NCBI GenBank assembly: GCA_016458225.1
Contig: JAEMGR010000016.1
Coordinates: 244,865-308,864, forward strand
Length of the DNA: 64,000 bases
Source of the DNA: Myxococcaceae bacterium JPH2
GTDB taxonomy: Bacteria; Myxococcota; Myxococcia; Myxococcales; Myxococcaceae
Direction of reading: 5' to 3'
Position numbers and translations under genes: made by a program. Shown here piece after piece: positions 1 to 64,000 of this stretch (position 1 is the stretch's first letter; each line of letters starts with the position of its first letter). The notes beneath the pieces were generated by a model. That model had not been told where the DNA came from. It made no database searches and saw only the letters and a program-made list of their open reading frames with translations.

Positions 1-1017
1 CACGGCGCCCGCGGGGACGAAGCGCAGCCACGCGGGCCTCGCCACGTCGTCGTGCAGCGCGGCGAGGAGCAGCACGGCGAGCAGCGCCAGCTCGGGCACC
101 AGCGAGCCGGGCAGATCCCAACCCGCGTCCATCGCGTCGAATCCCCCGGCGCTGTACAGCGAGTCATCCGAGGCGCGCGGCGGCTCCACCACGCGCAGCT
201 CGGGAGGCACCGAGCCACGCCCCGGCACCGGCGCGTTGCTCACCGTGGCGCTGCCGCTCGCGCCCCGCGTCCACGGCAGGTACATCGTGCCCAGGCACAG
301 GGCCACGCCCGCCAGGGCCACCACGGCCGGGAAGCGCACCAGCCGCTGCGGCTCGAAGTAGCGCCCCACGCCATCGGGCCCCGCGTACACCTTGCGGTAC
401 TGATCGTGCGCGACGAGTCCCGCCCCCGCGATCCACAAGAGCGGCGTGAAGCCGAGGCTCAGCGAGCGCAGCGCCAGCGCGGCCAGGAGCAGGGCGTAGC
501 CCGCGGCGACCTCGGAGCGCATCAGCGTGAGGGGCACCCACTCCACCCAACCCGGCCGCTCCCCCGCGACGCGCAGCTCGCGCGCCACCAGCACGACGCC
601 ACCGAGCACCGCCAGCGCGCCGCCGGCGATTCCCACGCTGGAGAAGAACGGGAGGATGCCCAGCACCACCGCGCACGTCACCAGCCCCACGCCCACGATG
701 CTGGGCGAGTGTGCCGGCACGTCCCTTAGCCACCGGGGCCCGTCGAAGGGGAGGGGGTTGGCGCCAGGGTTGGTGTCCTCGCCTTCGTCGACGGGAGCCA
801 TGCCCGGCCGAGCCGCGCCCACCTGGGAGGGGCGCGCGTGCTCCTCGGCCTCTTCGATGATCTCCGAGGCGTAGGCCGGCTCCTCGACGGGGCGGGCCGC
901 GCGGATCGCCGTGCGCGTGCGGGTGGGCGCCTGCGACACCGGCATCTTCGCGCCGCAGTTCTCGCAGTACTTCAACCGTGCGTCCGTCGCGTTCTCGCCG
1001 CACTCCGGGCACCGCAT
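1..1017 (-). CDS. Zinc-ribbon multi-spanning membrane protein (3' end outside window)
   Basis: Partial gene: 339 codons are visible and the frame is still open at the left edge. The N-terminus is a zinc ribbon with Cys3, Cys6, Cys18 and Cys21 (CPECG and CENCG). An acidic, Pro-rich linker follows to about residue 90, then at least five hydrophobic segments (about 95-130, 160-195, 225-250 and near residue 320). Zinc ribbons fused to membrane domains are common in myxobacteria and usually uncharacterised, so no function is assigned. I chose the ATG directly before the ribbon, which has GAGG about 9 nt upstream; an in-frame ATG at 1050 is the alternative. It lies 158 nt downstream of ccmG on the same strand and may be read through from the ccm operon. 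Confidence 0.8.
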   Translation of the reverse strand, partial: MRCPECGENATDARLKYCENCGAKMPVSQAPTRTRTAIRAARPVEEPAYASEIIEEAEEHARPSQVGAARPGMAPVDEGEDTNPGANPLPFDGPRWLRDVPAHSPSIVGVGLVTCAVVLGILPFFSSVGIAGGALAVLGGVVLVARELRVAGERPGWVEWVPLTLMRSEVAAGYALLLAALALRSLSLGFTPLLWIAGAGLVAHDQYRKVYAGPDGVGRYFEPQRLVRFPAVVALAGVALCLGTMYLPWTRGASGSATVSNAPVPGRGSVPPELRVVEPPRASDDSLYSAGGFDAMDAGWDLPGSLVPELALLAVLLLAALHDDVARPAWLRFVPAGAV

Positions 1018-1175
1018 GCTGGCCGACCTCGTCGCAGGGAAGGGGACCATCGCGGCCGCCCTCATCGCGGAACGGTTGGCTTACTCGGATTCTGAGCGGG
1101 AATCGAGGCGCCTCGCGCACCCGCGCTGGGCGACGGCCCTGGGTAGGGACGCGTCGCACCTCGCGCGGGGCGGGG

Positions 1176-1730
1176 TCAGTGCGACTCTGGGGCCGGCGTG
1201 GCGGTGGCCTGGGCCGTCAGCTGCTGCAGTCGCGTCGTGAGCGTCTGCGGGTCGATGGGGCCCACGTGCTTGCCGTGAATGATGCCGTTCGGATCGATGA
1301 AGTACGTCTCCGGCACGCCCGCGACGCCGTAGTCCACGGCCATGCGCGAGCGGGGGTCCACGAGCTGCGGGAAGCTGGCGCCCATGCGGGAGAGGAACTC
1401 GCGCGCGTTGTCCTCGGTGTCCTCGAAGACGACGCCGAGGAACACCGCCTGCGAGCCGTACTCGCGCGCCCCCCACTCCAGCACCGGGTGCTCCTGCTGG
1501 CAGGGCCCGCACCACGACGCCCAGAAGTTGAGCACCACGGGGCGGCCCTTGAGCTCCTCCAGGCTGACGCGCTCACCAGTGTCGAGCGCGCGCAGGGTGA
1601 AGGCCGGAGCCGGCTTGCCCTTGAGCATGAAGGGCACCTCGTGCGGATCCCGCCCGAAGCCCTTGAAGAGGACGAACAGCAGCGCCGCGCACACCGCCAC
1701 GAAGCCGAGCGTGTACTGCCAGCGCTTCAT
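1176..1730 (-). CDS. ccmG: CcmG/DsbE/ResA-type thiol:disulfide oxidoreductase
   Basis: A 184-residue thioredoxin-fold protein anchored by one N-terminal membrane helix (about residues 7-24), placing the catalytic domain in the periplasm. The redox centre is WCGPC at about residues 73-77, after the typical VVLNFWASW strand, and a cis-Pro loop follows (GVPETYFID). Proteins of this family reduce the haem-binding Cys pair of apocytochrome c so haem can be attached. Its ATG overlaps the stop of ccmF as ATGA, so it is translationally coupled as the last gene of the ccm block. The length fits CcmG (about 180 residues). Confidence 0.95.
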
Positions 1731-3751
1731 GCGGCACCTCGCTCGGCGTCACCCGCGACGGGCGGACCCGCGCCCACCACCGGCGCGGGACGGGCCGCCA
1801 CCGCGGCGGAGCGGCGCTGCGGCCACAGCGCGATGAGCGTGCCCACCAGCAGGAGCGGGATGCTGTACCAGATCCACCCCACCAGCGGGAAAACCCACAC
1901 GTTGAAGCTCGCGGTACCGGCCTGCTCGCTGAAGGCCATGAGCGACATGTAGAAGTCTTCTTTGACGGACTCGCGCACCGCGGGCGTGCCGATGGGGTCC
2001 GTGCTGCGCTCGTAGTAGTTCATCCGAGGCCGCAGCTCCGCCACCGAGCCGTTGGGCGCCGTCACCTCGACGCGCGCCGCGACGAAGGTGCGGTGGGGCT
2101 CCTCGCCGCTGGACAGGCCCAGGTACTTCATCTGGTAGCCGCCCAGGTTCATCGTCTGGCCCAGCCGGAGCGTGCCGGACGTGTGCTCCACGTACGACGA
2201 CGACGCGGCCACCGCGACGATGATGACCACGATGCCCAGGTGCACCACGTAGCCGCCGAAGCGCCGGCGCGCCTTGCTCGCCGCCGTGACGAGCGCCGTG
2301 CCCAGGCCTTCCTTGCGCTCGCGCATGCGCACCGTCACCGGCAGCGCCAGCTCGCGCAGGGTGACGACGGTGACGAAGCCCGCCAGGCCGAACGTGAGCA
2401 GCGGGTAGACGCCGCGCAGCCCCGCCGCGAGGCACGCCCCCGTCACCACGAGGCCCACGAGGGTGGGGATGATGAACTGCTGGCGCAGCGTGGCCTTGTC
2501 CGGCGTGCCCCAGGGCAGCACCGGGCCCACGCCCATGAGGAAGAGCACCGCGATGCCACCCGGCACCGCCATCTTGTTGAAGTACGGCTCGCCCACGCTC
2601 ACGCGGATGCCGCGCACCGCCTCGGACACGAGCGGGTAGAGCGTGCCCAAGAGCACCGTGAAGGTGATGGCCACGAACACCAGGTTGTTCACCAGGATGC
2701 TCGCCTCGCGCGAGGCCAGCGACGTCAGCCGCCCCTCGGGGATGAGCAGGTGCCCGCGCGCGGCCAGCAGGCCAATGCACACCACCAGCAGCACCGCGAT
2801 GAACACCAGGAACGTGGGCCCGATGTCCGACTGGGTGAAGGAGTGCACCGAGTTGAAGATGCCCGAGCGCGTCATGAACGTGCCCAGGATGGTGAGCACG
2901 AAGCTGGCGAGCGCGAGGCTCAGCGTCCACAGCTTCAGCATCCGCTTGCGCTCCTGCACCATCGTCGAGTGCATGAACGCCGTCGCCGTCAGCCACGGGA
3001 GGAAGGACGCGTTCTCCACCGGATCCCACGCCCAGTAGCCGCCCCAGCCCAGCACCGCGTACGCCCACCACGAGCCGAGGATGATGCCCACCGAGAGGAA
3101 CAGCCAGGCGACCATCGTCCAGCGCCGCAGGGGCGCCATCCACGCCTCGCCAATCTCGCCGCGCAGGAGGCCCGCCACCGCGACGCCGAAGGGCACCGTC
3201 ATGCCCACGTAGCCCGAGTACAGCATGGGCGGGTGGATGATCATCAGCACGTGGTTCTGCAGGAGCGCGTTGGGGCCCGGCCCGTCCGCGGGCACCGGCG
3301 ACATGGCGCCCCAGGGGTTGGCCGGCCCGGCGATGAGGAACGCGAAGAACACGCCCACCGCCAGCATGGTGCCCAGCGCCAGGGACATGTACCGGGCGTG
3401 CTCGCGGCGATGGATCCACGCGAAGGCGCCCACGTAGACGGCCATGATGAAGCCCCAGAAGAGGATGGACCCCTCCAGGGCGCTCCACAGCGACACCACC
3501 GTGTACACGAGCGGCGTGGCGCGGCTGCCCACCTGGGCCACGTACTTCACGCTGAAGTCATGCGTGACGAGCGCGTACACCATCGTGGCGTTCGCACCCA
3601 CCATGCAGGCGCAGAAGCCCCAGACGGCGCGCATCACCCAGGGGAAGCCCGCCTCGGTGCGGCGCATGCCGGTGACGAGCCCCACCACCGCGCCGAAGGC
3701 CGCGAACGCCAGGCCTCCGAGCACCAGGGCATTTCCAATCGCGCCGTTCAC
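1727..3751 (-). CDS. ccmF: Cytochrome c haem lyase subunit CcmF
   Basis: A 674-residue polytopic membrane protein of the CcmF/CcmC/NrfE family, which passes haem from CcmE to apocytochrome c on the periplasmic side. The tryptophan-rich haem-handling motif [12 protein letters not shown] is present near residue 235, flanked by many membrane helices. A large periplasmic domain precedes the last helix, as usual for CcmF. I start at the GTG that overlaps the ccmE stop (GTGA) and gives the usual N-terminus with a first helix at about residues 5-25. An upstream in-frame start would add 17 charged residues unlike the family. It overlaps ccmG by 4 nt. Confidence 0.95.
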
Positions 3752-4233
3752 TTCGCCCCCGTCGCGGCGGCGGTGGTGTTCTCCGACAGCGTCTCCTGCC
3801 ACTGCCGCGGAGCCTCGCCCTCCTTGGGGGCGCGGTACTCGTTGGAGTGGTTCACCATCAGCCGGTTCGAGCTGAAGACGCCCGAGCGGTCATACGTGCC
3901 CTCCACCACGACGCCGATCTTCTCGCGGAACATCTGCGGCGGCGTCTCCGTGGAGCGCACGAGCACGCTCTGCGCTTCGGGCTTGGGCCCGTCCGCCACG
4001 CGGAACTCGAGCGTGGTGTGCTGGGCGTTCCACTGGATGCTGCCCGGCTGCACCACGCCGCCCAGGCGGATGGTGGCCGAGTAGGCCTTCTCGCCGTTGG
4101 ACAGGAGCTCCGAGGGGCTCCAGTAATAGACGAGGTTGTCGCCGATGTTGCCGAAGGCCACGAAGGCCAGACCGCTGCCGGCGACCAGCAGGGCCACCAC
4201 GGCGACGAGTCGGTTGCGAAGGGCGGGCGTCAT
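3748..4233 (-). CDS. ccmE: Cytochrome c maturation haem chaperone CcmE
   Basis: A 161-residue CcmE: one N-terminal signal anchor (about residues 9-28), then an OB-fold domain in the periplasm. The covalent haem site is HxxxY, with His129 and Tyr133 in the segment VNHSNEYRAP. This matches the His130/Tyr134 spacing of E. coli CcmE. The protein carries haem from the CcmABCD complex to CcmF. The gene is 6 nt after ccmD and shares GTGA with ccmF. Both length and motif are canonical. Confidence 0.95.
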   Translation of the reverse strand: MTPALRNRLVAVVALLVAGSGLAFVAFGNIGDNLVYYWSPSELLSNGEKAYSATIRLGGVVQPGSIQWNAQHTTLEFRVADGPKPEAQSVLVRSTETPPQMFREKIGVVVEGTYDRSGVFSSNRLMVNHSNEYRAPKEGEAPRQWQETLSENTTAAATGAK

Positions 4234-4239
4234 GGGGGC

Positions 4240-4425
4240 TTACTCCTTGGAACCAGGCGGGGTGCGGGGACGGCGCATCCACAGCGAGAGCGCGTACAGG
4301 GCCAGGGCCGCCCAGGTGATGCCATACGAGGTCCACACGTAGCCCCAGCCGCCCTGGATGCGGCCCGCGCCCACGGGGTTCGCGGCGGCCTGGGCCAGCA
4401 CCAACAGTGTCGAGAGCGAGGTCAT
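4240..4425 (-). CDS. ccmD: Small membrane protein CcmD-like
   Basis: A 61-residue protein with one strong membrane helix (about residues 31-49) followed by a basic tail (WMRRPRTPP). Sequence identity in this family is always low; the call rests on size, topology and position between ccmC and ccmE. CcmD stabilises the CcmABC complex and helps release haem-loaded CcmE. Its ATG is 1 nt after the ccmC stop. Confidence 0.8.
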   Translation of the reverse strand: MTSLSTLLVLAQAAANPVGAGRIQGGWGYVWTSYGITWAALALYALSLWMRRPRTPPGSKE

Positions 4426-4426
4426 G

Positions 4427-5146
4427 TCAGGCCACCACCTTGGGAGTGCCGCTGTTGCCGCGCGTGGCGGGGTCGTCGGTCGGGAGCGCCTCGGGCAGCG
4501 CGACCTCCGCGTTCCGATCCGCCAGCGCGATGAGGTAGCGGCGCGAGATGAAGACGATCATCAGCGCCAGGAACGCGAACGCGCTCACCCGCAGGGGGAG
4601 CACCATCAGCGGATCCACCGTCTTGGGGCTCGACTGGACCTGATGGAGGCTGCGCCACCAGCGCACGCTGAACCAGACGATGGGCACGTCCACCGCCGCG
4701 ATGATGCCCACCACCGCGCTCCAGACGGCGCGCTTCTCCGGATCCTCCACGAAGCGGCGCAGCGCCAGGTAGCCCACGTACGCCACCAGCATGATGGCCG
4801 CCGTGGTGATGCGCGGATCCCACGTCCAGTACACGCCCCAGGTCGGCCGGCCCCAGATGCTGCCCAGGAGCACGCCCACCGTGCCGAACAGGAGGCCCAC
4901 CTCGGCGCTCGCCTCGGCCATGGCGTCCGTCTTCCAACTCGGCTTGAACAGGTACGTCACCGAGCAGCAGAAGTTCAGCGTCAGCGCCAAGAGCGCCATC
5001 CACACCGCCGGGACGTGCACGTACATGATGCGCTGCACGTCGCCCATCTCCCGGTCAGGAGGCGCCCAGAACAATCCCAGGTAGGCGCCCGCCGCGAGCA
5101 GCACCACGGCCACCACCGGCAGCACCCTGTGCAGTTGCTTTCCCAT
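4427..5146 (-). CDS. ccmC: Haem exporter/ligase subunit CcmC
   Basis: A 239-residue six-helix membrane protein of the CcmC family, which loads haem onto CcmE. It has the family WWD motif (WGVYWTWDPRIT, about residues 96-107) and conserved His residues in periplasmic loops (the MYVHVP segment). I place the start at the ATG with GAGGA 7 nt upstream and only 2 nt after the ccmB stop. The in-frame start at 5230 would add 28 residues overlapping ccmB with no family support. Confidence 0.94.
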   Translation of the reverse strand: MGKQLHRVLPVVAVVLLAAGAYLGLFWAPPDREMGDVQRIMYVHVPAVWMALLALTLNFCCSVTYLFKPSWKTDAMAEASAEVGLLFGTVGVLLGSIWGRPTWGVYWTWDPRITTAAIMLVAYVGYLALRRFVEDPEKRAVWSAVVGIIAAVDVPIVWFSVRWWRSLHQVQSSPKTVDPLMVLPLRVSAFAFLALMIVFISRRYLIALADRNAEVALPEALPTDDPATRGNSGTPKVVA

Positions 5147-5148
5147 GC

Positions 5149-5844
5149 TCAGTCCTCGATGACCTTCGGGAACAGGAGGAACCCCAGCCCCCAGTAAATC
5201 AGATTGAAGCCGCTCAAAAGCCCGAACCATGAGCCCAGCTGATGCATGGGGTCACCCTGGAGCACGAGCGTGGTGGCCTTCGCGGCGGCCAGCAGCGACG
5301 GCACGATGAGCGGAAATAGTAGCAGAGGCAGCAGCACGTCCCTCGCCCGGGCGTTCGACGCGATCGCCGAGTAGACGGTCCCCGGCGCGGACAGGGCCAG
5401 ACAGCCGAGCATCAGGGTGAGGCCCAGGTCGCCCAGGCCCAGGACAATCTTGACCCCGAACAGGGCCACCATGACGGGGACGAGCACGATGCCCAGCACC
5501 ACGAGCAGGGCGGTGTTGCCCAGGGCCTTGGAGAGGAAGATGGCGCGGGCATCCGCGGGGGCCAGACGCACCCCGTCAAGGCAGGCGTTCTCGGCCTCGA
5601 CGCGGAAGGACTCGCCCAGCGACAGTACGCTGGCGAAGAGGATGGCCAGCCACAGGTAGCCGCCCGCGTTGCGCTCCAGGAGCCGGGTGTCCGGCCCGAG
5701 CGCGAAGGAGAAGAGCAGCAGGGTGGCCATGGCGAAGAAGACGAGCGCGTTGAGGCGCGCGCGCGTCCGCCACTCAATCAGCAGGTCCTTGCGCATCAGG
5801 ACGAGCGTGGCCCTGAGGACGCCGATGGGACGGGGCGTGCTCAC
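5149..5844 (-). CDS. ccmB: ABC transporter permease CcmB
   Basis: A 231-residue six-helix permease that pairs with the ATPase CcmA. ATP hydrolysis by CcmAB releases holo-CcmE from CcmC. The N-terminus (VLMRKDLLIEWRTRARL) is the typical cytosolic coupling segment, and FFAMATLLLFSFALGP is the usual first helix. It starts at a GTG overlapping the ccmA stop (GTGA). A much longer open frame reaching to 7869 crosses ccmA and the divergent deacetylase gene and is not a real extension. Confidence 0.93.
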   Translation of the reverse strand: MSTPRPIGVLRATLVLMRKDLLIEWRTRARLNALVFFAMATLLLFSFALGPDTRLLERNAGGYLWLAILFASVLSLGESFRVEAENACLDGVRLAPADARAIFLSKALGNTALLVVLGIVLVPVMVALFGVKIVLGLGDLGLTLMLGCLALSAPGTVYSAIASNARARDVLLPLLLFPLIVPSLLAAAKATTLVLQGDPMHQLGSWFGLLSGFNLIYWGLGFLLFPKVIED

Positions 5845-6500
5845 GCGGCCACCGCCCGGCCATCCTGCAGGTGCAGGCGCTCCTCGCACAGCGTCATCCC
5901 CTGCTCGATGAGGTGGGTGGCCAACACCACGGTGACTCCCGCGGACTTCAGCTCGGCGATGAAGCCCTCCATGTCGCGGATGCCGGCGGGATCCAACTCG
6001 CCGAAGGGCTCGTCGAGCAGCGCCAGGGTGGGCTTCTTCATGAGCAGACGGCCGATGGCCAGGCGCTTGCGCATGCCGGCGCTGAAGTGCCGCACCGGAC
6101 TGTCCGAGCGGCGCGTGAGGCCGACCTTGGTGAGCAGCGCGCGCGCGGTGTCGTCCGGGGACTCCAGGCCGAGCAGCCGACCGAGCACCACCAGGTTCTG
6201 GTGCGCGCTGAGGTCCTCGTAGAGAAAGCTGGCGTGGGAGAGCAGCCCCACCTCGCGACGCACGGCGTCTCGCTCCGTCACGCTGTCCCGCCCGAGCACC
6301 TGGACCTGGCCCGCGGTGGGGCTGAGCGCGGTGGCCACCAGTCGCAGGAGCGTCGTCTTGCCGGAGCCGTTGTGGCCGGTGAGCAAGAGGGAGCGGCCCG
6401 CGGGCAGCGCGTACGTGAGGCGCGCCAGGGCCCAGGTGCGGCCGTAGCGCTTGCTCACGTCGTGGAAGGCGAGCGCGGTTCCGAGGGAGGGAGGGGGCAT
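5841..6500 (-). CDS. ccmA: ABC transporter ATP-binding protein CcmA
   Basis: A 219-residue ABC ATPase. Walker A is GHNGSGKT (about residues 42-49), the signature is FSAGM, Walker B is LALLDEPFGELD, and the H-loop is ATH. It is the first gene of the ccmABCDEFG operon. The 286-nt gap to the divergent polysaccharide operon should hold its promoter, but I see no convincing -35/-10 on this strand. No ccmH or ccmI is visible; the apocytochrome-binding subunit must lie elsewhere or be replaced. Confidence 0.93.
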   Translation of the reverse strand: MPPPSLGTALAFHDVSKRYGRTWALARLTYALPAGRSLLLTGHNGSGKTTLLRLVATALSPTAGQVQVLGRDSVTERDAVRREVGLLSHASFLYEDLSAHQNLVVLGRLLGLESPDDTARALLTKVGLTRRSDSPVRHFSAGMRKRLAIGRLLMKKPTLALLDEPFGELDPAGIRDMEGFIAELKSAGVTVVLATHLIEQGMTLCEERLHLQDGRAVAA

Positions 6501-6710
6501 CGGCGGGGGCGTTCGTAGCCTTTTCTCGGACTGTCCACCAGTGAAACCCAGGCGGGCGGCCAGGGGGAGGAGCGTCCGGGTTTCTGTCCGCCATCAGCCC
6601 CAGCCACGGTTGAAAGCTTTTCCTCTCGTGGGGTCGCGCGGGGCATGGCGCGGGCAGGTGGGTATCCGTGTGCATCGGCGTGTCATGCCCGCCGTGAGAG
6701 TAGGGAGCTG

Positions 6711-6726
6711 TGGCACTCGCCATGCA
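6711..6726 (+). promoter_or_regulatory. Sigma-54-type promoter of the polysaccharide operon
   Basis: TGGCAC, 5 nt, ATGCA: the GG (6712-6713) and GC (6724-6725) dinucleotides have the exact -24/-12 spacing of sigma-54 promoters, with 9 of 11 core bases matching. Predicted start of transcription is about 6737, some 50 nt before the deacetylase ATG. In M. xanthus, spore-coat exo genes are known to be controlled by NtrC-type activators, which fits. This is a motif match only. Confidence 0.6.
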
Positions 6727-6786
6727 CACGGAGCGCGCGCTGGGGCGCGGTTCAGCGGATGGGGCTCTCGGGGAGGGGGCGGGCAC

Positions 6787-7956
6787 ATGGGGGGGACGGT
6801 GTTGCGGCGGGCGGTGAAGGTGGCTGCCGCCGGGATGATGCACTACAGCGGGATGCGCAGGGCGTTGGCCACCTACCAGCGGATCCGCTCGGGTGGACGG
6901 CGCATCCTCATCGTCAGCTACCACCGCGTGGTCAGCGATTTCACCGGCGAGCTGCAGCGCTCGATTCCCGGTCTGCTGATTTCCCAGGAGACCTTCCGCA
7001 AGCACATGGAAGGGGCCCACGCCGCCGGCTACGAGCTGGTGAGCATTGGGGACGCGGTGGATGTCATGAGTGGCCGACGCGCGGCGAAGAAGGACCTGTG
7101 CGTCGTCACGTTCGATGACGGCTATCGCGATGTCTACCGGTACGCCTTTCCCATCCTCCAGCAGATGGGCATCCCCGCCATCATCTACCTGCCGACATCG
7201 TTCGTGGGGACACGGCGGCGCTTCAACCACGATCGCCTCTTCCACCTCCTGCGCCGCGTCCAGCAGCGGCGCTACCGCCCCGTGTTCGACGCGCTCCCGG
7301 CGCCCGCGTTGGACCTGCTCGGCCCGGTGCATTCGGGCACCAAGACGGTGTCCGCGGCCCTGGATGACTTCATCAGCGAGCACCCCACACATGTGCTCAC
7401 CGACATCATCGACGCGCTGGAGAAGCAGCTCGGCGGGGGCCCGGAGCTGACGCCTGAGCAAGGCGATGTCATGGACTGGGACGAGGTGCGGCGCATGGCG
7501 CGCGCGGGCTTCGAGTTCGGCGCGCACACGCAGGGCCACACCGTGCTGACCCTGGAGCCCACCGCCGTCGTCGAGCAGGAAGTGCTCGAGTCCAAGCGCG
7601 CCATCGAGCGCGAGGTGGGCGGTGTCGTGCGGGACTTCGCGTACTGCAATGGCTGGTATTCGGATGAGATCATCCGCGTGCTGGCCGCGCACGGGTTCCG
7701 CTCCGGCGTCACGACCGAGGACACCCCCAACCGCATCGGTGGGGATCCCTTCACCCTGCGCCGCAAGGTGATGTGGGAGAACTTCAGCGTGGGCGTGCTG
7801 GGGGACTACTCGTCCGCGCTCACGGTGTGCCAGCTGGATGACTGCTTTGGCGCGCTGGGGATGAACCACCCGGTGCCTGGACGGCGCCCGCAGGCCATGG
7901 CGTCGCTGGCGCAGATTCTCCGGCCAGAAGCGGACCCGTCCGAGGACCTGCCGTGA
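6787..7956 (+). CDS. Polysaccharide deacetylase (NodB fold)
   Basis: A 389-residue NodB/CE4-family deacetylase. The catalytic Asp pair is in TFDDGYRDVY (about residues 109-118) and the metal-binding His pair in GAHTQGHTVL (HxxxH, about residue 240). Such enzymes remove N-acetyl groups from sugar polymers, and no signal peptide is evident. I use the ATG at 6787 with GGAGGGGG just upstream; the open frame extends further but the extra residues are not family-like. It opens a five-gene polysaccharide operon. From memory this matches M. xanthus exoL in the spore-coat locus, so a role in building or trimming that polymer is inferred. Confidence 0.9.
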   Translation: MGGTVLRRAVKVAAAGMMHYSGMRRALATYQRIRSGGRRILIVSYHRVVSDFTGELQRSIPGLLISQETFRKHMEGAHAAGYELVSIGDAVDVMSGRRAAKKDLCVVTFDDGYRDVYRYAFPILQQMGIPAIIYLPTSFVGTRRRFNHDRLFHLLRRVQQRRYRPVFDALPAPALDLLGPVHSGTKTVSAALDDFISEHPTHVLTDIIDALEKQLGGGPELTPEQGDVMDWDEVRRMARAGFEFGAHTQGHTVLTLEPTAVVEQEVLESKRAIEREVGGVVRDFAYCNGWYSDEIIRVLAAHGFRSGVTTEDTPNRIGGDPFTLRRKVMWENFSVGVLGDYSSALTVCQLDDCFGALGMNHPVPGRRPQAMASLAQILRPEADPSEDLP

Positions 7957-9464
7957 GTGAGACCGCCGCGCCGGAGGCCTCGTTCCTGGGGCGCGCCGGT
8001 CCCCTCGTGCTGGCCCGCCTGTTCACCGCGGGGCTGACGCTGTCCATCCCGTTGGTGCTCGCGCGCGTCCTGCCGTTGGACGAGTACGGCACGTACTACC
8101 AGCTCTTCTTGGTGGCCACGACGCTCTACTACGTCCTGCCATTCGGGATGGTGCAGAGCCTGTATTACTTCCTGCCTCGCGCGGAGGAGCGGCGGCCGTA
8201 CCTGGGGCAGGCGTTGCTGTTCGTCACCGTCACGGGGCTGCTGGGCGCGGGGCTCGTGTGGAGCCTGCTGGGCCGCGTGGCGGACGCCTTCCACAACCCG
8301 GCGTTGATGGACCACCGCGGGCCACTGGCCGCCTACACCGCGCTGCTCCTGGGCAGCTATCCGCTGGAGGTCTCGCTGACGAGTCAGGGGCGCACGCGGG
8401 CCTCGGCCGTCGTGTACCTGGCCTCGGACGCGGTGCGCGCGCTGGTGATGGTGGTGCCGCCCCTGCTGGGCTACGGGCTGCACGGGTTGATGTTGGCGGT
8501 GATGGCATTCGCTGGCGCGCGCTACGTCGCCACGTGGGCAGTGGCGCTGCGAGGCGCGCGGGGGCCCCTGGTGCGAGCGAGCCTGCTGCGCGCGCAACTG
8601 GCGTACTCGGCGCCGTTCGGCGCGGCCATGCTCCTGGCGATTCCGCAGCAAAACGCGCACCTGTACGCGGTGGCGGGCGCTGTCGCGCCGGCGCTCTATG
8701 CGCTGTACCGCGTGGGCTGTTTCCAGCTCCCGGTGGTGGACCTGCTCTACACGCCGACCAGCGAGGTGCTGATGGTGCGGCTGGGGGAGCTGGAGCACGC
8801 GGGGCGGCTGGAGGAGGGCGTGGGGGCGTTCCGCGAGGCGTCTGGGAAGCTGGCCTTCGTGTTCCTTCCCTTCGCCGCGTTCCTGTTCGCCGCCGCGCCG
8901 GAGTTCATCTCGGCGATGTTCGGCCAGAAGTTCCTGCCCGCGGTTCCCATCTTCCGGGTGAGCGTGCTGGGCGTGGTGCTGTCCGTCCTCCCGATGGATG
9001 GGACGCTGCGCGCTCGAGGCATGACGCGCGCCATCTTCGCCTCGTACTTCGTGAAGGCCGCGGTCACGGTGCCGCTCCTGTGGGTGGGCGTGCGGCGCTT
9101 TGGAATGTTGGGTGGCATTGGCGCCTGGGCCGTGGCCGAGGTGGTGGGGAAGACCCTGCTCCTGGCGCGCGTGCCGGCGGCCCTGTCCACGGCCGAACAC
9201 CGGCTGCGCCTGTGGGACGTGCTTCCCTGGTCGGAGCTGGGCAAGGCGTCGTTGGCCGCGGGCGCGGCGGGCGTGGGCGTCTTCGTCCTCCGGGCGGGCG
9301 TGCACGGGGCCTGGCTGAAGCTGCCCGAGGGTTTCTTCTGGCGGGTGCTGCCGCTGGGGATCGCGGGGGTGCTGTTCCTCGCGGGGTATGTGGCGGTGCT
9401 GTACGCCACGGGGGTTCGGCCGCTGAGTGCGTTGGCGGCCTTGAGGACGCGGCGCGCGCAGTGA
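7953..9464 (+). CDS. wzx: Wzx-type polysaccharide repeat-unit flippase
   Basis: A 503-residue integral membrane protein with about 12-14 hydrophobic segments across its whole length, of the MATE/MOP exporter (Wzx/RfbX) type. It would flip undecaprenyl-linked repeat units across the inner membrane before Wzy polymerisation. It starts at a GTG overlapping the deacetylase stop (GTGA). Its place between a deacetylase, a hexapeptide acyltransferase and glycosyltransferases supports the call. From memory M. xanthus has its spore-coat flippase (MXAN_3260, WzxS/ExoM) in the same context. The Wzy polymerase is not in the window. Confidence 0.9.
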   Translation: MSETAAPEASFLGRAGPLVLARLFTAGLTLSIPLVLARVLPLDEYGTYYQLFLVATTLYYVLPFGMVQSLYYFLPRAEERRPYLGQALLFVTVTGLLGAGLVWSLLGRVADAFHNPALMDHRGPLAAYTALLLGSYPLEVSLTSQGRTRASAVVYLASDAVRALVMVVPPLLGYGLHGLMLAVMAFAGARYVATWAVALRGARGPLVRASLLRAQLAYSAPFGAAMLLAIPQQNAHLYAVAGAVAPALYALYRVGCFQLPVVDLLYTPTSEVLMVRLGELEHAGRLEEGVGAFREASGKLAFVFLPFAAFLFAAAPEFISAMFGQKFLPAVPIFRVSVLGVVLSVLPMDGTLRARGMTRAIFASYFVKAAVTVPLLWVGVRRFGMLGGIGAWAVAEVVGKTLLLARVPAALSTAEHRLRLWDVLPWSELGKASLAAGAAGVGVFVLRAGVHGAWLKLPEGFFWRVLPLGIAGVLFLAGYVAVLYATGVRPLSALAALRTRRAQ

Positions 9465-9570
9465 GCGCCGAGGAAGGGTGGAACTGGGGAGGACTTCCCT
9501 CTCCAGGGGTAGGTACCTAGGTTCCCGGCCATGGTGGCGACGGGGTGAGGGTCAGGGCGAGGGAGGCGTG

Positions 9571-10089
9571 ATGGTGTTGCAGGCGATGACGCTGTACAGG
9601 GTCGCACGCGCGTTGCGGAATCGTGGAGTGCCACTGTTGCCAGCCGTGGTGCGCAAGCTGAATTACTACCTGCACAGCTCCTACATCCCAGAGCAGGCGG
9701 AGCTGGGGGACGGAACGCAACTGGGTTACGGCGGTATCGGGGTTGTCATTCATCGGGCGGCGAAGGTGGGCAAGCACTGCCTCATCTCGCAGCAGGTGAC
9801 GTTGGGCGGACGCTCGGGGCTCGTGGGCGCGCCGATCATCGGGGACTACGTGCGCATCGGCGCCGGGGCGAAGATTCTGGGGAACATCCGGATCGGCGAC
9901 TTCGCGGTGATTGGGGCGAACGCCGTGGTGTTGAAGGACGTGCCCGCGGGCGCGGTGGTGGCGGGGGTGCCGGCGAAGGTCATCCGGCAGGACCCGGATC
10001 CGCTCACCAGCTACCAGCGGGAGATGGGCTTGTTGCCGCCGCGTCCCAAGCTCACGCCGGTGCCGGCACCGCAGGCCTCGGCCCGATAG
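9571..10089 (+). CDS. Serine-acetyltransferase-like hexapeptide acyltransferase
   Basis: A 172-residue left-handed beta-helix acyltransferase with hexapeptide repeats from about residue 45 to 135 (for example IGDYVRIGAGAKILG, IGDFAVIGANAVVL) and the typical end motif VAGVPAKVIR. The catalytic His is probably in the GVVIHRAAK segment. CysE-like proteins inside polysaccharide loci generally O-acetylate sugars rather than make O-acetylserine. The ATG lies 4 nt after GGGAGG; an alternative ATG at 9586 exists. A Pro-rich tail follows the fold. Function inside the cell envelope pathway is inferred from context. Confidence 0.88.
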   Translation: MVLQAMTLYRVARALRNRGVPLLPAVVRKLNYYLHSSYIPEQAELGDGTQLGYGGIGVVIHRAAKVGKHCLISQQVTLGGRSGLVGAPIIGDYVRIGAGAKILGNIRIGDFAVIGANAVVLKDVPAGAVVAGVPAKVIRQDPDPLTSYQREMGLLPPRPKLTPVPAPQASAR

Positions 10090-10104
10090 GGAAGGGACGC
10101 CAAC

Positions 10105-11166
10105 ATGCGCGTGCTCCTGGTCGGTGACCATCCGCCGCCGTATGGCGGAGTGGCCATCCACGTCCGCCAGCTCTTGCAGTACCTGCGCGGTCGCGAACTC
10201 GAAGTGAAGGTGCTGGACATTGGAAAGGGCGGCCGGCCGGCTCCGGACGTGATTCCGGTGCATGGCCCCGCGCACTTCGGGCTGCGGCTCGCGGGTTTCG
10301 TGGCGGGCGGATGGACCCTTCACCTGCACACCAGCGGCAACAACCCGAAGTCATGGGTGCTGGCGGGCATGGTGGGGGGGCTACCGGGAGGGCGCGCGCC
10401 CCGCGTCATCACGCTGCATTCGGGGCTCCTGCCGGATTACCTCCGCGCCTCGTCCGCGCGGCGGGTGCTGGCGGGGATGGCGCTCGGGGGATACGCGCGC
10501 GTGGTGGCCGTATCCGGCGCGGTGCGGGATGCGGTGGTGGCGTGCGGCGTGCCGGCGCACAAGGTGTTGGTGCATCCGGCGTTCTGCGCATCACAGGTGA
10601 GGGCGGGCGCGGTGCCGCCTCGGGTGGAGTCCGCGCGCGCTCGGCGCAGACCGCTCCTGGTGATGGCGCACCATCCTTCGCCTGTGTACGGGCGGCGGCT
10701 GGCGTTCCAGGCGCTGCGGCGGCTGGTGGATGAGTTGCCGGACGTGGGGTTGGCGGTGTTCGGTCCGGGCACGCGCTCGGAGGAGTTCCGCCGCGATGCG
10801 CGCGAGACGCGGGTGGCCGCGTATCTCGAGGACCTGGGCGAGCTGGAGCACGAAGCCGCGCTGGGGCTCATGTCCCGAGCGGACGCGTTCCTGCGGCCCA
10901 CCACGCACGATGGGGATTCCATCTCCGTGCGGGAGGCGCTGGCGCTCGGGGTGCCGTGCGTGGCCAGCGACGTGTGTCCCCGTCCGGTAGGGACGCGCGT
11001 GTTCCAAGCGGACAGCGCGCGAGACCTGGCGTTCCGCGTGCGCGAGGCGTTGGACGCGGGGCCGCCGCGTGTCGTGTCACCCGATGCGGGGCCCGTGCTC
11101 GAAGCGCTGTACGCCGAGCTCGCGACGGGCCGGACCGAGCGGGCCGGGGCAGCGCCCGCGGTGTGA
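10105..11166 (+). CDS. Glycosyltransferase, GT-B fold (GT4-like)
   Basis: A 353-residue GT-B glycosyltransferase. The N-terminal half opens with the glycine-rich loop GDHPPPYGGVAIH (about residues 7-19). The C-terminal half has the nucleotide-sugar site DSISVREALALGVPCVASD (about residues 270-288) with the usual acidic residue. It would add a sugar to the lipid-linked repeat unit on the cytoplasmic side; donor and linkage cannot be told from sequence. The start is 15 nt after the acyltransferase with GGGAAGGGA upstream. Confidence 0.88.
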   Translation: MRVLLVGDHPPPYGGVAIHVRQLLQYLRGRELEVKVLDIGKGGRPAPDVIPVHGPAHFGLRLAGFVAGGWTLHLHTSGNNPKSWVLAGMVGGLPGGRAPRVITLHSGLLPDYLRASSARRVLAGMALGGYARVVAVSGAVRDAVVACGVPAHKVLVHPAFCASQVRAGAVPPRVESARARRRPLLVMAHHPSPVYGRRLAFQALRRLVDELPDVGLAVFGPGTRSEEFRRDARETRVAAYLEDLGELEHEAALGLMSRADAFLRPTTHDGDSISVREALALGVPCVASDVCPRPVGTRVFQADSARDLAFRVREALDAGPPRVVSPDAGPVLEALYAELATGRTERAGAAPAV

Positions 11167-11201
11167 ACGGACTTTCCCATCAGGACCCGGAGGCGACGAC
11201 G

Positions 11202-12404
11202 ATGCGACGCGGCGACGACATGGACCTGGCCCGGAGAGCACTCCGGGGGCGAGACCTGGTGGTGTTCTCGAATGACTGGGATGGGGACCCGCTGTCCAAG
11301 GTCCACATCATGCGAATCCTCGCGCGCGACAACCGCGTGCTGTGGGTGAACAGCATCGGCAACCGCGCGCCCAAGGCGAACGCGCACGACGTGCGACGGC
11401 TGGCCAAGAAGCTGCGGACGTTCACCGAGGGGCTGCGCGAGGTGGAGCGCCACATCCACGTGCTGTCTCCCCTGGCCGTGCCGTTCTATGGCTCGGAGGT
11501 GGTGCGGCTGGCCAATCGCGAGCTGCTGCGCTGGCAGGTGCTGCGCGCCATGCGGCAGCTTCGCTTCCAGCGGCCGTTGTCCTGGAGCTTCCTGCCCGCC
11601 TCGGCGCCGGTGTCCGGAACGCTGGGCGAGGACTTCGTCGTCTACCACTGCGTGGATGAGTTCTCCGCGTTCAGCGACACCAACGGGCGCCACATCGCCG
11701 AGCTGGAGGCCCGGCTGCTGCGCCGCGCGGACTTGTGCATCACCTCGGCGGAGCGCTTGCGGGACAGCAAGGCGCTGCTCAATCCGCGCACGGTGCTGGT
11801 GCGCCATGGCGTGGACTACGCGCACTTCGTGAAGGCCTGCGACGCGGCCACCCCGATTCCCGAGGACATCGCGCGGTTGCCTCGGCCCATCATCGGGTTC
11901 TTCGGGTTGGTGGCGGAGTGGGTGGACCAGGCCGCGCTCATCGCGACGGCGCGGGCCCATCCGGAAGGCTCGGTGGTGCTCATTGGCAAGACGATGCCGG
12001 ACTGTGACGTGGGGCCGCTGCGCGCCGTGTCCAACATCCACCTCTTGGGGCGCAAGCCCTATGCGGACCTGCCCGGCTACAGCAAGGCGTTCGATGTGGC
12101 GCTCATGCCGTTCAAGGTCAGTGAGCTGACGCTCAACGCCAACCCGCTCAAGGTGCGCGAGTACCTGGCCGCGGGCCTGCCGGTGGTGTCCACGGATCTG
12201 CCCGAGGTGCGCAAGGTGGGCCTGTGCCGCATCGCTCGGGACACCGAGGACTTCGTGCGGCAGGTGGACGCCTGTCTGGCCGAGGGCGGCGGGCCCCGGC
12301 GCGAGCGCGCCGAGCGCATCTTCCACGAGAGCTGGGAGGCGCGGGTCGAGGAGATTCGACGCCACGTGGGCGCGGCCTTGTTGGCGGCGGGCAAGCGCCT
12401 GTAG
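11202..12404 (+). CDS. Glycosyltransferase, TuaH/GT4-like
   Basis: A 400-residue GT-B glycosyltransferase. The N-terminus (VVFSNDWDGDPLSKVH) resembles TuaH-type enzymes, and the donor-binding segment NPLKVREYLAAGLPVVSTD lies at about residues 313-331. I start at the ATG with GGAGG 8 nt upstream. A GTG at 11163 overlapping the previous stop is possible but has no clear ribosome-binding site. It is the last gene of the polysaccharide operon and meets the convergent DUF4350 gene with only 4 nt between stops, leaving no space for a separate terminator. Confidence 0.87.
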   Translation: MRRGDDMDLARRALRGRDLVVFSNDWDGDPLSKVHIMRILARDNRVLWVNSIGNRAPKANAHDVRRLAKKLRTFTEGLREVERHIHVLSPLAVPFYGSEVVRLANRELLRWQVLRAMRQLRFQRPLSWSFLPASAPVSGTLGEDFVVYHCVDEFSAFSDTNGRHIAELEARLLRRADLCITSAERLRDSKALLNPRTVLVRHGVDYAHFVKACDAATPIPEDIARLPRPIIGFFGLVAEWVDQAALIATARAHPEGSVVLIGKTMPDCDVGPLRAVSNIHLLGRKPYADLPGYSKAFDVALMPFKVSELTLNANPLKVREYLAAGLPVVSTDLPEVRKVGLCRIARDTEDFVRQVDACLAEGGGPRRERAERIFHESWEARVEEIRRHVGAALLAAGKRL

Positions 12405-12408
12405 GTCG

Positions 12409-13578
12409 CTACTCGCGGCCTGCCACGGCTCGCTCCAGCTTCGCGTAGCGCCGGGCCACGCGCGCGTAGTCGCTCGGGCGCACGGGGGCGTGGGCGAGCG
12501 CGCGCGTGAGGTCTGCTTTCGCGTCGAGGAACTCGGTCGCGGGGATGCCGCAGGTCTGTTCGAGGAGCCGTGCGGCTTCCGCGTCCGGAAGCGTGAGCGC
12601 GATGCCGAGGCGCTCCTGGAGCTGCTGCCGCAGGGCGAGGTCCAGCTCGGGCAGCAGCTCTGCTTCCACGCGTGAGCGGCGCATGAGCCAGCCCAGGCTC
12701 GCGACGTATTCCTTCATGGAGCGGTGCTTGCGCGTGAGCAGGGGACGGGGCGCGCCCAGGCGCGTGCCTCGCGAGACGACGTAGAGGAGTCCTGCCGCGA
12801 GTCCCTGCGCGAGGAACACCCAGATGCCCCGTGAGATGGGGGGAGGCGCTTGCGCTCGGTGATGGAACTCGTCGAACACGAGCGGCCCGCGCGCGGCCAC
12901 GGCGTCCCACCAGCGGCGATTGTCGAGCAGCTCCAGGCGGCGGCTCTCCGCGAGGTCCGCGCCGGCGAGCACGTAGACCTCGCCTCGGCCCAACGGCCAG
13001 CGCCACAGGACCGCGCTATTGCCGACGCCCGCGAGCGGCAAGGCGTCCGCGTGCCGCACGCGCACGGAGCGATCCCTCGAGACGCGCAAGCGGGTGAGCC
13101 CTCGCGCGAGTCCTCCGGAGAGCCACACGTCCGCGGTGGTGCCGCCTGGATCCGTCCATTCGGAGGGCATGCCTTGGTGGTTCGCGCCCAGCAGCGGACC
13201 GGTCTCCAGGGCGAGCCATGCATCCAAGGCCGGCTGGCTCGCGGTCGTGTCTCTCGGGACCAGATAGAGCAGGGTGCCGCCCGCTTCGACGAAGCGCGAC
13301 AGGGACTCCACTTCGGACTCGGACACGACGCGGGCCTGCGGTGCCGCGAGCACCACGGTGCGCGTCCCGATAGGCAGGGCCTCCAGAGAGGACTCGTGTG
13401 CCGCGACGGGCTGGCCACCCTCGCGCAGATAGAGCCACAGCGCGCGCAATCCGACGGGGCCCGGATTCTCCACGGAGGGGACAGGGGAGTCCGCCGCGGG
13501 AGCACTCCCCGCGGCCAACCCCAGGGCCAGGGCGAGCACCACCAGGAGGCCGAGGACCCAGAATGCTCGACTGCTCAC
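12409..13578 (-). CDS. DUF4350 domain membrane protein
   Basis: A 389-residue protein: an N-terminal hydrophobic segment (about residues 5-25), a periplasmic DUF4350 region (about 30-245), a second membrane helix near 260 and a cytosolic helical tail. DUF4350 is a GATase-like fold of unknown function. Its genes usually sit beside MoxR, DUF58 and DUF4129 genes; here DUF4129 is adjacent but MoxR is absent. The GTG start has GGAGG 5 nt upstream. I cannot assign a function beyond membership of this membrane gene set. Confidence 0.85.
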   Translation of the reverse strand: MSSRAFWVLGLLVVLALALGLAAGSAPAADSPVPSVENPGPVGLRALWLYLREGGQPVAAHESSLEALPIGTRTVVLAAPQARVVSESEVESLSRFVEAGGTLLYLVPRDTTASQPALDAWLALETGPLLGANHQGMPSEWTDPGGTTADVWLSGGLARGLTRLRVSRDRSVRVRHADALPLAGVGNSAVLWRWPLGRGEVYVLAGADLAESRRLELLDNRRWWDAVAARGPLVFDEFHHRAQAPPPISRGIWVFLAQGLAAGLLYVVSRGTRLGAPRPLLTRKHRSMKEYVASLGWLMRRSRVEAELLPELDLALRQQLQERLGIALTLPDAEAARLLEQTCGIPATEFLDAKADLTRALAHAPVRPSDYARVARRYAKLERAVAGRE

Positions 13579-13708
13579 GGGGTCCTCCCTGAACAACGAG
13601 CGGAGGCGCGAAGGGCCAACCGCCCGCGCCACGCCCCAAGACACTCGCCGTCCACGCCGAGCAGGTCCGTCCGAGCAGCGCTCCGCTGCAACGTATCAGG
13701 ACCGGGAC

Positions 13709-14596
13709 TCATGGCGTCCCCGGGTGCAGCGTGCCGCGCAGGCGCTCGACGTCGTCGACGAAGCGTGTGGCTTCCGCCGCTGTCACCGGCGCCAGCGAGT
13801 AGAAGGCTCGATCGTACCAGCCGAGGAGCTGCTCCACGTCGCGGGTGAGCGTGCTGGAGGCGCCACGTCCGGGAAGCTCCGCGGCCAGTTCCCGGTTGGT
13901 CTTCACTCGGTCGGGCCGAGCCCAGCCGCGCTGCTCCAGCGTGGACAGCAGACAGAACAAGCCCTCGCGGATCGCCTCGCGACCGTTGCCGTGCGCGAGC
14001 GCGACGCGGGCCCGGCCGAGGTGCTCGGGCGGAGGGTCCAACTTGCTTGGCGCCCCCTCGCCCCAGGTGTCCGTGTGCGGGGATTGCGCGCGTGGGCCAA
14101 TCCTTCGCCACCGCAGCAGGCCGAAGAGGACCACCGCGAGCGCGATGCCGAGCATCACCGCGCGGGTCGCGACCGCGAAGCCTTGGGCGCTGCGCGACTC
14201 GAACAGGCTCTCCAGCCACGCTTGGACCTCGCGCAGCATCCGCTTCAGCACGTCACCGTTGCGCTCGCGGGCGCGGGCGAACTCGGGGCGGTTCAGGATT
14301 TCCTGGAGCCGCTCTGCGCCGCGGGCGTTCGCTTCGGGGCCCTCGGGCACGGGGGCATCCTGGAGCGCACAGGCCTGCTCCAGATAGCGCGCCACTTGTT
14401 GCGCTCGCGCGACGGGGGCCGCGCCGGGCTCCGGGGAGGGCGGCGGGAGTCCTCCCCATCCCTGGACGAGCGCATCCACCGCGGAGGGCAGTTGCTCGGG
14501 CTGTCGCAGGGCCGTCTCTTCCAGCCGCTGCGCGAGGCCTTCGCGCTCGGCGCACGGCAGCGCGGTCAGCAGGACGAGGAGGGCCAGACTCGGCAC
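13709..14596 (-). CDS. DUF4129 domain membrane protein
   Basis: A 295-residue protein with an N-terminal signal-like segment, a Pro-rich periplasmic stretch, one membrane helix at about residues 160-180 (VMLGIALAVVLFGLL) and a C-terminal DUF4129 domain. The DUF4129 signature is the helical segment ending LLGWYDRAFYSLAP...FVDDVERLR. It starts at a GTG 13 nt after the upstream membrane gene; the longer open frame is an artefact of high GC. DUF4129 often accompanies transglutaminase or MoxR modules, and its molecular role is unknown. Confidence 0.83.
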   Translation of the reverse strand: MPSLALLVLLTALPCAEREGLAQRLEETALRQPEQLPSAVDALVQGWGGLPPPSPEPGAAPVARAQQVARYLEQACALQDAPVPEGPEANARGAERLQEILNRPEFARARERNGDVLKRMLREVQAWLESLFESRSAQGFAVATRAVMLGIALAVVLFGLLRWRRIGPRAQSPHTDTWGEGAPSKLDPPPEHLGRARVALAHGNGREAIREGLFCLLSTLEQRGWARPDRVKTNRELAAELPGRGASSTLTRDVEQLLGWYDRAFYSLAPVTAAEATRFVDDVERLRGTLHPGTP

Positions 14597-14609
14597 AGGG
14601 GACTCGCGC

Positions 14610-15653
14610 TCAGGCCACGACCGAGGAGGACGGCTCCGAGGGCGCGGGCTCTCCCAGGCGGCGCTCCAGGTCGAGGCCCTCTCTTCGCACGCGCATGTCC
14701 AGGTAGAAGAACGCGGACACGACGATGCCGAGCGGCGTGAAGATGGTCTGCACCACCACCTGGAACAGCTCGGCGGGGACGAGCAGGGTCTGCGGGACGG
14801 ACGCCATGGCCACGGGATCGAAGATGTTGCCACCGGCCACCAGGCGGACAATCCAGACCGGCAGGCCGGAGACCGTGCTCACCGCGATGAGCATCGCGCC
14901 CACGACCGTGGACAGCACCATGGCCCGGACGGTTCCGCGACCCATGAACCCCGGCTCGATCCGCCCCGAGAGCAGCTCACCCGAGCGCTGGAAGGAGCCC
15001 CAGGCCCCCAGGTCCTCCATGGCCACCACTGGGGGGAGCAGCATGAAGCGCAGGAAGTACCAGAGGGTGGACGCGAGGAACCCCAGGGCCAGGAGCAGCC
15101 CGCCCACCACCAGCAGCGCGATGCTCGCCGCGTTGGACAGTCCGGTGCTCCCGCCACTCACCGCGGCGGCGAACGCCAGCCCGCCCAACACGAGGCCCGG
15201 CAGGCACAGCACGAGCGTTGCGCCCATCGACCATCCGAGGGAGAGGAAGTACGCCCCGGTCAGCGTCCCCAAGCGCGCGAAGGTCCGCCGAAAGCCATCT
15301 GCCGGCGTGGATGGCTCGCCCAGTCGCGCGGGCACCGCGTACCGGGTGACCGTTGCCGTCGCGAGCCAATAGCTCCAGATGATGAGCGTCCACGCGGCGA
15401 CGCTGATGGCCAGGAAGCGCCCCATTCCGAGCAGCGCCTCGAGCGGATCCCCTGTTCCACGGGTGTCGAGCATCGCGAACATGCGGGGGAGCATGAGGGC
15501 GGTGCCCTTGGCCGCGATGTAGTTCAGGAGATCGAACCCGAGGCACAAGGTGAACAGCGCCTTGAGGTGGGTGCGCCAGAACATCGCGGCGCGATCGATC
15601 AACTCACCGAGGGCCAGGGGACGCAGGTCCGAGGAGGCGTTTGGAGGACTCAC
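14610..15653 (-). CDS. Polytopic membrane protein of unknown function
   Basis: A 347-residue protein with about six to seven membrane helices. The opening RPLALGELIDRAAMFWRTH resembles the glycerophosphoryl-diester-phosphodiesterase membrane-domain family found beside DUF4129 genes. There is no catalytic domain. The C-terminus is a short cytosolic tail rich in Glu and Ser. The GTG start is 20 nt downstream of the ThiE-like gene stop, but the ribosome-binding site is weak and an in-frame ATG at 15695 is the alternative. Together with the two genes downstream it forms a three-gene membrane set that may be co-transcribed with thiSGE. Confidence 0.75.
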   Translation of the reverse strand: MSPPNASSDLRPLALGELIDRAAMFWRTHLKALFTLCLGFDLLNYIAAKGTALMLPRMFAMLDTRGTGDPLEALLGMGRFLAISVAAWTLIIWSYWLATATVTRYAVPARLGEPSTPADGFRRTFARLGTLTGAYFLSLGWSMGATLVLCLPGLVLGGLAFAAAVSGGSTGLSNAASIALLVVGGLLLALGFLASTLWYFLRFMLLPPVVAMEDLGAWGSFQRSGELLSGRIEPGFMGRGTVRAMVLSTVVGAMLIAVSTVSGLPVWIVRLVAGGNIFDPVAMASVPQTLLVPAELFQVVVQTIFTPLGIVVSAFFYLDMRVRREGLDLERRLGEPAPSEPSSSVVA

Positions 15654-15672
15654 CGGAGCGCACCATAGCGCC

Positions 15673-16289
15673 TCAGGTGGAGGGTGGACACGCATCCCCC
15701 AAGGCTCGCGCCGCCTGGGTGGGGTCCGCCGCGTCGAGCACCGCGGAGATGACCGCGACGCCCGCGGCCGCCCGCACCCTCCGCGCCCGCTCGGGGGTCA
15801 TCCCTCCGAGCGCGAGCGCGGGGCACGACAGCATCCGCGCGATCGCCTCGAAACCCTCGGGGCCGAGCGGCGGACGCGTGTCGTTCGGCTTGGAGCCCGG
15901 AGCGAACACCGGGCTCACCAGCGCGAGGTCCGCACCCCATGCACGCCGCGCTTCGTCCGCGTCGTGCACGGCCACGCTCACCCACCGCTCCGGTGGAAGC
16001 GCGGGGCGCACGTCCCGAGGCGTGGGTCCGGACGCCGGCAGGTGCAGGTGCGCACCGACCTCCAGCGCCACGTCCAATCGCCCGTTCACGAACAGCGCGC
16101 GACCTCGCGCGTGGCACAGCTCGGCGAGCAGCCGCGCTTCCTCCAGGAAGAGGTGCGCGGGCGCCTCGGGGTGGCGGTGCTGCACGGCGACGTCGGGCCC
16201 CGCGTCCAGCGCTCGCGCCAGCGCCGCGAGCAGGCGCTCTCGCGGCAAGCGCCAGTCGGAGATGACGAGGACGCGGGGCAGGGGAGGCA

Positions 16290-16290
<1 letters not shown>
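15673..16290 (-). CDS. thiE: ThiE/TenI-family protein, probable thiamine phosphate synthase
   Basis: A 205-residue TIM-barrel protein of the ThiE/TenI family. ThiE joins the thiazole and pyrimidine phosphates to make thiamine phosphate. Family landmarks are VQHR (strand 1), FVNGRLDVALEVGA, VSVAVHD, SPVFAPGSK and ALGGM. Two things are off: the usual HLGQxD segment reads HLPASG, so the expected metal-binding Asp is missing in the linear alignment, and the Lys after the first Arg is absent. It may be a divergent ThiE or a TenI-like enzyme. The GTG start overlaps the thiG stop (TAGTG). Confidence 0.75.
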
Positions 16291-17075
<785 letters not shown>

Positions 17076-17089
17076 TGCATCCCTCCTGG

Positions 17090-17290
17090 CTACCCGCCAC
17101 CGACGAAGGTGACAATCTCCACGCGATCTCCCTCATGCAGGGAGTGCTCGGCGTGGCGAGCCCGGCGCACGACCTCCGCGTTCACCTCCACGGCCACTCC
17201 CGGACCGCCGATCTGCAGCGACTCCAGCAGCGACGACAGGAGCGTGCCCTCGGAGACCTCGCGCGCTTCGCCATTCACCCACACCGTCAC
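17090..17290 (-). CDS. thiS: Sulfur carrier protein ThiS
   Basis: A 66-residue ubiquitin-fold protein ending in Gly-Gly, the C-terminus that is adenylated and turned into a thiocarboxylate as sulfur donor for ThiG. The start is a GTG with AAGGAG 7 nt upstream, giving MTVWVNGE, the usual ThiS N-terminus. It is the first gene of thiSGE, directly behind a sigma-70-like promoter. The leader is only about 27 nt, so a TPP riboswitch does not fit in front of it. Confidence 0.94.
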
Positions 17291-17323
17291 GTCGTCACGA
17301 CTCCTTGGGACGGGAATGCGCTG

Positions 17324-17352
17324 GCACTACAAGGGGGACTCCGCGCTGTCAA
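17324..17352 (-). promoter_or_regulatory. Sigma-70-like promoter of thiSGE
   Basis: On the minus strand TTGACA (17352-17347) and TAGTGC (17329-17324) are separated by 17 nt. The -35 is perfect and the -10 weak. Transcription would start about 25-30 nt before the thiS GTG. Confidence 0.5.
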
Positions 17353-17503
17353 CGCGCACGCCCCGGCGTCCGTCCGCCACGTGCAATGGCCCCGCGGGGA
17401 TCGCCTCATGGGTGCCAGCAGGTCGGACGCTTCCTCTTTGGGCGCAGGAGGGGCGTGAGCGGGCCCGCGCGAGTCACGCGCCATCCTCTGGGAGGGGAAA
17501 GGG

Positions 17504-18661
17504 ATGTCTGACCCGGGTGGTAGGGATGGCCGGGCCTGCTTCCAGGAGGACTCACCCGCGATGCCCATTCCGCCACCCACTCGGTCTCCCGCCCGAACCA
17601 GCATCCTCTTCTCCGTCGGCGCCACATCCTACGAACTCATCCGCCACCTGGGCTCTCGCGGGGCGGGGGAGGTGTTGCTCGCGCGGCGGCACTACGCGGA
17701 GGTGCCTGGGGGGCTCGTCCTGATCAAGCGCATGCGCGACCCGGGCCACGAGCACGGACGCGAGCAGCTTCGCGAGGAGACGCGGCTGCTCATGCGCCTG
17801 AGTCACCCGGCCATCCCCCAGGTCTTCCTGGCGCGCGTCCACGCGGGCGCGCTCCACCTCGTCACGGAATACGTGGAGGGGCACTCGCTGGAGACGCTGT
17901 GCAGCTTCGCGGCGCTGCGCGGCCAGCCCTTGTCGGAGGCGTTCGTCGCGCACGTGGGCGCGGAGGTGGCGGACGCGCTCCAGCATGTCCACGCGCTCGA
18001 GGACGAAGTGGGGCGTCCCCTGGGCGCCGTGCATCGGGATGTCAGCCCGCGCACCCTCCGCGTGGACGTGCACGGACGGGTGCGGGTGTCCGACTTCGCG
18101 CTGGCGTGGACGCGGCTGGCGCCTCATGCGCTCGAGGCGCAAGGGCCCCGGTGTGGCGACGTGGCGTACGCCGCGCCGGAGGCCCTGGCGCATCAGCCCG
18201 TGGATGGACGGGCGGACCTCTACTCGCTGGGCGTGGTGTTGCTGGAGCTGCTCACGGGACTCCACCTCTTGGACTTGGAGGACGTGGAGCGCGCGGCTCG
18301 GACGGCGGCGCCTTCGCTCGGGCACGCGCCCCCACGCGCGGCGGACCTGAGCTGGTTACCGGCTTCGGAGATGGCCCTGCGCATGGCATGCCTCACGGAG
18401 GCGCATGTGGAGAGCGCCACGCGCGGACTGTCCACGCGCATGGCCGCCGTGCTGCGGCGGGTGCTGCGGCGCGAACCGGAGGCGCGGTTCCAGTCGGGCG
18501 CGCAGCTGCGGGACGCGCTCTGCGAGGTGTTGGAGGGACTGGGGCGGCCTTATGGCCACCGAGAAGCGTCCCGTGAGGTGTCCTGGCTGCGGCGGGCGCT
18601 GGGGCCTTCGGAGCGATGGGCCGCGGAGCTGGTGGAGCACGGGCACGGGCCTTGTGCCTGA
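17504..18661 (+). CDS. Ser/Thr protein kinase-like protein, probable pseudokinase
   Basis: A 385-residue protein with one Hanks-type kinase domain (about residues 40-325) and no membrane helix or sensor domain. The Gly-rich loop (LGSRGAGEV), the ATP-binding Lys75, the HRD motif (177-179) and APE (YAAPEAL) are present. The Asn that should follow HRD by five residues is Thr184, and DFG is DFA (197-199). Both residues coordinate Mg-ATP, so catalysis is probably lost or weak, suggesting a scaffold or regulator. Two starts have good ribosome-binding sites: ATG 17504 (GGGAGGGG) and ATG 17561 (AGGAGGA). I list the longer one. Confidence 0.85.
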   Translation: MSDPGGRDGRACFQEDSPAMPIPPPTRSPARTSILFSVGATSYELIRHLGSRGAGEVLLARRHYAEVPGGLVLIKRMRDPGHEHGREQLREETRLLMRLSHPAIPQVFLARVHAGALHLVTEYVEGHSLETLCSFAALRGQPLSEAFVAHVGAEVADALQHVHALEDEVGRPLGAVHRDVSPRTLRVDVHGRVRVSDFALAWTRLAPHALEAQGPRCGDVAYAAPEALAHQPVDGRADLYSLGVVLLELLTGLHLLDLEDVERAARTAAPSLGHAPPRAADLSWLPASEMALRMACLTEAHVESATRGLSTRMAAVLRRVLRREPEARFQSGAQLRDALCEVLEGLGRPYGHREASREVSWLRRALGPSERWAAELVEHGHGPCA

Positions 18662-18688
18662 GTGCGGGGACGGCGAAGACTGCCGCCC

Positions 18689-19693
18689 ATGGTCGACGTG
18701 AACGAGCTTCACCGGCGCTGGTGCATCGCGGACGGACACGCGGACTCCCTCCTCTGGAATCGTGACCTGAGCGTCCGTTCCAAGGAGGGCCACGTGGACT
18801 TCCCCCGCTTGCGCGAGGCCGGGGTGAAGCTCCAGTGCTTCACGATCGTCACGCGGGGCTTCCCCTTCGTCGGAGGCTTCCCGGTGTTCGCCGCGTGGCG
18901 CGGCTGGCCCCGCGAGGCGCGCGCCAGCGAGTGGTCCCGGGCGCTCTGGCAGATCTCCCGCTTGGAGGAGGCCGCCGCGCGCTCGGACGACACGGTGCGC
19001 ATCACCACCACGGGCGCGGCCCTGGAGGACAACCTGGCGCAGGGGCGGCTGTCCGCGGTGCTGGGCGTGGAAGGGGGACATGCCATCGAGGGGCAGGTGG
19101 ACCGGCTGGCGCGGCTGCATGAGCGGGGCGTGCGCTTCATGGGGCTGACGCACCTGTCCAACAACGAACTGGGGGGCTCCTCCTTTCCGATGATGGGCAA
19201 CCGGGGGCTGACGCCGCTGGGCCACGAGGTCATGGCGGAGATGGCGCGGCTGGGTCTGAGCGTGGATGTGGCCCACGCCGCGGAGCGCACGCTGGAGGAC
19301 TTGTTCGCGCACCCCACGGTGCGCTTTTTCTGCTCGCACACGGGCGTGCGCGCGGCGGGCGGGGGCTGGCGCAACCTCACGGACGCGTCCCTGCGGCGCA
19401 TCGCGGAGCGCGGCGGTGTGGTGGGCGTCATCTTCGCGCCTGTCTACTTGGGGGGCGACTCAGTAGACGACGTCGTCCGCCACATCGAGCACGCGGTGGA
19501 CGTCATGGGCGAGCAAGGGGTCGGACTCGGCTCGGACCATGACGGCATGGTGCCGCTGCCGCGCGGCATGCGCGACGTGACGGACCTGCACCTCATCACC
19601 GAGGCGCTGCTGCGGCGCCACCCGGAGGCGTGGGTAGAACGGGTCATGGGTGAGAACTTCCGCCGCTACTTTCGCGAAACGCTCGGCGGTTGA
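18689..19693 (+). CDS. Membrane dipeptidase, peptidase family M19
   Basis: A 334-residue renal-dipeptidase-like enzyme. Zinc ligands expected for M19 are all visible: HxD in DGHADS (near residue 15), the bridging Glu in VEGGHAI, His in DVAHA and in SHTG, and Asp in GSDHDG. Such enzymes split dipeptides, including ones with a D-residue at the C-terminus. There is no signal peptide, so it is probably cytoplasmic. The ATG is 28 nt after the pseudokinase stop; a GTG at 18662 directly behind that stop is an alternative. Confidence 0.92.
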
Positions 19694-19729
19694 CCGGGGG
19701 GGAGCGCTCGGAAATAGTCGCCGCCGCCC

Positions 19730-20113
19730 ATGAAAGTCCTCCGCCTCGCGTGTGCGTCCTTCGTCGGTCTCCTGTTGCTCGCCGGCTGCGGTAGCCCGGA
19801 CGCGGGAGATGGTTGCAACGGAAGCGACTACATCTGCCTGGACGTGGCGCGCGCCCTGGAGTGTCGCGGCGGCTCCTGGCGAGAGCTGCAGTGTCGCGGC
19901 ACGCTGGGCTGCCGAGAGCTGAAGGACAGCGTGCGCTGCGACACCTCCGGCAACGTCGCGGGCGACAACTGCGCCAGCTCCGCCGAGGGGCACGCCATGT
20001 GCCGCTCGGACGGCAAGGCCCTGCTGGAGTGCCGCGAGGGACTCCTCGTGCAGACGCTGGCCTGTTCGAGCTGCGCGACGACCGAGGACTCCCGAGTCCA
20101 GTGCACGCCGTGA
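19730..20113 (+). CDS. Cysteine-rich lipoprotein of unknown function
   Basis: A 127-residue secreted lipoprotein. The signal peptide ends in a clear lipobox (LLLAGC, lipidated Cys19). The mature part holds about 14 more Cys in two similar halves, each with a pattern around ECRGG/ECREG, suggesting a small disulfide-rich repeat. Myxobacterial genomes hold many such short Cys-rich lipoproteins. I recognise no enzyme motif. It stands alone on the plus strand, converging on the TfoX-N gene. Confidence 0.8.
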   Translation: MKVLRLACASFVGLLLLAGCGSPDAGDGCNGSDYICLDVARALECRGGSWRELQCRGTLGCRELKDSVRCDTSGNVAGDNCASSAEGHAMCRSDGKALLECREGLLVQTLACSSCATTEDSRVQCTP

Positions 20114-20137
20114 GGCGGGACGCTCCCCGCGCTGGCT

Positions 20138-20596
20138 TCACGCCTTGCCGGGCGAGGGGGCGCGGCGCGCGCTTCCGCTGACCCGACCGCGCGGCGCTGC
20201 CTTCTTCGCCGCGGGGCGAGCCTCCTTCTTCGCGGTCTTCTTGCGCGCGGGCGTCTTGGGTGCACCCGCGCTGGCGAGGGCGAGCGCGTGGGCCCGCCGA
20301 ACCCACCGGGTGAGTTCCTCGGGCTCGTCGTGGAAGGCCTCCGGGACGAGGACCCAGTGCGACATCGTCTTCGGCCCCGCCATCCAGGGGGCCGAGCCCG
20401 GGCGGCCCATCAGCTCGTCGAAGGCCGTGGCCTCCGGGAACCTCAGGCCGATGCGCCCCGTCTTCCAGACCAGGGCGTAGATGGCGTCGTTCGCGAACAG
20501 CGCGTCACAGCCGAACATGCGGCGCCGCGAGACTGCCGGCAGCCGCTGCGAGGCCTCTTCGAGCAGTTCGGTCAGGTGGGGATAGGTCGCGACCAT
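20138..20596 (-). CDS. TfoX N-terminal domain protein with basic tail
   Basis: A 152-residue protein. Residues 1-100 match the TfoX_N family (RRMFGCDALFAND, YALVWKTGRIGLRF), and the C-terminal 40 residues are rich in Lys, Ala and Pro (KKTAKK, AAKKAA), like histone-H1-type tails. TfoX_N alone is a small domain of unknown biochemical role; the C-terminal TfoX part linked to competence is absent. The basic tail could bind nucleic acid, which is inference. I use ATG 20596; an in-frame ATG at 20632 is possible. Confidence 0.78.
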   Translation of the reverse strand: MVATYPHLTELLEEASQRLPAVSRRRMFGCDALFANDAIYALVWKTGRIGLRFPEATAFDELMGRPGSAPWMAGPKTMSHWVLVPEAFHDEPEELTRWVRRAHALALASAGAPKTPARKKTAKKEARPAAKKAAPRGRVSGSARRAPSPGKA

Positions 20597-20665
20597 GGCG
20601 TCTCGGGGGTGAGAGGAACGGCCGGGCATCATGCGCCAGCCGCGACGCCCCGAGGGCCGCCGACC

Positions 20666-21595
20666 TCAGCCATTGTTGGCCAGTGGTTTGATGCCCTGCT
20701 CGATCATGTGCTCGATGAGGTTGAAGGCCTCTCCGCCCGTCAGCTGCATGGGCGTGTCGATGGGGTGCGACAGCGAGATGATGCGCGCGAAGGGCTCCAC
20801 CTTGCCGGCCACGCGGCTCTTGGCGTTGCGCACGTCATCCACGTCCTCGAGCGGGATGCACTCGCAGATGCTGACGGGCGTGCCCACGGGCGGGAAGGCC
20901 GTGACGCGGCCATAGGCCAGGGTGCCGTGGATGGCGCGGAAGGCGCCGAAGGGCGTCTCCACGATGGCGTACGGGTTGAAGAACAGCCGCGCGGGGAAGC
21001 CCTTGGCGCCCAGGGACTGCGCGATGCCCAGCGAGGGGCGGAAGATGTCGGGGTACTCGCGCTTGAGCGTCTCGCCCAGGATGATGCGCATGGGGCCCCA
21101 CTCGGTCTCCATGCGCGAGTCCAGGTTGAGGATCTGCATCCAGACCGTCTCCTGGCCCGGCGTGAAGTACTCCGGCGGGTGGGCGATGAAGTCGGCCTCG
21201 CAGATGTTGTTCGCCAGCGTACAGTTGCTGGGCAGCTCCAGGGGCACCTGGTGATTGGCCTGCGGCCCCTTGTAGATGAACGGCGCGCCGCGAGACACCG
21301 TCTGCGTGGCGGGGGGCATGGCCAGGGAGATGACCTTGCCGGCCATCTCTCCCTTCAGGAACTGGATCTGGATGATGAAGTGGCTGAGGAAGCCGTCCAC
21401 GCCCATGGCTGGGAATGGGGAGATGTGATTGCCCATCTGTCGGATGAGTTCGTCATGCCGCTCGGTGAGTTGCTGATTCCTACGCGACAGGGCGTCCAGT
21501 TGTTGCTCCAGACGCGCCACGCGCTCGTCACCCGATGCCCCGGACACCGTCGCCGCGGGAAGGTCCGAGACATTGATGGTCAGATTGATGGTCAT
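20666..21595 (-). CDS. Conserved-looking protein of unknown function with coiled coil
   Basis: A 309-residue protein that I do not recognise. Residues 1-20 form a Thr/Asn-rich strand-like start (MTINLTINVSD), residues about 25-55 a coiled coil (RVARLEQQLDAL, RNQQLTERHDEL), and the rest a mixed domain with three Cys. No signal peptide or membrane helix is seen. It lies 55 nt downstream of the dihaem cytochrome c gene on the same strand, so the two are probably one transcript. I use the ATG at 21595; the frame extends upstream with low-complexity residues that are not convincing. Confidence 0.75.
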   Translation of the reverse strand: MTINLTINVSDLPAATVSGASGDERVARLEQQLDALSRRNQQLTERHDELIRQMGNHISPFPAMGVDGFLSHFIIQIQFLKGEMAGKVISLAMPPATQTVSRGAPFIYKGPQANHQVPLELPSNCTLANNICEADFIAHPPEYFTPGQETVWMQILNLDSRMETEWGPMRIILGETLKREYPDIFRPSLGIAQSLGAKGFPARLFFNPYAIVETPFGAFRAIHGTLAYGRVTAFPPVGTPVSICECIPLEDVDDVRNAKSRVAGKVEPFARIISLSHPIDTPMQLTGGEAFNLIEHMIEQGIKPLANNG

Positions 21596-21650
21596 CGTGG
21601 GTCTACTCCTGGGGTTGGATGTCTTGTGATGCGCGCCACAGGGGTGGGCA

Positions 21651-22805
21651 CTAGGGCTTGCCGAAGGCGGCCCTGTCCTCGGGAGTCGGCGGCTCGCCGT
21701 AGGTCTGCTGAAAGGCCGCCTCCCAATCCGTGCCAAAGAGCTTGAGCCGCTCGCCCACGGGATTGGCCACCGGGGTGAGGGATTTGAGGTAGTCCGCCAG
21801 CGCCAGGGCGTCCATGTCCGCCATGTCTTTGTAGAACTGCCACATCATGACGTGGGCAATGGGCCGGGGCCGCCCGTACTCGTCCTCGCGCACGTCGATG
21901 CCTTGGCGAATGGCGCGCACGATGCGCTCGGTGGAGACGCGCTCCAGCGCGCCCCCGTGCCCGAGCACGGTCAGGTTGCTGCCGTAGAGGACCGCGAACC
22001 CAGGGTAGGGGAACGCGGCGAAGCCCTTCTCCAGTTGGCGCAGCGGCAGGTCCGGTCCCAGTCGGAACGAGCCCTGGAATGGGTCCGAGGGGCTGCCGCC
22101 CGCGAACTCCACCAGCGTGCCGTTCTCGTGATGGGAGTGGCACTCCCGGCAGCCCACCAGCGCGCCCATCAGGTAGGTGGCCCGCTCCCGGGTGCGGCCC
22201 TGCGGGGCTCTCACCGGACCTTCCGCCACCATGGGTTGTGGTTCAAATGGCAAGGTCCGAGGTTGGATGGGGTTGCGGATGGGGGGAAGACTCTTCAGGT
22301 AGCGCGCCAGCGAGCGCGCGTCCTCCAGCGCCATGTGGTTGTAGAAGCTGTGCGGGGGGAAGGTGAACAGGACTCGGCCATCCTTGCGCTTGGCGGTCCG
22401 GAGCACCTCGACAATCTCATCCTCCGTCCAGCTCCCCAACCCTGTCTCGACGTCTGGGGTCAGGTTGGGTGTGACGACCAGGCCGTGGGTGGTGCCCGAC
22501 AGGCGGAGGATGAAAGGGACGCCGCCAGCCATCTGTCTTTGCGGGTCCAGATACTTGACCCAGTCTGGATCCATCCGGAACAAACGCTCACGCTCCGGGT
22601 CGCCGCCGCCGGGGACCGCCGGGACAGCGGGGGGCGTATGACAGGCTTCACAGACGCCAATGGTGGCCAGGTATTTCCCTCGACGGATGCCGCTGGGGTC
22701 CGGTGCCTTGTCCTTCTGCGCGGGAGGGTCTGCCCAGGCGATGCCCCACGCGGACAGACAGAGGGCGAGGACCTGAAAGGGATATCGAACCCGCTTCGAG
22801 GGCAT
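21651..22805 (-). CDS. Secreted dihaem cytochrome c
   Basis: A 384-residue periplasmic or surface protein with a signal peptide (about residues 1-25, ending WAWADP-like) and two haem c motifs, CEACH near residue 50 and CRECH near residue 220, each in its own cytochrome-c-like domain. It looks like an electron carrier or the cytochrome subunit of a dehydrogenase, but no dehydrogenase is adjacent. The ATG is preceded by AGGTGA at 6 nt, and a promoter-like pair lies just upstream. Maturation would use the ccm operon at the left of the window. Confidence 0.88.
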   Translation of the reverse strand: MPSKRVRYPFQVLALCLSAWGIAWADPPAQKDKAPDPSGIRRGKYLATIGVCEACHTPPAVPAVPGGGDPERERLFRMDPDWVKYLDPQRQMAGGVPFILRLSGTTHGLVVTPNLTPDVETGLGSWTEDEIVEVLRTAKRKDGRVLFTFPPHSFYNHMALEDARSLARYLKSLPPIRNPIQPRTLPFEPQPMVAEGPVRAPQGRTRERATYLMGALVGCRECHSHHENGTLVEFAGGSPSDPFQGSFRLGPDLPLRQLEKGFAAFPYPGFAVLYGSNLTVLGHGGALERVSTERIVRAIRQGIDVREDEYGRPRPIAHVMMWQFYKDMADMDALALADYLKSLTPVANPVGERLKLFGTDWEAAFQQTYGEPPTPEDRAAFGKP

Positions 22806-22838
22806 GGTGTTCACCTGGGCCGTTTTGCTTTGGACAGG

Positions 22839-22868
22839 ATGCTAGGAATTGCGGGAGGAGACCGTCAA
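22839..22868 (-). promoter_or_regulatory. Sigma-70-like promoter of the cytochrome c gene
   Basis: On the minus strand TTGACG (22868-22863), 18 nt, TAGCAT (22844-22839), about 35 nt before the cytochrome ATG. It is the only good pair in the divergent 229-nt gap to the next plus-strand gene. Confidence 0.45.
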
Positions 22869-23034
22869 GACGCGCGCCCGTCCTGTATGTAAAAACAAAG
22901 CCTGTGTTGCGTGACGGACGTTGTTCGCGACCCGAGGGCGCTGGCGCGCGGCGGGGGTTGGTCCCAGGCTGCCCCCGGCTCAGGACTCGTGGGGTAGGGG
23001 ATGTGTCGGGTTGGGAGTCATCGGAGGTTTGTCC

Positions 23035-23415
23035 ATGGTCGAGTCGCGTTCCGCAACACAAGACATGCTCTATCTCGTGACCTGGGAGTTCATCGAGTCC
23101 GCCGCTCCGGCTTCCGCGGAGAAGGCCATGCGCATGCTCCGAGACTCGGTGCTCCCGGGTCTGCGCAAGTGCGCGGAATGGGAGCAGCAAGGGCGAATCC
23201 TGGGGGGCGGCTCCGTGGTGGGGGAGAAGGCCTCGGTGGTCGTCATGCGCGCGGCGTCCAACGAGGAGTTGAGCCGGATGCTGCGCAGTCTTCCCTTCTG
23301 GGGCCTCATGCGAATGAAGGTGACGCCCCTGGAGGGCTTCGCGGAACGGGCCGCGCAGGAAGAGAAGTCCGTGGCGCGGCTCGAGGAGCTACACAAACAA
23401 GGCTTGCTGACCTGA
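23035..23415 (+). CDS. Muconolactone-isomerase-like small protein
   Basis: A 126-residue protein with a ferredoxin-like dimeric alpha/beta-barrel pattern. The opening MLYLVTWEF and the ending with LPFWGLMRMKVTPLEGF resemble the muconolactone delta-isomerase/YciI-like group. The enzyme residues of true muconolactone isomerase cannot be confirmed, so a catalytic role is open. The ATG has GGAGG 7 nt upstream. The GST-like gene begins 10 nt later, so the two are co-transcribed. Confidence 0.7.
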   Translation: MVESRSATQDMLYLVTWEFIESAAPASAEKAMRMLRDSVLPGLRKCAEWEQQGRILGGGSVVGEKASVVVMRAASNEELSRMLRSLPFWGLMRMKVTPLEGFAERAAQEEKSVARLEELHKQGLLT

Positions 23416-23425
23416 GGAGCGAACG

Positions 23426-24148
23426 ATGCTCACCGTCCATGCATCACCGGGAGCCTGGGGGCTCGCCAGCATCAGTCCATTCTGTATCAAGCTGGAGTCC
23501 TACCTGAAGATGGTGGGGCTCCCCTATCGCGTCGTCCCGGCGGACCCGCGCGCGGCACCCAAGGGGAAGGTTCCCTTCATCGTGGATGGGAACGTGCGGC
23601 TGGGGGACTCGCAATTCATCATCGAGTACCTGAAACAGAATCATGGGGATCCGCTCGACGCGAAGCTGGGGACCGCCGAGCGCGCGCTAGGGCATGCGGT
23701 GCGACGCATGTTGGAAGAGGGGACCTACTTTCATTCCCTCCACGAGCGCTGGCTGGATGACGAGGGCTGGCGAGTCTTCAGCCCCGTGTTCCGCGGCCTC
23801 TTTCCTCCCTTCTTGCGGCCCTTCGGATTCGCCATCGCGGGCTCGGTGAGGCGGCAGATGCGGCGGACCCTGCATGGGCAAGGCACCGGCCGCCACAGCC
23901 GGGAGGAGATTCAGGCCATGGCGCGCGACGACCTCTCGGCGGTGGCGACCTTGCTGGGCAACAAGCCCTTCCTGCTGGGAGACGCGCCCACGTCCTTCGA
24001 TGCCACCGTGTATGCCTTCGTGGCGAGCGTGGCCGCGTTCCCGGTGGACTCGTCGGCTCGGCGCTACGTCCTCGCGCAGGACAACCTGGTGAAGTACCAG
24101 GAGCGATTCCAGCAGCGCTTCTTCCAGCCCACGCGTCTGGCGGCGTAG
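23426..24148 (+). CDS. GST-like protein of the FAXC/metaxin type
   Basis: A 240-residue protein with an N-terminal thioredoxin-like half (SPFCIKLESYLKM, APKGKVPFI, LGDSQFIIEYL) and an all-helical C-terminal half. This pattern is that of Tom37/metaxin and failed-axon-connections proteins, a GST branch also found in proteobacteria. SPFC holds a possible redox Cys near residue 20. The substrate is unknown. GAGGAG lies a few nt before the ATG. It converges on the ABC binding-protein gene with 32 nt between stops. Confidence 0.82.
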   Translation: MLTVHASPGAWGLASISPFCIKLESYLKMVGLPYRVVPADPRAAPKGKVPFIVDGNVRLGDSQFIIEYLKQNHGDPLDAKLGTAERALGHAVRRMLEEGTYFHSLHERWLDDEGWRVFSPVFRGLFPPFLRPFGFAIAGSVRRQMRRTLHGQGTGRHSREEIQAMARDDLSAVATLLGNKPFLLGDAPTSFDATVYAFVASVAAFPVDSSARRYVLAQDNLVKYQERFQQRFFQPTRLAA

Positions 24149-24180
24149 CGCCCACCCCTCGCGCTGCTCACTCCCGCTGC

Positions 24181-25239
24181 TCATTCCAAGGCGTCATCCC
24201 AGGGCTCGAAGGTCCAGGCGGTGGCGTCATGGGTGGCCTCCGCGAAGCGCGTGTCCACGATCTCCTCGAAGGGCAGCTCCTGGGGGATGAGCCCGTCGCG
24301 GTGCATGAGCCGCTGCACCAGCTCGAAGTCCGCCCGCCGAGGCGTCAGGGGCGTGTACATCACGCGGCCGAGGGGCTGGGTGAGGGCCCAGCGCAGCAGC
24401 GCCGGGGGTTGGTTGAAGTAGTAGCGACCCACGAAGTCCGCGGCGTAGAGGCGCTCACGCGTGCCCTGGTCGAGCCATAGGCCCGAGCGCGCAATGCCAT
24501 CCACCAGCACCTGGACCGCCTCCGGGTGCCGGTCGATGACGTCCTGCCGGACCACCAGCACGCACGAGATGTAGTCCGGCCAGTACTCGCGCGCGTGGAA
24601 GAGGACGCGCCCGTATCCTCCCAGCTCCGCTTGAGAGGGATAGGGTTCGCCCATCACGTAGCCATCGATGGCGCCCACCTCCAGCGCGGCGCCCACGTCG
24701 GGCGGCGCCATCTCCACGGCCTTCACCTCGCGCGAGGGTACTCCCGCGCGCTCCAGGGCCTGGAGCAGCATGAGGCGTTCGTCGGAGAAGCGGCTGGGCA
24801 CGGCGACGGTGCGGCCCCGGAGGTCCGCCACGGTCTTCACCGGCCCTTGCTTGCGCACCACGGCGGCGCTGCCGTAGCGATGGCCCAGATAGACAATCTT
24901 GATGGGAACGCCTTGCGCGCGAAGGGCGATGGCCATGGGCGCCACCAGGAAGCCCGCTTGGATGCGATTGGCAATCAATGCCTCTTTTATCTCCGGGAAC
25001 CCCTGGAACATCTTCAAGAGATAGGAAGTCTTCTCCATGGACCGCCGGGAGATGTAATCCGCCACGGGGCACGCGAGGTGACACGTGACGGGGACGTAGG
25101 CGACGGTCAGCTTGCGCTCGTTCTCGGGCAGGCGCGCGTTGAGCACGGCGGCCCAGTCCACGTTGAGCCACAGGTGCAGGCCCGTGAGGCTTCCCATCCA
25201 CAGCAGGGCCGCGAGAACCACGCGCTGGCGAAGGTCCAT
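24181..25239 (-). CDS. ABC transporter substrate-binding protein (NMT1/SsuA-like) with CxxxC motif
   Basis: A 352-residue binding protein of the nitrate/sulfonate/thiamine-precursor (NMT1/SsuA) class, anchored by an N-terminal hydrophobic segment (about residues 8-27). The fold is seen from KLTVAYVPV, ADLRGRTVAVPS and ALEVGAIDGYVMGEP. Unusual is TCHLACP at the first strand loop, with Cys53 and Cys57 where the ligand normally sits, suggesting a metal, thiol- or selenium-type ligand; this is inference. The ATG is 6 nt after GGGAGG; a second ATG at 25245 overlaps the permease stop. Last gene of the selenoprotein/enediyne operon. Confidence 0.88.
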   Translation of the reverse strand: MDLRQRVVLAALLWMGSLTGLHLWLNVDWAAVLNARLPENERKLTVAYVPVTCHLACPVADYISRRSMEKTSYLLKMFQGFPEIKEALIANRIQAGFLVAPMAIALRAQGVPIKIVYLGHRYGSAAVVRKQGPVKTVADLRGRTVAVPSRFSDERLMLLQALERAGVPSREVKAVEMAPPDVGAALEVGAIDGYVMGEPYPSQAELGGYGRVLFHAREYWPDYISCVLVVRQDVIDRHPEAVQVLVDGIARSGLWLDQGTRERLYAADFVGRYYFNQPPALLRWALTQPLGRVMYTPLTPRRADFELVQRLMHRDGLIPQELPFEEIVDTRFAEATHDATAWTFEPWDDALE

Positions 25240-25241
25240 GG

Positions 25242-26015
25242 TCATCCTCCCTGGTCCGGAAAGCCCCAGCGGACGGGGTGAAGTCTTTCCAGTCGGCGCA
25301 CACCCGCGTCGATGGCCCAACCCACGCAGCCTATGAGCAGCATTCCCGCCACCACGAGGTCGTAGCGCTTGCCGGCGTTGCGCGCGTCGATGATGAGGTA
25401 GCCGAGGCCCGAGTCGACCGCGAGCATCTCCGCGGCCACCACCACCAGCCAGGCGATGCCCAGCGTGATTCTCAGCGCGACCAGCAAGTCCGGAATCGAC
25501 GCGGGTAGGAGCACGCGCAGCCACAGCGCGCCCGGGCCCAGTCCGAAGTTGCGGCCCGCGCGCAGGTGGACTTCGGGAATGGCCTGCACCGCGCTCGTGG
25601 CCGCCGTGGTGATGGGAAAGATCGCGGCGAGGAAGATGAGGAACACCGTGGCCGGCTCTCCCACGCCCCACAGCACGATGGCCAACGGACTCCAGGCCAG
25701 CGGACTGATGGGCCGCAGCCATTGGACGACGGGGTCGATAGCGAGCGCCGCCTCGCGCTGCAACCCCATCCAACTCCCCAAGGGTACGCCGAGCATCACC
25801 GCGAGGCCCGTCCCCAGGGCCACGCGCCGCAGCGAATCCAGCAGGTACGTCCCCAGGACTCCGCGGCGCAGCAGCTCGCCCAGGCCCCGCGCCACCGCCG
25901 CCGGCGAGGGGAAGATCTTGGTGCCGGTGTGGACCACCGCGAGGTGCCAGAGGGTCACCAGCACCGCGCTGGCGAGGAGCGGCAGGCCCACATGCTCCAG
26001 GCGGCGGCGCATCAT
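25242..26015 (-). CDS. ABC transporter permease (SsuC/TauC-like), second of two
   Basis: A 257-residue BPD-type permease with six helices. The EAA coupling loop is EVHLRAGRNFGLGPGALWLRVLLPASIP in outline (about residues 150-177), and the opening WHLAVVHTGTKIFPSP is typical of SsuC/TauC. It overlaps the ATPase stop by ATGA. It is clearly paralogous to the other permease of this operon (both share RPISPLAW, EVHLRAGRNFGL and LVVVAAEML). The importer therefore probably uses a permease heterodimer rather than the usual homodimer. Confidence 0.9.
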   Translation of the reverse strand: MMRRRLEHVGLPLLASAVLVTLWHLAVVHTGTKIFPSPAAVARGLGELLRRGVLGTYLLDSLRRVALGTGLAVMLGVPLGSWMGLQREAALAIDPVVQWLRPISPLAWSPLAIVLWGVGEPATVFLIFLAAIFPITTAATSAVQAIPEVHLRAGRNFGLGPGALWLRVLLPASIPDLLVALRITLGIAWLVVVAAEMLAVDSGLGYLIIDARNAGKRYDLVVAGMLLIGCVGWAIDAGVRRLERLHPVRWGFPDQGG

Positions 26016-26806
26016 GCGCTCTCCTGGCGTGGCGGCACGAGACCGCGGATGCCATGGGCCAATCCCAGCTCCGCCATGAGCGTGTCGCGCAAGGCCAGGT
26101 AGCGCGGCGCGCTGAGGTCTCGCGGGCGAGGCAGGTCGATGTCCACCACGCGCCGGATGCGGCCGGGGCGCGCCGACATCACCGCGACGCGGTCCGCGAG
26201 CTGCACGGACTCGTCGATGTCGTGGGTGACGAAGAGGACCGTCTTGCGTGCCTCGGACCAGATGCGCAGCAGCTCCGAGCGCATCTCCAGGCGGGTGATG
26301 GAGTCGAGTGCCCCGAAGGGCTCGTCCATGTAGAGCACGTCTGGATCCACCGCCAGGGCGCGGGCCACCTCCACGCGTTGCTTCATCCCTCCGGAGAGTT
26401 CGTGCGGATAGGCGCGCTCAAAGCCTGTCAGGCCCACGCGGGCCACGGCGCGCGCCACGCGCTCGCGGCGCTCCGAGGCGGGACGATGCGCGAGGCCGAA
26501 CCCGATGTTTCCTTCCACGGTCAGCCAGGGAAAGGTGCCTCGCTCCTGGAAGACGAAGATGCGCCGGGGATCCGGTCCGGTGACGGGCTGCCCGTCCACG
26601 AGCACCTCACCCTCGGCGGGCGCGAGGAACCCGCCCACGATGTTGAGCAGTGTCGACTTGCCGCAGCCCGAGGGGCCCAACAGGCACACGAACTCGCCGG
26701 ACTCCACCTCCAGGTTCACGTCCTCGAGGACGGACCGCTCGCCTTGTTCAGTGGGAAAGCGCGCGTGGAGTCCGCGCAGGCGCAGCTTGGGCATCGGGCC
26801 AGTCAT
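26012..26806 (-). CDS. ABC transporter ATP-binding protein (SsuB/TauB-like)
   Basis: A 264-residue ABC ATPase with Walker A GPSGCGKST (about residues 44-52), Q-loop FQERGTFPWL, signature LSGGMKQR, Walker B VLYMDEPFGALD and H-loop VTHD. These match the nitrate/sulfonate/taurine importer class. The ATG overlaps the upstream permease stop (ATGA), and the gene's own stop overlaps the next permease in the same way, so both permeases and the ATPase are translationally coupled. Confidence 0.93.
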   Translation of the reverse strand: MTGPMPKLRLRGLHARFPTEQGERSVLEDVNLEVESGEFVCLLGPSGCGKSTLLNIVGGFLAPAEGEVLVDGQPVTGPDPRRIFVFQERGTFPWLTVEGNIGFGLAHRPASERRERVARAVARVGLTGFERAYPHELSGGMKQRVEVARALAVDPDVLYMDEPFGALDSITRLEMRSELLRIWSEARKTVLFVTHDIDESVQLADRVAVMSARPGRIRRVVDIDLPRPRDLSAPRYLALRDTLMAELGLAHGIRGLVPPRQESA

Positions 26807-27609
26807 CGCGTGCTCCCGTCCATCGCGCGCTGAAGCCAGCGCATGAGTGCATCCAGTCCCACGCCGATGCCCCCGATGAGCACCATGGTCGCCATCACCA
26901 GGTCGTAGCGATTGCCCGCGTTGCGTGCGTCGAGGATGAGAAAGCCGAGACCCGAGTTGACCCCGAGCATCTCGGCCGCCACCACCACGAGCCAGGCCAC
27001 GCCCAGCGTGAGGCGCATCCCCACGAAGATGCGTGGGATTGCGGCCGGCAGCACCACGCGCCAGAGGAGGGCCGCGGAAGTGAGCCCGAAGTTGCGGCCC
27101 GCGCGCAGGTGGACCTCGGGGACGCCCCGCACGGCGCTCGCCACCGTGGTCACCAAGGGGAAGAACGAGGCCAGGAAGATGATGAAGATGGCCGAGACAT
27201 CCCCCACGCCGAACCAGAGGATGGAGATGGGAATCCAGGCGAGCGGCGAGATGGGCCGCAGCACTTGGAGAAGCGGTGAGAGCGCCAGCTCGCCCCGGCG
27301 AAACCAGCCCAGCAGCAGTCCGAGCGGCAACGCGAGGGCGAGCGCCCCGAGATACCCCCACGTCACGCGAAACAGCGAGGCCACCGTGTGCCGGACGATG
27401 ACCTGTCGCTGCACCAGCTCCAGCATTCCCGCGGCGACTCGCAAGGGAGAGGGGACGGGGGTCGAGCGCGCCAGGGCCACCGCGAGCGCCCAGGCGAGCA
27501 CGAGCCCCACGAGCCCCAGAGACCGGAGCACGAGTGGACGCCGGCCCGCCAAGCCCAGTCCCAACGCATCACGGGTCGGAGGAATCGGGAGGGTCTTCAG
27601 GTGGCGCAT
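26803..27609 (-). CDS. ABC transporter permease (SsuC/TauC-like), first of two
   Basis: A 268-residue BPD-type permease with a longer N-terminus than its paralogue and six helices. The EAA loop lies around EVHLRAGRNFGLTSAALL, and RPISPLAWIPISILWFGVG is the conserved mid-helix. The ATG at 27609 has GGAG 8 nt upstream and lies inside the 3' end of the selenoprotein gene (41-nt overlap). The transporter therefore depends on ribosomes that read through the UGA of that gene, or on its own initiation. This overlap ties it physically to the selenoprotein. Confidence 0.9.
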   Translation of the reverse strand: MRHLKTLPIPPTRDALGLGLAGRRPLVLRSLGLVGLVLAWALAVALARSTPVPSPLRVAAGMLELVQRQVIVRHTVASLFRVTWGYLGALALALPLGLLLGWFRRGELALSPLLQVLRPISPLAWIPISILWFGVGDVSAIFIIFLASFFPLVTTVASAVRGVPEVHLRAGRNFGLTSAALLWRVVLPAAIPRIFVGMRLTLGVAWLVVVAAEMLGVNSGLGFLILDARNAGNRYDLVMATMVLIGGIGVGLDALMRWLQRAMDGSTR

Positions 27610-28210
27610 AGCCAAACTCCGCCAGACGCTGCCCGGAGGCTTGATAGAGCGGCGCGCTCATGTCCTGGACGCCCGTGCCGTCGATCCACCGGTTGTAGAA
27701 GTTGAAGAGGGCGCAGACGCTGACGGCGTCGTAGATGGCTTCGTCCGTCCATCCCACGGCGCGCAGCGCGTCCACGTCCTCTCGGCCCAGCGCGCTCGAG
27801 CGCAGATTGAGCGTGTCGATGAAGACGAACAGCGCCTTCTCCGCGTCCGAGATGGGCGCGGTCGATGCGTCCCGAAGGACGGCTTGAACCATGTCGGGGG
27901 ATTGCAACAGTTCCGCCGCGACCGCGGCGTGAGAGCCCGTTCAAAACGCGCATTCGTTCCCTCGGGACGTATACGCGGCGATGAGTTCGCGCATCCCGGG
28001 CGACAACGGCGAAGGCCCGCGCATCACCTCCTGCGTGAAGCGTGACAGGGCCGCGCCTCGCGAGGGCTTGAAGGCAAACAGGTGCCAGATTTGCGGCGGG
28101 GGGAAGCCCGCGCTTCGCGCCTGTCGGATGAGCGCCCCGTAATGACACGAGGACTCATGGGACTCGACATCGGGCAGGTGCATGCGGCGGTCGGGGCTCT
28201 TGGGGGCCAT
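27569..28210 (-). CDS. Predicted selenoprotein: carboxymuconolactone decarboxylase/AhpD-like peroxidase-related protein with CxxU
   Basis: A 213-residue reading frame if the in-frame TGA at 27943-27941 (codon 90) is read as selenocysteine. Residues before the TGA (LIAAYTSRGNECAF) and after it (TGSHAAVAAELL) are the two halves of the CMD/AhpD redox segment, which normally reads CxxC...H. Glu75, Cys87, Sec90 and His94 have exactly the spacing of Glu118, Cys130, Cys133 and His137 in M. tuberculosis AhpD. The second half stays in frame to a normal stop at 27569. A SECIS-like hairpin follows the TGA. The ATG has GAGG at 6 nt. Gene callers will split it at the TGA. A plain nonsense mutation is the alternative. 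It lies between an enediyne-type thioesterase and an ABC importer. Confidence 0.85.
27914..27943 (-). promoter_or_regulatory. Predicted bacterial SECIS element with its UGA codon
   Basis: The UGA (27943-27941) is followed after 11 nt by a stem CGCCGC, a loop GGUC (27923-27920) and GCGGCG, a perfect 6-bp stem. UGA to loop is 17 nt. The E. coli fdhF SECIS has the same GGUC in its apical loop at 18 nt, where SelB contacts the G-U. No bulged U is visible in the stem. It lies entirely in coding sequence, as bacterial SECIS elements do. Confidence 0.72.
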
Positions 28211-28233
28211 GGGTGTCCTCGCGAGGGAAGCGG

Positions 28234-28659
28234 TCAACGAACGACAAACGCATCGAGCGCGGCGCGAAGCTCGGCGGGAAAGGGCGTGGGTTCGTTGCGC
28301 CCGCCCTGGCGCGACATGCAGGCAATCTCTTGGTCGCCCCGCGCCACCGGCTCGCGCTGGCCATGGGCCAGCCGCAGGTAGTCGAAGCGCATCGTCACGC
28401 GGTTGCGTGACAGTCCTCCCAGCCGCATCAGGATGAGCAGCTCGTCAAAGGCCCGGACCTCGTCGAGGTAGTCGCACGCCACGCGAGTCGTCACCAACGC
28501 GAGCCCCAGGCCGAGCTGGGAGAGCGTGGACGGCGCGTGCTCGCGCAGGAAGAACTCGCGACAGCGGCCTTGCCACCGGAGGTGGTTCACGAAGTACACG
28601 TTGCCCACCAGGTTGGTCTCCTCGAAGGCCACGGTGTGCCGGTACTCAAACGCTCGCAT
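28234..28659 (-). CDS. Enediyne-type 4HBT thioesterase (E10/CalE7-like)
   Basis: A 141-residue hot-dog-fold thioesterase. The segment HTVAFEETNLVGNVYFVNHLRWQGRCREFFL is, in outline, the hallmark of enediyne thioesterases such as CalE7, DynE7 and SgcE10, which release the polyene from the iterative enediyne synthase. ATRVACDYLDEV-like and EIACM segments continue the match. Its ATG overlaps the end of the synthase gene by 14 nt, so the two are coupled. The product would act on the ACP-bound polyene in the cytoplasm. Confidence 0.9.
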   Translation of the reverse strand: MRAFEYRHTVAFEETNLVGNVYFVNHLRWQGRCREFFLREHAPSTLSQLGLGLALVTTRVACDYLDEVRAFDELLILMRLGGLSRNRVTMRFDYLRLAHGQREPVARGDQEIACMSRQGGRNEPTPFPAELRAALDAFVVR

Positions 28660-31600
28660 CGTCGCCTCCGCTCAGGGTCGCGAGGACCAGCGGGCCCGGG
28701 TGCTCGCGCAGGTGGGTGCGCAGCGTGGCCACCCGCCGCGAGCCCGCGCCGAACACAATCCATCCATCCGGCTCCGCTCCGGCGATGGCCAGCCGCGTGG
28801 CCGCGGGCAGGCCTGCCTTCTTCAGGCACTCGATGGCGGTCCACACGCGCGTGGCGGCGCTCGCCAGGTCTTCGCCGTGCTCACGGGCCACCAGCTCCGC
28901 GAGGGCCGAGCGCTCGGGTCCGAGCAACTCGCGCCACACGGGCGGGGTGCGCGCCTCCACGGGCTCCATGTCGCAGCCGACGCTGCCCGGCCCGGTCACC
29001 GCCATGGTGAGTGTGCCCGCGTGCGAGGCGGAGGCACCCACTCCGTTCGTGGGAACAGGCTTGCCATCTGGGCGGCGGAAGACAGCGCCGGTCGCGCCCA
29101 TGACGGAGCGCAGCACCCGGTCGGTGCGGCCGGGGCGCACTTCGTCGGGTCGTGCATCCAAGGCGACGTGCAGCGTGGCCCCGGGCAGCAGCTCCCCGAT
29201 GCGTCGCTCCATGTACGGCGCGAGCAGGGACGCGGGCCACTCGGTGGGCTCTGGGGGCGATTCGATTCGCTGCAAGCGCAGGCCCTCCCATCGCTCCAGG
29301 ACCTCACCCCGCGCGTCGCACAGCTCCACGTCGTAGGTGAAGAGCTGGCCGTCGCTCGACCGCTCTCGCGCGATGACGTGTCGTGGCTCTTCGCTCGTGG
29401 CGGCGCGGCGGATGGAGTCCACGCCCACGGGCAACAGCAGCCCGTGCGGAATGCATGCCTGGATGGCGTGCAGCGCCGCGTCTCGCGTGGAGGGCTCGCC
29501 GAGCACGAGCCGCGCGGGCAGGTAGCGCGCGAACCATGGCGCATCGGGTGTGCCGGTCAGCTCCGCCACGCACTCCGTCGCGCGCAGCCGGAGGTAGCGC
29601 GCGATGCGCTGGAAGCGCCCGGAGTGGAAGAAGAGGCGGCCATACAAGTCTCGCTCCGGTTCAAGCCCCTGGTGCGCTTGCGCCTCCTCACTGGGCACGG
29701 GCCAGCGCTCCGAGCGCGAGGATGTGAGGCTTTGCGCGGACGCGCGACACGTCGCGCGAAAGTGGTCGACCTGGAAGTTAGTCTCCTCGGAGCGCACCAC
29801 CACGTCCACTGAGTCCGTGGCGGTTGCCAGCGCGGCGATGCGCAGCGTGCGGCGCGTGCCTGGGGGCACCACCACGGGCCGCTCGAAGCGCACCTGCTCG
29901 AAGTCGGGGGCTCGCTCGTGCCCCATCAGCGCCGTGGCCACCTGGGCCATTGCCTCCAGGCCGAGCACCGCGGGCCACAGCCGCTCGCCTCGGAAGACAT
30001 GCTCATCCAAGGACAGGTCGGTCCCGTCGGACAGCTCGATGTCCACCACCAGCTCGACCCCGGGCTGATGCACGCGCACCTGCTCAACGAACCGCAGGAA
30101 GGGCAGGGCGCCGGATGCCGCAGAGAGCATGGGCTGCGCGCCCATGCGTCCGCTCACCACCACCGCCACAGGGGACGAGGGTGTCGCGAGGAGGGCTCGC
30201 AGCATGGCCACGCCTTGTTCTGGAGGAATGGCCTGGATGCCGCGCTGGGCGAGCGCCTCCACGCGTCCCAGCCGTTCACCCATGCCGAGTCCGGACCAGA
30301 TGGACCACTCCACGCAGAGGCACCGGCACGCGGGGTGCTGCGCGCCCCAGCGCTCCACTTCGCGCGTGAGCCACGCATTGGCGAGCGCGTAGTCGGCTTG
30401 TCCCTCCAAGCCCAGTCGACCGATGACCGAGCCAAACCCGATGACTTGGCGCACGGATTCGGCGGACACCGCCGCGAGCACGTTCTTCAGGCCCTCGACC
30501 TTGGGGGCCAGGGTCGCGCGCAGCGAGGATTCATCGAGCCGAGCCAGCGGTCGAGGAACGTTCAGCCCCGCGCCGTGCAGCACCCCCGTGATGGGGCCCC
30601 GCAGTGTCGCCTCCAGCTCGCGCACCGCTCGGTGAACGGCCTCCGGAACCGTGACGTCCGCGGCGACATAGCTGGCACGAATGCCCGCGGCCTCGAGTCG
30701 CTGGAGGTTCGTGGCGAGCACGGCGTCTTCTTCTGGGCGAGAGCGGCCGAGCAGTCCGAGCCGCGCCCCACTGCTGCGCGCGAGCTCAAAGGCACACTCG
30801 TACGTGATGCCCTTTCCTCCGCCCGTGACGAGCAGGACGTCGTTCGTATCCAGCCCGGGTGTGACTTCCTTGGCGGGGAACAGTGGGCGCAGCTCGGGCT
30901 CTTCACGGACGCCCTCGCGGGTGTAGCGGCATTCGCGCATGCCAGGACTCAGGGCACGCGCCTCCGCGAGCACCCACTCCAGGGCTTGAGGATGAGCCTC
31001 GGGGACATCGACCACTCCCACCGCGAGGTCGGGCGCCTCGAGGCGGAGCGAACGCGCGAAGGCCGCGCACCCGCCTTCGTGCTGGACGACCAGGAAGCGC
31101 ATCGGCCCACGCCCCTCCAGCGCGGCGTGCGCGGCTCGGAGTAGCATCAGGGCATCCGCCTCGGTCGTCACTGGGGAGACGACCACCGCGATGCCAGGGC
31201 CCGGACAGACTGCGTTCAGACGCGCGCTCAGCTCCGTCGCGCGGGCCTCCGACGCGGAAGAGAAGACGGTCCATGCACCGGGAGGCCAGGCGTGCGGTCC
31301 GGGTGGCGCGAGCGGGCGTGGACTCCACGTGACGGCGAAGGCGCGGACCCAAGCATCCACGCCGTCGGGAAGGGATGCGGCAGGCTCGCGCGTGTGGGCC
31401 CCTTCGCGACGCAGGTCTTCCAGGGCCTGGGCCAGCGTTCGCACTTGCGCGTGGGCGAACTCCAGCGGCGCGAGGAGCGGGGGAAGGCCGAGCACCCGAG
31501 CGGCCTCGGTGGCAATGCGCGACACGCTGATGGAGTTGAGGTGCAGGTCACCCAGGAGGCGGTCGTCATCACCGATGGCCTGCTCCGGAAGCTCTGCGCG

Positions 31601-34462
31601 AGCGGCGACGAGTCGTCGAACGACTTCCAGCGCGGAGCCCTGGGCCCGCGCCTCGGGTGGACTGTCGTCGCGGCCCGTCGTCTTCTCGGGCTGCGCGACC
31701 GGACGCGGATCTCGCGGCGCGGCGCTGTCGGGGATGGGGGCGCTCTCGCAAGGATTCTCCAAGAACGAGAGCTTGCGAGAGGGATCGAACGGCCGGGTGA
31801 ATCGCCCGTCGAACAGCGCGGAGGGGACGCAGGGGGCTCCCATCGCGAACGCCGCACCGACCGCGCGCAGAAGTCCCCGCAGCGAGGCACCGCCGACATC
31901 GAGCGCCACGATGGGCGTGGAGACATTGTCTGCTCCCAGGCCCGTAAGGACCTGTCCCGGTCCGACCTCCAGCCAGAGGTCCACGGGGCCGGCGGCCTCC
32001 ATCGCCGACGTGAAGCGAACCGGCGCGGTGAGCTGTTCCAGCAACAGCGCGCGGAGATCCTCATTCGCGCCGATCAACCGCCCGCTCACGGTGGAGGCGA
32101 CGGCCCGGCGCAGTGGAAGGAACGAGGTCCTCGCGAGGGAGGCACGCAGCGACTCCGCGACCGGAGCCATGAGCGGTGAGTGGAAGGCATGGGACACCGC
32201 GAGCCGCGCGACCGCGAGCCCTTGCTCTCGTGCGCGTGCCGTGGCGATGTCCACCGCCCGCGCTTCGCCCGACACCACCGTCTGGCGAGGCGAGTTACAG
32301 GCGGCCACGCTGGCCTCGAGGCCGACGAGCAGGGGCTCCACGCGTGCACGGTCCGCGGCGATTCCCGCCATGGCTCCGGAAGGCACACCCAGCGCGGCCA
32401 TGGCCTGTCCCCGAGCCCGCGCGAGCGCACGCAGTGGGGCTTCATCCATCGCCCCCGCCCAACCCAGCGCGGTCAACTCCCCGAGGCTGTGGCCCACCGC
32501 GACCTCGGCGACGACGCCTGCTTCCGCGAGCACGCGCAGGCCCGCCAGCGATGCCGCGACGATGGCCGGCTGAACCACCTCGGTGTCCACCGTGGCGTCT
32601 GGCCCATCCTCCGGCACGCGGGCTTCCAGCAAGTCGCGGACGGACGCGAAGCGGCGCCGCCAGCTTCCACCTCCGAGATGCGCGGGAGAGCCCTGGCCCG
32701 GAAACAGGAACCCGATGCGGGGAGCTCGCGCGCCTTCGCCCAGGAACAGTCCTGCCTCGACATCGCATCGTGAGGTCACGCCTTCGGCCAACGCGCGGGC
32801 GAGGCTGTCGAGCTGAGTCCTCAGCTCCCCCGGCGTGGATGCGATGAGCGCGGCTCGGAACCGCGAGCCTCCCGCCCTGCGTTGCAGCTCGAACGCGAGG
32901 TCCACCAGCTCCGCGCGCGACAGCTGCGGAACCTGTTCGCGAAGCACGCCGACGCGAGCGGCCAGGGCTTCGCGGTTGGCCTCGCCCAGCAGGAACAGCT
33001 CCGCGTCCTGCGCGGATGCGGCCAGTCGACGTTCGCGGAGCCCCAGCGGGGCGCGCCGCGTCGACGTGGGCGCCTCCAACACGACATGCGTGTTGATGCC
33101 GCCGAAGCCCATGGCGCTGACTGCCGCGCGGGGCGGACCGAAGTCGGGCCACTCCTCCACGTCGTGCAGGACGCGCAGCACCGGAGCCTCGCCCCGCAGC
33201 AGCGCGTGCGGCCGACCTGCTCCTGGCATCGGCGGCAGGGCGCGGGCTTCGAGCGCCTGGATGGCCTTGATCAATCCCGCGAGTCCCGCAGCGGCCTTCG
33301 TGTGCCCGATGTTTGCCTTCACCGAGCCGAGCGCCGCCGCGACAGAGCGAGGTGCCCCCGCTTCGCGCAAGGCCGTCGAGAGGGCTTGGATTTCGGTGGC
33401 GTCCCCCACCGCGGTGCCGGTGCCGTGGCCCTCGAAGTAGCCCACGGTGTCGATGCCGAAGCCGGCGCGGTGATAGGCGCGGCGCAAGGCGAGCCGCTGC
33501 CCTTCGACCTCGGGGCGCGTGAGTCCTCCTTGTCCATCCGACGACACCCCCCAGCCCCGGACCCAGGCGCGCACGCGCAGCCCTCGCGCCACCGCGTCGT
33601 CATGGCGCATCAGCACCGCGAAGCCGCAGCCCTCGCCGGGCCAGAAGCCCGCGGAGCGATCGTCGTAGACGCGCATGTCCTCGAGGGCCAGCGCGCCCGT
33701 CTTGGCGAAGCCCACCAGCTCGAAGGGATCGAGGCTCAGGTCCACTCCGCCCGCGAGCACCACGTCCAGGTCCCCCGCCACCAACGCGCCGCACGCCTGA
33801 GTCACCGCGAGCAGCGACGACGCGCACGCGCCATCCACCGTGAAGCCGCCGCCCTTCAGGTCGAAGTGGTTGCAGATACGGCCCGCGATCGTGTTGGACA
33901 GGCCTCCGGCCAGCGTCTCCTCGCCCACGGGCGGGAACGGGGCCTTGAAGCGATCCTCCAGACTCGCGAGGAAGAGCGCGAGCCGCTCCGGCTCCCATCG
34001 CTCCCGCCCGAGGGCGTCCTCCACCATCCGCCGGACATAGGGCCAGCGCAGCCGCAAGCCCTGCGCGCGCGAGAACTCGCCGGTCAGCGTGTTGCCCACC
34101 ACGACGCCGGTGGTCTCGCGCGGAAGGTCACGCCCTTCATCCAGCCCCGCATCGCGCAGCGCATCCGCCGCCACCTCCAAGGCCAGCCAGTGCGTCATGT
34201 CCGCGGAGCGGAAGCTGCTGCCCGCGACGCGGAAGCGCAGGCGATCGAAGACATAGCCCTCCAACACCGCGACCTCTCGCACGGGTGTTCGATCGGCGGC
34301 GTGTGGATCCTCGGAGAAGTAGTCCTCCAACCGGAGGCGCGCGGCGGGCATGGGACGGAAGGCGCGACGCTGGGCGACGACCGTTTCCCAAAGCTCCGCT
34401 GGCGAACTCGCGTCTGGATACCGACACGCGAGCCCGACGACGGCGAGCGGTATGTCTTTCAT
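28646..34462 (-). CDS. pksE: Iterative enediyne-type polyketide synthase PksE (KS-AT-ACP-KR-DH-PPTase)
   Basis: A 1938-residue single-chain synthase with the enediyne PKSE order and length. KS at about 1-465 has catalytic Cys213 (GACASS), His346 (EGHGTGT) and His387 (GHTKAA). AT at about 580-890 has Ser659 (GHSLGE). ACP at about 940-1015 has Ser977 in DLHLNSISV, the form seen in PKSE carriers. KR follows with GGGKGIT near 1214, DH at about 1450-1700 with DEHVFRGERLWPA, and the C-terminal phosphopantetheinyl transferase has GCDMEP (1829-1834) and WTAIECLKKAG. It would make a linear conjugated polyene from malonyl-CoA and self-phosphopantetheinylate. The ATG overlaps the unbU stop. Confidence 0.95.
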   Translation of the reverse strand: MKDIPLAVVGLACRYPDASSPAELWETVVAQRRAFRPMPAARLRLEDYFSEDPHAADRTPVREVAVLEGYVFDRLRFRVAGSSFRSADMTHWLALEVAADALRDAGLDEGRDLPRETTGVVVGNTLTGEFSRAQGLRLRWPYVRRMVEDALGRERWEPERLALFLASLEDRFKAPFPPVGEETLAGGLSNTIAGRICNHFDLKGGGFTVDGACASSLLAVTQACGALVAGDLDVVLAGGVDLSLDPFELVGFAKTGALALEDMRVYDDRSAGFWPGEGCGFAVLMRHDDAVARGLRVRAWVRGWGVSSDGQGGLTRPEVEGQRLALRRAYHRAGFGIDTVGYFEGHGTGTAVGDATEIQALSTALREAGAPRSVAAALGSVKANIGHTKAAAGLAGLIKAIQALEARALPPMPGAGRPHALLRGEAPVLRVLHDVEEWPDFGPPRAAVSAMGFGGINTHVVLEAPTSTRRAPLGLRERRLAASAQDAELFLLGEANREALAARVGVLREQVPQLSRAELVDLAFELQRRAGGSRFRAALIASTPGELRTQLDSLARALAEGVTSRCDVEAGLFLGEGARAPRIGFLFPGQGSPAHLGGGSWRRRFASVRDLLEARVPEDGPDATVDTEVVQPAIVAASLAGLRVLAEAGVVAEVAVGHSLGELTALGWAGAMDEAPLRALARARGQAMAALGVPSGAMAGIAADRARVEPLLVGLEASVAACNSPRQTVVSGEARAVDIATARAREQGLAVARLAVSHAFHSPLMAPVAESLRASLARTSFLPLRRAVASTVSGRLIGANEDLRALLLEQLTAPVRFTSAMEAAGPVDLWLEVGPGQVLTGLGADNVSTPIVALDVGGASLRGLLRAVGAAFAMGAPCVPSALFDGRFTRPFDPSRKLSFLENPCESAPIPDSAAPRDPRPVAQPEKTTGRDDSPPEARAQGSALEVVRRLVAARAELPEQAIGDDDRLLGDLHLNSISVSRIATEAARVLGLPPLLAPLEFAHAQVRTLAQALEDLRREGAHTREPAASLPDGVDAWVRAFAVTWSPRPLAPPGPHAWPPGAWTVFSSASEARATELSARLNAVCPGPGIAVVVSPVTTEADALMLLRAAHAALEGRGPMRFLVVQHEGGCAAFARSLRLEAPDLAVGVVDVPEAHPQALEWVLAEARALSPGMRECRYTREGVREEPELRPLFPAKEVTPGLDTNDVLLVTGGGKGITYECAFELARSSGARLGLLGRSRPEEDAVLATNLQRLEAAGIRASYVAADVTVPEAVHRAVRELEATLRGPITGVLHGAGLNVPRPLARLDESSLRATLAPKVEGLKNVLAAVSAESVRQVIGFGSVIGRLGLEGQADYALANAWLTREVERWGAQHPACRCLCVEWSIWSGLGMGERLGRVEALAQRGIQAIPPEQGVAMLRALLATPSSPVAVVVSGRMGAQPMLSAASGALPFLRFVEQVRVHQPGVELVVDIELSDGTDLSLDEHVFRGERLWPAVLGLEAMAQVATALMGHERAPDFEQVRFERPVVVPPGTRRTLRIAALATATDSVDVVVRSEETNFQVDHFRATCRASAQSLTSSRSERWPVPSEEAQAHQGLEPERDLYGRLFFHSGRFQRIARYLRLRATECVAELTGTPDAPWFARYLPARLVLGEPSTRDAALHAIQACIPHGLLLPVGVDSIRRAATSEEPRHVIARERSSDGQLFTYDVELCDARGEVLERWEGLRLQRIESPPEPTEWPASLLAPYMERRIGELLPGATLHVALDARPDEVRPGRTDRVLRSVMGATGAVFRRPDGKPVPTNGVGASASHAGTLTMAVTGPGSVGCDMEPVEARTPPVWRELLGPERSALAELVAREHGEDLASAATRVWTAIECLKKAGLPAATRLAIAGAEPDGWIVFGAGSRRVATLRTHLREHPGPLVLATLSGGDDASV

Positions 34463-35379
34463 GAGTGCGGCTCACCCCCCGCTGAGGTGGCGAGGGCAGC
34501 GGGCGGAGCGTCACGTCGGGGGAGCAGGGCGCGCGCGTACAGCAGGGCGCCGCGTGCCAGGCACACCAGCGTCAGGGAGAAGAAGAGGTCGAAGACGATG
34601 TGCCGGCCCACCAGCAGGCTGTAGGCGGCGGCCACGCTGGCGCCGAACAGCACCTGGGCCAAGGGCTGGCGCGGCGTCGTCCCGGGATCCGTCACCATGT
34701 AGAAGGTGTAGAGGACGAAGGCCACGCCCGTCATGGGCATGAGCGGCGGCATGATGGCGCCATTCATCAGCCACGCGCGGAGCATCGCCTGCAACGCGAA
34801 GCCTCCGAGCCACCCGGCGATGAGCGGCAGTCGCTGCGTGAAGCGCGCATTGAGGAACGTCCCCGTGCAGACGATGACGGCAGGCAATACCCAGTCGCCC
34901 ACGCCGAATAGGTTCTCGGTGAACTGGTACGGCGGTGCGATCCCCACGGAGGGGAACGCCACCAGCGTCACGCTGATGCCGAAGTTGGAGGGATTGAGGA
35001 AGTGGCGCCACGTCCCTTCGACAGGCGCGCGAAACAGGGCCTTGGACGCGATCGCCACCGCCGACGCGAAGGCCACGGGAGCAAGGCGCGCATTGGCATA
35101 CAGCAGCATGGCCACCGCCAGGCCGGTGATGTGCGCGGGCAGGAGGAAGTCGACGAGTGCCTTCACGCCTCCCGTGAAGCGCGGCGCGCGTCCCTGCGCG
35201 CGCGCCTCCAGCCATTCCAGCATCAGCTCCATCGCGTACGCCGTACCCAGCGCGACGAGCGGATGGGCCCAGGCCATCTCGAACCCCAGCACCGAGTGTC
35301 CCAGGAGATTGAGGACGGTGATGGCGACAGCGAAGCGGCGAAGGCCCCCGAGGCGAAGCGAGCCGGCCCAGGTCTTCAT
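34459..35379 (-). CDS. unbU: UnbU-like membrane protein (enediyne E5)
   Basis: A 306-residue protein with about eight to nine membrane helices of the UnbU/RnfD-like type found in enediyne cassettes (E5). Landmarks are WRHFLNPSNFGISV, FTENLFGVGDWVLPA and YMVTDPGTTPRQP, the last like the flavinylated loop region of RnfD/NqrB. Its role in enediyne assembly is not established; redox or membrane association is often suggested. It starts at the ATG overlapping the unbV stop and ends overlapping pksE. Confidence 0.9.
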   Translation of the reverse strand: MKTWAGSLRLGGLRRFAVAITVLNLLGHSVLGFEMAWAHPLVALGTAYAMELMLEWLEARAQGRAPRFTGGVKALVDFLLPAHITGLAVAMLLYANARLAPVAFASAVAIASKALFRAPVEGTWRHFLNPSNFGISVTLVAFPSVGIAPPYQFTENLFGVGDWVLPAVIVCTGTFLNARFTQRLPLIAGWLGGFALQAMLRAWLMNGAIMPPLMPMTGVAFVLYTFYMVTDPGTTPRQPLAQVLFGASVAAAYSLLVGRHIVFDLFFSLTLVCLARGALLYARALLPRRDAPPAALATSAGGEPHS

Positions 35380-37373
35380 GGCGTGACCTCCGAGTTCACG
35401 CGCCCCAGCAGCAGGGTGTGCCAGCCAGGCGTGAGCGAGAGTTGTTGGTGCTGGAGCTGTCCAGAGGCACTTCGCCATGACACGCGCACGGTGATGGGCG
35501 TGTTGATGGGAACCACCCCCAGGCCGAAGTGAAGCTCCGGGCTGCGCTTGCCGGAGTGCCCGTTGCCGCCATCCACCTGTCCGACGAGGTGACGCCCATC
35601 GGGCAGAATCACCTCGGCCGCCGCGCCAATCACGGGGGTGGCCTTGCCTCCCTCGCGAGGCAGCCCGGGCACGACCGTCACCGTGCCGCCCGCGTCGCCG
35701 CCCACCGGGCGCAACAGCCTCAAGCCCAGGAAGGCGCCGGGCGCGGGCGCACGGTTGTGCGCGAGGTACGAGGGAGCCCATTGATTGGCGATGGCCAGGT
35801 CGAGCGCGCCATCTCCGTCGACATCCGCGGTGGCCATGCCGCGGGTGACCTCGGTGGCCCCCAGGCCCACGTCGACCGCGAGGTCCTGGTACCGCCCTGT
35901 CGCATCGCGCACGTAGAAGGGATTGTGCTGATGCCCGCTCAGGTCATCGCCGGCCTGGAACCGGGGCCAGCTCTCGGGGTGGCGCAGTCGTGAGTCATTG
36001 GCCGTGGCCAGCTCTTGCAACTCGGGCCAGCGATCCACGGTGCCCGCGAGGAAGCCGGTGGCCTGTGTGGCTTCGAGCGTGCCGTCGTTGTCGAAGTCGC
36101 CGAAGCGCGTCTCCCAGCCCCAGCCGCTGCGCGCCACGCCGCGCTCCTCGCTGGTGTCCACGTAGGGCGCCACGCCTTCGCGCATCCGTGACAGCTCGCC
36201 CGTGCTCTCGAACAGGAAGTGGCTTTCGAACAGCGAGAACTCGGCGGAGATGTTGCTGACGAAGATGTCCAGCAGTCCGTCGCCGTTCGTGTCCCCGAAG
36301 TCCACGCCCATGCCCTTGAACGAATCCCGGCCGAGCACCTTGGAGTTGGGCGTCCCCAGGCTCTTGCGGCCTTCGAGCAGGGCGAAGTGGAGCTTCCCGG
36401 GCTGCGAGCGATTGTGCAGCAACCGGTCCGGTCCGAAGTCGTTGGCGATGTACAGCTCGGGCAGCCCGTCGCCGTCCAGGTCCGCTGCTCCGAGCGCGAG
36501 CGTCCACCCGTGGGAGACGAGCGATTCCTCCTCGGGATCATCGAGCAGGCCCGTCACCTCCGCGAAGGTGACGGAGGGCGTCTCTCCGGAGGTGGCACTC
36601 ACCCAGCGCAGCCAGTGGTCGACGCCGCCGTTGAAGGCGCGCGTCATCGAGTCCTGCATCTCGTCTGGCTCGGTCGCCTGGACATCGAGGAGGTGGGCCC
36701 CGTCCGGGAAGTAGTTGCCCAGGATCAACTCCGGGTGTCCGTCACCGTCCATGTCCGCGAAGGTGGCGGCGTTGGTGAAGAATCTCGCGCCGCCGGGGAC
36801 CAGCTCCTGTCGCACGAACCGCTCCGCGGACAAGGCCGAGGCCGTGCCGGGCTCGCTCGGGCGCTGAAGGAAGGCGAGGGGCGTGCGACCCCAGTAGTAG
36901 ACGACCACATCCGTCCAGCCATCCTCGTTGAGGTCGGCGGGCAGGCAGCCCATCGGCGCCATCGTCTTGCCATCCCAGGCGAACGGCGCCGCGTCGAGCG
37001 TGAAGGGGGCGTAGCGCGCGGGCGTGCCAGGGGCGGGCGCGACGATGACCTGGTCCGTTCGCGTGTCCACGTAGCACACGTCGTTGGGCAGCCCATCCGC
37101 GTCCAGGTCGTGCAGCGCCACGGCGGCACCGACCGCGGAGATCCATCCCTGGATGCGCTGGAGCGAGGGATTGACCTCCCGGGTGTATCGCTCGGGCGGA
37201 CGCGGTGTCGCGACGGGCAAGGGCTCGCGCTCGAAGTGGAAGCGCGCGACGGCGGCGGTCCGCTCCGCTGAGCCCAGCTCCGGCAGGCGCGCGAAGCCAT
37301 ACAGGACGAGCACGGCGCACAGCGCGGCGAGTCGCGCCGCGTGCCGGGTCAGGAGGGTGCGTAGCGTGCTCAT
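35376..37373 (-). CDS. unbV: UnbV-like FG-GAP repeat protein (enediyne E4)
   Basis: A 665-residue exported protein with an N-terminal membrane segment (about residues 10-30). A beta-propeller of FG-GAP/VCBS repeats runs through most of the chain, seen as repeated DLDxDGLP, DMDGDGHPE, DTNGDGLLD and DVDGDGALD loops that bind calcium. The C-terminal part carries the ASPIC/UnbV-type region (VRVSWRSASGQLQ). UnbV is conserved in enediyne clusters with unknown function. The ATG overlaps the unbL stop. Confidence 0.92.
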   Translation of the reverse strand: MSTLRTLLTRHAARLAALCAVLVLYGFARLPELGSAERTAAVARFHFEREPLPVATPRPPERYTREVNPSLQRIQGWISAVGAAVALHDLDADGLPNDVCYVDTRTDQVIVAPAPGTPARYAPFTLDAAPFAWDGKTMAPMGCLPADLNEDGWTDVVVYYWGRTPLAFLQRPSEPGTASALSAERFVRQELVPGGARFFTNAATFADMDGDGHPELILGNYFPDGAHLLDVQATEPDEMQDSMTRAFNGGVDHWLRWVSATSGETPSVTFAEVTGLLDDPEEESLVSHGWTLALGAADLDGDGLPELYIANDFGPDRLLHNRSQPGKLHFALLEGRKSLGTPNSKVLGRDSFKGMGVDFGDTNGDGLLDIFVSNISAEFSLFESHFLFESTGELSRMREGVAPYVDTSEERGVARSGWGWETRFGDFDNDGTLEATQATGFLAGTVDRWPELQELATANDSRLRHPESWPRFQAGDDLSGHQHNPFYVRDATGRYQDLAVDVGLGATEVTRGMATADVDGDGALDLAIANQWAPSYLAHNRAPAPGAFLGLRLLRPVGGDAGGTVTVVPGLPREGGKATPVIGAAAEVILPDGRHLVGQVDGGNGHSGKRSPELHFGLGVVPINTPITVRVSWRSASGQLQHQQLSLTPGWHTLLLGRVNSEVTP

Positions 37374-38419
37374 GAGGACCTCGCGGGGGGCGCGACGGCC
37401 CGTTGGATGTTCTGGCGCCAGCGCTCGAAGCGCGGTGCGTCTTCACTGTCTTCTGGGCCGCAGGCCTCCAGGGCGGACTCGGCGAGGGCCGCGGTCTCGC
37501 TGAAGCCGCGACCGCACAACACCTCGCAGGCCCAGGTGACATGGGGAACGGGATTGCCCGCCCGCTCTCGCGCCCGCGCCGCGAAGACGACGCCCTGGCG
37601 CAGGGCCGGCAGGTGGTCGTCCGCGGCGTCCCGCAGCACCCCCAATGCCTCGCGCTCCACGCCACCCGCGTAGGTGCACGCCAGCCCCACGCCGGCCCAC
37701 AGGTCCGCGCGCCGGGACGTGGGGAAGCTCCAGATTCGTGACACCACGCGCTCGACGTGCGCGCCCTCCACGAACCACAGGCTGCGCCCCAGGCCCTGGT
37801 CGAACGCGCGGTCCGCATAGCCGCCCAGCCCGGGGCGTGCGCGTCGCTCGATGAACTGCTGGGGATGGAAGTACCCCTGATGGAAGCCGTAGCCATCCAC
37901 GCCCAGCCAGCCAAGCAGGGGATCCATCGCCGCGCGCGCGCGTCGCGCGTCGCGGTGCAGGCGCGCCCAGGCCCATCCGGCGCCCACGTGCACCATGTAC
38001 ACATGAGACTGCGCGCCGCCCTCCAGGAATGCATTCACGCGCGATGGGCCCCAGGGCGTGAGCGTGTCCAGCAACGCCAGCGCCATGGCCGCGCCTTCGA
38101 ACGCGAAGCCACGCATGCTGACATCGACGTGCTGGAGCCGAGGCACGAGTCCGTCCGCGCGCGGCGTCTCCAGCGCCGTGTTGTAGCCGAGGATGAACGT
38201 GCGACCGATGTGCTCCAGGTGGGCCTGCGTGGAGCCTCCCGCGCCGCGAAAGCCACGCCGCGCGAAGGACGCCTCGGAGTCCGCGAGCCCGAAGACGCCT
38301 CGCCGTGCGACCGCGGCGAGCCGTGGCAGCCAGGACGTTCGAGTGTCACCGAGGGGCTCGGGCGGCGCCGAGCCTGGAGGGGATTCCTTCACATCGTCGC
38401 GAAGCGGCGTTGCGGGCAT
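37370..38419 (-). CDS. unbL: UnbL-like DUF1702 protein (enediyne E3)
   Basis: A 349-residue DUF1702 protein, the E3/UnbL component of enediyne cassettes. Recognisable segments are RRGFRG, IGRTFILGYNTALE, RGFAFEGAAMALALLD, HVYMVHVGAGWAWARLH, DGYGFHQGYFHP and ARPGLGGYADRAFDQGLGRSLWF. No membrane segment. The function is unknown, but it occurs almost only with PKSE genes. It is the first gene of the ten-gene operon, about 95 nt behind a promoter-like pair. The ribosome-binding site is weak. Confidence 0.9.
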   Translation of the reverse strand: MPATPLRDDVKESPPGSAPPEPLGDTRTSWLPRLAAVARRGVFGLADSEASFARRGFRGAGGSTQAHLEHIGRTFILGYNTALETPRADGLVPRLQHVDVSMRGFAFEGAAMALALLDTLTPWGPSRVNAFLEGGAQSHVYMVHVGAGWAWARLHRDARRARAAMDPLLGWLGVDGYGFHQGYFHPQQFIERRARPGLGGYADRAFDQGLGRSLWFVEGAHVERVVSRIWSFPTSRRADLWAGVGLACTYAGGVEREALGVLRDAADDHLPALRQGVVFAARARERAGNPVPHVTWACEVLCGRGFSETAALAESALEACGPEDSEDAPRFERWRQNIQRAVAPPARSS

Positions 38420-38891
38420 GGGGGACCCCGGGCCTGCGTGAAGACAAAACTGTGATGGCTTGCGGCAGGCCGGAGGGAGGGCCGTGCCGCGAGGGCAATC
38501 GCTTGCTTTGGGTTAGATGGTTTATACATCGCCGGTTCTCTGCCTCGTCAAGGCGCGCGCCCTGGTGGCAAGGATTGCGCTTGAGAGGGAGAAGTGGGTG
38601 AGTGTTTGGGTTCCGACAGGTTCTGCTACCTGCGGGCAGTAGGGTCTGGATGTCATTGCGTCGCGCTCGAAAGTGGCTGCTTTTGTTGAGCCTCTCGAGG
38701 GTTTCTTCCGAGGGAAACGCAGACATTGCCCTCCTCGCCAGGTCGACAAATTTGTTATCGCCGTGCTACCTCCCGAGGCGGGCCGCGCAATGTCAGACGG
38801 GGGAGGCGGCTTTCCGTGTCGTGGCACCCCAACGGAGTCTTTCCTGGCCGCCCCGGCGGGATCACCGGCGGCCCACCTCCCGGAGCGCGTC
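38420..38891 (+). other. Divergent intergenic region with AT-rich palindromes
   Basis: A 472-nt gap between the enediyne operon (minus) and the SRPBCC gene (plus). No credible gene was found. It holds the promoter candidate for the operon, an inverted repeat GTTTC-8 nt-GAAAC (38701-38718) and a perfect palindrome ACAAATTTGT (38746-38755), which stands out in such GC-rich DNA and could be an operator. Confidence 0.5.
38521..38551 (-). promoter_or_regulatory. Candidate promoter of the enediyne/selenoprotein operon
   Basis: On the minus strand TTGACG (38551-38546) and TATAAA (38526-38521) are 19 nt apart; reading the -10 as TGTATA gives 17 nt. It is the best pair upstream of unbL and would give a leader of about 95 nt. 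Spacing is not ideal. Confidence 0.4.
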
Positions 38892-39689
38892 ATGCATGTC
38901 GTCACCCTGCGGGCCCCCATCTCTCATCCCCCCGAGGACGTCTGGAGGGATCTCACCGAGGGGCCTCGGCTGTCGCGGTGGTTCGCTGACTCGGGCGACC
39001 TGGGCCCCGAGGGCTCGTTCTGCTTCGATTTCGGAGATGGAGACTGCTTCCTGGGTCAGGTGACCCGCTGGGTCCCTGAGCGCTTCCTGGGCTGGGAATG
39101 GCGCTTCATGGGCCTCGGGCCTGTCTTCCACATCCAGTTCGAGCTGGTTCCGGAGGCAGCGGGGACGCTGGTGGGAGTCACCGATCGCGGCGCGCGCACC
39201 TCCGCCGAAGCAGACAGCCTGCGCGCGGGCTGGGTGGACTTCCTGTCGCGCCTGGAGCGCTTCGTCACCACGGGCCGGACGTCTCGCTATGAGTGGAGCC
39301 AGACCATTGGCACCGCGGCCCTGACGCGCGAGCCGCCCCGAACGGTGTTGGGGACGATGAGCGATCCGCGCTGGTGGCGCAGCGGCTTCGAGGGCGCGGA
39401 CGTGGCCCTGCACTCACCCGGGCCGAATCAGGTGGTGGCGGACTTCCACCGCGCGGACTGGGGCAGCGCGGAGACGCGCGCCGTGGTCACGGTGGAGGCG
39501 TCACGGGGAGGCGCCTACGTGGGCATCACCCACGAAGGCTGGACCGCGCTGCCGCCCGCGCTGCAGCTCCCGGAGCGACGGCGCTTCGCCGCCCTGTGGG
39601 CCCGCCTGCTCGCGGGGCTGGAGGGCCACTCCTGGGGACAGGCCGCGCTGCTGTTCGCCCTGATGGGGCCGTGGCTGGCGACACGGTGA
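38892..39689 (+). CDS. Tandem SRPBCC (AHSA1-like) domain protein
   Basis: A 265-residue protein of two START/SRPBCC-like halves. The first (about residues 1-130) has the AHSA1 pattern PISHPPEDVWRDLTE, LSRWFAD and LGWEWRF. The second (about 140-255) repeats it more weakly (SDPRWWRSGF). These folds bind hydrophobic ligands or act as co-chaperone-like proteins. I start at the ATG with GGAG 7 nt upstream; the frame extends 73 codons further without family support. It is divergent from the enediyne operon and could be unrelated to it. Confidence 0.78.
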   Translation: MHVVTLRAPISHPPEDVWRDLTEGPRLSRWFADSGDLGPEGSFCFDFGDGDCFLGQVTRWVPERFLGWEWRFMGLGPVFHIQFELVPEAAGTLVGVTDRGARTSAEADSLRAGWVDFLSRLERFVTTGRTSRYEWSQTIGTAALTREPPRTVLGTMSDPRWWRSGFEGADVALHSPGPNQVVADFHRADWGSAETRAVVTVEASRGGAYVGITHEGWTALPPALQLPERRRFAALWARLLAGLEGHSWGQAALLFALMGPWLATR

Positions 39690-39710
39690 GGCGTGTCGCC
39701 GCCATGTCGC

Positions 39711-40496
39711 TCACAGCGAGTCGAGGAAGCTTCTCAGCACGGCGTTGAACTCCTCGGGCCGCTCCTGGTTGGACAGGTGCGCCGCGCCACGGATGAGCTC
39801 CAATCGCGCGCCCGCCACCAGCCCCGCCATCTGCTGGGCCTTCTCCAGGGGCGTGATGGCGTCCTGCTCGCCCACCACCACGAGGGCCGGCCCCGCGTAG
39901 CGCGCGAGCATGTCCTTGCTGTCGGGGCGAAGGCCCATGCCGCGCTGGGCGGCGGCGAGTCCGGTGGGCGAGGCCTCGCGCATCTGGGCCGCGACCCAAC
40001 GGCCCACGGGCGAGTCGGGGCCCTCGGCGACCAGCTTGGGCAGCAGGCTCTTCACGACGGCCTCGGGTCCGTGCTCCAGGGCCTCGCGTGCGTTGGCCTC
40101 ACGCCGCTCCCGGCCCGCGTCGTCATCCGCGGTGGCCTGCGTGTCCACCAGCACGAGTCCACGCACCCGGCCCGCGTCCTCTCGCAGGAGCGCCATGGCC
40201 GCATAGCCTCCCATGGAGACGCCGCCCACCACCGCGGAGTCCACCTGGAGCGCGTCGAGCAGGGCCAGCGCATCCCGAGCGATGCGGCTCATCTCGAGCG
40301 GGCCCTCGCCGGGCGCCGTCCGCCCGAAGCCGCGGTGGTCCGGGAGGATGAAGCGGTAGCGCGATGACAGCGCCGCGACCTGCGCGTCGAACGAGGCGCC
40401 CGTGAGCGGAAAGGCATGCAGCAACAGCACCGCCGGGCCCTGGCCCACGTCGCGGTAGTGCAGGGAATGGCCATCCTCGGTCGTGATGTGTGGCAT
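39711..40496 (-). CDS. Alpha/beta hydrolase
   Basis: A 261-residue alpha/beta-hydrolase with oxyanion segment LLLHAFPL, nucleophile elbow GVSMGG (Ser near residue 94), acid in GEQDAIT and His in GAAHLSNQERP. The layout is that of 3-oxoadipate-enol-lactonase or small esterase families. The substrate is not predictable. The ATG has GAGG at 5 nt. It is 14 nt downstream of the corA-like gene and probably co-transcribed with it. Confidence 0.88.
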   Translation of the reverse strand: MPHITTEDGHSLHYRDVGQGPAVLLLHAFPLTGASFDAQVAALSSRYRFILPDHRGFGRTAPGEGPLEMSRIARDALALLDALQVDSAVVGGVSMGGYAAMALLREDAGRVRGLVLVDTQATADDDAGRERREANAREALEHGPEAVVKSLLPKLVAEGPDSPVGRWVAAQMREASPTGLAAAQRGMGLRPDSKDMLARYAGPALVVVGEQDAITPLEKAQQMAGLVAGARLELIRGAAHLSNQERPEEFNAVLRSFLDSL

Positions 40497-40510
40497 GGAA
40501 TCCTCGCGGC

Positions 40511-41452
40511 TCAGAGCCACTGCTTGTATTTGAACCAGGCGATGAGCCCCAGCGGGAACCCGACGATCATCGCCCACATCGCGGTGTAGTGCTGCGGCGT
40601 CGAAAGCACGTCGAAGTTCTGCCCGAAGAAGCCCACGATGAAGGACAGGGGCAGGAACAACGTGGCGAAGATGGTGAGCTGCTTGGTGATGTCGTTCGTC
40701 TTGTTCGCCACCATGGAGAGATAGCCATCCATGGCGTTGCCCACGATGTCCCGGCCCGCGTCGATCTGCTCGTACAGCCGCACCAGGTGGTCATACACAT
40801 CGCGGAAGTAGAGCGTCGTGCGCTCGTGGATGAACGGTACGCCTCGGCGCGACAGCAGGCTCACCACGTCCCGCTGCGGGGACAGCACGCGCCGCAGCGT
40901 CACCAGCATCCGCTTCAGCTCGAAGATGCGCTGGAGCTGGGAGCGATCCGGCCGCTCGAAGATGGCCACCTCCAGGTCCTCCAACTCCTCGCTGAAGCTG
41001 TCGAGGATGGGGAACTGCGCGTCCACCAACGTGTCGGCGAGCATGTACAGGATGAAGTCCGTGCCCCGCTCCTGGAGCGTTCGCGGATCATCCTTCACCC
41101 GCTTGGACACCGACTCGAACCCCGGGAAGTTCAGCGAGTGCACGCTGATGAGCCAGTCTTCGGCGAGGAAGAAGTGGTGCTCGTGCAGCGTGAGCTGACA
41201 CACGTCCGCACCCCGCGTGAAGCCCTGGAGGACGATGAACTGGTGGCCCGGGTATTCCTCCAGCTTGGGCCGTTGATCCAGGTGGAGCGTGTCCTCCACC
41301 GCGAGTCGGTGCAGTCCGTAGCGCGTGGCCAGCCGACCCATGACTTCCTCGGTCGGTTCGCTGACGTCGATCCACTTGCGGCCCGGTCGGTCGAGCAGTT
41401 CCTCGCCGCCCGTGAGGATCTTGCCGTCCTCCAGCAGACAGACCTGAATCAT
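40511..41452 (-). CDS. corA: CorA-family divalent cation transporter
   Basis: A 313-residue CorA/ZntB-type channel with a long cytosolic alpha/beta domain, a long stalk helix and two C-terminal membrane helices (about residues 255-275 and 288-306). The selectivity motif after the first helix is normally GMN; here it reads GQN in FFGQNF. GxN variants occur in CorA relatives and may change ion choice (Mg, Co or Zn). The ATG has AGGAG at 9 nt. First gene of a two-gene minus-strand unit. Confidence 0.9.
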   Translation of the reverse strand: MIQVCLLEDGKILTGGEELLDRPGRKWIDVSEPTEEVMGRLATRYGLHRLAVEDTLHLDQRPKLEEYPGHQFIVLQGFTRGADVCQLTLHEHHFFLAEDWLISVHSLNFPGFESVSKRVKDDPRTLQERGTDFILYMLADTLVDAQFPILDSFSEELEDLEVAIFERPDRSQLQRIFELKRMLVTLRRVLSPQRDVVSLLSRRGVPFIHERTTLYFRDVYDHLVRLYEQIDAGRDIVGNAMDGYLSMVANKTNDITKQLTIFATLFLPLSFIVGFFGQNFDVLSTPQHYTAMWAMIVGFPLGLIAWFKYKQWL

Positions 41453-41539
41453 CCCGTAGCGCTCCTGGACTGGTTCCTCGGCTCCCGGGCGGTGCTAGAA
41501 CTCCCCGCGCCGGAAGTCGAGCGTTAGAGTAGGAATCCC

Positions 41540-42673
41540 GTGTCTGCTGCTGCCGAAAACAACCCCCAGGCCTCGCTCACCCCGAGGCTCGAAGAAATCC
41601 TCCAGGGCCTCGCGGACCGTGACGTCGCCGAGCGGTTGCGAAAAGTGTATCTCGCGGCCGCCCACGCCATCGCCCGCCTGAGCGACCTGGACCTGGTGAA
41701 GTACGAGTCCCCCGTCGCGGACTCCAGCCCCGACCTGTCGTTGTGGGAGGAGATGGCGCCCGTCATCCGCGACACGGTGATGGACGTCAACGCGCTGCTC
41801 AATGTCATCCGCGAGCAGTTCCCCGCGCCCGCCTCCAGCAGCGCGAGCGCACGCGACGCCGCGGGGCTCCTCCAGGACGCCATGGCGATGCTCGCCCAGG
41901 GCGTCACCCAGCTCGGCGAGGCCATGCGCAACCCCTCCGTGGTGAGCGATCGCTGGATGCTCCTCGCGGAGATCCAGCGCACCCGCGCGCGCTTCCGCGA
42001 GCAGATGAGCAGCCTCGTGTTCGAGTCCGTCAGCACCTTCGGCGACGTGACGCGCGCCCAGGTCGTCCCCGGCCACGAGGCCGAGGTGAAGGCGGCCGTC
42101 ACCGTCCGCGCCATCACCGCCGACCTGGCGCGCATCGTCTCCGCGCGGCTCGCCAAGGTGCGCGAGGCCGAGCCCGAGGATGTGCAGTGGAACGCGCAGC
42201 AGCTCCAGACAGAGCTGGATGCCTTTGGCCGCACCGCCGCGTATCGGAACCTGCGCGCGCAGGACAAGCGCCGCATCGTCGAGATGCGCGCCGGGGTGGG
42301 GCAGCTCGCCATCCGCGCCAGTCCCACGCGAGAGGAGCTCCTGGCGTTGATGGAGGAGCTGGACGCGTTCGTGCGCGGCCTCTCCGGCGTCAATCAGCGG
42401 CAGCTCCTCATCATCCACGACCGCGAGGTCTGGGCGTCGTGTGGGGTGCGGCTGGAGCGGGCGCTGTCGCTCGTGGCCACCGACGCGGTCGGCGCGGCGC
42501 GGACGCTCGCCGAGGCCGCGGCGGCGGGGCAGGCGCTCTACGGCCGGGACGCCGCGCTGGATGCCTTCCTGCGCAAGGCCCGCAAGCTCGCCTTCGCGCA
42601 GCTCTCCGCCGAGGACCTGCACGCCACCATCGCGTCGTTCCAGGGGCTCCTCGCCCAGTTGGACGTGATGTGA
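41540..42673 (+). CDS. All-helical protein of unknown function
   Basis: A 377-residue, nearly all-alpha cytosolic protein, rich in Ala, Arg, Leu and Glu, with heptad-like stretches (for example EIQRTRARFREQM and DLARIVSARLAKVREAE). No signal peptide, membrane helix or catalytic motif is seen, and I do not recognise the family. The start is a GTG behind AGGA. The next gene, a HAD phosphatase, begins 23 nt after it, so it is probably the first gene of a three-gene plus-strand operon. Confidence 0.8.
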   Translation: MSAAAENNPQASLTPRLEEILQGLADRDVAERLRKVYLAAAHAIARLSDLDLVKYESPVADSSPDLSLWEEMAPVIRDTVMDVNALLNVIREQFPAPASSSASARDAAGLLQDAMAMLAQGVTQLGEAMRNPSVVSDRWMLLAEIQRTRARFREQMSSLVFESVSTFGDVTRAQVVPGHEAEVKAAVTVRAITADLARIVSARLAKVREAEPEDVQWNAQQLQTELDAFGRTAAYRNLRAQDKRRIVEMRAGVGQLAIRASPTREELLALMEELDAFVRGLSGVNQRQLLIIHDREVWASCGVRLERALSLVATDAVGAARTLAEAAAAGQALYGRDAALDAFLRKARKLAFAQLSAEDLHATIASFQGLLAQLDVM

Positions 42674-42696
42674 GTCGCGCTCGCGAGGAACGCCCC

Positions 42697-43500
42697 ATGC
42701 CCCGGCCGCTCCGGGAGGCGGACCTGTCCGCGGTGCGCGGTGTGTTCACGGACGTGGACGGTACGCTGACCACGGGCCACAAGCTGCGCAGCCAGACGAT
42801 CCAGGCCCTGGAGCGCCTGTCGGCCTCGGGCCTGCGCGTGGTGCTGGTGAGCGGTCGGCCGGCGGGGTGGGGCGAGGCCTGGGCCCGCCAGCTCCCCGTG
42901 GACGGCGTCATCGTGGAGAACGGCGGCCTGTTCTTCACCCGGAACGCCCGGGGCGCGCTGCGCAAGGTGTACGCCGAGCCGCCCGCCGAGCGCGCGGCCA
43001 ACCGCAAGCGCCTGACGACCGAGGTGCGGCGGGTGCTGGCCCGCGTTCCAGGGGCGCGGCTGTCCGTGGACAGCGCGTACACCGAGGTGGACCTCGCGGT
43101 GGACTACAACGAGGAGGCCCGCCTGGGGGACGCGGGCGCCGCGCGCATCGAGTCGCTGCTGCGCGAGCGAGGCGTCACGGCGGTGCGCTCATCGGTGCAC
43201 GTCAACTGCTGGCTCGGCCGGTTCGACAAGCTGAGCGCGACGCGCCTGTTCGCCCGGCGCGTCTGGGGCGAGCGCCTGGACCCCACCGACTCCCGCTATG
43301 TGTATGCGGGGGATTCTTTCAACGACGCTCCGATGTTCCAGGCATTTGCCCTGGGCGTGGGCGTGGCCAACGTGCGCGCGGTGCTGGACCGCATCGACGC
43401 GCCGCCGGCATTCATCACCCGGGCACCCGAGGGGCGGGGCTTCGAGGAGCTGGCGAAAGCCATCCTCGCCCGCCGCGGGCGGCCGGGTCGCGAGGAGTGA
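42697..43500 (+). CDS. HAD-superfamily phosphatase (Cof/MPGP-like)
   Basis: A 267-residue HAD hydrolase with motif I FTDVDGTLT (nucleophile Asp near residue 19), motif II VLVSGRP, a cap domain in the middle and motif IV GDSFNDAPMF. This C2-cap type resembles mannosyl-3-phosphoglycerate phosphatase and sucrose-phosphatase-like enzymes. The phosphorylated substrate is unknown. I start at the ATG with GAGGA 7 nt upstream; a GTG at 42670 overlapping the previous stop would add nine residues. Confidence 0.87.
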   Translation: MPRPLREADLSAVRGVFTDVDGTLTTGHKLRSQTIQALERLSASGLRVVLVSGRPAGWGEAWARQLPVDGVIVENGGLFFTRNARGALRKVYAEPPAERAANRKRLTTEVRRVLARVPGARLSVDSAYTEVDLAVDYNEEARLGDAGAARIESLLRERGVTAVRSSVHVNCWLGRFDKLSATRLFARRVWGERLDPTDSRYVYAGDSFNDAPMFQAFALGVGVANVRAVLDRIDAPPAFITRAPEGRGFEELAKAILARRGRPGREE

Positions 43501-43504
43501 CACT

Positions 43505-44701
43505 GTGGATTTCGTGAAGTTGGAGCTGGCCCGCGGCCTGGGGCGCCACCTGCGTGCCGGACACCCCTGGGTCTTCCGCAAGGCGCTGGAGCACGTGCCC
43601 CGCATCCCCGCGGGCTGCGTGGTGGACCTGACGGAGAACGGGAAGTTCGTCGCGCGCGGTTACTACGATCCGCACTCGGCCATCGCCGTGCGGGTGTTGA
43701 CGCGCGACCCACGCCAGCCGGTGGACGCGGCCTTCATCACGCAGCGGGTGGTGCGCGCGCTCACCGCGCGCCGAGAACTCATCGACCTCACGGACACGGA
43801 CAGCTACCGGCTGATCCACGGCGAGGGAGACGGGCTGCCGGGCGTCGTGGTGGACCTGTATGCGGGCTGGGCGGTGATGAAGCTCTACTCCGCGGGCCTC
43901 ACGCCCTACCGGCCGCTCATCGTCGAGGCGCTCAAGGCGGGCGTGCCCGGCCTCAAGGGCGTGCTCGGCCGCGACGAGGTGGGGCGCGACGACGTGGACG
44001 AGGACGACGGCCGGGGCTCGGGGCGCATGCTCTGGGGCACCGATGCGCCGGAGCTCATCCCCATCCGTGAGCGCGGCGTGACGTTCCTGGTGGACGCGTG
44101 GCGCGGCCAGAAGACGGGGTTCTTCCTGGATCAGCGCGAGAACCGCCACCTCATCCGCCGGCTGTCGCAGGGCCGTGACGTGCTCAACTGCTTCAGCTTC
44201 AGCGGGGGCTTCTCCGTGAACGCCGCGATGGGCGGCGCGCGCAGCGTCTTCTCGGTGGATCAGGATCCGGACGCCATCGCGCTGGCCCGCGAGAACTTCA
44301 CGCGCAACGGGCTGCCCGCCGAGAAGCACGACTTCCTCGCGGCGGACGTGTTCAAGCTCATCCAGTCGTTCAAGGACGAGGGCCGCACCTTCGACCTCAT
44401 CGTCCTGGACCCGCCCGCCTTCGCGAAGAGCCAGCGCGCGGTGGAGGCCGCCGTGGACGGCTACGCCTCGCTGAACCGGCAGGCGCTGGCCATCCTGCGC
44501 CCGGGTGGACTCCTGGCCACCGCGTCGTGCTCGGCGCGCGTGAGCCCGGACATGTTCATGGGCGCGGTGCGCGAGGCGGGCTTCAAGACCGGCGTGGACC
44601 TGGCGCTCGTCGAGGAGCGCTACCAGCCGCCGGATCACCCCGTGCGCTTGCAGTTCCCGGAAGGGAAGTACCTCAAGTTCTACGTGCTCCAGGCCGTCTA
44701 G
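43505..44701 (+). CDS. Class I SAM-dependent rRNA methyltransferase, RlmI/YccW-like
   Basis: A 398-residue methyltransferase with an N-terminal PUA domain (about residues 1-80, GHPWVFRKAL), a central EEHEE-like domain and a C-terminal Rossmann domain. The SAM motif is LNCFSFSGGFSVNAA, and the catalytic region is VLDPPAFAKS with a following ASCSARV segment, as in m5C 23S rRNA enzymes. The likely reaction is cytosine C5 methylation of 23S rRNA. The start is a GTG with GAGGAG at 8 nt, 4 nt after the HAD gene. Its stop abuts the stop of the converging gene. Confidence 0.9.
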   Translation: MDFVKLELARGLGRHLRAGHPWVFRKALEHVPRIPAGCVVDLTENGKFVARGYYDPHSAIAVRVLTRDPRQPVDAAFITQRVVRALTARRELIDLTDTDSYRLIHGEGDGLPGVVVDLYAGWAVMKLYSAGLTPYRPLIVEALKAGVPGLKGVLGRDEVGRDDVDEDDGRGSGRMLWGTDAPELIPIRERGVTFLVDAWRGQKTGFFLDQRENRHLIRRLSQGRDVLNCFSFSGGFSVNAAMGGARSVFSVDQDPDAIALARENFTRNGLPAEKHDFLAADVFKLIQSFKDEGRTFDLIVLDPPAFAKSQRAVEAAVDGYASLNRQALAILRPGGLLATASCSARVSPDMFMGAVREAGFKTGVDLALVEERYQPPDHPVRLQFPEGKYLKFYVLQAV

Positions 44702-45208
44702 CTAGGTGCCGAAGACACGGTGCGCGACGCGGTCCAGCACGTCGCGCCCCCACACGAGGCTGGCCTTCATGAGCCGGTCCATGTCGCGTGAGAACTCGGC
44801 ACCCGTGGGCACCTGCGTGTACGTGTGGCGCAGGTAGAGGCAGCGGGTGTCGGCCTCATAGGCCACCTCGCCGCCGCCCGCGTCGGTGCCCTCGGTGGCC
44901 TCGGCGCGGAAGCCGTCGATGACGCCGGGCTTGGGCTCCTCGCGGAAGCGGTAGACGAGCGCGCTGCACTCCAGCGCCTGCTTCGCCTCCAGGTGCTCGA
45001 AGTAGAGCTGCGCCTCTCTCAGCATGGCGCCACCCCGGCCCTCCGCGTCGAGCCCCTCGGTGCTGGTGGCGCCCTTGCCCTGGAGATACCAGCGCACCAG
45101 GGCCCGCGCTGACTCCCGGGTGAGCGGCCCGCCCGCGCGCGGCGGCGGCTGCATCACCCCGAGGGAGGACAGCACCCAGTGCACGCCCGTGGGGAGCGCC
45201 CAGGCCAT
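44702..45208 (-). CDS. Small protein of unknown function, second of a tandem paralogue pair
   Basis: A 168-residue protein paralogous to the gene just upstream: both share AQLYFEH, YRFREEPKPGV/YRFRESPRPGV, DGFR, GTDxGGG and a LMKASLxWGxDVxxRVA ending. It carries an extra N-terminal extension of about 30 residues. The size and alpha/beta pattern recall CesT/YbjN-type chaperone folds, but this is not firm. The ATG is 2 nt after the first paralogue's TAG. No enzyme motif is seen. Confidence 0.75.
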   Translation of the reverse strand: MAWALPTGVHWVLSSLGVMQPPPRAGGPLTRESARALVRWYLQGKGATSTEGLDAEGRGGAMLREAQLYFEHLEAKQALECSALVYRFREEPKPGVIDGFRAEATEGTDAGGGEVAYEADTRCLYLRHTYTQVPTGAEFSRDMDRLMKASLVWGRDVLDRVAHRVFGT

Positions 45209-45210
45209 GG

Positions 45211-45645
45211 CTACTTCGCGGTCTTCGCGGGGAACACCCGCGAGGCCACGCGCTCGAACACGTCGCCGCCCCAGTCGAGGCTGGCCTTCATCAGCCGCGC
45301 GAGGTCGTCGGAGAACGCCTTGTCGGCGGGGATGGCCGCGTACGTGCGGCTGAGGAAGAGGCTCTTGCTCTCCGGCTCGAAGTCCACCGTGCCTCCGCCG
45401 GTGTCCGTGCCCGACTTCTCTTCGTCACGGAAGCCATCGAGGACACCGGGGCGAGGGGACTCGCGGAAGCGGTAGATGAGGCCGCTGCACTTGAGCCCGC
45501 CCGTCTGCGAGCTGTGCTCGAAGTAGAGCTGCGCCTCACCCACGCTCACGCCACCCACGCCACTCGGACTGAGGCCCGGGCTCAGGTGAATGCCCTGGGC
45601 CCGCAGGAAGGTCTGCACCAACCGCTGCGCTTCGTCACGGGTCAT
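45211..45645 (-). CDS. Small protein of unknown function, first of a tandem paralogue pair
   Basis: A 144-residue protein, the shorter partner of the tandem duplication. The N-terminus MTRDEAQRLVQTFLRAQG is helical, then a beta-rich middle (GEAQLYFEH, LIYRFRE) and a C-terminal helix. It resembles CesT-like secretion-chaperone folds only in size and layout. I use the ATG at 45645, which has AGGTGG 5 nt upstream; an ATG at 45657 lacks a ribosome-binding site. It is 30 nt downstream of the lipase-like gene. Confidence 0.75.
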   Translation of the reverse strand: MTRDEAQRLVQTFLRAQGIHLSPGLSPSGVGGVSVGEAQLYFEHSSQTGGLKCSGLIYRFRESPRPGVLDGFRDEEKSGTDTGGGTVDFEPESKSLFLSRTYAAIPADKAFSDDLARLMKASLDWGGDVFERVASRVFPAKTAK

Positions 45646-45675
45646 GGCCACCTGCATAGCACGACGATGGAGGCG

Positions 45676-46599
45676 TCAGAACTGTCCGGCCCGCGCCTGA
45701 TCGAACGGGACGCGGTGCTTCAGGTACGTGGCCTCCAGCGCGTGCGCGCCGGTGAACATCGTCTTCTCCGAGAAGCGCTCCACCTGCGCGCCCTTGCCCG
45801 GGTGACGCAGGAGCGCCAGCGGATCCAGGCTCCCGCCCAGGCCCAACACGCTGGGGACCAGGTCGCGGTTGTTGACGTAGTGCACGTACTGCGGACCGTC
45901 CGGGTACGTGGCGCCCGCCGAGCCGAAAGTCTCCACCTTCACGTGGTTCAGCGCCTTCTCCACGTCCGCCTGGGACATCCCATCTTCAATGCGCATCCGG
46001 CGCGCCACGTCGTTGAGCGCGCGCGAGGTGATGAGGCCACCCTGGCTGTGCGCCATCACGTGCACGTCCCGGCCCGCCTTCAGCTCGGAGTAGACGGCGT
46101 CCGCCAGCGTGTCCACCGCCGGGTTCTTGCCCTTGTCGAGCTTGTCCTTCACGCACTGGATCACATCCGACACCATGCCCTCGGTGGCGTTGTGGATGCC
46201 GATGGTGCGCATGCCCGTGCTGTCCGCCAGCGCCTGCAGCGAGCCGGCCTGCCCGTCCTTCGTCGTCGAGATGCCGTTGATGTAGATGGCCGTCTCGGTG
46301 GCGTTGGGGTTGTTGCGGGGCGTGAACGGCGGCACCTGGCTCAGCGGCGTGCTCGCGTCGAACGTCTGTCCGCCCGCGCCCACCAGCTTGCCGTCATAGA
46401 CGCGGTCCGGAGAGCCCGCCGGGGCGGTGAACACCGCGGCCACGGCCTTCGCCGACTTGGACTCGAACCCATCCGCCACCAGCTGCGGCTTCTTCGCCTC
46501 CACCGGCTTGGCGCTCGCCGCGCGGCTCAGCTCGGCGGTGGGCTGGGTGCTCGTGCCAAGCGGCTTGAGGGCGTTGCGACCGCGCTCGATGGTGGTCAT
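45676..46599 (-). CDS. Lipase-like alpha/beta-hydrolase protein
   Basis: A 307-residue protein with a disordered, Ala/Lys-rich N-terminal part (about 1-65) and an alpha/beta-hydrolase core. The nucleophile elbow is AHSQGG near residue 190, AIYINGIST is the strand before the oxyanion hole, and candidate Asp (NNRDLVPS) and His (TGAHALEAT) residues follow. No signal peptide is seen, so export would need a special route. The ATG has CAGGAG at 9 nt. It may share a transcript with the two small paralogues downstream; secretion chaperone plus effector is a tempting but unproven reading. Confidence 0.78.
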   Translation of the reverse strand: MTTIERGRNALKPLGTSTQPTAELSRAASAKPVEAKKPQLVADGFESKSAKAVAAVFTAPAGSPDRVYDGKLVGAGGQTFDASTPLSQVPPFTPRNNPNATETAIYINGISTTKDGQAGSLQALADSTGMRTIGIHNATEGMVSDVIQCVKDKLDKGKNPAVDTLADAVYSELKAGRDVHVMAHSQGGLITSRALNDVARRMRIEDGMSQADVEKALNHVKVETFGSAGATYPDGPQYVHYVNNRDLVPSVLGLGGSLDPLALLRHPGKGAQVERFSEKTMFTGAHALEATYLKHRVPFDQARAGQF

Positions 46600-46791
46600 G
46601 GATGGGGGCTCCTGCGCAGGGAAAGTGAGGGAGACGTTTCCATTGTCACCCGAATGCGTCACCAGTTGCGTGGGATTGGACAATTATCGGTTGACGCATT
46701 GCGTAGGTTGTGCGCTGCGGCAATTCCTGAGCAGCTGCGTCATGGCGAGTCACACCGATGTGAGGTCCGCGTCGCGACGCTAAGGTGAGGC

Positions 46792-47424
46792 ATGGTCCAG
46801 AAAGGGCAGTTCCTGGAGCGCCCCACGCTCGTGCCGGTGGGCAACGAGGTGATGGACGCCACGGCGCACCGAGGCACGCGCGCGCCGCCGTTGCTGGTGC
46901 TGCCGCCGCGCCCGGAAGAGGGCGGAGGGATGGATCATCTCCTCGCCGCGGAGCTGGTCTGGGCCGCGGCCCACGCGGGCTTTCCCACCCTGCGCTTCAA
47001 CCATCGGGGCGTGGGCGCCAGCCAGGGCGAGCGCGGCACGGGCGAGTCCCTGGTCGATGATGCCGAGGCCGCCATGCGCGTGCTGTTGGAGAACGCCGGC
47101 ACGACGGCCCTCGCGGTGGCTTCGCTGTATGGCGGGGCCCGGGTTGCGTTGGACCTCCAGGCCCGTCACCCGTGCGTGGGCGGGGTGTGTCTGGTGGCGC
47201 CGCTGGATGTGGATGTCGTCGCGCTATCGCGGCTGCCGTGTCCGCTGCTCGTCATCGTGGGGGAAGAGGACCGGCGCATGTCGCGCGCCGCGCTGGCTTC
47301 CGCTGTCGCCGAGTCGGGCGGACTCCTAGAGGTGATCGAGGATGCGGGGCCGACGTTCCATCGCAACCTGCCACAGGTGGGGCGCGCGGTTTCCGGCTGG
47401 TTGGGTCGTCTCGCGGGCGGGTGA
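46792..47424 (+). CDS. Alpha/beta hydrolase, short YheT/dienelactone-like
   Basis: A 210-residue minimal alpha/beta hydrolase. FNHRGVGASQGE marks the strand after the oxyanion hole, and the acid is near GEEDRRM. The presumed His is in GPTFHRNL. The nucleophile elbow reads ASLYGG rather than GxSxGG, with Ser in place, so activity is plausible but unusual. The ATG is preceded by AGGTGAGG. The gene is divergent from the lipase-like gene and 156 nt before the subtilase. Confidence 0.82.
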   Translation: MVQKGQFLERPTLVPVGNEVMDATAHRGTRAPPLLVLPPRPEEGGGMDHLLAAELVWAAAHAGFPTLRFNHRGVGASQGERGTGESLVDDAEAAMRVLLENAGTTALAVASLYGGARVALDLQARHPCVGGVCLVAPLDVDVVALSRLPCPLLVIVGEEDRRMSRAALASAVAESGGLLEVIEDAGPTFHRNLPQVGRAVSGWLGRLAGG

Positions 47425-47580
47425 CCGAGGGCGTGCAACTCTGCGGACTCTGTCACGTTTCTTCACGCTCGCCGCCTTGCATGCGCGAGCAGGGGACATA
47501 CAGACTGCCCCGGCAGACCCAATCGTTTCGCGGTTCGTTCGTAGAGACCTCGACGCGACGTCTTTCTGAAGGAGTGTGCG

Positions 47581-49395
47581 ATGCGGATGGTGCGAAGGAC
47601 CGTGGTTCCCGCGGCGCTGGCTTTGATGGCCGCGGCGTGTGCGTCCCCCTCGCGTGAGCCGCAGGCGCCCACCGCGTCCGGCACCGAGCCGGCGGCCCGC
47701 GCTGTCGCCACCGAGGTGGACCCCGCCCAGGTGGTTCCCGGCGCCATCGTGGTGGACTTCAAGGATGGCACCACCAAGGCGCAGTTCGACGCCTGGGAGA
47801 AGGAGTGGGGCGTCGACCTGGAGTTCAACTCCATCGAGGGCGCCGACGACGGCGTCACCCTGGCGGTGGGCGTGGACGACCTGGACGCGGCGCTCACGCG
47901 GATCCGTCAGAACCCGGCGGTCGAGTCCGCCGAGCCGCTGCTGGAGCTCCACGCCAGCTACACCCCGAATGATCCGCAGTACGCGCAGCAGTGGAACCTG
48001 CGGATGATCGACATGCCGCGGGCCTGGGAGCGCTCGCGGGGCAAGGGCGTGGTGGTGGCCGTCATCGACACGGGCATCGCCTACGAGGACTACGACGACT
48101 TCAAGCAGGTGCCGGACCTGAAGGGCGCGAAGTTCGTGAAGGGCTACGACTTCGTCAACGACGACGAGCACGCCAACGACGACCACGGCCACGGCACGCA
48201 CGTGGCGGGCACCATCGCCCAGGCCACGGACAACGGGCAGGGCGTGGCGGGCGTGGCCTTCGAGGCGACGCTGATGCCGGTGAAGGTGCTCAACCACTTC
48301 GGCAGCGGCACCACGGCGGACATCGCGGATGCCATCCGCTTCGCGGCGGACCACGGCGCGCGGGTCATCAACCTGTCGCTGGGGGGTGGCGGCTACGCGC
48401 AGGTCATGGCCAGCGCGGTCGAGTACGCCCGCAAGAAGGGCGTCACGGTGGTGGCCGCCGCGGGCAACGGGGGCCGCGCTCACGTCGAGTTTCCGGCCGC
48501 CTATCCCGGTGCCATCGCGGTGTCCGCGGTGGGCCCGGACAGCACGCTGGCCCCGTACTCCTCTTTCGGCAAGGAGCTCGATATCGCCGCGCCGGGCGGG
48601 GACAAGCGCCAGGGCGACGCGGGCGGCATCATCCAGAACACCATCGACCCGCGCGACCCCGCGCGCTCCGTCTACGCCTCCTACCAGGGCACGAGCATGG
48701 CCACGCCGCACGTGGCCGCCGTCGCCGCGATGCTCTACGCCGCGGGCGCCAAGAGCCCGGACGAGGTCGAGGAGGCGCTCTACGCGGGCGCGAAGCCCGT
48801 GGGCAACGTCGCCTGGTCCGAGCAGTACGGCCACGGCGTGCTCAACGCAGAGGCCTCGCTCAAGCACTTCCGAGGCGACGCGGAGACGGCGTGGTCGCCG
48901 CTGTACTGGGCCCTGGGGCTGATGGCCCTGGTGCTCTTCTCGCTGCGCGGCCGTGAGCGCCCGGGCTTCCTCAACGTCCTGGTGCGGCCCGCCTTCTTCG
49001 CGCCGCTCTTGCTCGCCACGGTGGGCGTGTTCTTCGCGCGCTCGTGGTTCGGCGGGGCCTCGGGGCTGGGCCTGGACGCGGTGGACATGGCCTCGCTGCC
49101 CATCCCGGATTGGCAGCGCATCATCTTCGGCCGCGGTCGCACGGTGAACCCGCTGTTCTACAGCGCGCTCATCCCGCTGGGACTCTCGCTGCCAGCCATC
49201 GCGTGGAAGGGCATGCGCCCCGCGGTGGGCGGCCTGGCGCTGGGCTTCGCGGGCTTCCTCGCCTACGCGGCGTGGACCGGGGCGCCGTCGCTGGCGTGGA
49301 TGCCCTTCACGTTCATCGCGCGCCCGTGGCTCGTGTTCCACACGGTGCTGTGCCTCGTCATCGGCCGGGCGATGCTCAAGCGGGAGGAGGCGTGA
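47581..49395 (+). CDS. Membrane-anchored subtilisin-like serine protease (S8)
   Basis: A 604-residue exported protease. Residues 1-20 are a signal peptide ending in a lipobox-like AAAC, then an I9-like propeptide region (about 50-125). The S8 triad is Asp in VIDTG (near 163), His in HGHGTHVAG (near 206) and Ser in GTSMATPHVA (near 380). After the catalytic domain, about four hydrophobic segments (about 440-600) form a C-terminal membrane domain, which is unusual for S8 enzymes. AAGGAG lies 7 nt before the ATG. It overlaps a 71-codon gene by GTGA. Confidence 0.92.
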   Translation: MRMVRRTVVPAALALMAAACASPSREPQAPTASGTEPAARAVATEVDPAQVVPGAIVVDFKDGTTKAQFDAWEKEWGVDLEFNSIEGADDGVTLAVGVDDLDAALTRIRQNPAVESAEPLLELHASYTPNDPQYAQQWNLRMIDMPRAWERSRGKGVVVAVIDTGIAYEDYDDFKQVPDLKGAKFVKGYDFVNDDEHANDDHGHGTHVAGTIAQATDNGQGVAGVAFEATLMPVKVLNHFGSGTTADIADAIRFAADHGARVINLSLGGGGYAQVMASAVEYARKKGVTVVAAAGNGGRAHVEFPAAYPGAIAVSAVGPDSTLAPYSSFGKELDIAAPGGDKRQGDAGGIIQNTIDPRDPARSVYASYQGTSMATPHVAAVAAMLYAAGAKSPDEVEEALYAGAKPVGNVAWSEQYGHGVLNAEASLKHFRGDAETAWSPLYWALGLMALVLFSLRGRERPGFLNVLVRPAFFAPLLLATVGVFFARSWFGGASGLGLDAVDMASLPIPDWQRIIFGRGRTVNPLFYSALIPLGLSLPAIAWKGMRPAVGGLALGFAGFLAYAAWTGAPSLAWMPFTFIARPWLVFHTVLCLVIGRAMLKREEA

Positions 49396-49607
49396 AGCTC
49401 TCCGGCCGAGTCATGTACCGCGACCTCGGGCCCGGTGTCTGGGTGCTCGAGGGCGATGACGGTACCACGTACCAACTGGCGGGCGGCGACCGGAAGCTGA
49501 AGAAGGACGGTCACCGCGTGGAAGCCGAAGGGCACGTGGACCGCGCCGCGCTCACCAGCGCCATGGTGGGGCCGGTGTTCCACGTCGCGTCGTATCGCTT
49601 CGTCTGA
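49392..49607 (+). CDS. Small beta-rich protein of unknown function
   Basis: A 71-residue protein starting at a GTG that overlaps the subtilase stop. The pattern KLSGRVMYRDLGPGVWVLEGDDG...YQL...GHRVEAEGHV is all-beta and OB-like, similar to short domains found in bacterial periplasmic proteins; no signal peptide is present. Tight coupling suggests a function linked to the protease, for example as a regulator, but that is inference. Confidence 0.72.
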   Translation: MKLSGRVMYRDLGPGVWVLEGDDGTTYQLAGGDRKLKKDGHRVEAEGHVDRAALTSAMVGPVFHVASYRFV

Positions 49608-49619
49608 GCTGTTGCGAGG

Positions 49620-49651
49620 GCGCGCCTCCCGCTCGTGGCGGTGAGGCGCGC
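49620..49651. terminator. Strong hairpin at a convergent gene junction
   Basis: GCGCGCCTC (49620-49628) pairs with GAGGCGCGC (49643-49651), and inside it CCGC pairs with GCGG, giving about 13 bp with one bulge. It sits between the stops of two converging genes. There is no T-tract on either side, so it may be a hairpin used with Rho or an mRNA 3' protector rather than a classic terminator. Confidence 0.5.
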
Positions 49652-49656
49652 GTCGC

Positions 49657-50808
49657 TCAGCGCTTGGCCTTGTAGGCCTCGGCCTGCCGGCGCCGCTCTT
49701 CCTCGTAGGCCTCCATGGGGATGGCTCCCCGGCGAGCCGCCGCGCGGGCCTGCTTCAGTGCCGCGCGCTCCGCCACCAGCCCCGGCGCCGCGTCCTTCTT
49801 CAGCTTGGGCAGCGGGTACACGATGTCGAACAAACTCAAGGCCACGCCGCGCTTGTCCACGACGCCGAGCCCCACCAGCGACACGGTCGAGGCCACCACC
49901 CAGGGCAGCAGCAATCGCGACAGCGACGGCGTCACCCCTGGCGCCCGTGCCTCCTCGAGCGGCGCGTCCCCGCCGCGTCCCCAGACGGACGGGGTGAATC
50001 GCGCCACGGACTTGAGGGCCAGCAGCCCCAGGCCGCCCACCAGCGCCAGCCCGAGCACCGCGCGGGGATCCGTCGTCTCCGCGTCCGCCTGGCCCGCCGC
50101 GGCGGTGCGCGAGGCGATGAGGTAGAGCACGGTGGACACCAGGTTGTTGGCCGCGTGGGCGGCCATTCCGGGCCACAGCGAGCCCGTGCGCAGGTAGAGC
50201 CACCCGAACAGCAGGCCCAGCTCCACGCGCGCCAGGAAGCCCACGGGGTCCAGGTGGAACGCGCTGAAGATGACGGCCGTGATGACGAGCGCCCGCATGG
50301 GCGAGGCCGGGGCAGGCGGGGTGAGGCCCTTCTGGAGGATGCCGCGGAAGAAGAACTCCTCACACAGCGGCGCCCCAATGGCCACGCCGCCCAGGATGAG
50401 CGCCATCTCCACGCTCGACTGACTGTCGAACAGGTGCGAGGCGTCGAACATCTCCCGCATCCACGGCGGCACCACCTGCTGGGCCGCGTACTGGATGGGC
50501 ACCACGAGCGCGAAGAAGTTGGCCACGCCCACCGCGAAGCCGAACAGCGTGGGGGCGGAGCGCAGGGGCACGAGCCCCGTGTAGACCGCGGGCCGGAAGC
50601 CCTTGGCGCGCAGCAGCACCCAGCCCAGCCCGAGGAAGATGAACACCTCGGTGAACCACACCCCGAACGCCGCGTTGGCGAGCTGCGCCGCGCCGCCCAC
50701 GACGATGAACAGCGCCAGGGCGATGACGGTGGGGAGGGCCGGCGCCAGAGGCTCGAGTGGGGCGGGGGACTCAGGAAGCGGTGCGGCGCTTGAAGGGGTC
50801 TCTTCCAC
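49657..50808 (-). CDS. CPBP-family intramembrane glutamic protease
   Basis: A 383-residue membrane protein with about eight helices and the three CPBP (CAAX/Abi) motifs: EEFFFRG (near residue 160), FSAFHLDP and MAAHAANN. These form the Glu/His site of intramembrane proteases or, in bacteria, proteins of uncertain substrate. After the core the C-terminus continues with more helices and a basic, Arg/Lys-rich tail (EERRRQAEAYKAKR). The start is a GTG with AGGAG at 7 nt. No bacteriocin genes are nearby, so an immunity role is not suggested. Confidence 0.88.
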   Translation of the reverse strand: MEETPSSAAPLPESPAPLEPLAPALPTVIALALFIVVGGAAQLANAAFGVWFTEVFIFLGLGWVLLRAKGFRPAVYTGLVPLRSAPTLFGFAVGVANFFALVVPIQYAAQQVVPPWMREMFDASHLFDSQSSVEMALILGGVAIGAPLCEEFFFRGILQKGLTPPAPASPMRALVITAVIFSAFHLDPVGFLARVELGLLFGWLYLRTGSLWPGMAAHAANNLVSTVLYLIASRTAAAGQADAETTDPRAVLGLALVGGLGLLALKSVARFTPSVWGRGGDAPLEEARAPGVTPSLSRLLLPWVVASTVSLVGLGVVDKRGVALSLFDIVYPLPKLKKDAAPGLVAERAALKQARAAARRGAIPMEAYEEERRRQAEAYKAKR

Positions 50809-50907
50809 CAGGGGGCTCCTGCCAGAGAAGGGCCCCAAGGGCCCGACTCCGCGTATCTACCCTGTCCCCATCGCGACGTCCCGCTTCCTGGCGAGCGGGA
50901 GGGTGGA

Positions 50908-53457
50908 TCAGCCTCGCCGCAGGTACTGGCGGATGTCCTCGGCCAGCGGGTTGCGCGTGGCGAGGTCTGTGGCCGCCGGCCCCGGTTTGAGCTTCTTGTC
51001 CTCCTCGATCAGGATCTTCTGATCCAGCAGGTACTCGACCGCGTTCTCCAGCGTCGTCTTGGCCAGGGACTCGGCGGCGGTGATGCGACCCGCGTGGTAC
51101 TCCGCGCGCCCCGTCTCCATCGCCAGCTTCACGAAGGCCTTGCGGTCCATGGGCTGCCCTTCCGCCACGTCGCGCAGCGTCATCGCGGCGAGCAGATAGG
51201 CCTCCAGGTAGTCGCGCAGCAGGTCGGCGAGGAACTCCAGCTCCGGACGCGCATGCGTCTCGGGCGCCTCCTTGAGCACGTCGCCCTCGTGAATCACCAG
51301 CCCCATGCGCACCAGGCGCTCCACCGTCTCCGCGAAGATGGTGTCGAAGCTCGCGCCCACCCGGTAGATGAACTCCACCTTGAACAAGCGGGAGAGGAAC
51401 AGCGCGCGCGCCTTCACGGTGTCGTAGGGCGCGGGTGAGCCGCCCAAGAGCGCGTTGGCCACGAGGCTGCGGGCGACCACCCGGTTCATGAGGGTGTTCT
51501 TGTAGAAGGCCATCTCCGGGCGGCGCGCATCCTCCACCTGGTAGATGACCTCGCCGCGCGCTTCCTGCGTGCGGATGATCTCATCCGACACGAACTCGCG
51601 CACCGCGTCCTGGATGGGGCCGAGCGTCTCGGGGTTGCTGGGTGCGTTGCTCAGCTCGCGAGACAGGGGCGCGCCTTCCTCATCCGCGATGCGGCGCAGG
51701 TGGCTGATGCGGTCCGTCAGCTCGCGCTGGGTGAGGCCGCGCCGGCGGTGGGCGAGCAGCGACGCGCTCACCAGCGCGTGCGGCGTCACGGTGGACACCT
51801 TGCTGATGCCGTACATGACGCGGTTGCCCAGCGCGCGCACGAGGCCCTTCTTCTGCTCGTCGTTGACCTCGGTGTCCGGCGACAGTCCGCGCGCCTTCAT
51901 GAAGTCCACGAGCGACAAGGGCTCGTCGAAGGTGAGATGGATGCGGCCGTAGCGCGCCGCCAGCACCTTGGGCGCCGTCAACAGGGCCTTGATGTCCTCG
52001 GGCTTCTTCTCGCCGCCGGCCAGCTCCTTCGAGTACGAGCCGGACTCGACCACCTTCTCGTAGTCGATGGACACGGGCACGAAGACGAGGTCGTTGCGCG
52101 CGCCCTCCAGCACGGCCTCGACCTGCCACGTGAACATGCCCAGCTTGGGCGTCAGCAGCTTGCCCGTGCGGGAGCGGCCACCCTCGGGGAAGAACTCCTG
52201 GTGGATGCCGTCATGCACCAGCTTCTTCACATACGCCTTGAACGACGCGGCGTAGACCTTGTCGCCCTTGAACGAGCGCCGCAGGAAGAAGGCGCCGCAG
52301 CGCCGGAACATGGGCCCCAGCGGCCAGAAGGACAGGTTGGCGCCCGCGGCCACCAGCGGCACCGCGTAGCCCCGGCTCCACAGCACCCAGCTCAGCACCA
52401 GGTAGTCCACGTGGCTCTTGTGGCTGGGGCACAGCACCACGGGCGCGCGGCCCGCGGCCTTCAGCGCGCGGTGCAGACCCGCCTCGTCCACCACGATGCC
52501 GTCGTAGATGCGGTTGAAGACCCACTCGAGCATGGGCGCGATGAACGCCAGCGTCGTGGGGCTCGGCTTCGCCGCGATGGCCTTCAGGTTGCGCTGGGCC
52601 TCGCGCAGGACGCTCTCCGGCTTGCGGCCCGTGGCGGCCGCGTGCTCGTCCACCACCTTGCGCAGGCCGCGGTCCCGCAGCGTCTCGTCGATGAGTCGGT
52701 CCGCGGGCTTCACCGGCGGGCCGTAGACCGCGCGCGTCTCGCGGGCGAGGTGCACGTGCAGCGCGCCGCGCACCTTGCGGCCCAGCACGTCATCCGAGTC
52801 GTTCGGGTTCTGCTCCAGGAAGCGCCGCAGGTCGATGGGCTCGCCCACGCGGAACTGCGCGCGCTTGTAGTTGCGGAAGAACGCCAGCATCGAGTGCAGG
52901 AAGCCCGGTGCCTCCGGACTGCCGAACACGATGTCCACCCAGCTCGGCTTGAGCCGCGCGTTGCGCTTCTCCCAGACGAACAGCTCCGGCACCAGGTAGA
53001 CGGGCCGGTCACCCGTGCGCGCCAGCCGCACCAGGGCCGGGAAGGGGTCCTCGCGCGTCTCCTTGCCCGAGGGGGCCAGGAGCGCGGTGCGGCGCAGGAA
53101 GACGAGCCCGCTGCCCCCTTGCTGCGAGGCGAAGCGGAAGCGCTCGTAGATGTCCCCGCGCTGCGCCGTCTGACGCCAGGGGCGCGTGAACCAGGGGCGC
53201 AGGTTCACCACCGCCCGGATGGGCGGCAGCGAGCGGCGCACCATGGCCCACGCCAGGTACAGGAAGTTGATCCACGCCGTGGTGCGCAGGACGTGCACCA
53301 CGTAGCCCTTGGCGTGGAGCGAGCGCAGCTCGTCCTCGGCCTCGGGTGGGAAGTGCACCCCATCGAAGTAGCGTGCCCCCAGCATGCGGGACACGGGACC
53401 GAACTCGTCCTTCAAGGTCTCGAACCGATTCTCAGGTTGCACGAGCGCAGTATCCAC
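50908..53457 (-). CDS. plsB: Glycerol-3-phosphate acyltransferase PlsB
   Basis: An 849-residue PlsB-type acyltransferase. The catalytic block I is HKSHVD (HxxxxD, near residue 348) and block III is FFPEGGRSRTGK (near 424), both intact. It transfers an acyl group to sn-1 of glycerol-3-phosphate at the inner membrane, starting phospholipid synthesis. The length fits PlsB (about 800-850), with a long N-terminal part whose sequence LVFLRRTALLAPSGK suggests a degenerate acyltransferase-like copy. The GTG start is 14 nt after argS; a GTG at 53442 is possible. Confidence 0.92.
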   Translation of the reverse strand: MDTALVQPENRFETLKDEFGPVSRMLGARYFDGVHFPPEAEDELRSLHAKGYVVHVLRTTAWINFLYLAWAMVRRSLPPIRAVVNLRPWFTRPWRQTAQRGDIYERFRFASQQGGSGLVFLRRTALLAPSGKETREDPFPALVRLARTGDRPVYLVPELFVWEKRNARLKPSWVDIVFGSPEAPGFLHSMLAFFRNYKRAQFRVGEPIDLRRFLEQNPNDSDDVLGRKVRGALHVHLARETRAVYGPPVKPADRLIDETLRDRGLRKVVDEHAAATGRKPESVLREAQRNLKAIAAKPSPTTLAFIAPMLEWVFNRIYDGIVVDEAGLHRALKAAGRAPVVLCPSHKSHVDYLVLSWVLWSRGYAVPLVAAGANLSFWPLGPMFRRCGAFFLRRSFKGDKVYAASFKAYVKKLVHDGIHQEFFPEGGRSRTGKLLTPKLGMFTWQVEAVLEGARNDLVFVPVSIDYEKVVESGSYSKELAGGEKKPEDIKALLTAPKVLAARYGRIHLTFDEPLSLVDFMKARGLSPDTEVNDEQKKGLVRALGNRVMYGISKVSTVTPHALVSASLLAHRRRGLTQRELTDRISHLRRIADEEGAPLSRELSNAPSNPETLGPIQDAVREFVSDEIIRTQEARGEVIYQVEDARRPEMAFYKNTLMNRVVARSLVANALLGGSPAPYDTVKARALFLSRLFKVEFIYRVGASFDTIFAETVERLVRMGLVIHEGDVLKEAPETHARPELEFLADLLRDYLEAYLLAAMTLRDVAEGQPMDRKAFVKLAMETGRAEYHAGRITAAESLAKTTLENAVEYLLDQKILIEEDKKLKPGPAATDLATRNPLAEDIRQYLRRG

Positions 53458-53471
53458 GGCGAGCCCCCAGG

Positions 53472-55193
53472 TTACATGTTCTCCGGCGTCGGGATTCCGA
53501 GCAGCGTCAGCCCGGCCGCCAGCGTCACGCGCACCGCGTCCGTCAGCGCCAGCCGCGCTGCGCGCATGGGGTCATTGCCTTCCACGAGGATTCGCTTCTC
53601 CCGATCCTGGTTGCCCAGCGTGTAGTAGCGGCTGTACGCGGCGGCCACGTCCAGCAGCAGGCGCGCCACCAGGCTCGGCTCGTACTGCTCGGCCGCGTCC
53701 TTCACGACCTCGGGCAGCCGCATCAGCTCGCGCAGCAGCGCCTGCTCCTCGGGTAGCGACAGCAGCCCCGCGTCATACGTCGCCGGAGCCCCGCCGCCCT
53801 TGCGCAGCACGGTGACGGCGCGCGCGTGCGCGTACTGGAGATAGGGGCCGGTGTGGCCCTCGGGGCTGACCACCTCGTCCCAGTCGAACGTGTAGTCGCT
53901 GGCGCGCTTGTGCTTCAGGTCGCCGAACACGACAGCGCCCAGGCCGATCTGCTCGGACAGCCCGTCCGGGTCGTCCGTCTTCAGCAGCCCCTCGGCCATG
54001 TTCTGCTTCACGCGCTCGAGCACCCGCTCATGCGCCTCGTCGAGGACCTGGTTGATCTCCACCACCTGGCCCTTGCGCGTGCTCATGCCGTGGATGCGGC
54101 CGAACGGCACGTGCACGCAGCGGTCGGCCCACGGCTGGCCCATCTCCTTCAGGGTGCGGAACACCTGGCGGAAGTGGAGCGCCTGATCCTGCGCCACGAC
54201 GTAGAGCGACTTCTCGAAGTGGAAGCGCTCGTAGCGGTCCTCCGCCGCCGCGAGGTCTCGCGTGGCGTAGAGGGTGCTGCCGTCGTTCTTCTTGAGGAGG
54301 ACGGGCGGCTCGTTGTCCGCGTAGGGCATGTCGACGATGAGCGCGCCCTGCGAGTCCTTCACGCCGGGCTTGCGGGCGATCTGCTCGATGACCGCGTCCA
54401 TCTTGCCCTGGTAGCGGCTCTCGCCCTCGATGTGCTCGAACTCGATGCCCATGCGCGCGTAGACCTGCTTGAAGCCGCGCACGCTCGTCTCTCGGAACTG
54501 GTTCCAGAGCTTCAGCGCCTCGGCGTCACCTGCCTCCATGCGCCGGAAGAAGTCGCGGGCCTTCTCGTCGAAGGCGGGGTCGCTCTCGGCGCGCTGGTTG
54601 GCCTTCACGTACACCTGGACCAGGTGGCTCATGTCGTCCATGCGCGCCGGGTCGCCGTACTCCTGGAAACCCACGGCCACGAGGCCGAACTGCTTGCCCC
54701 AGTCACCCAGGTAGTTGATGCCCTCCACCCGCCAGCCCAGCGCGCGGTACAGGTTGGCGATGCAGTGCCCGAGGAACGTGGTGCGGATGTGGTGGAAGCC
54801 AATGGGCTTGGCGATGTTGGGCGACGAGTAGTCGATGACCACCGTCTTGCCCGTCCCGGCGTCCTTGTCGCTGCCGTAGGCCAGGCCCGCCTGACGGATG
54901 GTGTCGATGACCTCGGACGTGAAGGGCAGGGCGTTGAAGCGCGCGTTGACGTACGGCCCCACGGACTTCACCTCGAGCCCCGGGACGGTGACGGCGCGGG
55001 CCAGCTCGGCGGCGATGGCGGGCGGGGCCTTCTTCTGCGCCTTGGCGAGGGAGAACGTGGCGAAGCTCAGGTCGCCATGCGCGGGCTCGGCCGGCTTGAC
55101 CTGGGACTCGATGTCGGGCGCCGGCACGCCCAGGACCTGGGCGATCGCCTGGGCGAAGGCGGCGCGATAACGGGAGTAGACAGAAGTGCTCAT
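53472..55193 (-). CDS. argS: Arginyl-tRNA synthetase
   Basis: A 573-residue class I synthetase charging tRNA-Arg. The HIGH-type motif is in SPNIAKPIGFHHIRTT (near residue 120), with FHHI instead of GHL, a form seen in some ArgRS. The KMSKS-type loop is GMSTRKG (near 365). The C-terminal DALR anticodon-binding domain is complete to EHM-like TPENM. I start at the ATG giving MSTSVYSRYR; the open frame upstream lacks family character. It is followed at once by plsB. Confidence 0.95.
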   Translation of the reverse strand: MSTSVYSRYRAAFAQAIAQVLGVPAPDIESQVKPAEPAHGDLSFATFSLAKAQKKAPPAIAAELARAVTVPGLEVKSVGPYVNARFNALPFTSEVIDTIRQAGLAYGSDKDAGTGKTVVIDYSSPNIAKPIGFHHIRTTFLGHCIANLYRALGWRVEGINYLGDWGKQFGLVAVGFQEYGDPARMDDMSHLVQVYVKANQRAESDPAFDEKARDFFRRMEAGDAEALKLWNQFRETSVRGFKQVYARMGIEFEHIEGESRYQGKMDAVIEQIARKPGVKDSQGALIVDMPYADNEPPVLLKKNDGSTLYATRDLAAAEDRYERFHFEKSLYVVAQDQALHFRQVFRTLKEMGQPWADRCVHVPFGRIHGMSTRKGQVVEINQVLDEAHERVLERVKQNMAEGLLKTDDPDGLSEQIGLGAVVFGDLKHKRASDYTFDWDEVVSPEGHTGPYLQYAHARAVTVLRKGGGAPATYDAGLLSLPEEQALLRELMRLPEVVKDAAEQYEPSLVARLLLDVAAAYSRYYTLGNQDREKRILVEGNDPMRAARLALTDAVRVTLAAGLTLLGIPTPENM

Positions 55194-55268
55194 GGACCGC
55201 GCGGATACTAGCCAAGGCTCGGCGGTTTCCCGCCATCCCTTCTGCGCGGGAAGAAACCTTCCCGTCAT

Positions 55269-56960
55269 TCAGGGGACGGCGGGCCCCCGCATGCTGGGGC
55301 GGACCACCGCCGCCACGATGTCCAGCAGCTTGGGCAACTGCAGGGGCTTCTCGAAGAACCCATCAATCCGGTCCAGCCCCTCGCCGGACGTGAGGGAGGC
55401 GACCTCGCTCGCTCCGGAGATGATGTACACGACGACGTCCGCCAGCGACTCGGTGCCTCGGATGAAGCGCAGCACCGAGCGGCCATCCTCCTCGCTCAGC
55501 CGCAGATCCAGCAGGACCATGGCCGGTCGGATGTGCGACAGGAGGGTGCGCGCCTCCGAGGCGCCCGACGTGGCCATCACCCGATAGCCCTCCTGCTCCA
55601 GCACCTGCTGGAGGACCTCGCGACAGTCTGCGTCATCCTCCACCAGCAGGATGCCACCGGCCTTGGGCGCCGCCTGGGACAGCTCGGGCGTGCTCACCGC
55701 CCCCGCGAACATGGGCAGGACGAACTGGAAGGTGCTGCCCTCGCCCAGGATGCTGGAGGCCTCCACGCGGCCTCCGTGCAGGGCGATGATCTTCGCCACC
55801 AGGGGCAGGCCCAGGCCCGCTCCCGGGGGGCGCGGCATGCCCGGCTGGGCGCGGTAGTACGAGTCGAACACGTGCTCCAGGGCGTCCGTGGACATGCCCG
55901 GCCCCGAGTCCTTCACCGAAAGCATGGCGACGCCGTCCGCGGTGGACACGCGCACCTCCACGGTGTTCTCGGCCTCGCTGTGGTGGATGCCGTTCTCGAC
56001 GAGGTTGTGGATGGCCTCGGCGATGCGTTCGCGGTCCCCTCGGACGAAGACCTCGGGGCAGGGCGGGATGACCACGCGCACCTTGCAGTGCTCGGCGAGG
56101 GCGCCCAGGGCACGCACCACTTCTTCGGCCACGGCCTTGATGCCAAAGGGGCGCTGGTTGAGCTGCATCTTCCCGGACGACAGCCGGGACATCAGCACCA
56201 GGTCGTTCACCATGCGCAGCAGGCGGTCCGCGTTGCGATCGCAGGTCTGCACCGCGCGCCGCTGCGAGTCCGCCAGCGCCCCCAGCTTCTCGCGCCCCAG
56301 CATGGCCAGATAGGCCTTGATGGTGGTGAGGGGGTTCTTCAGGTCATGCGAGACATTCCCGAGCAGCTCCTCGCGGTTCTGCTCCAGGCTCTTGAGGCCG
56401 GCGATGGCCGTCTGGAGGTCCTTGTTGCGCCGGGCACTGTCGTCGCGCAGCCGGGCGACCTCGTAGGCGGCGGACAGGTGCGCGGCCAGGGAGAGCATCA
56501 GCGTGTCGCTCGCCTTGCGCCGGGCGCCCAGCACCACGAGGACGCCCGTGATGCCCTGGGCACCCTCGAGTGGGACGGCCACGGTCCCGGGCTCGCGCAC
56601 CAGCGTCTTCTGCGTGAAGGCCCGGCCCACGGCGCCATCACCGGGTGAGGCGGCGATGATGCGGTCGTCATTGCGGCCCCGCACGTGCTCGACGTGGAGC
56701 TGATCCCTCGCGGGGAAGTAGCGCGCCACGTAGCAGACCTTGGGCTTGAGGAGCGCGTAGAGGATTTGGAGCTGGGAGCGCAGCGCCTCGGTGGGGCCGG
56801 CGTTGTCGGTCAGGTGGCGCCCCATCTCCAAGAGGGCGCGCGCGGCCGCATCCGGATCCACCGGTGGAGCTGGCTTCGCGGCCCGCTTGGCGGGGGTCTT
56901 CTTCGCGAGGGGGCGCAGCGGCACGACTTCGGCCAGCGGCCCCTTTCTCTTCGAGGGCAC
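55269..56960 (-). CDS. Hybrid sensor histidine kinase (GAF-HisKA-HATPase-REC)
   Basis: A 563-residue cytosolic hybrid kinase. A basic N-terminus (KKTPAKRAAK) precedes a GAF-like sensor (about residues 45-180). HisKA follows with His in NVSHDLKNPL (near 220), then the HATPase domain with N-box (NLVENGIHH), G1 (DSGPGM) and G2 (GAGLGL). A C-terminal receiver domain (about 435-555) has the acceptor Asp in VLLDLRLS. There is no membrane helix. The cognate output regulator is not adjacent. The GTG start has AGGA at 7 nt; a longer frame to 57029 is less likely. Confidence 0.92.
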   Translation of the reverse strand: MPSKRKGPLAEVVPLRPLAKKTPAKRAAKPAPPVDPDAAARALLEMGRHLTDNAGPTEALRSQLQILYALLKPKVCYVARYFPARDQLHVEHVRGRNDDRIIAASPGDGAVGRAFTQKTLVREPGTVAVPLEGAQGITGVLVVLGARRKASDTLMLSLAAHLSAAYEVARLRDDSARRNKDLQTAIAGLKSLEQNREELLGNVSHDLKNPLTTIKAYLAMLGREKLGALADSQRRAVQTCDRNADRLLRMVNDLVLMSRLSSGKMQLNQRPFGIKAVAEEVVRALGALAEHCKVRVVIPPCPEVFVRGDRERIAEAIHNLVENGIHHSEAENTVEVRVSTADGVAMLSVKDSGPGMSTDALEHVFDSYYRAQPGMPRPPGAGLGLPLVAKIIALHGGRVEASSILGEGSTFQFVLPMFAGAVSTPELSQAAPKAGGILLVEDDADCREVLQQVLEQEGYRVMATSGASEARTLLSHIRPAMVLLDLRLSEEDGRSVLRFIRGTESLADVVVYIISGASEVASLTSGEGLDRIDGFFEKPLQLPKLLDIVAAVVRPSMRGPAVP

Positions 56961-57058
56961 CGGCTGATCCTGCTCCAGAGAGCCCCCGCGAGGGAATGGC
57001 CTCGCGGGTCGAGGCCCACTCCAGGACACTGGCCGTGTCGGATGGACGACAGCCGGAC

Positions 57059-57787
57059 TCAGCCCTTGCGCTGGATGTGGGCGTCCTTGTCCAGGGAGTA
57101 GGGCTCCACGAGCAGCGCCTGGACCTTCTCCTGGAAGCCTTTCACCGAGAACCCACAGTCAGCCAGGGCCCCCAGCGCGGCGGTCTGGACGCGGCGGCCG
57201 GTCTCCTCGGCGGTGAGCAGCTTGAGCATGGGCTCGCGCGTCGACTCGTGCTTCAGCCCCCCGAGCGACTTCAGGGCCGCGATCTTCACGTCGTCCGACA
57301 TGTCCTCCAGGAAGGGGAGGACGGCTTCGGGGACGCGAGGGTCGGTCTTCCCGGAGACGGCGTGCAGCAGGACGACCTTCTTCTCCGGGTCCCGGGTGTA
57401 GTGGCTGGACAGGTGCTTGAGCGTGTCCGTGACGATGCCGAGCACCTGCTCCTCGGACTGCAGCTCCATCAGCAGGCGCAGGGCCCAGGAGGTGGCCTGA
57501 TCGCTCTTGCGCAGGAAGTCGCTGATGGGGGCGACGGCGTCCTGCCCGAAGCCCTTGATCAACTCGAACGTGTGCTCCTTCTCGTCCGCGTCCGTGGTGA
57601 GCGGGTCCACGGTGATGGTGAAGCGGCTGAGCAGGACGGTGATGGCCTCGGGGAACTTCATCTCCCCCAGCTGCTGGATGGCCTTCTGCCGCGTGGTCGG
57701 ATCCCCATACTTCTGGGTGACCTTGGACTTGAGCTTGAGGGCCTTGTCGGGACCCGATCCACCCGTGAGGAAATCGAAGAGACCCAT
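57059..57787 (-). CDS. HEAT-repeat protein
   Basis: A 242-residue cytosolic protein made of about five to six HEAT-like helical repeats, seen in AIQQLGEMKFPEAITVLLSRF, WALRLLMELQ, DVKIAALKSLGGLKHESTREPMLKLL and VQTAALGALADCGF-type units (each given in part). Such repeats bind other proteins; no catalytic motif is present. The start MGLFDFLTGG is typical of related myxobacterial proteins. It lies 98 nt upstream of the sensor kinase on the same strand. Partner unknown. Confidence 0.85.
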   Translation of the reverse strand: MGLFDFLTGGSGPDKALKLKSKVTQKYGDPTTRQKAIQQLGEMKFPEAITVLLSRFTITVDPLTTDADEKEHTFELIKGFGQDAVAPISDFLRKSDQATSWALRLLMELQSEEQVLGIVTDTLKHLSSHYTRDPEKKVVLLHAVSGKTDPRVPEAVLPFLEDMSDDVKIAALKSLGGLKHESTREPMLKLLTAEETGRRVQTAALGALADCGFSVKGFQEKVQALLVEPYSLDKDAHIQRKG

Positions 57788-57896
57788 GGTGCGCACTCGT
57801 TCCGGTGTTCGAAGAAGGAATTAGAAGGTGGAGGCGCCGTCTAGGACGGTGCGCCTCGCAAGACAAGAGCCAACCGCAACGTCGCGGCCCGCGGCT

Positions 57897-59069
57897 TCAG
57901 AGCGTCAACTCGCGACGCACATCGCCGCGATAGGCGCGTGACAGTGTCTCGGCCGCCGCGCGAGTCTCCGCGTCTGCGTCCTCCGGGACCTTGACCTGCA
58001 CGGTGAGGTACATGTCGCCAGGGGCTCCCCCCTTGAGGGAAGGGACGCCGCGGCCCTTGAGCCGCATGCGCCGCCCGGACTGTGACCCGGCGGGAACCTT
58101 CACGGTGACCTCGCCCTGGAAGGTGGGGACGCGAACCTCGGCGCCGAGCACGGCCTCGGAGACCGTCACGGGCAGGTCCATGGTCAGGTCGTCCCCGTCA
58201 CGCTTCACGAGGGGATGCTCGGCCACATCCACCTCGATGTAGAGGTCACCGGGAGGCGCGCCATGCTCGCCAGCGGCGCCCTGACCCGCCAGCCGCACCT
58301 TCGAGCCCGTGTGCACTCCCGCCGGAATCTTCACGGTCAGCCGGGTCGTCTCCTCGTGGACGCCGGTGCCGTCGCACTCGGGACACGGCTCCGCGGCCCG
58401 CCCGCTGCCATGGCACGTGGGGCAGAACCCGGATCCACCAAAGAGCCCCGGTGCCCGGCGCGCGCGGCCCGAGCCGTTGCAGGTGGGGCAGGTCACCATC
58501 TGGCCGGTATCACCACGTCCCTGGCACTTGGGACAGCGTCCCGGGCGGCGCAGGGTGATGGCGCGCTCGGTGCCCGTGACAGCTTCGGCCAGGGTGACTT
58601 GCACGCGGGTGGTGAGGTCATCGCCGCGCTCGGCACCGGAGGGCCGGGTCCTCCGCCCGAAGACGTCCCCCATGTTGACGCCGCCACCACCGCCGCCGGA
58701 TCGCCCGAAGATGTCGTTGAAGAGGTCGCCCAGGTCCACGCCCTCGGCGCCGTAGGGGATGCCGCCCCCGCCTCCGCCACCCGCGGACTGGGCCGCCCGG
58801 TAGGCGCGGTACGCTTCCGCCTTCTTCTCGTCGTAGCCGATCTTCTCGGCGTCCTCGCCAAACTCGTCGTACAGCTTGCGCTTCTTCGGGTCGCTCAAGA
58901 CCTCGAAGGCGGCGTTGAGCTTCTTGAACTTCTCCTCCGCCGCCTTCGCCTTGCTCCCCTGGTTCACGTCGGGGTGGTGTTCTCGCGCCAGCTTCCTGAA
59001 GGCCTTCTTGATCTCGTCCGCGGACGCCGTCCGCGAGACGCCCAGAATCTGGTAGTAGTCGTCCGCCAT
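57897..59069 (-). CDS. dnaJ: DnaJ chaperone
   Basis: A 390-residue type I DnaJ. The J domain (about residues 1-70) has the HPD motif (HHPDVNQ), followed by a Gly-rich linker with GGGGGGG runs. The zinc domain has four CxxCxGxG repeats ([32 protein letters not shown]), then two substrate-binding beta domains. It delivers clients to DnaK. dnaK and grpE are not nearby, so it is a stand-alone copy, possibly one of several in the genome. The ATG has a GGCGGGAA ribosome-binding site. Confidence 0.94.
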
Positions 59070-59186
59070 TTGTTCCCGCCGTGCTGTACCCGATTGCAAG
59101 AACGTAACCAGTACAGAGGGCGACGCCAGCACGGGATGTCCGAAAGACCGTGGGATGGTTAGAGTCGCCGCAAGATGAGGGAGGCC

Positions 59187-59903
59187 ATGGCAGTGCCGCG
59201 CGCAGCTCGAGCGGGTCCCCTGTGCCTGGTGGGCTGGCTGCTCGCGACCGCCCCGGCAAGCGTCTGGGCGGCGCCTCCCGCGTCCGCTGATTCGGACCGG
59301 ACCGAGAACGCGGTGGTGGACCGGGTGGTCGCCGTCATCGAGGGCCAGGTCCTGACCCTCAGCGAGCTGGATTTCGAGGCCCGGGTGGCGCTCGTCCAGC
59401 AGGGGGCCGTGCAGGCCGCCTCGGACCCGTTGGACGAGGAGACGCTGCGTCGGTCCCTCGATCTGGCCATCAGCCAGCGCCTCCTCGTACTGACGGCGGA
59501 CCGCCTGCAGGCCTTTCCCGTCGAGCCGTCGGATGTCGAGACCCGCCTGGTGGCCTTCCAGGCCCGACTTGGCGGCCCGGAGGCCCTGAGGCGCTTCCTG
59601 GCCCTCCACGACATGGACCGGGAGGGACTTGCGGTCGCCGTGGCGCGCATGCTGCGCGCCGAGCGCATCCTGGACAGCCGCGTGCGGATCAAGGCCCAGG
59701 CAAGCGAGACCGAGGTGCGGCAGTACTACGACTCGCACCGGGCCGAGTTCCCAGGTGAGTACGACCAGGCGGCGCGCACGGCCATTCGCGACAGGCTGGT
59801 CCGGGCCCGCTACAACGAGCTGGCCGCCAGAGTCCTGGCCGAGGCGCGCTCTGCGGCGCAGGTCCGTCGGGTGGCGGCCTTTGCTCGGGAGGCCCGGCGA
59901 TGA
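59187..59903 (+). CDS. SurA N-terminal-like periplasmic chaperone without PPIase domain
   Basis: A 238-residue exported protein with a signal peptide (about residues 1-28, ending VWAAPP). The SurA N-domain begins at [20 protein letters not shown], followed by helices to a final [13 protein letters not shown] segment, where the parvulin domain would normally begin but is absent. SurA-like chaperones help outer-membrane protein folding. The ATG at 59187 has GAGG at 6 nt; an ATG at 59175 is in frame. It overlaps rimI by ATGA. Confidence 0.85.
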
Positions 59904-60394
59904 GGCGCCTGAACGACGAGGGCGCATCCGGGCCCAGCCACGGCTTCCTGATCCGCCGGATGACCCGGGATGACCTCCCGGCGGTCATGGCCCTGGAGAA
60001 GGCGTCCTTTCGCAACCCCTGGTCCACGGAGCTGCTCCAGCGCGAGCTGGAGCACGAGTGGTCCACCATCCTCCTCGTGGAGGACCCGCTGCCAGAGGGT
60101 GGGGTGGAGCTGCTCGGGCTCGCCATCTTCTGGATCGTCCACGACGAAGTGCACGTGCTGAATGTGGCCACGTCCCCCGAGCATCGGCGGCGTGGGGTGG
60201 CCCGCGCCGTGATGGACGAACTGCTCGCCCGAGGTCGCGCGCATCGCTGCTCCCTGGCGACGCTGGAGGTCCGTAGGAGCAATGAGCCCGCGCTGAACCT
60301 CTACCGCGCGCTGGGCTTTCGTCCTGTGGGCATCCGTCCGAACTATTACGTGGACGAGGGCGAGGACGCGATCGTGATGGTCCTCGACTTCTAA
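59900..60394 (+). CDS. rimI: RimI-like ribosomal protein N-acetyltransferase (GNAT)
   Basis: A 164-residue GNAT enzyme with the acetyl-CoA loop [14 protein letters not shown] (about residues 89-102) and the RimI-typical ending with [19 protein letters not shown] and VGIRPNYY. RimI acetylates the N-terminus of ribosomal protein S18 and possibly others. The ATG overlaps the SurA-like gene (ATGA). The 208-nt gap behind it contains the rpsL promoter. Confidence 0.9.
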
Positions 60395-60494
60395 CCGCAC
60401 GCGGAGTAGAGGACCGCCCGCTGTCTCCAGGTTCGACGAAGATGGAAAAGGGTTATCGGGTCCCGGCTGCTTCCTGGCCAGGGTCCTGCCGTGC

Positions 60495-60522
60495 TTGACA
60501 CGGGGAGGCCCCTCTCTATACT
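60495..60522 (+). promoter_or_regulatory. Strong sigma-70 promoter of the str operon
   Basis: TTGACA (60495-60500), 16 nt, TATACT (60517-60522): a perfect -35 and a -10 with 5 of 6 matches, about 80 nt before rpsL. The strength fits a ribosomal protein operon. Confidence 0.75.
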
Positions 60523-60602
60523 CGCGCGCCTTTCTGTAGCCTGTAGGTAGATATGTGCCGCCTGGTGTGCTCGAGGCGGCTCCCATCGAAGAAGAGGTTT
60601 CA

Positions 60603-60974
60603 GTGCCGACCATCAGCCAGCTCGTCCGCAAGGGCCGCGAGAAGCTCAACATCAAGGGCAAGAGCCCTGCCCTGAAGGAGTGCCCCCAGAAGCGCGGTGT
60701 TTGCACCCGCGTGTACACCACGACCCCGAAGAAGCCGAACTCGGCCCTCCGCAAGGTGGCGCGTGTTCGTCTGACCAACGGGATCGAGGTCACCTCCTAC
60801 ATCCCCGGCGTGGGTCACAACCTCCAGGAGCACTCGGTGGTGATGATCCGCGGTGGCCGTGTGAAGGACCTCCCGGGTGTTCGCTACCACATCGTTCGCG
60901 GAACGCTGGACTCCGTGGGTGTTGCGGGCCGCAAGCAGAGCCGTTCGAAGTACGGAGCGAAGCGCCCGAGCTGA
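60603..60974 (+). CDS. rpsL: Ribosomal protein S12
   Basis: A 123-residue S12, near-identical in layout to other bacteria: [10 protein letters not shown] at the N-terminus, [19 protein letters not shown] with the lysine linked to streptomycin resistance (PKKPNS), and the GVRYHIVRG and RKQSRSKYG segments. It sits in the decoding centre of the 30S subunit. The start is a GTG with GAGG at 5 nt; the upstream open frame is not part of the family. Confidence 0.97.
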
Positions 60975-61130
60975 TTGGCTCGGATCGCTGACCACCTTCG
61001 TCATTTGAAGCCGTGTCGGACGCTGGCCCCACACCCTGGGGAGTGTCCTCCGCAGTTCCAAGAATGCAGCGTTTGAAGCCCCGGTGTATTTCCTCGGAAG
61101 AGGGAAGTGGGGCGTAAGGGAAGAGAAGAG

Positions 61131-61601
61131 ATGCCTCGTCGTCGCGTAGTCGCTAAGCGGAAGATCCTCCCCGATCCGAAGTTCCAGGATCGGCTCGTGA
61201 CGAAGTTCGTCAACGACCTGATGCGCAAGGGGAAGAAGTCCATCGCCGAGGGAGTCTGCTACGGCGCGTTCGCCCTCATCGAGGAGCGTGCGAAGGAGGA
61301 CCCCCTCAAGACCTTCAAGAAGGCCCTGGACAACGTCAAGCCCGTGCTCGAGGTGAAGAGCCGCCGCGTCGGTGGCGCCACCTACCAGGTGCCCGTGGAG
61401 GTCCGTCAGGATCGCCGCGTGGCGCTGGGCATGCGCTGGATCATCACCTACGCCAAGGCGCGTGGTGAGAAGACGATGCAGGAGAAGCTGGCCGGCGAGA
61501 TCATGGACGCCGCCAACAACCGCGGTAACGCGGTGAAGAAGCGTGAAGACACGCACAAGATGGCCGAGGCGAACAAGGCCTTCGCGCACTACCGCTGGTA
61601 G
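61131..61601 (+). CDS. rpsG: Ribosomal protein S7
   Basis: A 156-residue S7 of standard length, with start [10 protein letters not shown] and typical segments [30 protein letters not shown] and [25 protein letters not shown] (in part). It nucleates the 30S head and usually regulates its own operon. The 156-nt gap after rpsL is longer than usual and could hold an S7 autoregulatory hairpin. The ATG is preceded by GGGAAGAGAAGAG. A rho-independent terminator follows. Confidence 0.97.
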
Positions 61602-61622
61602 TCCCTTAGGGGCTCGCGGACG

Positions 61623-61663
61623 CCGCTCGGATGCAGAGGATGCATCCGGGCGGTTTTGTTTTT
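61623..61663 (+). terminator. Rho-independent terminator after rpsG
   Basis: CCGCTCGGATGCA (61623-61635) pairs with TGCATCCGGGCGG (61641-61653) over 13 bp with one G-U pair and a 5-nt loop, followed by TTTTGTTTTT. It is the best intrinsic terminator in the window and lies between rpsG and fusA. Confidence 0.85.
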
Positions 61664-61749
61664 GCTAGAAGCAGGTTCTCTGAAATTTCCGGTCGGTGAG
61701 CGCGGAGGCCGTGTCGGCTTGCCCGCCTCCCGTGGAGAGGCACTGAGTC

Positions 61750-63825
61750 ATGGCTCGCGAGTACCCACTCGAGCGCTACCGCAACATCGGCATCATGGCG
61801 CACATCGATGCCGGCAAGACGACCACCACCGAACGGATCCTGTTCTACACAGGGGCCATCCACAAGATGGGGGAGGTGCACGAAGGCACCACCACGACGG
61901 ACTGGATGGTGCAGGAGCGCGAGCGCGGCATCACCATCACCTCGGCCGCGATCACCTCGTTCTGGAAGCGGCGCGAGCAGAGCTACCGCGTCAACATCCT
62001 CGACACGCCGGGCCACGTGGACTTCACCATCGAGGTCGAGCGCTCGCTGCGCGTGCTGGATGGCGCGGTCGCGGTGTTCGACGCGGTGAACGGCGTCGAG
62101 CCCCAGTCGGAGACGGTCTGGCGCCAGGCGGACAAGTACAAGGTCCCCCGCATCTGCTTCATCAACAAGATGGACCGAGTGGGCGCGGACTTCGAGATGT
62201 CCGTGGGCACCATCCGCGAGAAGCTGGGTGCCCGGCCCGTGCGCATGCAGTTGCCGCTGGGCTCCGAGGACAAGCACCGCGGCGTCATCGACCTGGTGCA
62301 GATGAAGGCGCTCGTGTTCCACGACGACGCCCAAGGCAGCCGCTACGACACGGTGGACATCCCCGAGGAGTTCCGCGAAGCGGCCGACGCCGCGCGCGCC
62401 GAGCTGGTGGAGGCCGTGGCGGAGCAGAGCGACGCGCTCACCAACAAGTTCCTGGAGGGGGCGGAGTTCACCGAGGAGGAGATCCGCGCGGGGATCCGCG
62501 AGGGTTGTGTCGGGCTGAAGCTGTTTCCGGTCTTCTGCGGCTCGGCGTTCCGCCACAAGGGCGTACAGCCGCTGCTGGACGCCGTGGTGGACTACCTGCC
62601 CAGCCCGTTGGACATCCCGCCCGTGCACGGCAAGAACCTCAAGGGCGAGGACGAGGAGCGACCCACCCGCGACGACGCGCCGTTCAGTGCGCTGGCGTTC
62701 AAGATCATGAACGACCCCGCGTTCGCCTCGCAGACGCTCACGTTCCTGCGTGTCTACTCAGGCCGCCTGGAGGCGGGGACCGCGGTGTGGAACTCGGTGA
62801 AGGGCAAGCGCGAGCGCGTGAGCCGGCTCGTGCAGATGCGCGCGGACAAGAAGGACGAGCTGACCGAGTGCTACGCGGGTGACATCTGCGCGGTGGTGGG
62901 CATGAAGCTCGCCACCACGGGCGACACGCTCTGCGACGACAAGCACCCCATCATCCTGGAGCGGATGGAGTTCCCCGAGCCGGTCATCGACATCGCCATC
63001 GAGCCGAAGTCGACGGCGGACCAGGACAAGATCATCCAGGCGCTCCAACGGCTCGCGGCGGAGGATCCGTCGTTCCGCGTGAAGACGAACGAGGAGACGG
63101 GGCAGACCATCATCGCCGGCATGGGCGAGCTGCACCTGGAGATCATCGTCGACCGGCTCCTGCGCGAGTTCAAGGTCGACGCGAACATCGGCAAGCCGCA
63201 GGTGGCCTATCGCGAGACCATCACGGTCCCGATGGAGGCCGAGGGCAAGTACATCCGGCAGACGGGAGGCCGAGGCCAGTACGGCCACATCTGGCTGCGC
63301 GTGATGCCGAACGAGCCAGGCAAGGGCTTCCAGTTCGAGAACAAGATTGTCGGGGGCGCGGTGTCCAAGGAGTTCGTGGACGCGGCGAAGCAGGGCATCG
63401 CCGAGTCCATGCAGAACGGGCCGGTGGCCGGCTACCCCATGGTGGACGTCAAGGTCGAGGCCTTCGACGGCTCCATGCACGACGTGGACTCCAGCGAGAT
63501 GGCGTACAAGATCGCTGGCTCCCTGGGCTTCAAGGACGCGGTGCAGCGGGCCTCGCCGGTGCTCCTCGAGCCCATCATGAACTGCGAGATCCTCACGCCC
63601 GAGGAGTCCATGGGCGACGTCATCGGAGACCTCAATGGTCGCCGGGGGAAGATCCTGGGGATGACGCCTCGGCCGGGGAACGTGCAGGCCATCCAGGCGC
63701 AGGTGCCCTTGGCCGCCATGTTCGGGTACTCGACCGACCTGCGCAGCCGCAGCCAGGGAAGGGCGACCTACACCATGCAGTTCAGCCACTACGCGCCGGC
63801 CCCGAAGGCGGCGTTGAACCGGTAA
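61750..63825 (+). CDS. fusA: Elongation factor G
   Basis: A 691-residue translational GTPase with G1 [13 protein letters not shown]3 DTPGHVDF, G4 NKMD, then domains II-V to the end. It moves tRNA and mRNA after peptide transfer and helps recycle ribosomes. Length and motifs are those of the main EF-G. The ATG has GAGAGG about 9 nt upstream. It lies in the usual rpsL-rpsG-fusA-tuf order but is split from rpsG by a terminator, so either read-through or its own promoter in the 86-nt gap is needed; I see no clear promoter there. Confidence 0.97.
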
Positions 63826-63829
63826 TGGG

Positions 63830-63856
63830 TCGCCCGGAGGGTTGTCTACCGGGCGA
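63830..63856 (+). terminator. Hairpin after fusA, possible attenuator
   Basis: TCGCCCGG (63830-63837) pairs perfectly with CCGGGCGA (63849-63856) around an 11-nt loop, followed by only TTT. It begins 4 nt after the fusA stop. With such a short T-run it may be a weak terminator or processing site between fusA and tuf. Confidence 0.45.
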
Positions 63857-63969
63857 TTTCAGTTGACGTCGCAGCAGGTTTGGAGCACGACGCAGCACCT
63901 TTCGGGAGTTGCTTTTCCCGAGTTGAGACCGAGAGCGCCGGACGAAGCTCCGGCCCCGTGAGGAGTGTC

Positions 63970-64000
63970 ATGTCCAAGGAAAAGTTCGATCGTAGCCTTC
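63970..64000 (+). CDS. tuf: Elongation factor Tu (first codons only)
   Basis: Only ten codons are visible before the right edge. They read MSKEKFDRSL, the usual EF-Tu opening. GAGGAG lies 5 nt before the ATG, and the position after fusA is canonical. The 144-nt gap before it has a hairpin after fusA and a small stem GCCGGA/TCCGGC near 63935-63955. Confidence 0.9.
   Translation, partial: MSKEKFDRSL

Follow-up and report, generated by a model that had tools for sequence, protein, structure and literature searches.

A predicted AhpD-like selenoprotein encoded inside an enediyne-type gene run of Myxococcaceae bacterium JPH2

Introduction

AhpD-like proteins with a CxxU motif were predicted as selenoproteins of COG2128 in Sargasso Sea data in 2005 (27 sequences; PMC1088965), and the GOS data gave 299 AhpD-like proteins with selenocysteine (Sec) and 902 with Cys in 2008 (PMC2398784). 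More recently, AhpD-like CxxU proteins were tabulated under TIGR01926 (PMC13188914, 2026). Here, we describe a gene from the predatory soil bacterium Myxococcaceae bacterium JPH2, found in a window of 64,000 nucleotides (the whole stretch of DNA that was analysed), whose product matches the same NCBIfam model and has its predicted Sec at the same CxxU position as these known TIGR01926/COG2128 selenoproteins. The original prediction presented it as undescribed-looking, which was wrong, as the AhpD-like CxxU family has been in print since 2005. The JPH2 gene does differ from the listed AhpD-like selenoproteins in that it lies inside an enediyne-type gene run. The protein is of a known kind, and what looks new is this genomic place.

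The words myxobacteria and Myxococc- are absent from the main texts of PMC13188914 and PMC9312934, and Myxococc- is absent from the main text of PMC1794560. In the open-licence PMC literature we found no paper that names ‘enediyne’ and ‘selenoprotein’ together and, by title, none on a selenoprotein in a biosynthetic gene cluster; among papers of that literature naming both Myxococcus and selenoproteins, no title concerns selenoproteins of myxobacteria. Our overall reading, with a probability of about 0.88, is that the gene encodes an AhpD-like selenoprotein of a known family with a redox role, in which a predicted hairpin would cause UGA to be read as Sec, and that an ancestral gene has joined an enediyne-type operon.

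Results

Reading frame and profile matches

On the minus strand, a single open frame of 213 codons, for a predicted protein of about 23 kDa, runs from an ATG at 28210 to a TGA at 27571-27569, with a TTG at 28237 as an alternative start (Table 1). Read with TGA as U, it holds one internal TGA, codon 90 from the ATG (27943-27941), which stands at the second Cys of a CxxC motif to give CAFU (flanking residues RGNECAFU-TGSHAAVAAEL). The continuous frame and the place of its sole TGA are as the original prediction had them, although it named no strand. The catalytic set of Glu, Cys, Cys/Sec and His is all present, as Glu75, Cys87, Sec90 and His94. Nothing of interest was seen on translation of the plus strand of 27569-28210.

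The frame is not a product of chance. At E values up to 0.001, the Pfam family CMD is matched solely with the TGA read through (42.7 bits, cut-off 23), and neither half of the gene matches alone. For TIGR01926 (peroxidase-related enzyme), the read-through product scores 103.3 bits against a cut-off of 81.8, compared to 21.0 and 54.9 bits for the halves, which means that read-through nearly doubles the score of the better half; of the five matches to this model in the whole genome, the selenoprotein gene alone lies above the cut-off. We see very little room for doubt that the protein belongs to the known TIGR01926/COG2128 family.

A genome of the same genus has a selenoprotein locus that is 94% identical. 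Changes between the two at first, second and third codon positions number 3/1/22 upstream of the UGA and 5/6/18 downstream, with the third position dominating on both sides, and amino-acid changes affect 2 of 98 codons in the upstream part and 11 of 123 in the downstream part.

Table 1 Features at the predicted selenoprotein locus, in window positions and in order of decreasing position.
Feature	Positions	Strand	Basis
Alpha/beta hydrolase, native upstream neighbour of the gene in Myxococcus and Corallococcus	39711..40577	-	Synteny
DUF1702 protein (E3-type)	37370..38419	-	Profile match
UnbV-type protein (FG-GAP, UnbV_ASPIC)	35376..37373	-	Profile match
UnbU-type membrane protein (NQR2/RnfD family)	34459..35379	-	Profile match; start by eye
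Enediyne-type iterative polyketide synthase PksE	28646..34462	-	KS-AT-KR-DH by Pfam; ACP and C-terminal PPTase motifs by eye
Enediyne-type thioesterase, E10	28234..28659	-	Best PDB matches CalE7, ACP-polyene thioesterase 4i4j, DynE7
GAGG, probable ribosome-binding site ahead of ATG 28210	28217..28220	-	Recognised by eye
AhpD-like (TIGR01926/COG2128) selenoprotein gene, 213 codons, predicted Sec = codon 90	27569..28210	-	Frame, profile matches, conservation
In-frame UGA (predicted Sec) codon	27941..27943	-	TGA in 91/94 distinct related loci
Predicted bSECIS hairpin, 6-bp stem, GGUC loop (27923-27920), 17 nt after UGA	27914..27929	-	Pairing pattern and published bSECIS model
ABC permease, SsuC/TauC/NtrB-like	26803..27609	-	Below all NCBIfam cut-offs; putative start ATG 27609 inside selenoprotein gene
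ABC ATPase, same transporter	26012..26812	-	Profile match; start approximate
Second ABC permease	25242..26015	-	Profile match
SsuA-like substrate-binding protein	24181..25203	-	Below NCBIfam cut-off; start approximate

Fold and relatives of known structure

The AlphaFold2 model (115-row alignment; pLDDT 92.2, pTM 0.88) consists of helices only and places the Cys87-Sec90 pair at the start of a predicted helix, 97-111 in the numbering of the TGA=U translation. The best matches in both sequence and fold are the peroxidase-related AhpD-type proteins 2prr, 3c1l, 2pfx, 2oyo and 6k40, the last being AhpD of D. radiodurans (best E 4e-8 to 2e-7); they are 22-29% identical over the aligned part and, in the three alignments inspected, have Cys in place of Sec. 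In M. tuberculosis AhpD (1gu9, 1knc, 1lw1), the catalytic residues, which we take to be Glu118, Cys130, Cys133 and His137, have the same Glu/Cys/Cys/His spacing, with the second Cys where the JPH2 protein has Sec. The spacing put forward in the original prediction therefore stands, but AhpD of M. tuberculosis matches the fold weakly (E about 0.17, TMq 0.35) and is not the closest relative.

Two further AhpD-type families, NF041238 (AhpD-related (seleno)protein, CFYUT) and NF053654 (YciW-related (seleno)protein), are matched far below their cut-offs, at 44.9 of 175 and 22.9 of 310 bits, respectively. The debrominase Bmp8 (6ohi, 6ohj; a dehalogenase by its PDB title) shares the AhpD-like fold as a remote relative, 19-20% identical and with a fold E of 1.6e-3. 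Bmp8 acts in a natural-product gene cluster.

Selenium machinery of the genome

The genome assembly comprises 9.0 Mb in 144 contigs and is 99.57% complete. All four of selA, selB, selC and selD, for which the original prediction had suggested a search, are present: selA scores 550 bits, selB 311 and selD 387, all above cut-off, and the tRNA-Sec gene (selC) scores 71.3 bits and is called by ARAGORN as tRNA-SeC with anticodon tca. The selD gene (L018) has one in-frame TGA of its own. In the fold behind this TGA (CAG*AAK, TGA assigned by eye) there is a hairpin with a GGUCC tip, which resembles the loop of the codon-90 hairpin described below. Across the family, a tRNA-Sec match above the cut-off is found in 51 of 58 genomes, a few of them barely above; matches below the threshold appear in 14 of 14 control genomes and were disregarded.

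Conservation of the UGA codon

The gene is matched in 30 of the 58 family genomes, JPH2 itself counted. Exactly one internal TGA is seen in each of the best 17 of 43 listed family matches (55-100% identity), and the weaker 26 are mixed. A wider survey of codon 90 covered 100 loci, 94 of them distinct, made up of the best 80 of 178 relatives from a genome-contig scan and 20 fetched regions. Among the distinct loci, the codon is TGA in 91, TGC in two and TGT in one, and no other codon is seen; further stops occur in 6 of the 100 locus alignments (L089, L116, L121, L138, L141 and L145). A strain of Myxococcus xanthus has a 71% identical relative among them (L073). By record title, the loci come from Myxococcota, Acidobacteriota and Gemmatimonadota, with one each from Planctomycetota, Verrucomicrobiota and a ‘Cyanobacteria’ bin. 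The Verrucomicrobiota and Cyanobacteria rows fall among Acidobacteriota on the tree, so these bins may be misnamed. A second, distant group of the family (L038-L045, 33-39%) also has TGA, and L041 has two.

At the protein level, 114 of the 120 listed homologues (1,521 in all) were aligned, the six longest (P0002-P0007) being left out. The catalytic Glu and His (Glu84 and His103 in the TGA=U translation) are kept in all 114, and the first Cys of the pair in 101, with Thr in the other 13. The original prediction expected homologues to carry Cys at codon 90; this holds for 79 of the 114 proteins and 3 of the 94 distinct loci, but the remaining proteins have Trp (32), Ser (2) or Arg (1). The 32 Trp rows (P0009, P0010, P0011 and 29 others) fall among the TGA rows of a 205-row FastTree, and the longest contig behind each is at most 1,937 bases, which is what one would expect had gene callers chosen code 4. 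From the protein rows and the tree, the Trp is probably UGA translated with code 4. The fewest Sec/Cys changes number 12 on this tree, of whose 202 inner branches 73 are weak. The count is the same with the Trp rows omitted or taken as UGA, and it suggests that Sec and Cys may have replaced each other repeatedly. The JPH2 gene sits in a group of 20 rows, all TGA, with support 99. Four of the longest homologues (P0002, P0003, P0004 and P0006; 323-336 aa) begin shortly behind the expected Sec position and continue into a second, complete CxxC domain; they are probably two-domain fusions whose Sec-containing first part was lost in gene calling.

A conserved hairpin downstream of the UGA

For the hairpin analysis, 81 TGA sequences (the JPH2 gene and 80 others; 80 distinct rows) were aligned from the UGA. 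Left out of this set were the distant loci L067-L070, sequences identical over 51 nt, the Cys loci and L150. The stem pairs positions 15-20 from the UGA with 25-30 and is complete, with six pairs, in 78 of 81 sequences; if letters 21 and 24 are counted as a pair, all seven form in the same number. We compared these counts with a codon null, in which synonymous codons were redrawn from each gene's own usage (500 draws). This gave a mean of 14.6 and a maximum of 26 sequences with six pairs, and a mean of 6.4 and a maximum of 13 with seven. The letters that close the loop, 21 and 24, covary (GC 53, AU 26, GU 2), giving GGUC/AGUU loop types among the relatives, and stem pair 18-27 is seen as CG, UA and UG.

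Shuffling points the same way for several measures. Cells pair at 99.5% in the distinct rows (shuffled mean 95.9), 29 cells are changed on both sides (shuffled 9.3) and the covariation score is 0.167 (shuffled 0.093), none of which was equalled in 500 shuffles; structures slid along the alignment pair in just 27-81% of cells. Two other measures are not outstanding: pairs with a change on both sides number 2, a value reached by 103 of 500 shuffles, and further pair types number 6, reached by 101 of 500. The shared ancestry of the sequences remains in both the codon null and the shuffles. RNAalifold returns this six-pair stem as well; its covariation term is only -0.09, and 21-24 stay unpaired. 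Taken alone, the JPH2 hairpin gives no evidence by its folding energy (z 0.08 against shuffles) and has a 15% chance of arising under the codon null. The hairpin is absent from the three Cys loci, where 4 of 7 pairs form, and three distant TGA loci (L068-L070; 34-36% identity) form 7 of 7, the same hairpin. In both genomes of the JPH2 genus, the 51 nt from the UGA onward are identical.

The bSECIS model, as given in PMC13188914, has a stem of 4-16 bp and a loop of 3-9 nt with G in the first two loop positions, 16-37 nt after the UGA, with an MFE of at most -7.5 and two loop letters that mostly pair. The JPH2 hairpin fits this model, with 6 bp, a 4-nt GGUC loop, a distance of 17 nt and -15.8 kcal/mol for 49 nt.

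An enediyne-type neighbourhood

The selenoprotein gene stands between an upstream cassette of DUF1702, UnbV, UnbU, PksE and E10 genes and a downstream SsuABC-like transporter, all on the same strand (Table 1); the original prediction does not mention the enediyne-type genes. The DUF1702 protein is presumably the one that carries the name E3. The AT region of PksE matches DynE8, among many other PKS chains. Together, the PksE, E10 and E3/E4/E5-type genes qualify by sequence as a predicted enediyne PKS cassette, in which ACP and PPTase were recognised by eye only.

Spacing in the run is tight. There is an overlap of 14 bases between the PKS gene and E10, and 23 nt separate the end of E10 from the ATG of the selenoprotein gene. 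The putative permease start, an ATG 3' of the UGA, falls within the selenoprotein gene, giving an apparent overlap. A single operon is predicted from this spacing and these overlaps, and the selenoprotein gene is likely to be part of the enediyne-type transcript; within such an operon, its product would be made together with the polyketide machinery. A scan for consensus promoters and terminators was uninformative, with no promoters (0.4 expected) and five terminator-like sites (4.3 expected). The stretch between the transporter and the conserved flank (window 20666-24148) encodes two neighbouring proteins that lack a Pfam match, one of them with two CxxCH motifs, and also holds a muconolactone-isomerase-like gene and a GST-like gene.

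The gene and the cassette in other genomes

In Myxococcus and Corallococcus (L052, L053, L055 and L059 of nine loci compared), the gene is found between homologues of the window at 17.7-20.1 kb and 39.7-41.5 kb, the second flank consisting of alpha/beta hydrolase and CorA genes. In the JPH2 genus, the cassette lies between the hydrolase and the selenoprotein gene. Myxococcus-like synteny is also seen in L085, which is identical in extent to L052 of genome G041; the record bears the title Comamonas sp. KCTC 72670, so its name looks wrong. The ten-gene arrangement is common to one other genome, by record title that of Citreicoccus inhibens (L051 and L071, the same stretch), and is thereby kept in both searched genomes of the genus. 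In the C. inhibens paper, a type I PKS region on scaffold 42 is most similar to sporolide, at 10% (PMC8538283); as our Citreicoccus locus record is NODE_42, we take this region to be the same cluster. In the other 98 of 100 loci, neither PKS nor E10 is seen near the gene within the flanks examined, many of which are short.

Of 195 genomes of the phylum, four have DUF1702, and the selenoprotein gene accompanies the cassette in two of these, both of the JPH2 genus. A general link between selenoprotein and enediyne cassette, looked for within the phylum, was not found outside this genus. Another myxobacterium, G143, has DUF1702, UnbV, UnbU, PKS and E10 at 61-69% identity, with a binding protein, permease and ATPase of the same type on the opposite strand (38-52%); its selenoprotein gene is elsewhere in the genome and absent from the cassette. 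Behind the G143 cassette, at the place of the selenoprotein, are a PF13557-match gene and a PAP2-superfamily gene (L159:3512-6345). In the remaining DUF1702 genome, G190, the contig of 5,553 bases is too short to show a neighbourhood. From these comparisons we infer an ancestral Myxococcaceae gene that, in the JPH2 genus, would have become part of an enediyne-type operon.

Discussion

Recoding of UGA to Sec in a CMD/AhpD-family protein, as originally predicted, is well supported by the presence of selA/B/C/D, by TGA or Cys codons in 94 of 94 distinct loci and by a covarying hairpin. A pseudogene or a sequencing error, in which the TGA is an ordinary stop that breaks a CMD gene, would account for the two separate ORFs given by the standard code and for the larger number of amino-acid changes in the downstream half between the two genomes of the genus. 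However, the frames are intact on both sides of the TGA, 91 of 94 distinct loci have TGA at this codon, the hairpin covaries and the genome has the full Sec machinery, and we give this account almost no credence. It is also very improbable that the UGA is read as some other amino acid, such as near-cognate Trp, or that a truncated product of 89 residues does the work. Trp does stand at this position in 32 of the 114 homologues aligned, but the longest contigs behind those rows (at most 1,937 bases) fit code-4 gene calling, counting the rows as UGA adds no change of state on the tree (12 either way), and the DNA of 100 loci shows TGA and Cys codons only; a truncated product would be missing the catalytic His94. 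Both the pseudogene and near-cognate read-through were rejected, and we regard decoding of the codon-90 UGA as Sec as a highly probable prediction.

The gene product is very probably a redox enzyme, and we infer thiol peroxidase activity. In the proposed mechanism, the SECIS hairpin 17 nt downstream would direct Sec insertion at codon 90, placing Sec90 where the CxxC pair has its attacking cysteine. In AhpD enzymology, the second Cys of the pair is the attacking residue; by this analogy, Sec90 would act as the nucleophile, with Cys87 as the resolving thiol. A Glu75/His94 relay would activate Sec90, which would attack a hydroperoxide or another electrophile. A selenylsulfide would then form between Sec90 and Cys87, and a thiol reductant would recycle the enzyme.

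What such an enzyme does beside an enediyne-type cassette can be read in two ways. It may be a real selenoprotein that acts as a general soil-bacterial redox or detoxification enzyme, around whose gene the cassette was merely inserted with no functional link, a reading compatible with the selenocysteine part of our explanation and one for which we put the odds somewhat above even. It draws on the 98 of 100 related loci with neither PKS nor E10 in the flanks examined, on the Myxococcus and Corallococcus relatives that keep the native neighbourhood, and on the related G143 cassette that lacks the gene. Against this, the gene is embedded in the cassette run, with E10 23 nt away and an apparent overlap with the permease; G143, too, has transporter genes alongside its cassette, and both searched genomes of the genus keep the arrangement. 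Alternatively, the gene might have been captured as a working part of the operon, where Sec90 would detoxify or tailor enediyne chemistry that is thiol-reactive, peroxide-prone or halogenated. As the putative permease start falls within the selenoprotein gene, 3' of the UGA, decoding of that UGA may in that case make transporter expression dependent on selenium. We consider this second reading doubtful, and a functional role of the selenoprotein in enediyne biology is unlikely in our estimation. The G143 cassette without the gene speaks against an essential role in enediyne synthesis, and since G143 has its gene elsewhere, a role in enediyne chemistry or self-protection is offered just as a hypothesis. 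If true, capture into the operon would make this the first selenocysteine enzyme tied to enediyne biosynthesis.

Overall, an apparently broken gene becomes a well-supported selenoprotein, one of many Sec-encoding TIGR01926 genes, the majority from Acidobacteriota and Myxococcota by record title, that have a sharply defined, covarying hairpin with a GGUC or AGUU loop. This hairpin can be used to annotate such genes. Metagenome protein sets probably list some of them with Trp in place of Sec, and the Trp-bearing homologues are probably a hidden pool of selenoproteins. Through its place inside an enediyne-type run, the JPH2 gene connects selenium with a potent class of antibiotics in a way that can be tested. 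In the known enediyne cassettes to which CalE7, 4i4j, DynE7 and DynE8 belong, and which we take to be those of calicheamicin, C-1027 and dynemicin, the E10, PksE, UnbU, UnbV and DUF1702 genes form one run, as they do at the JPH2 locus. We know of no AhpD-like selenoprotein gene or SsuABC-like transporter in described enediyne clusters. Compared to the known cassettes, the JPH2 run adds both of these, the AhpD-like selenoprotein gene and the SsuABC-like transporter.
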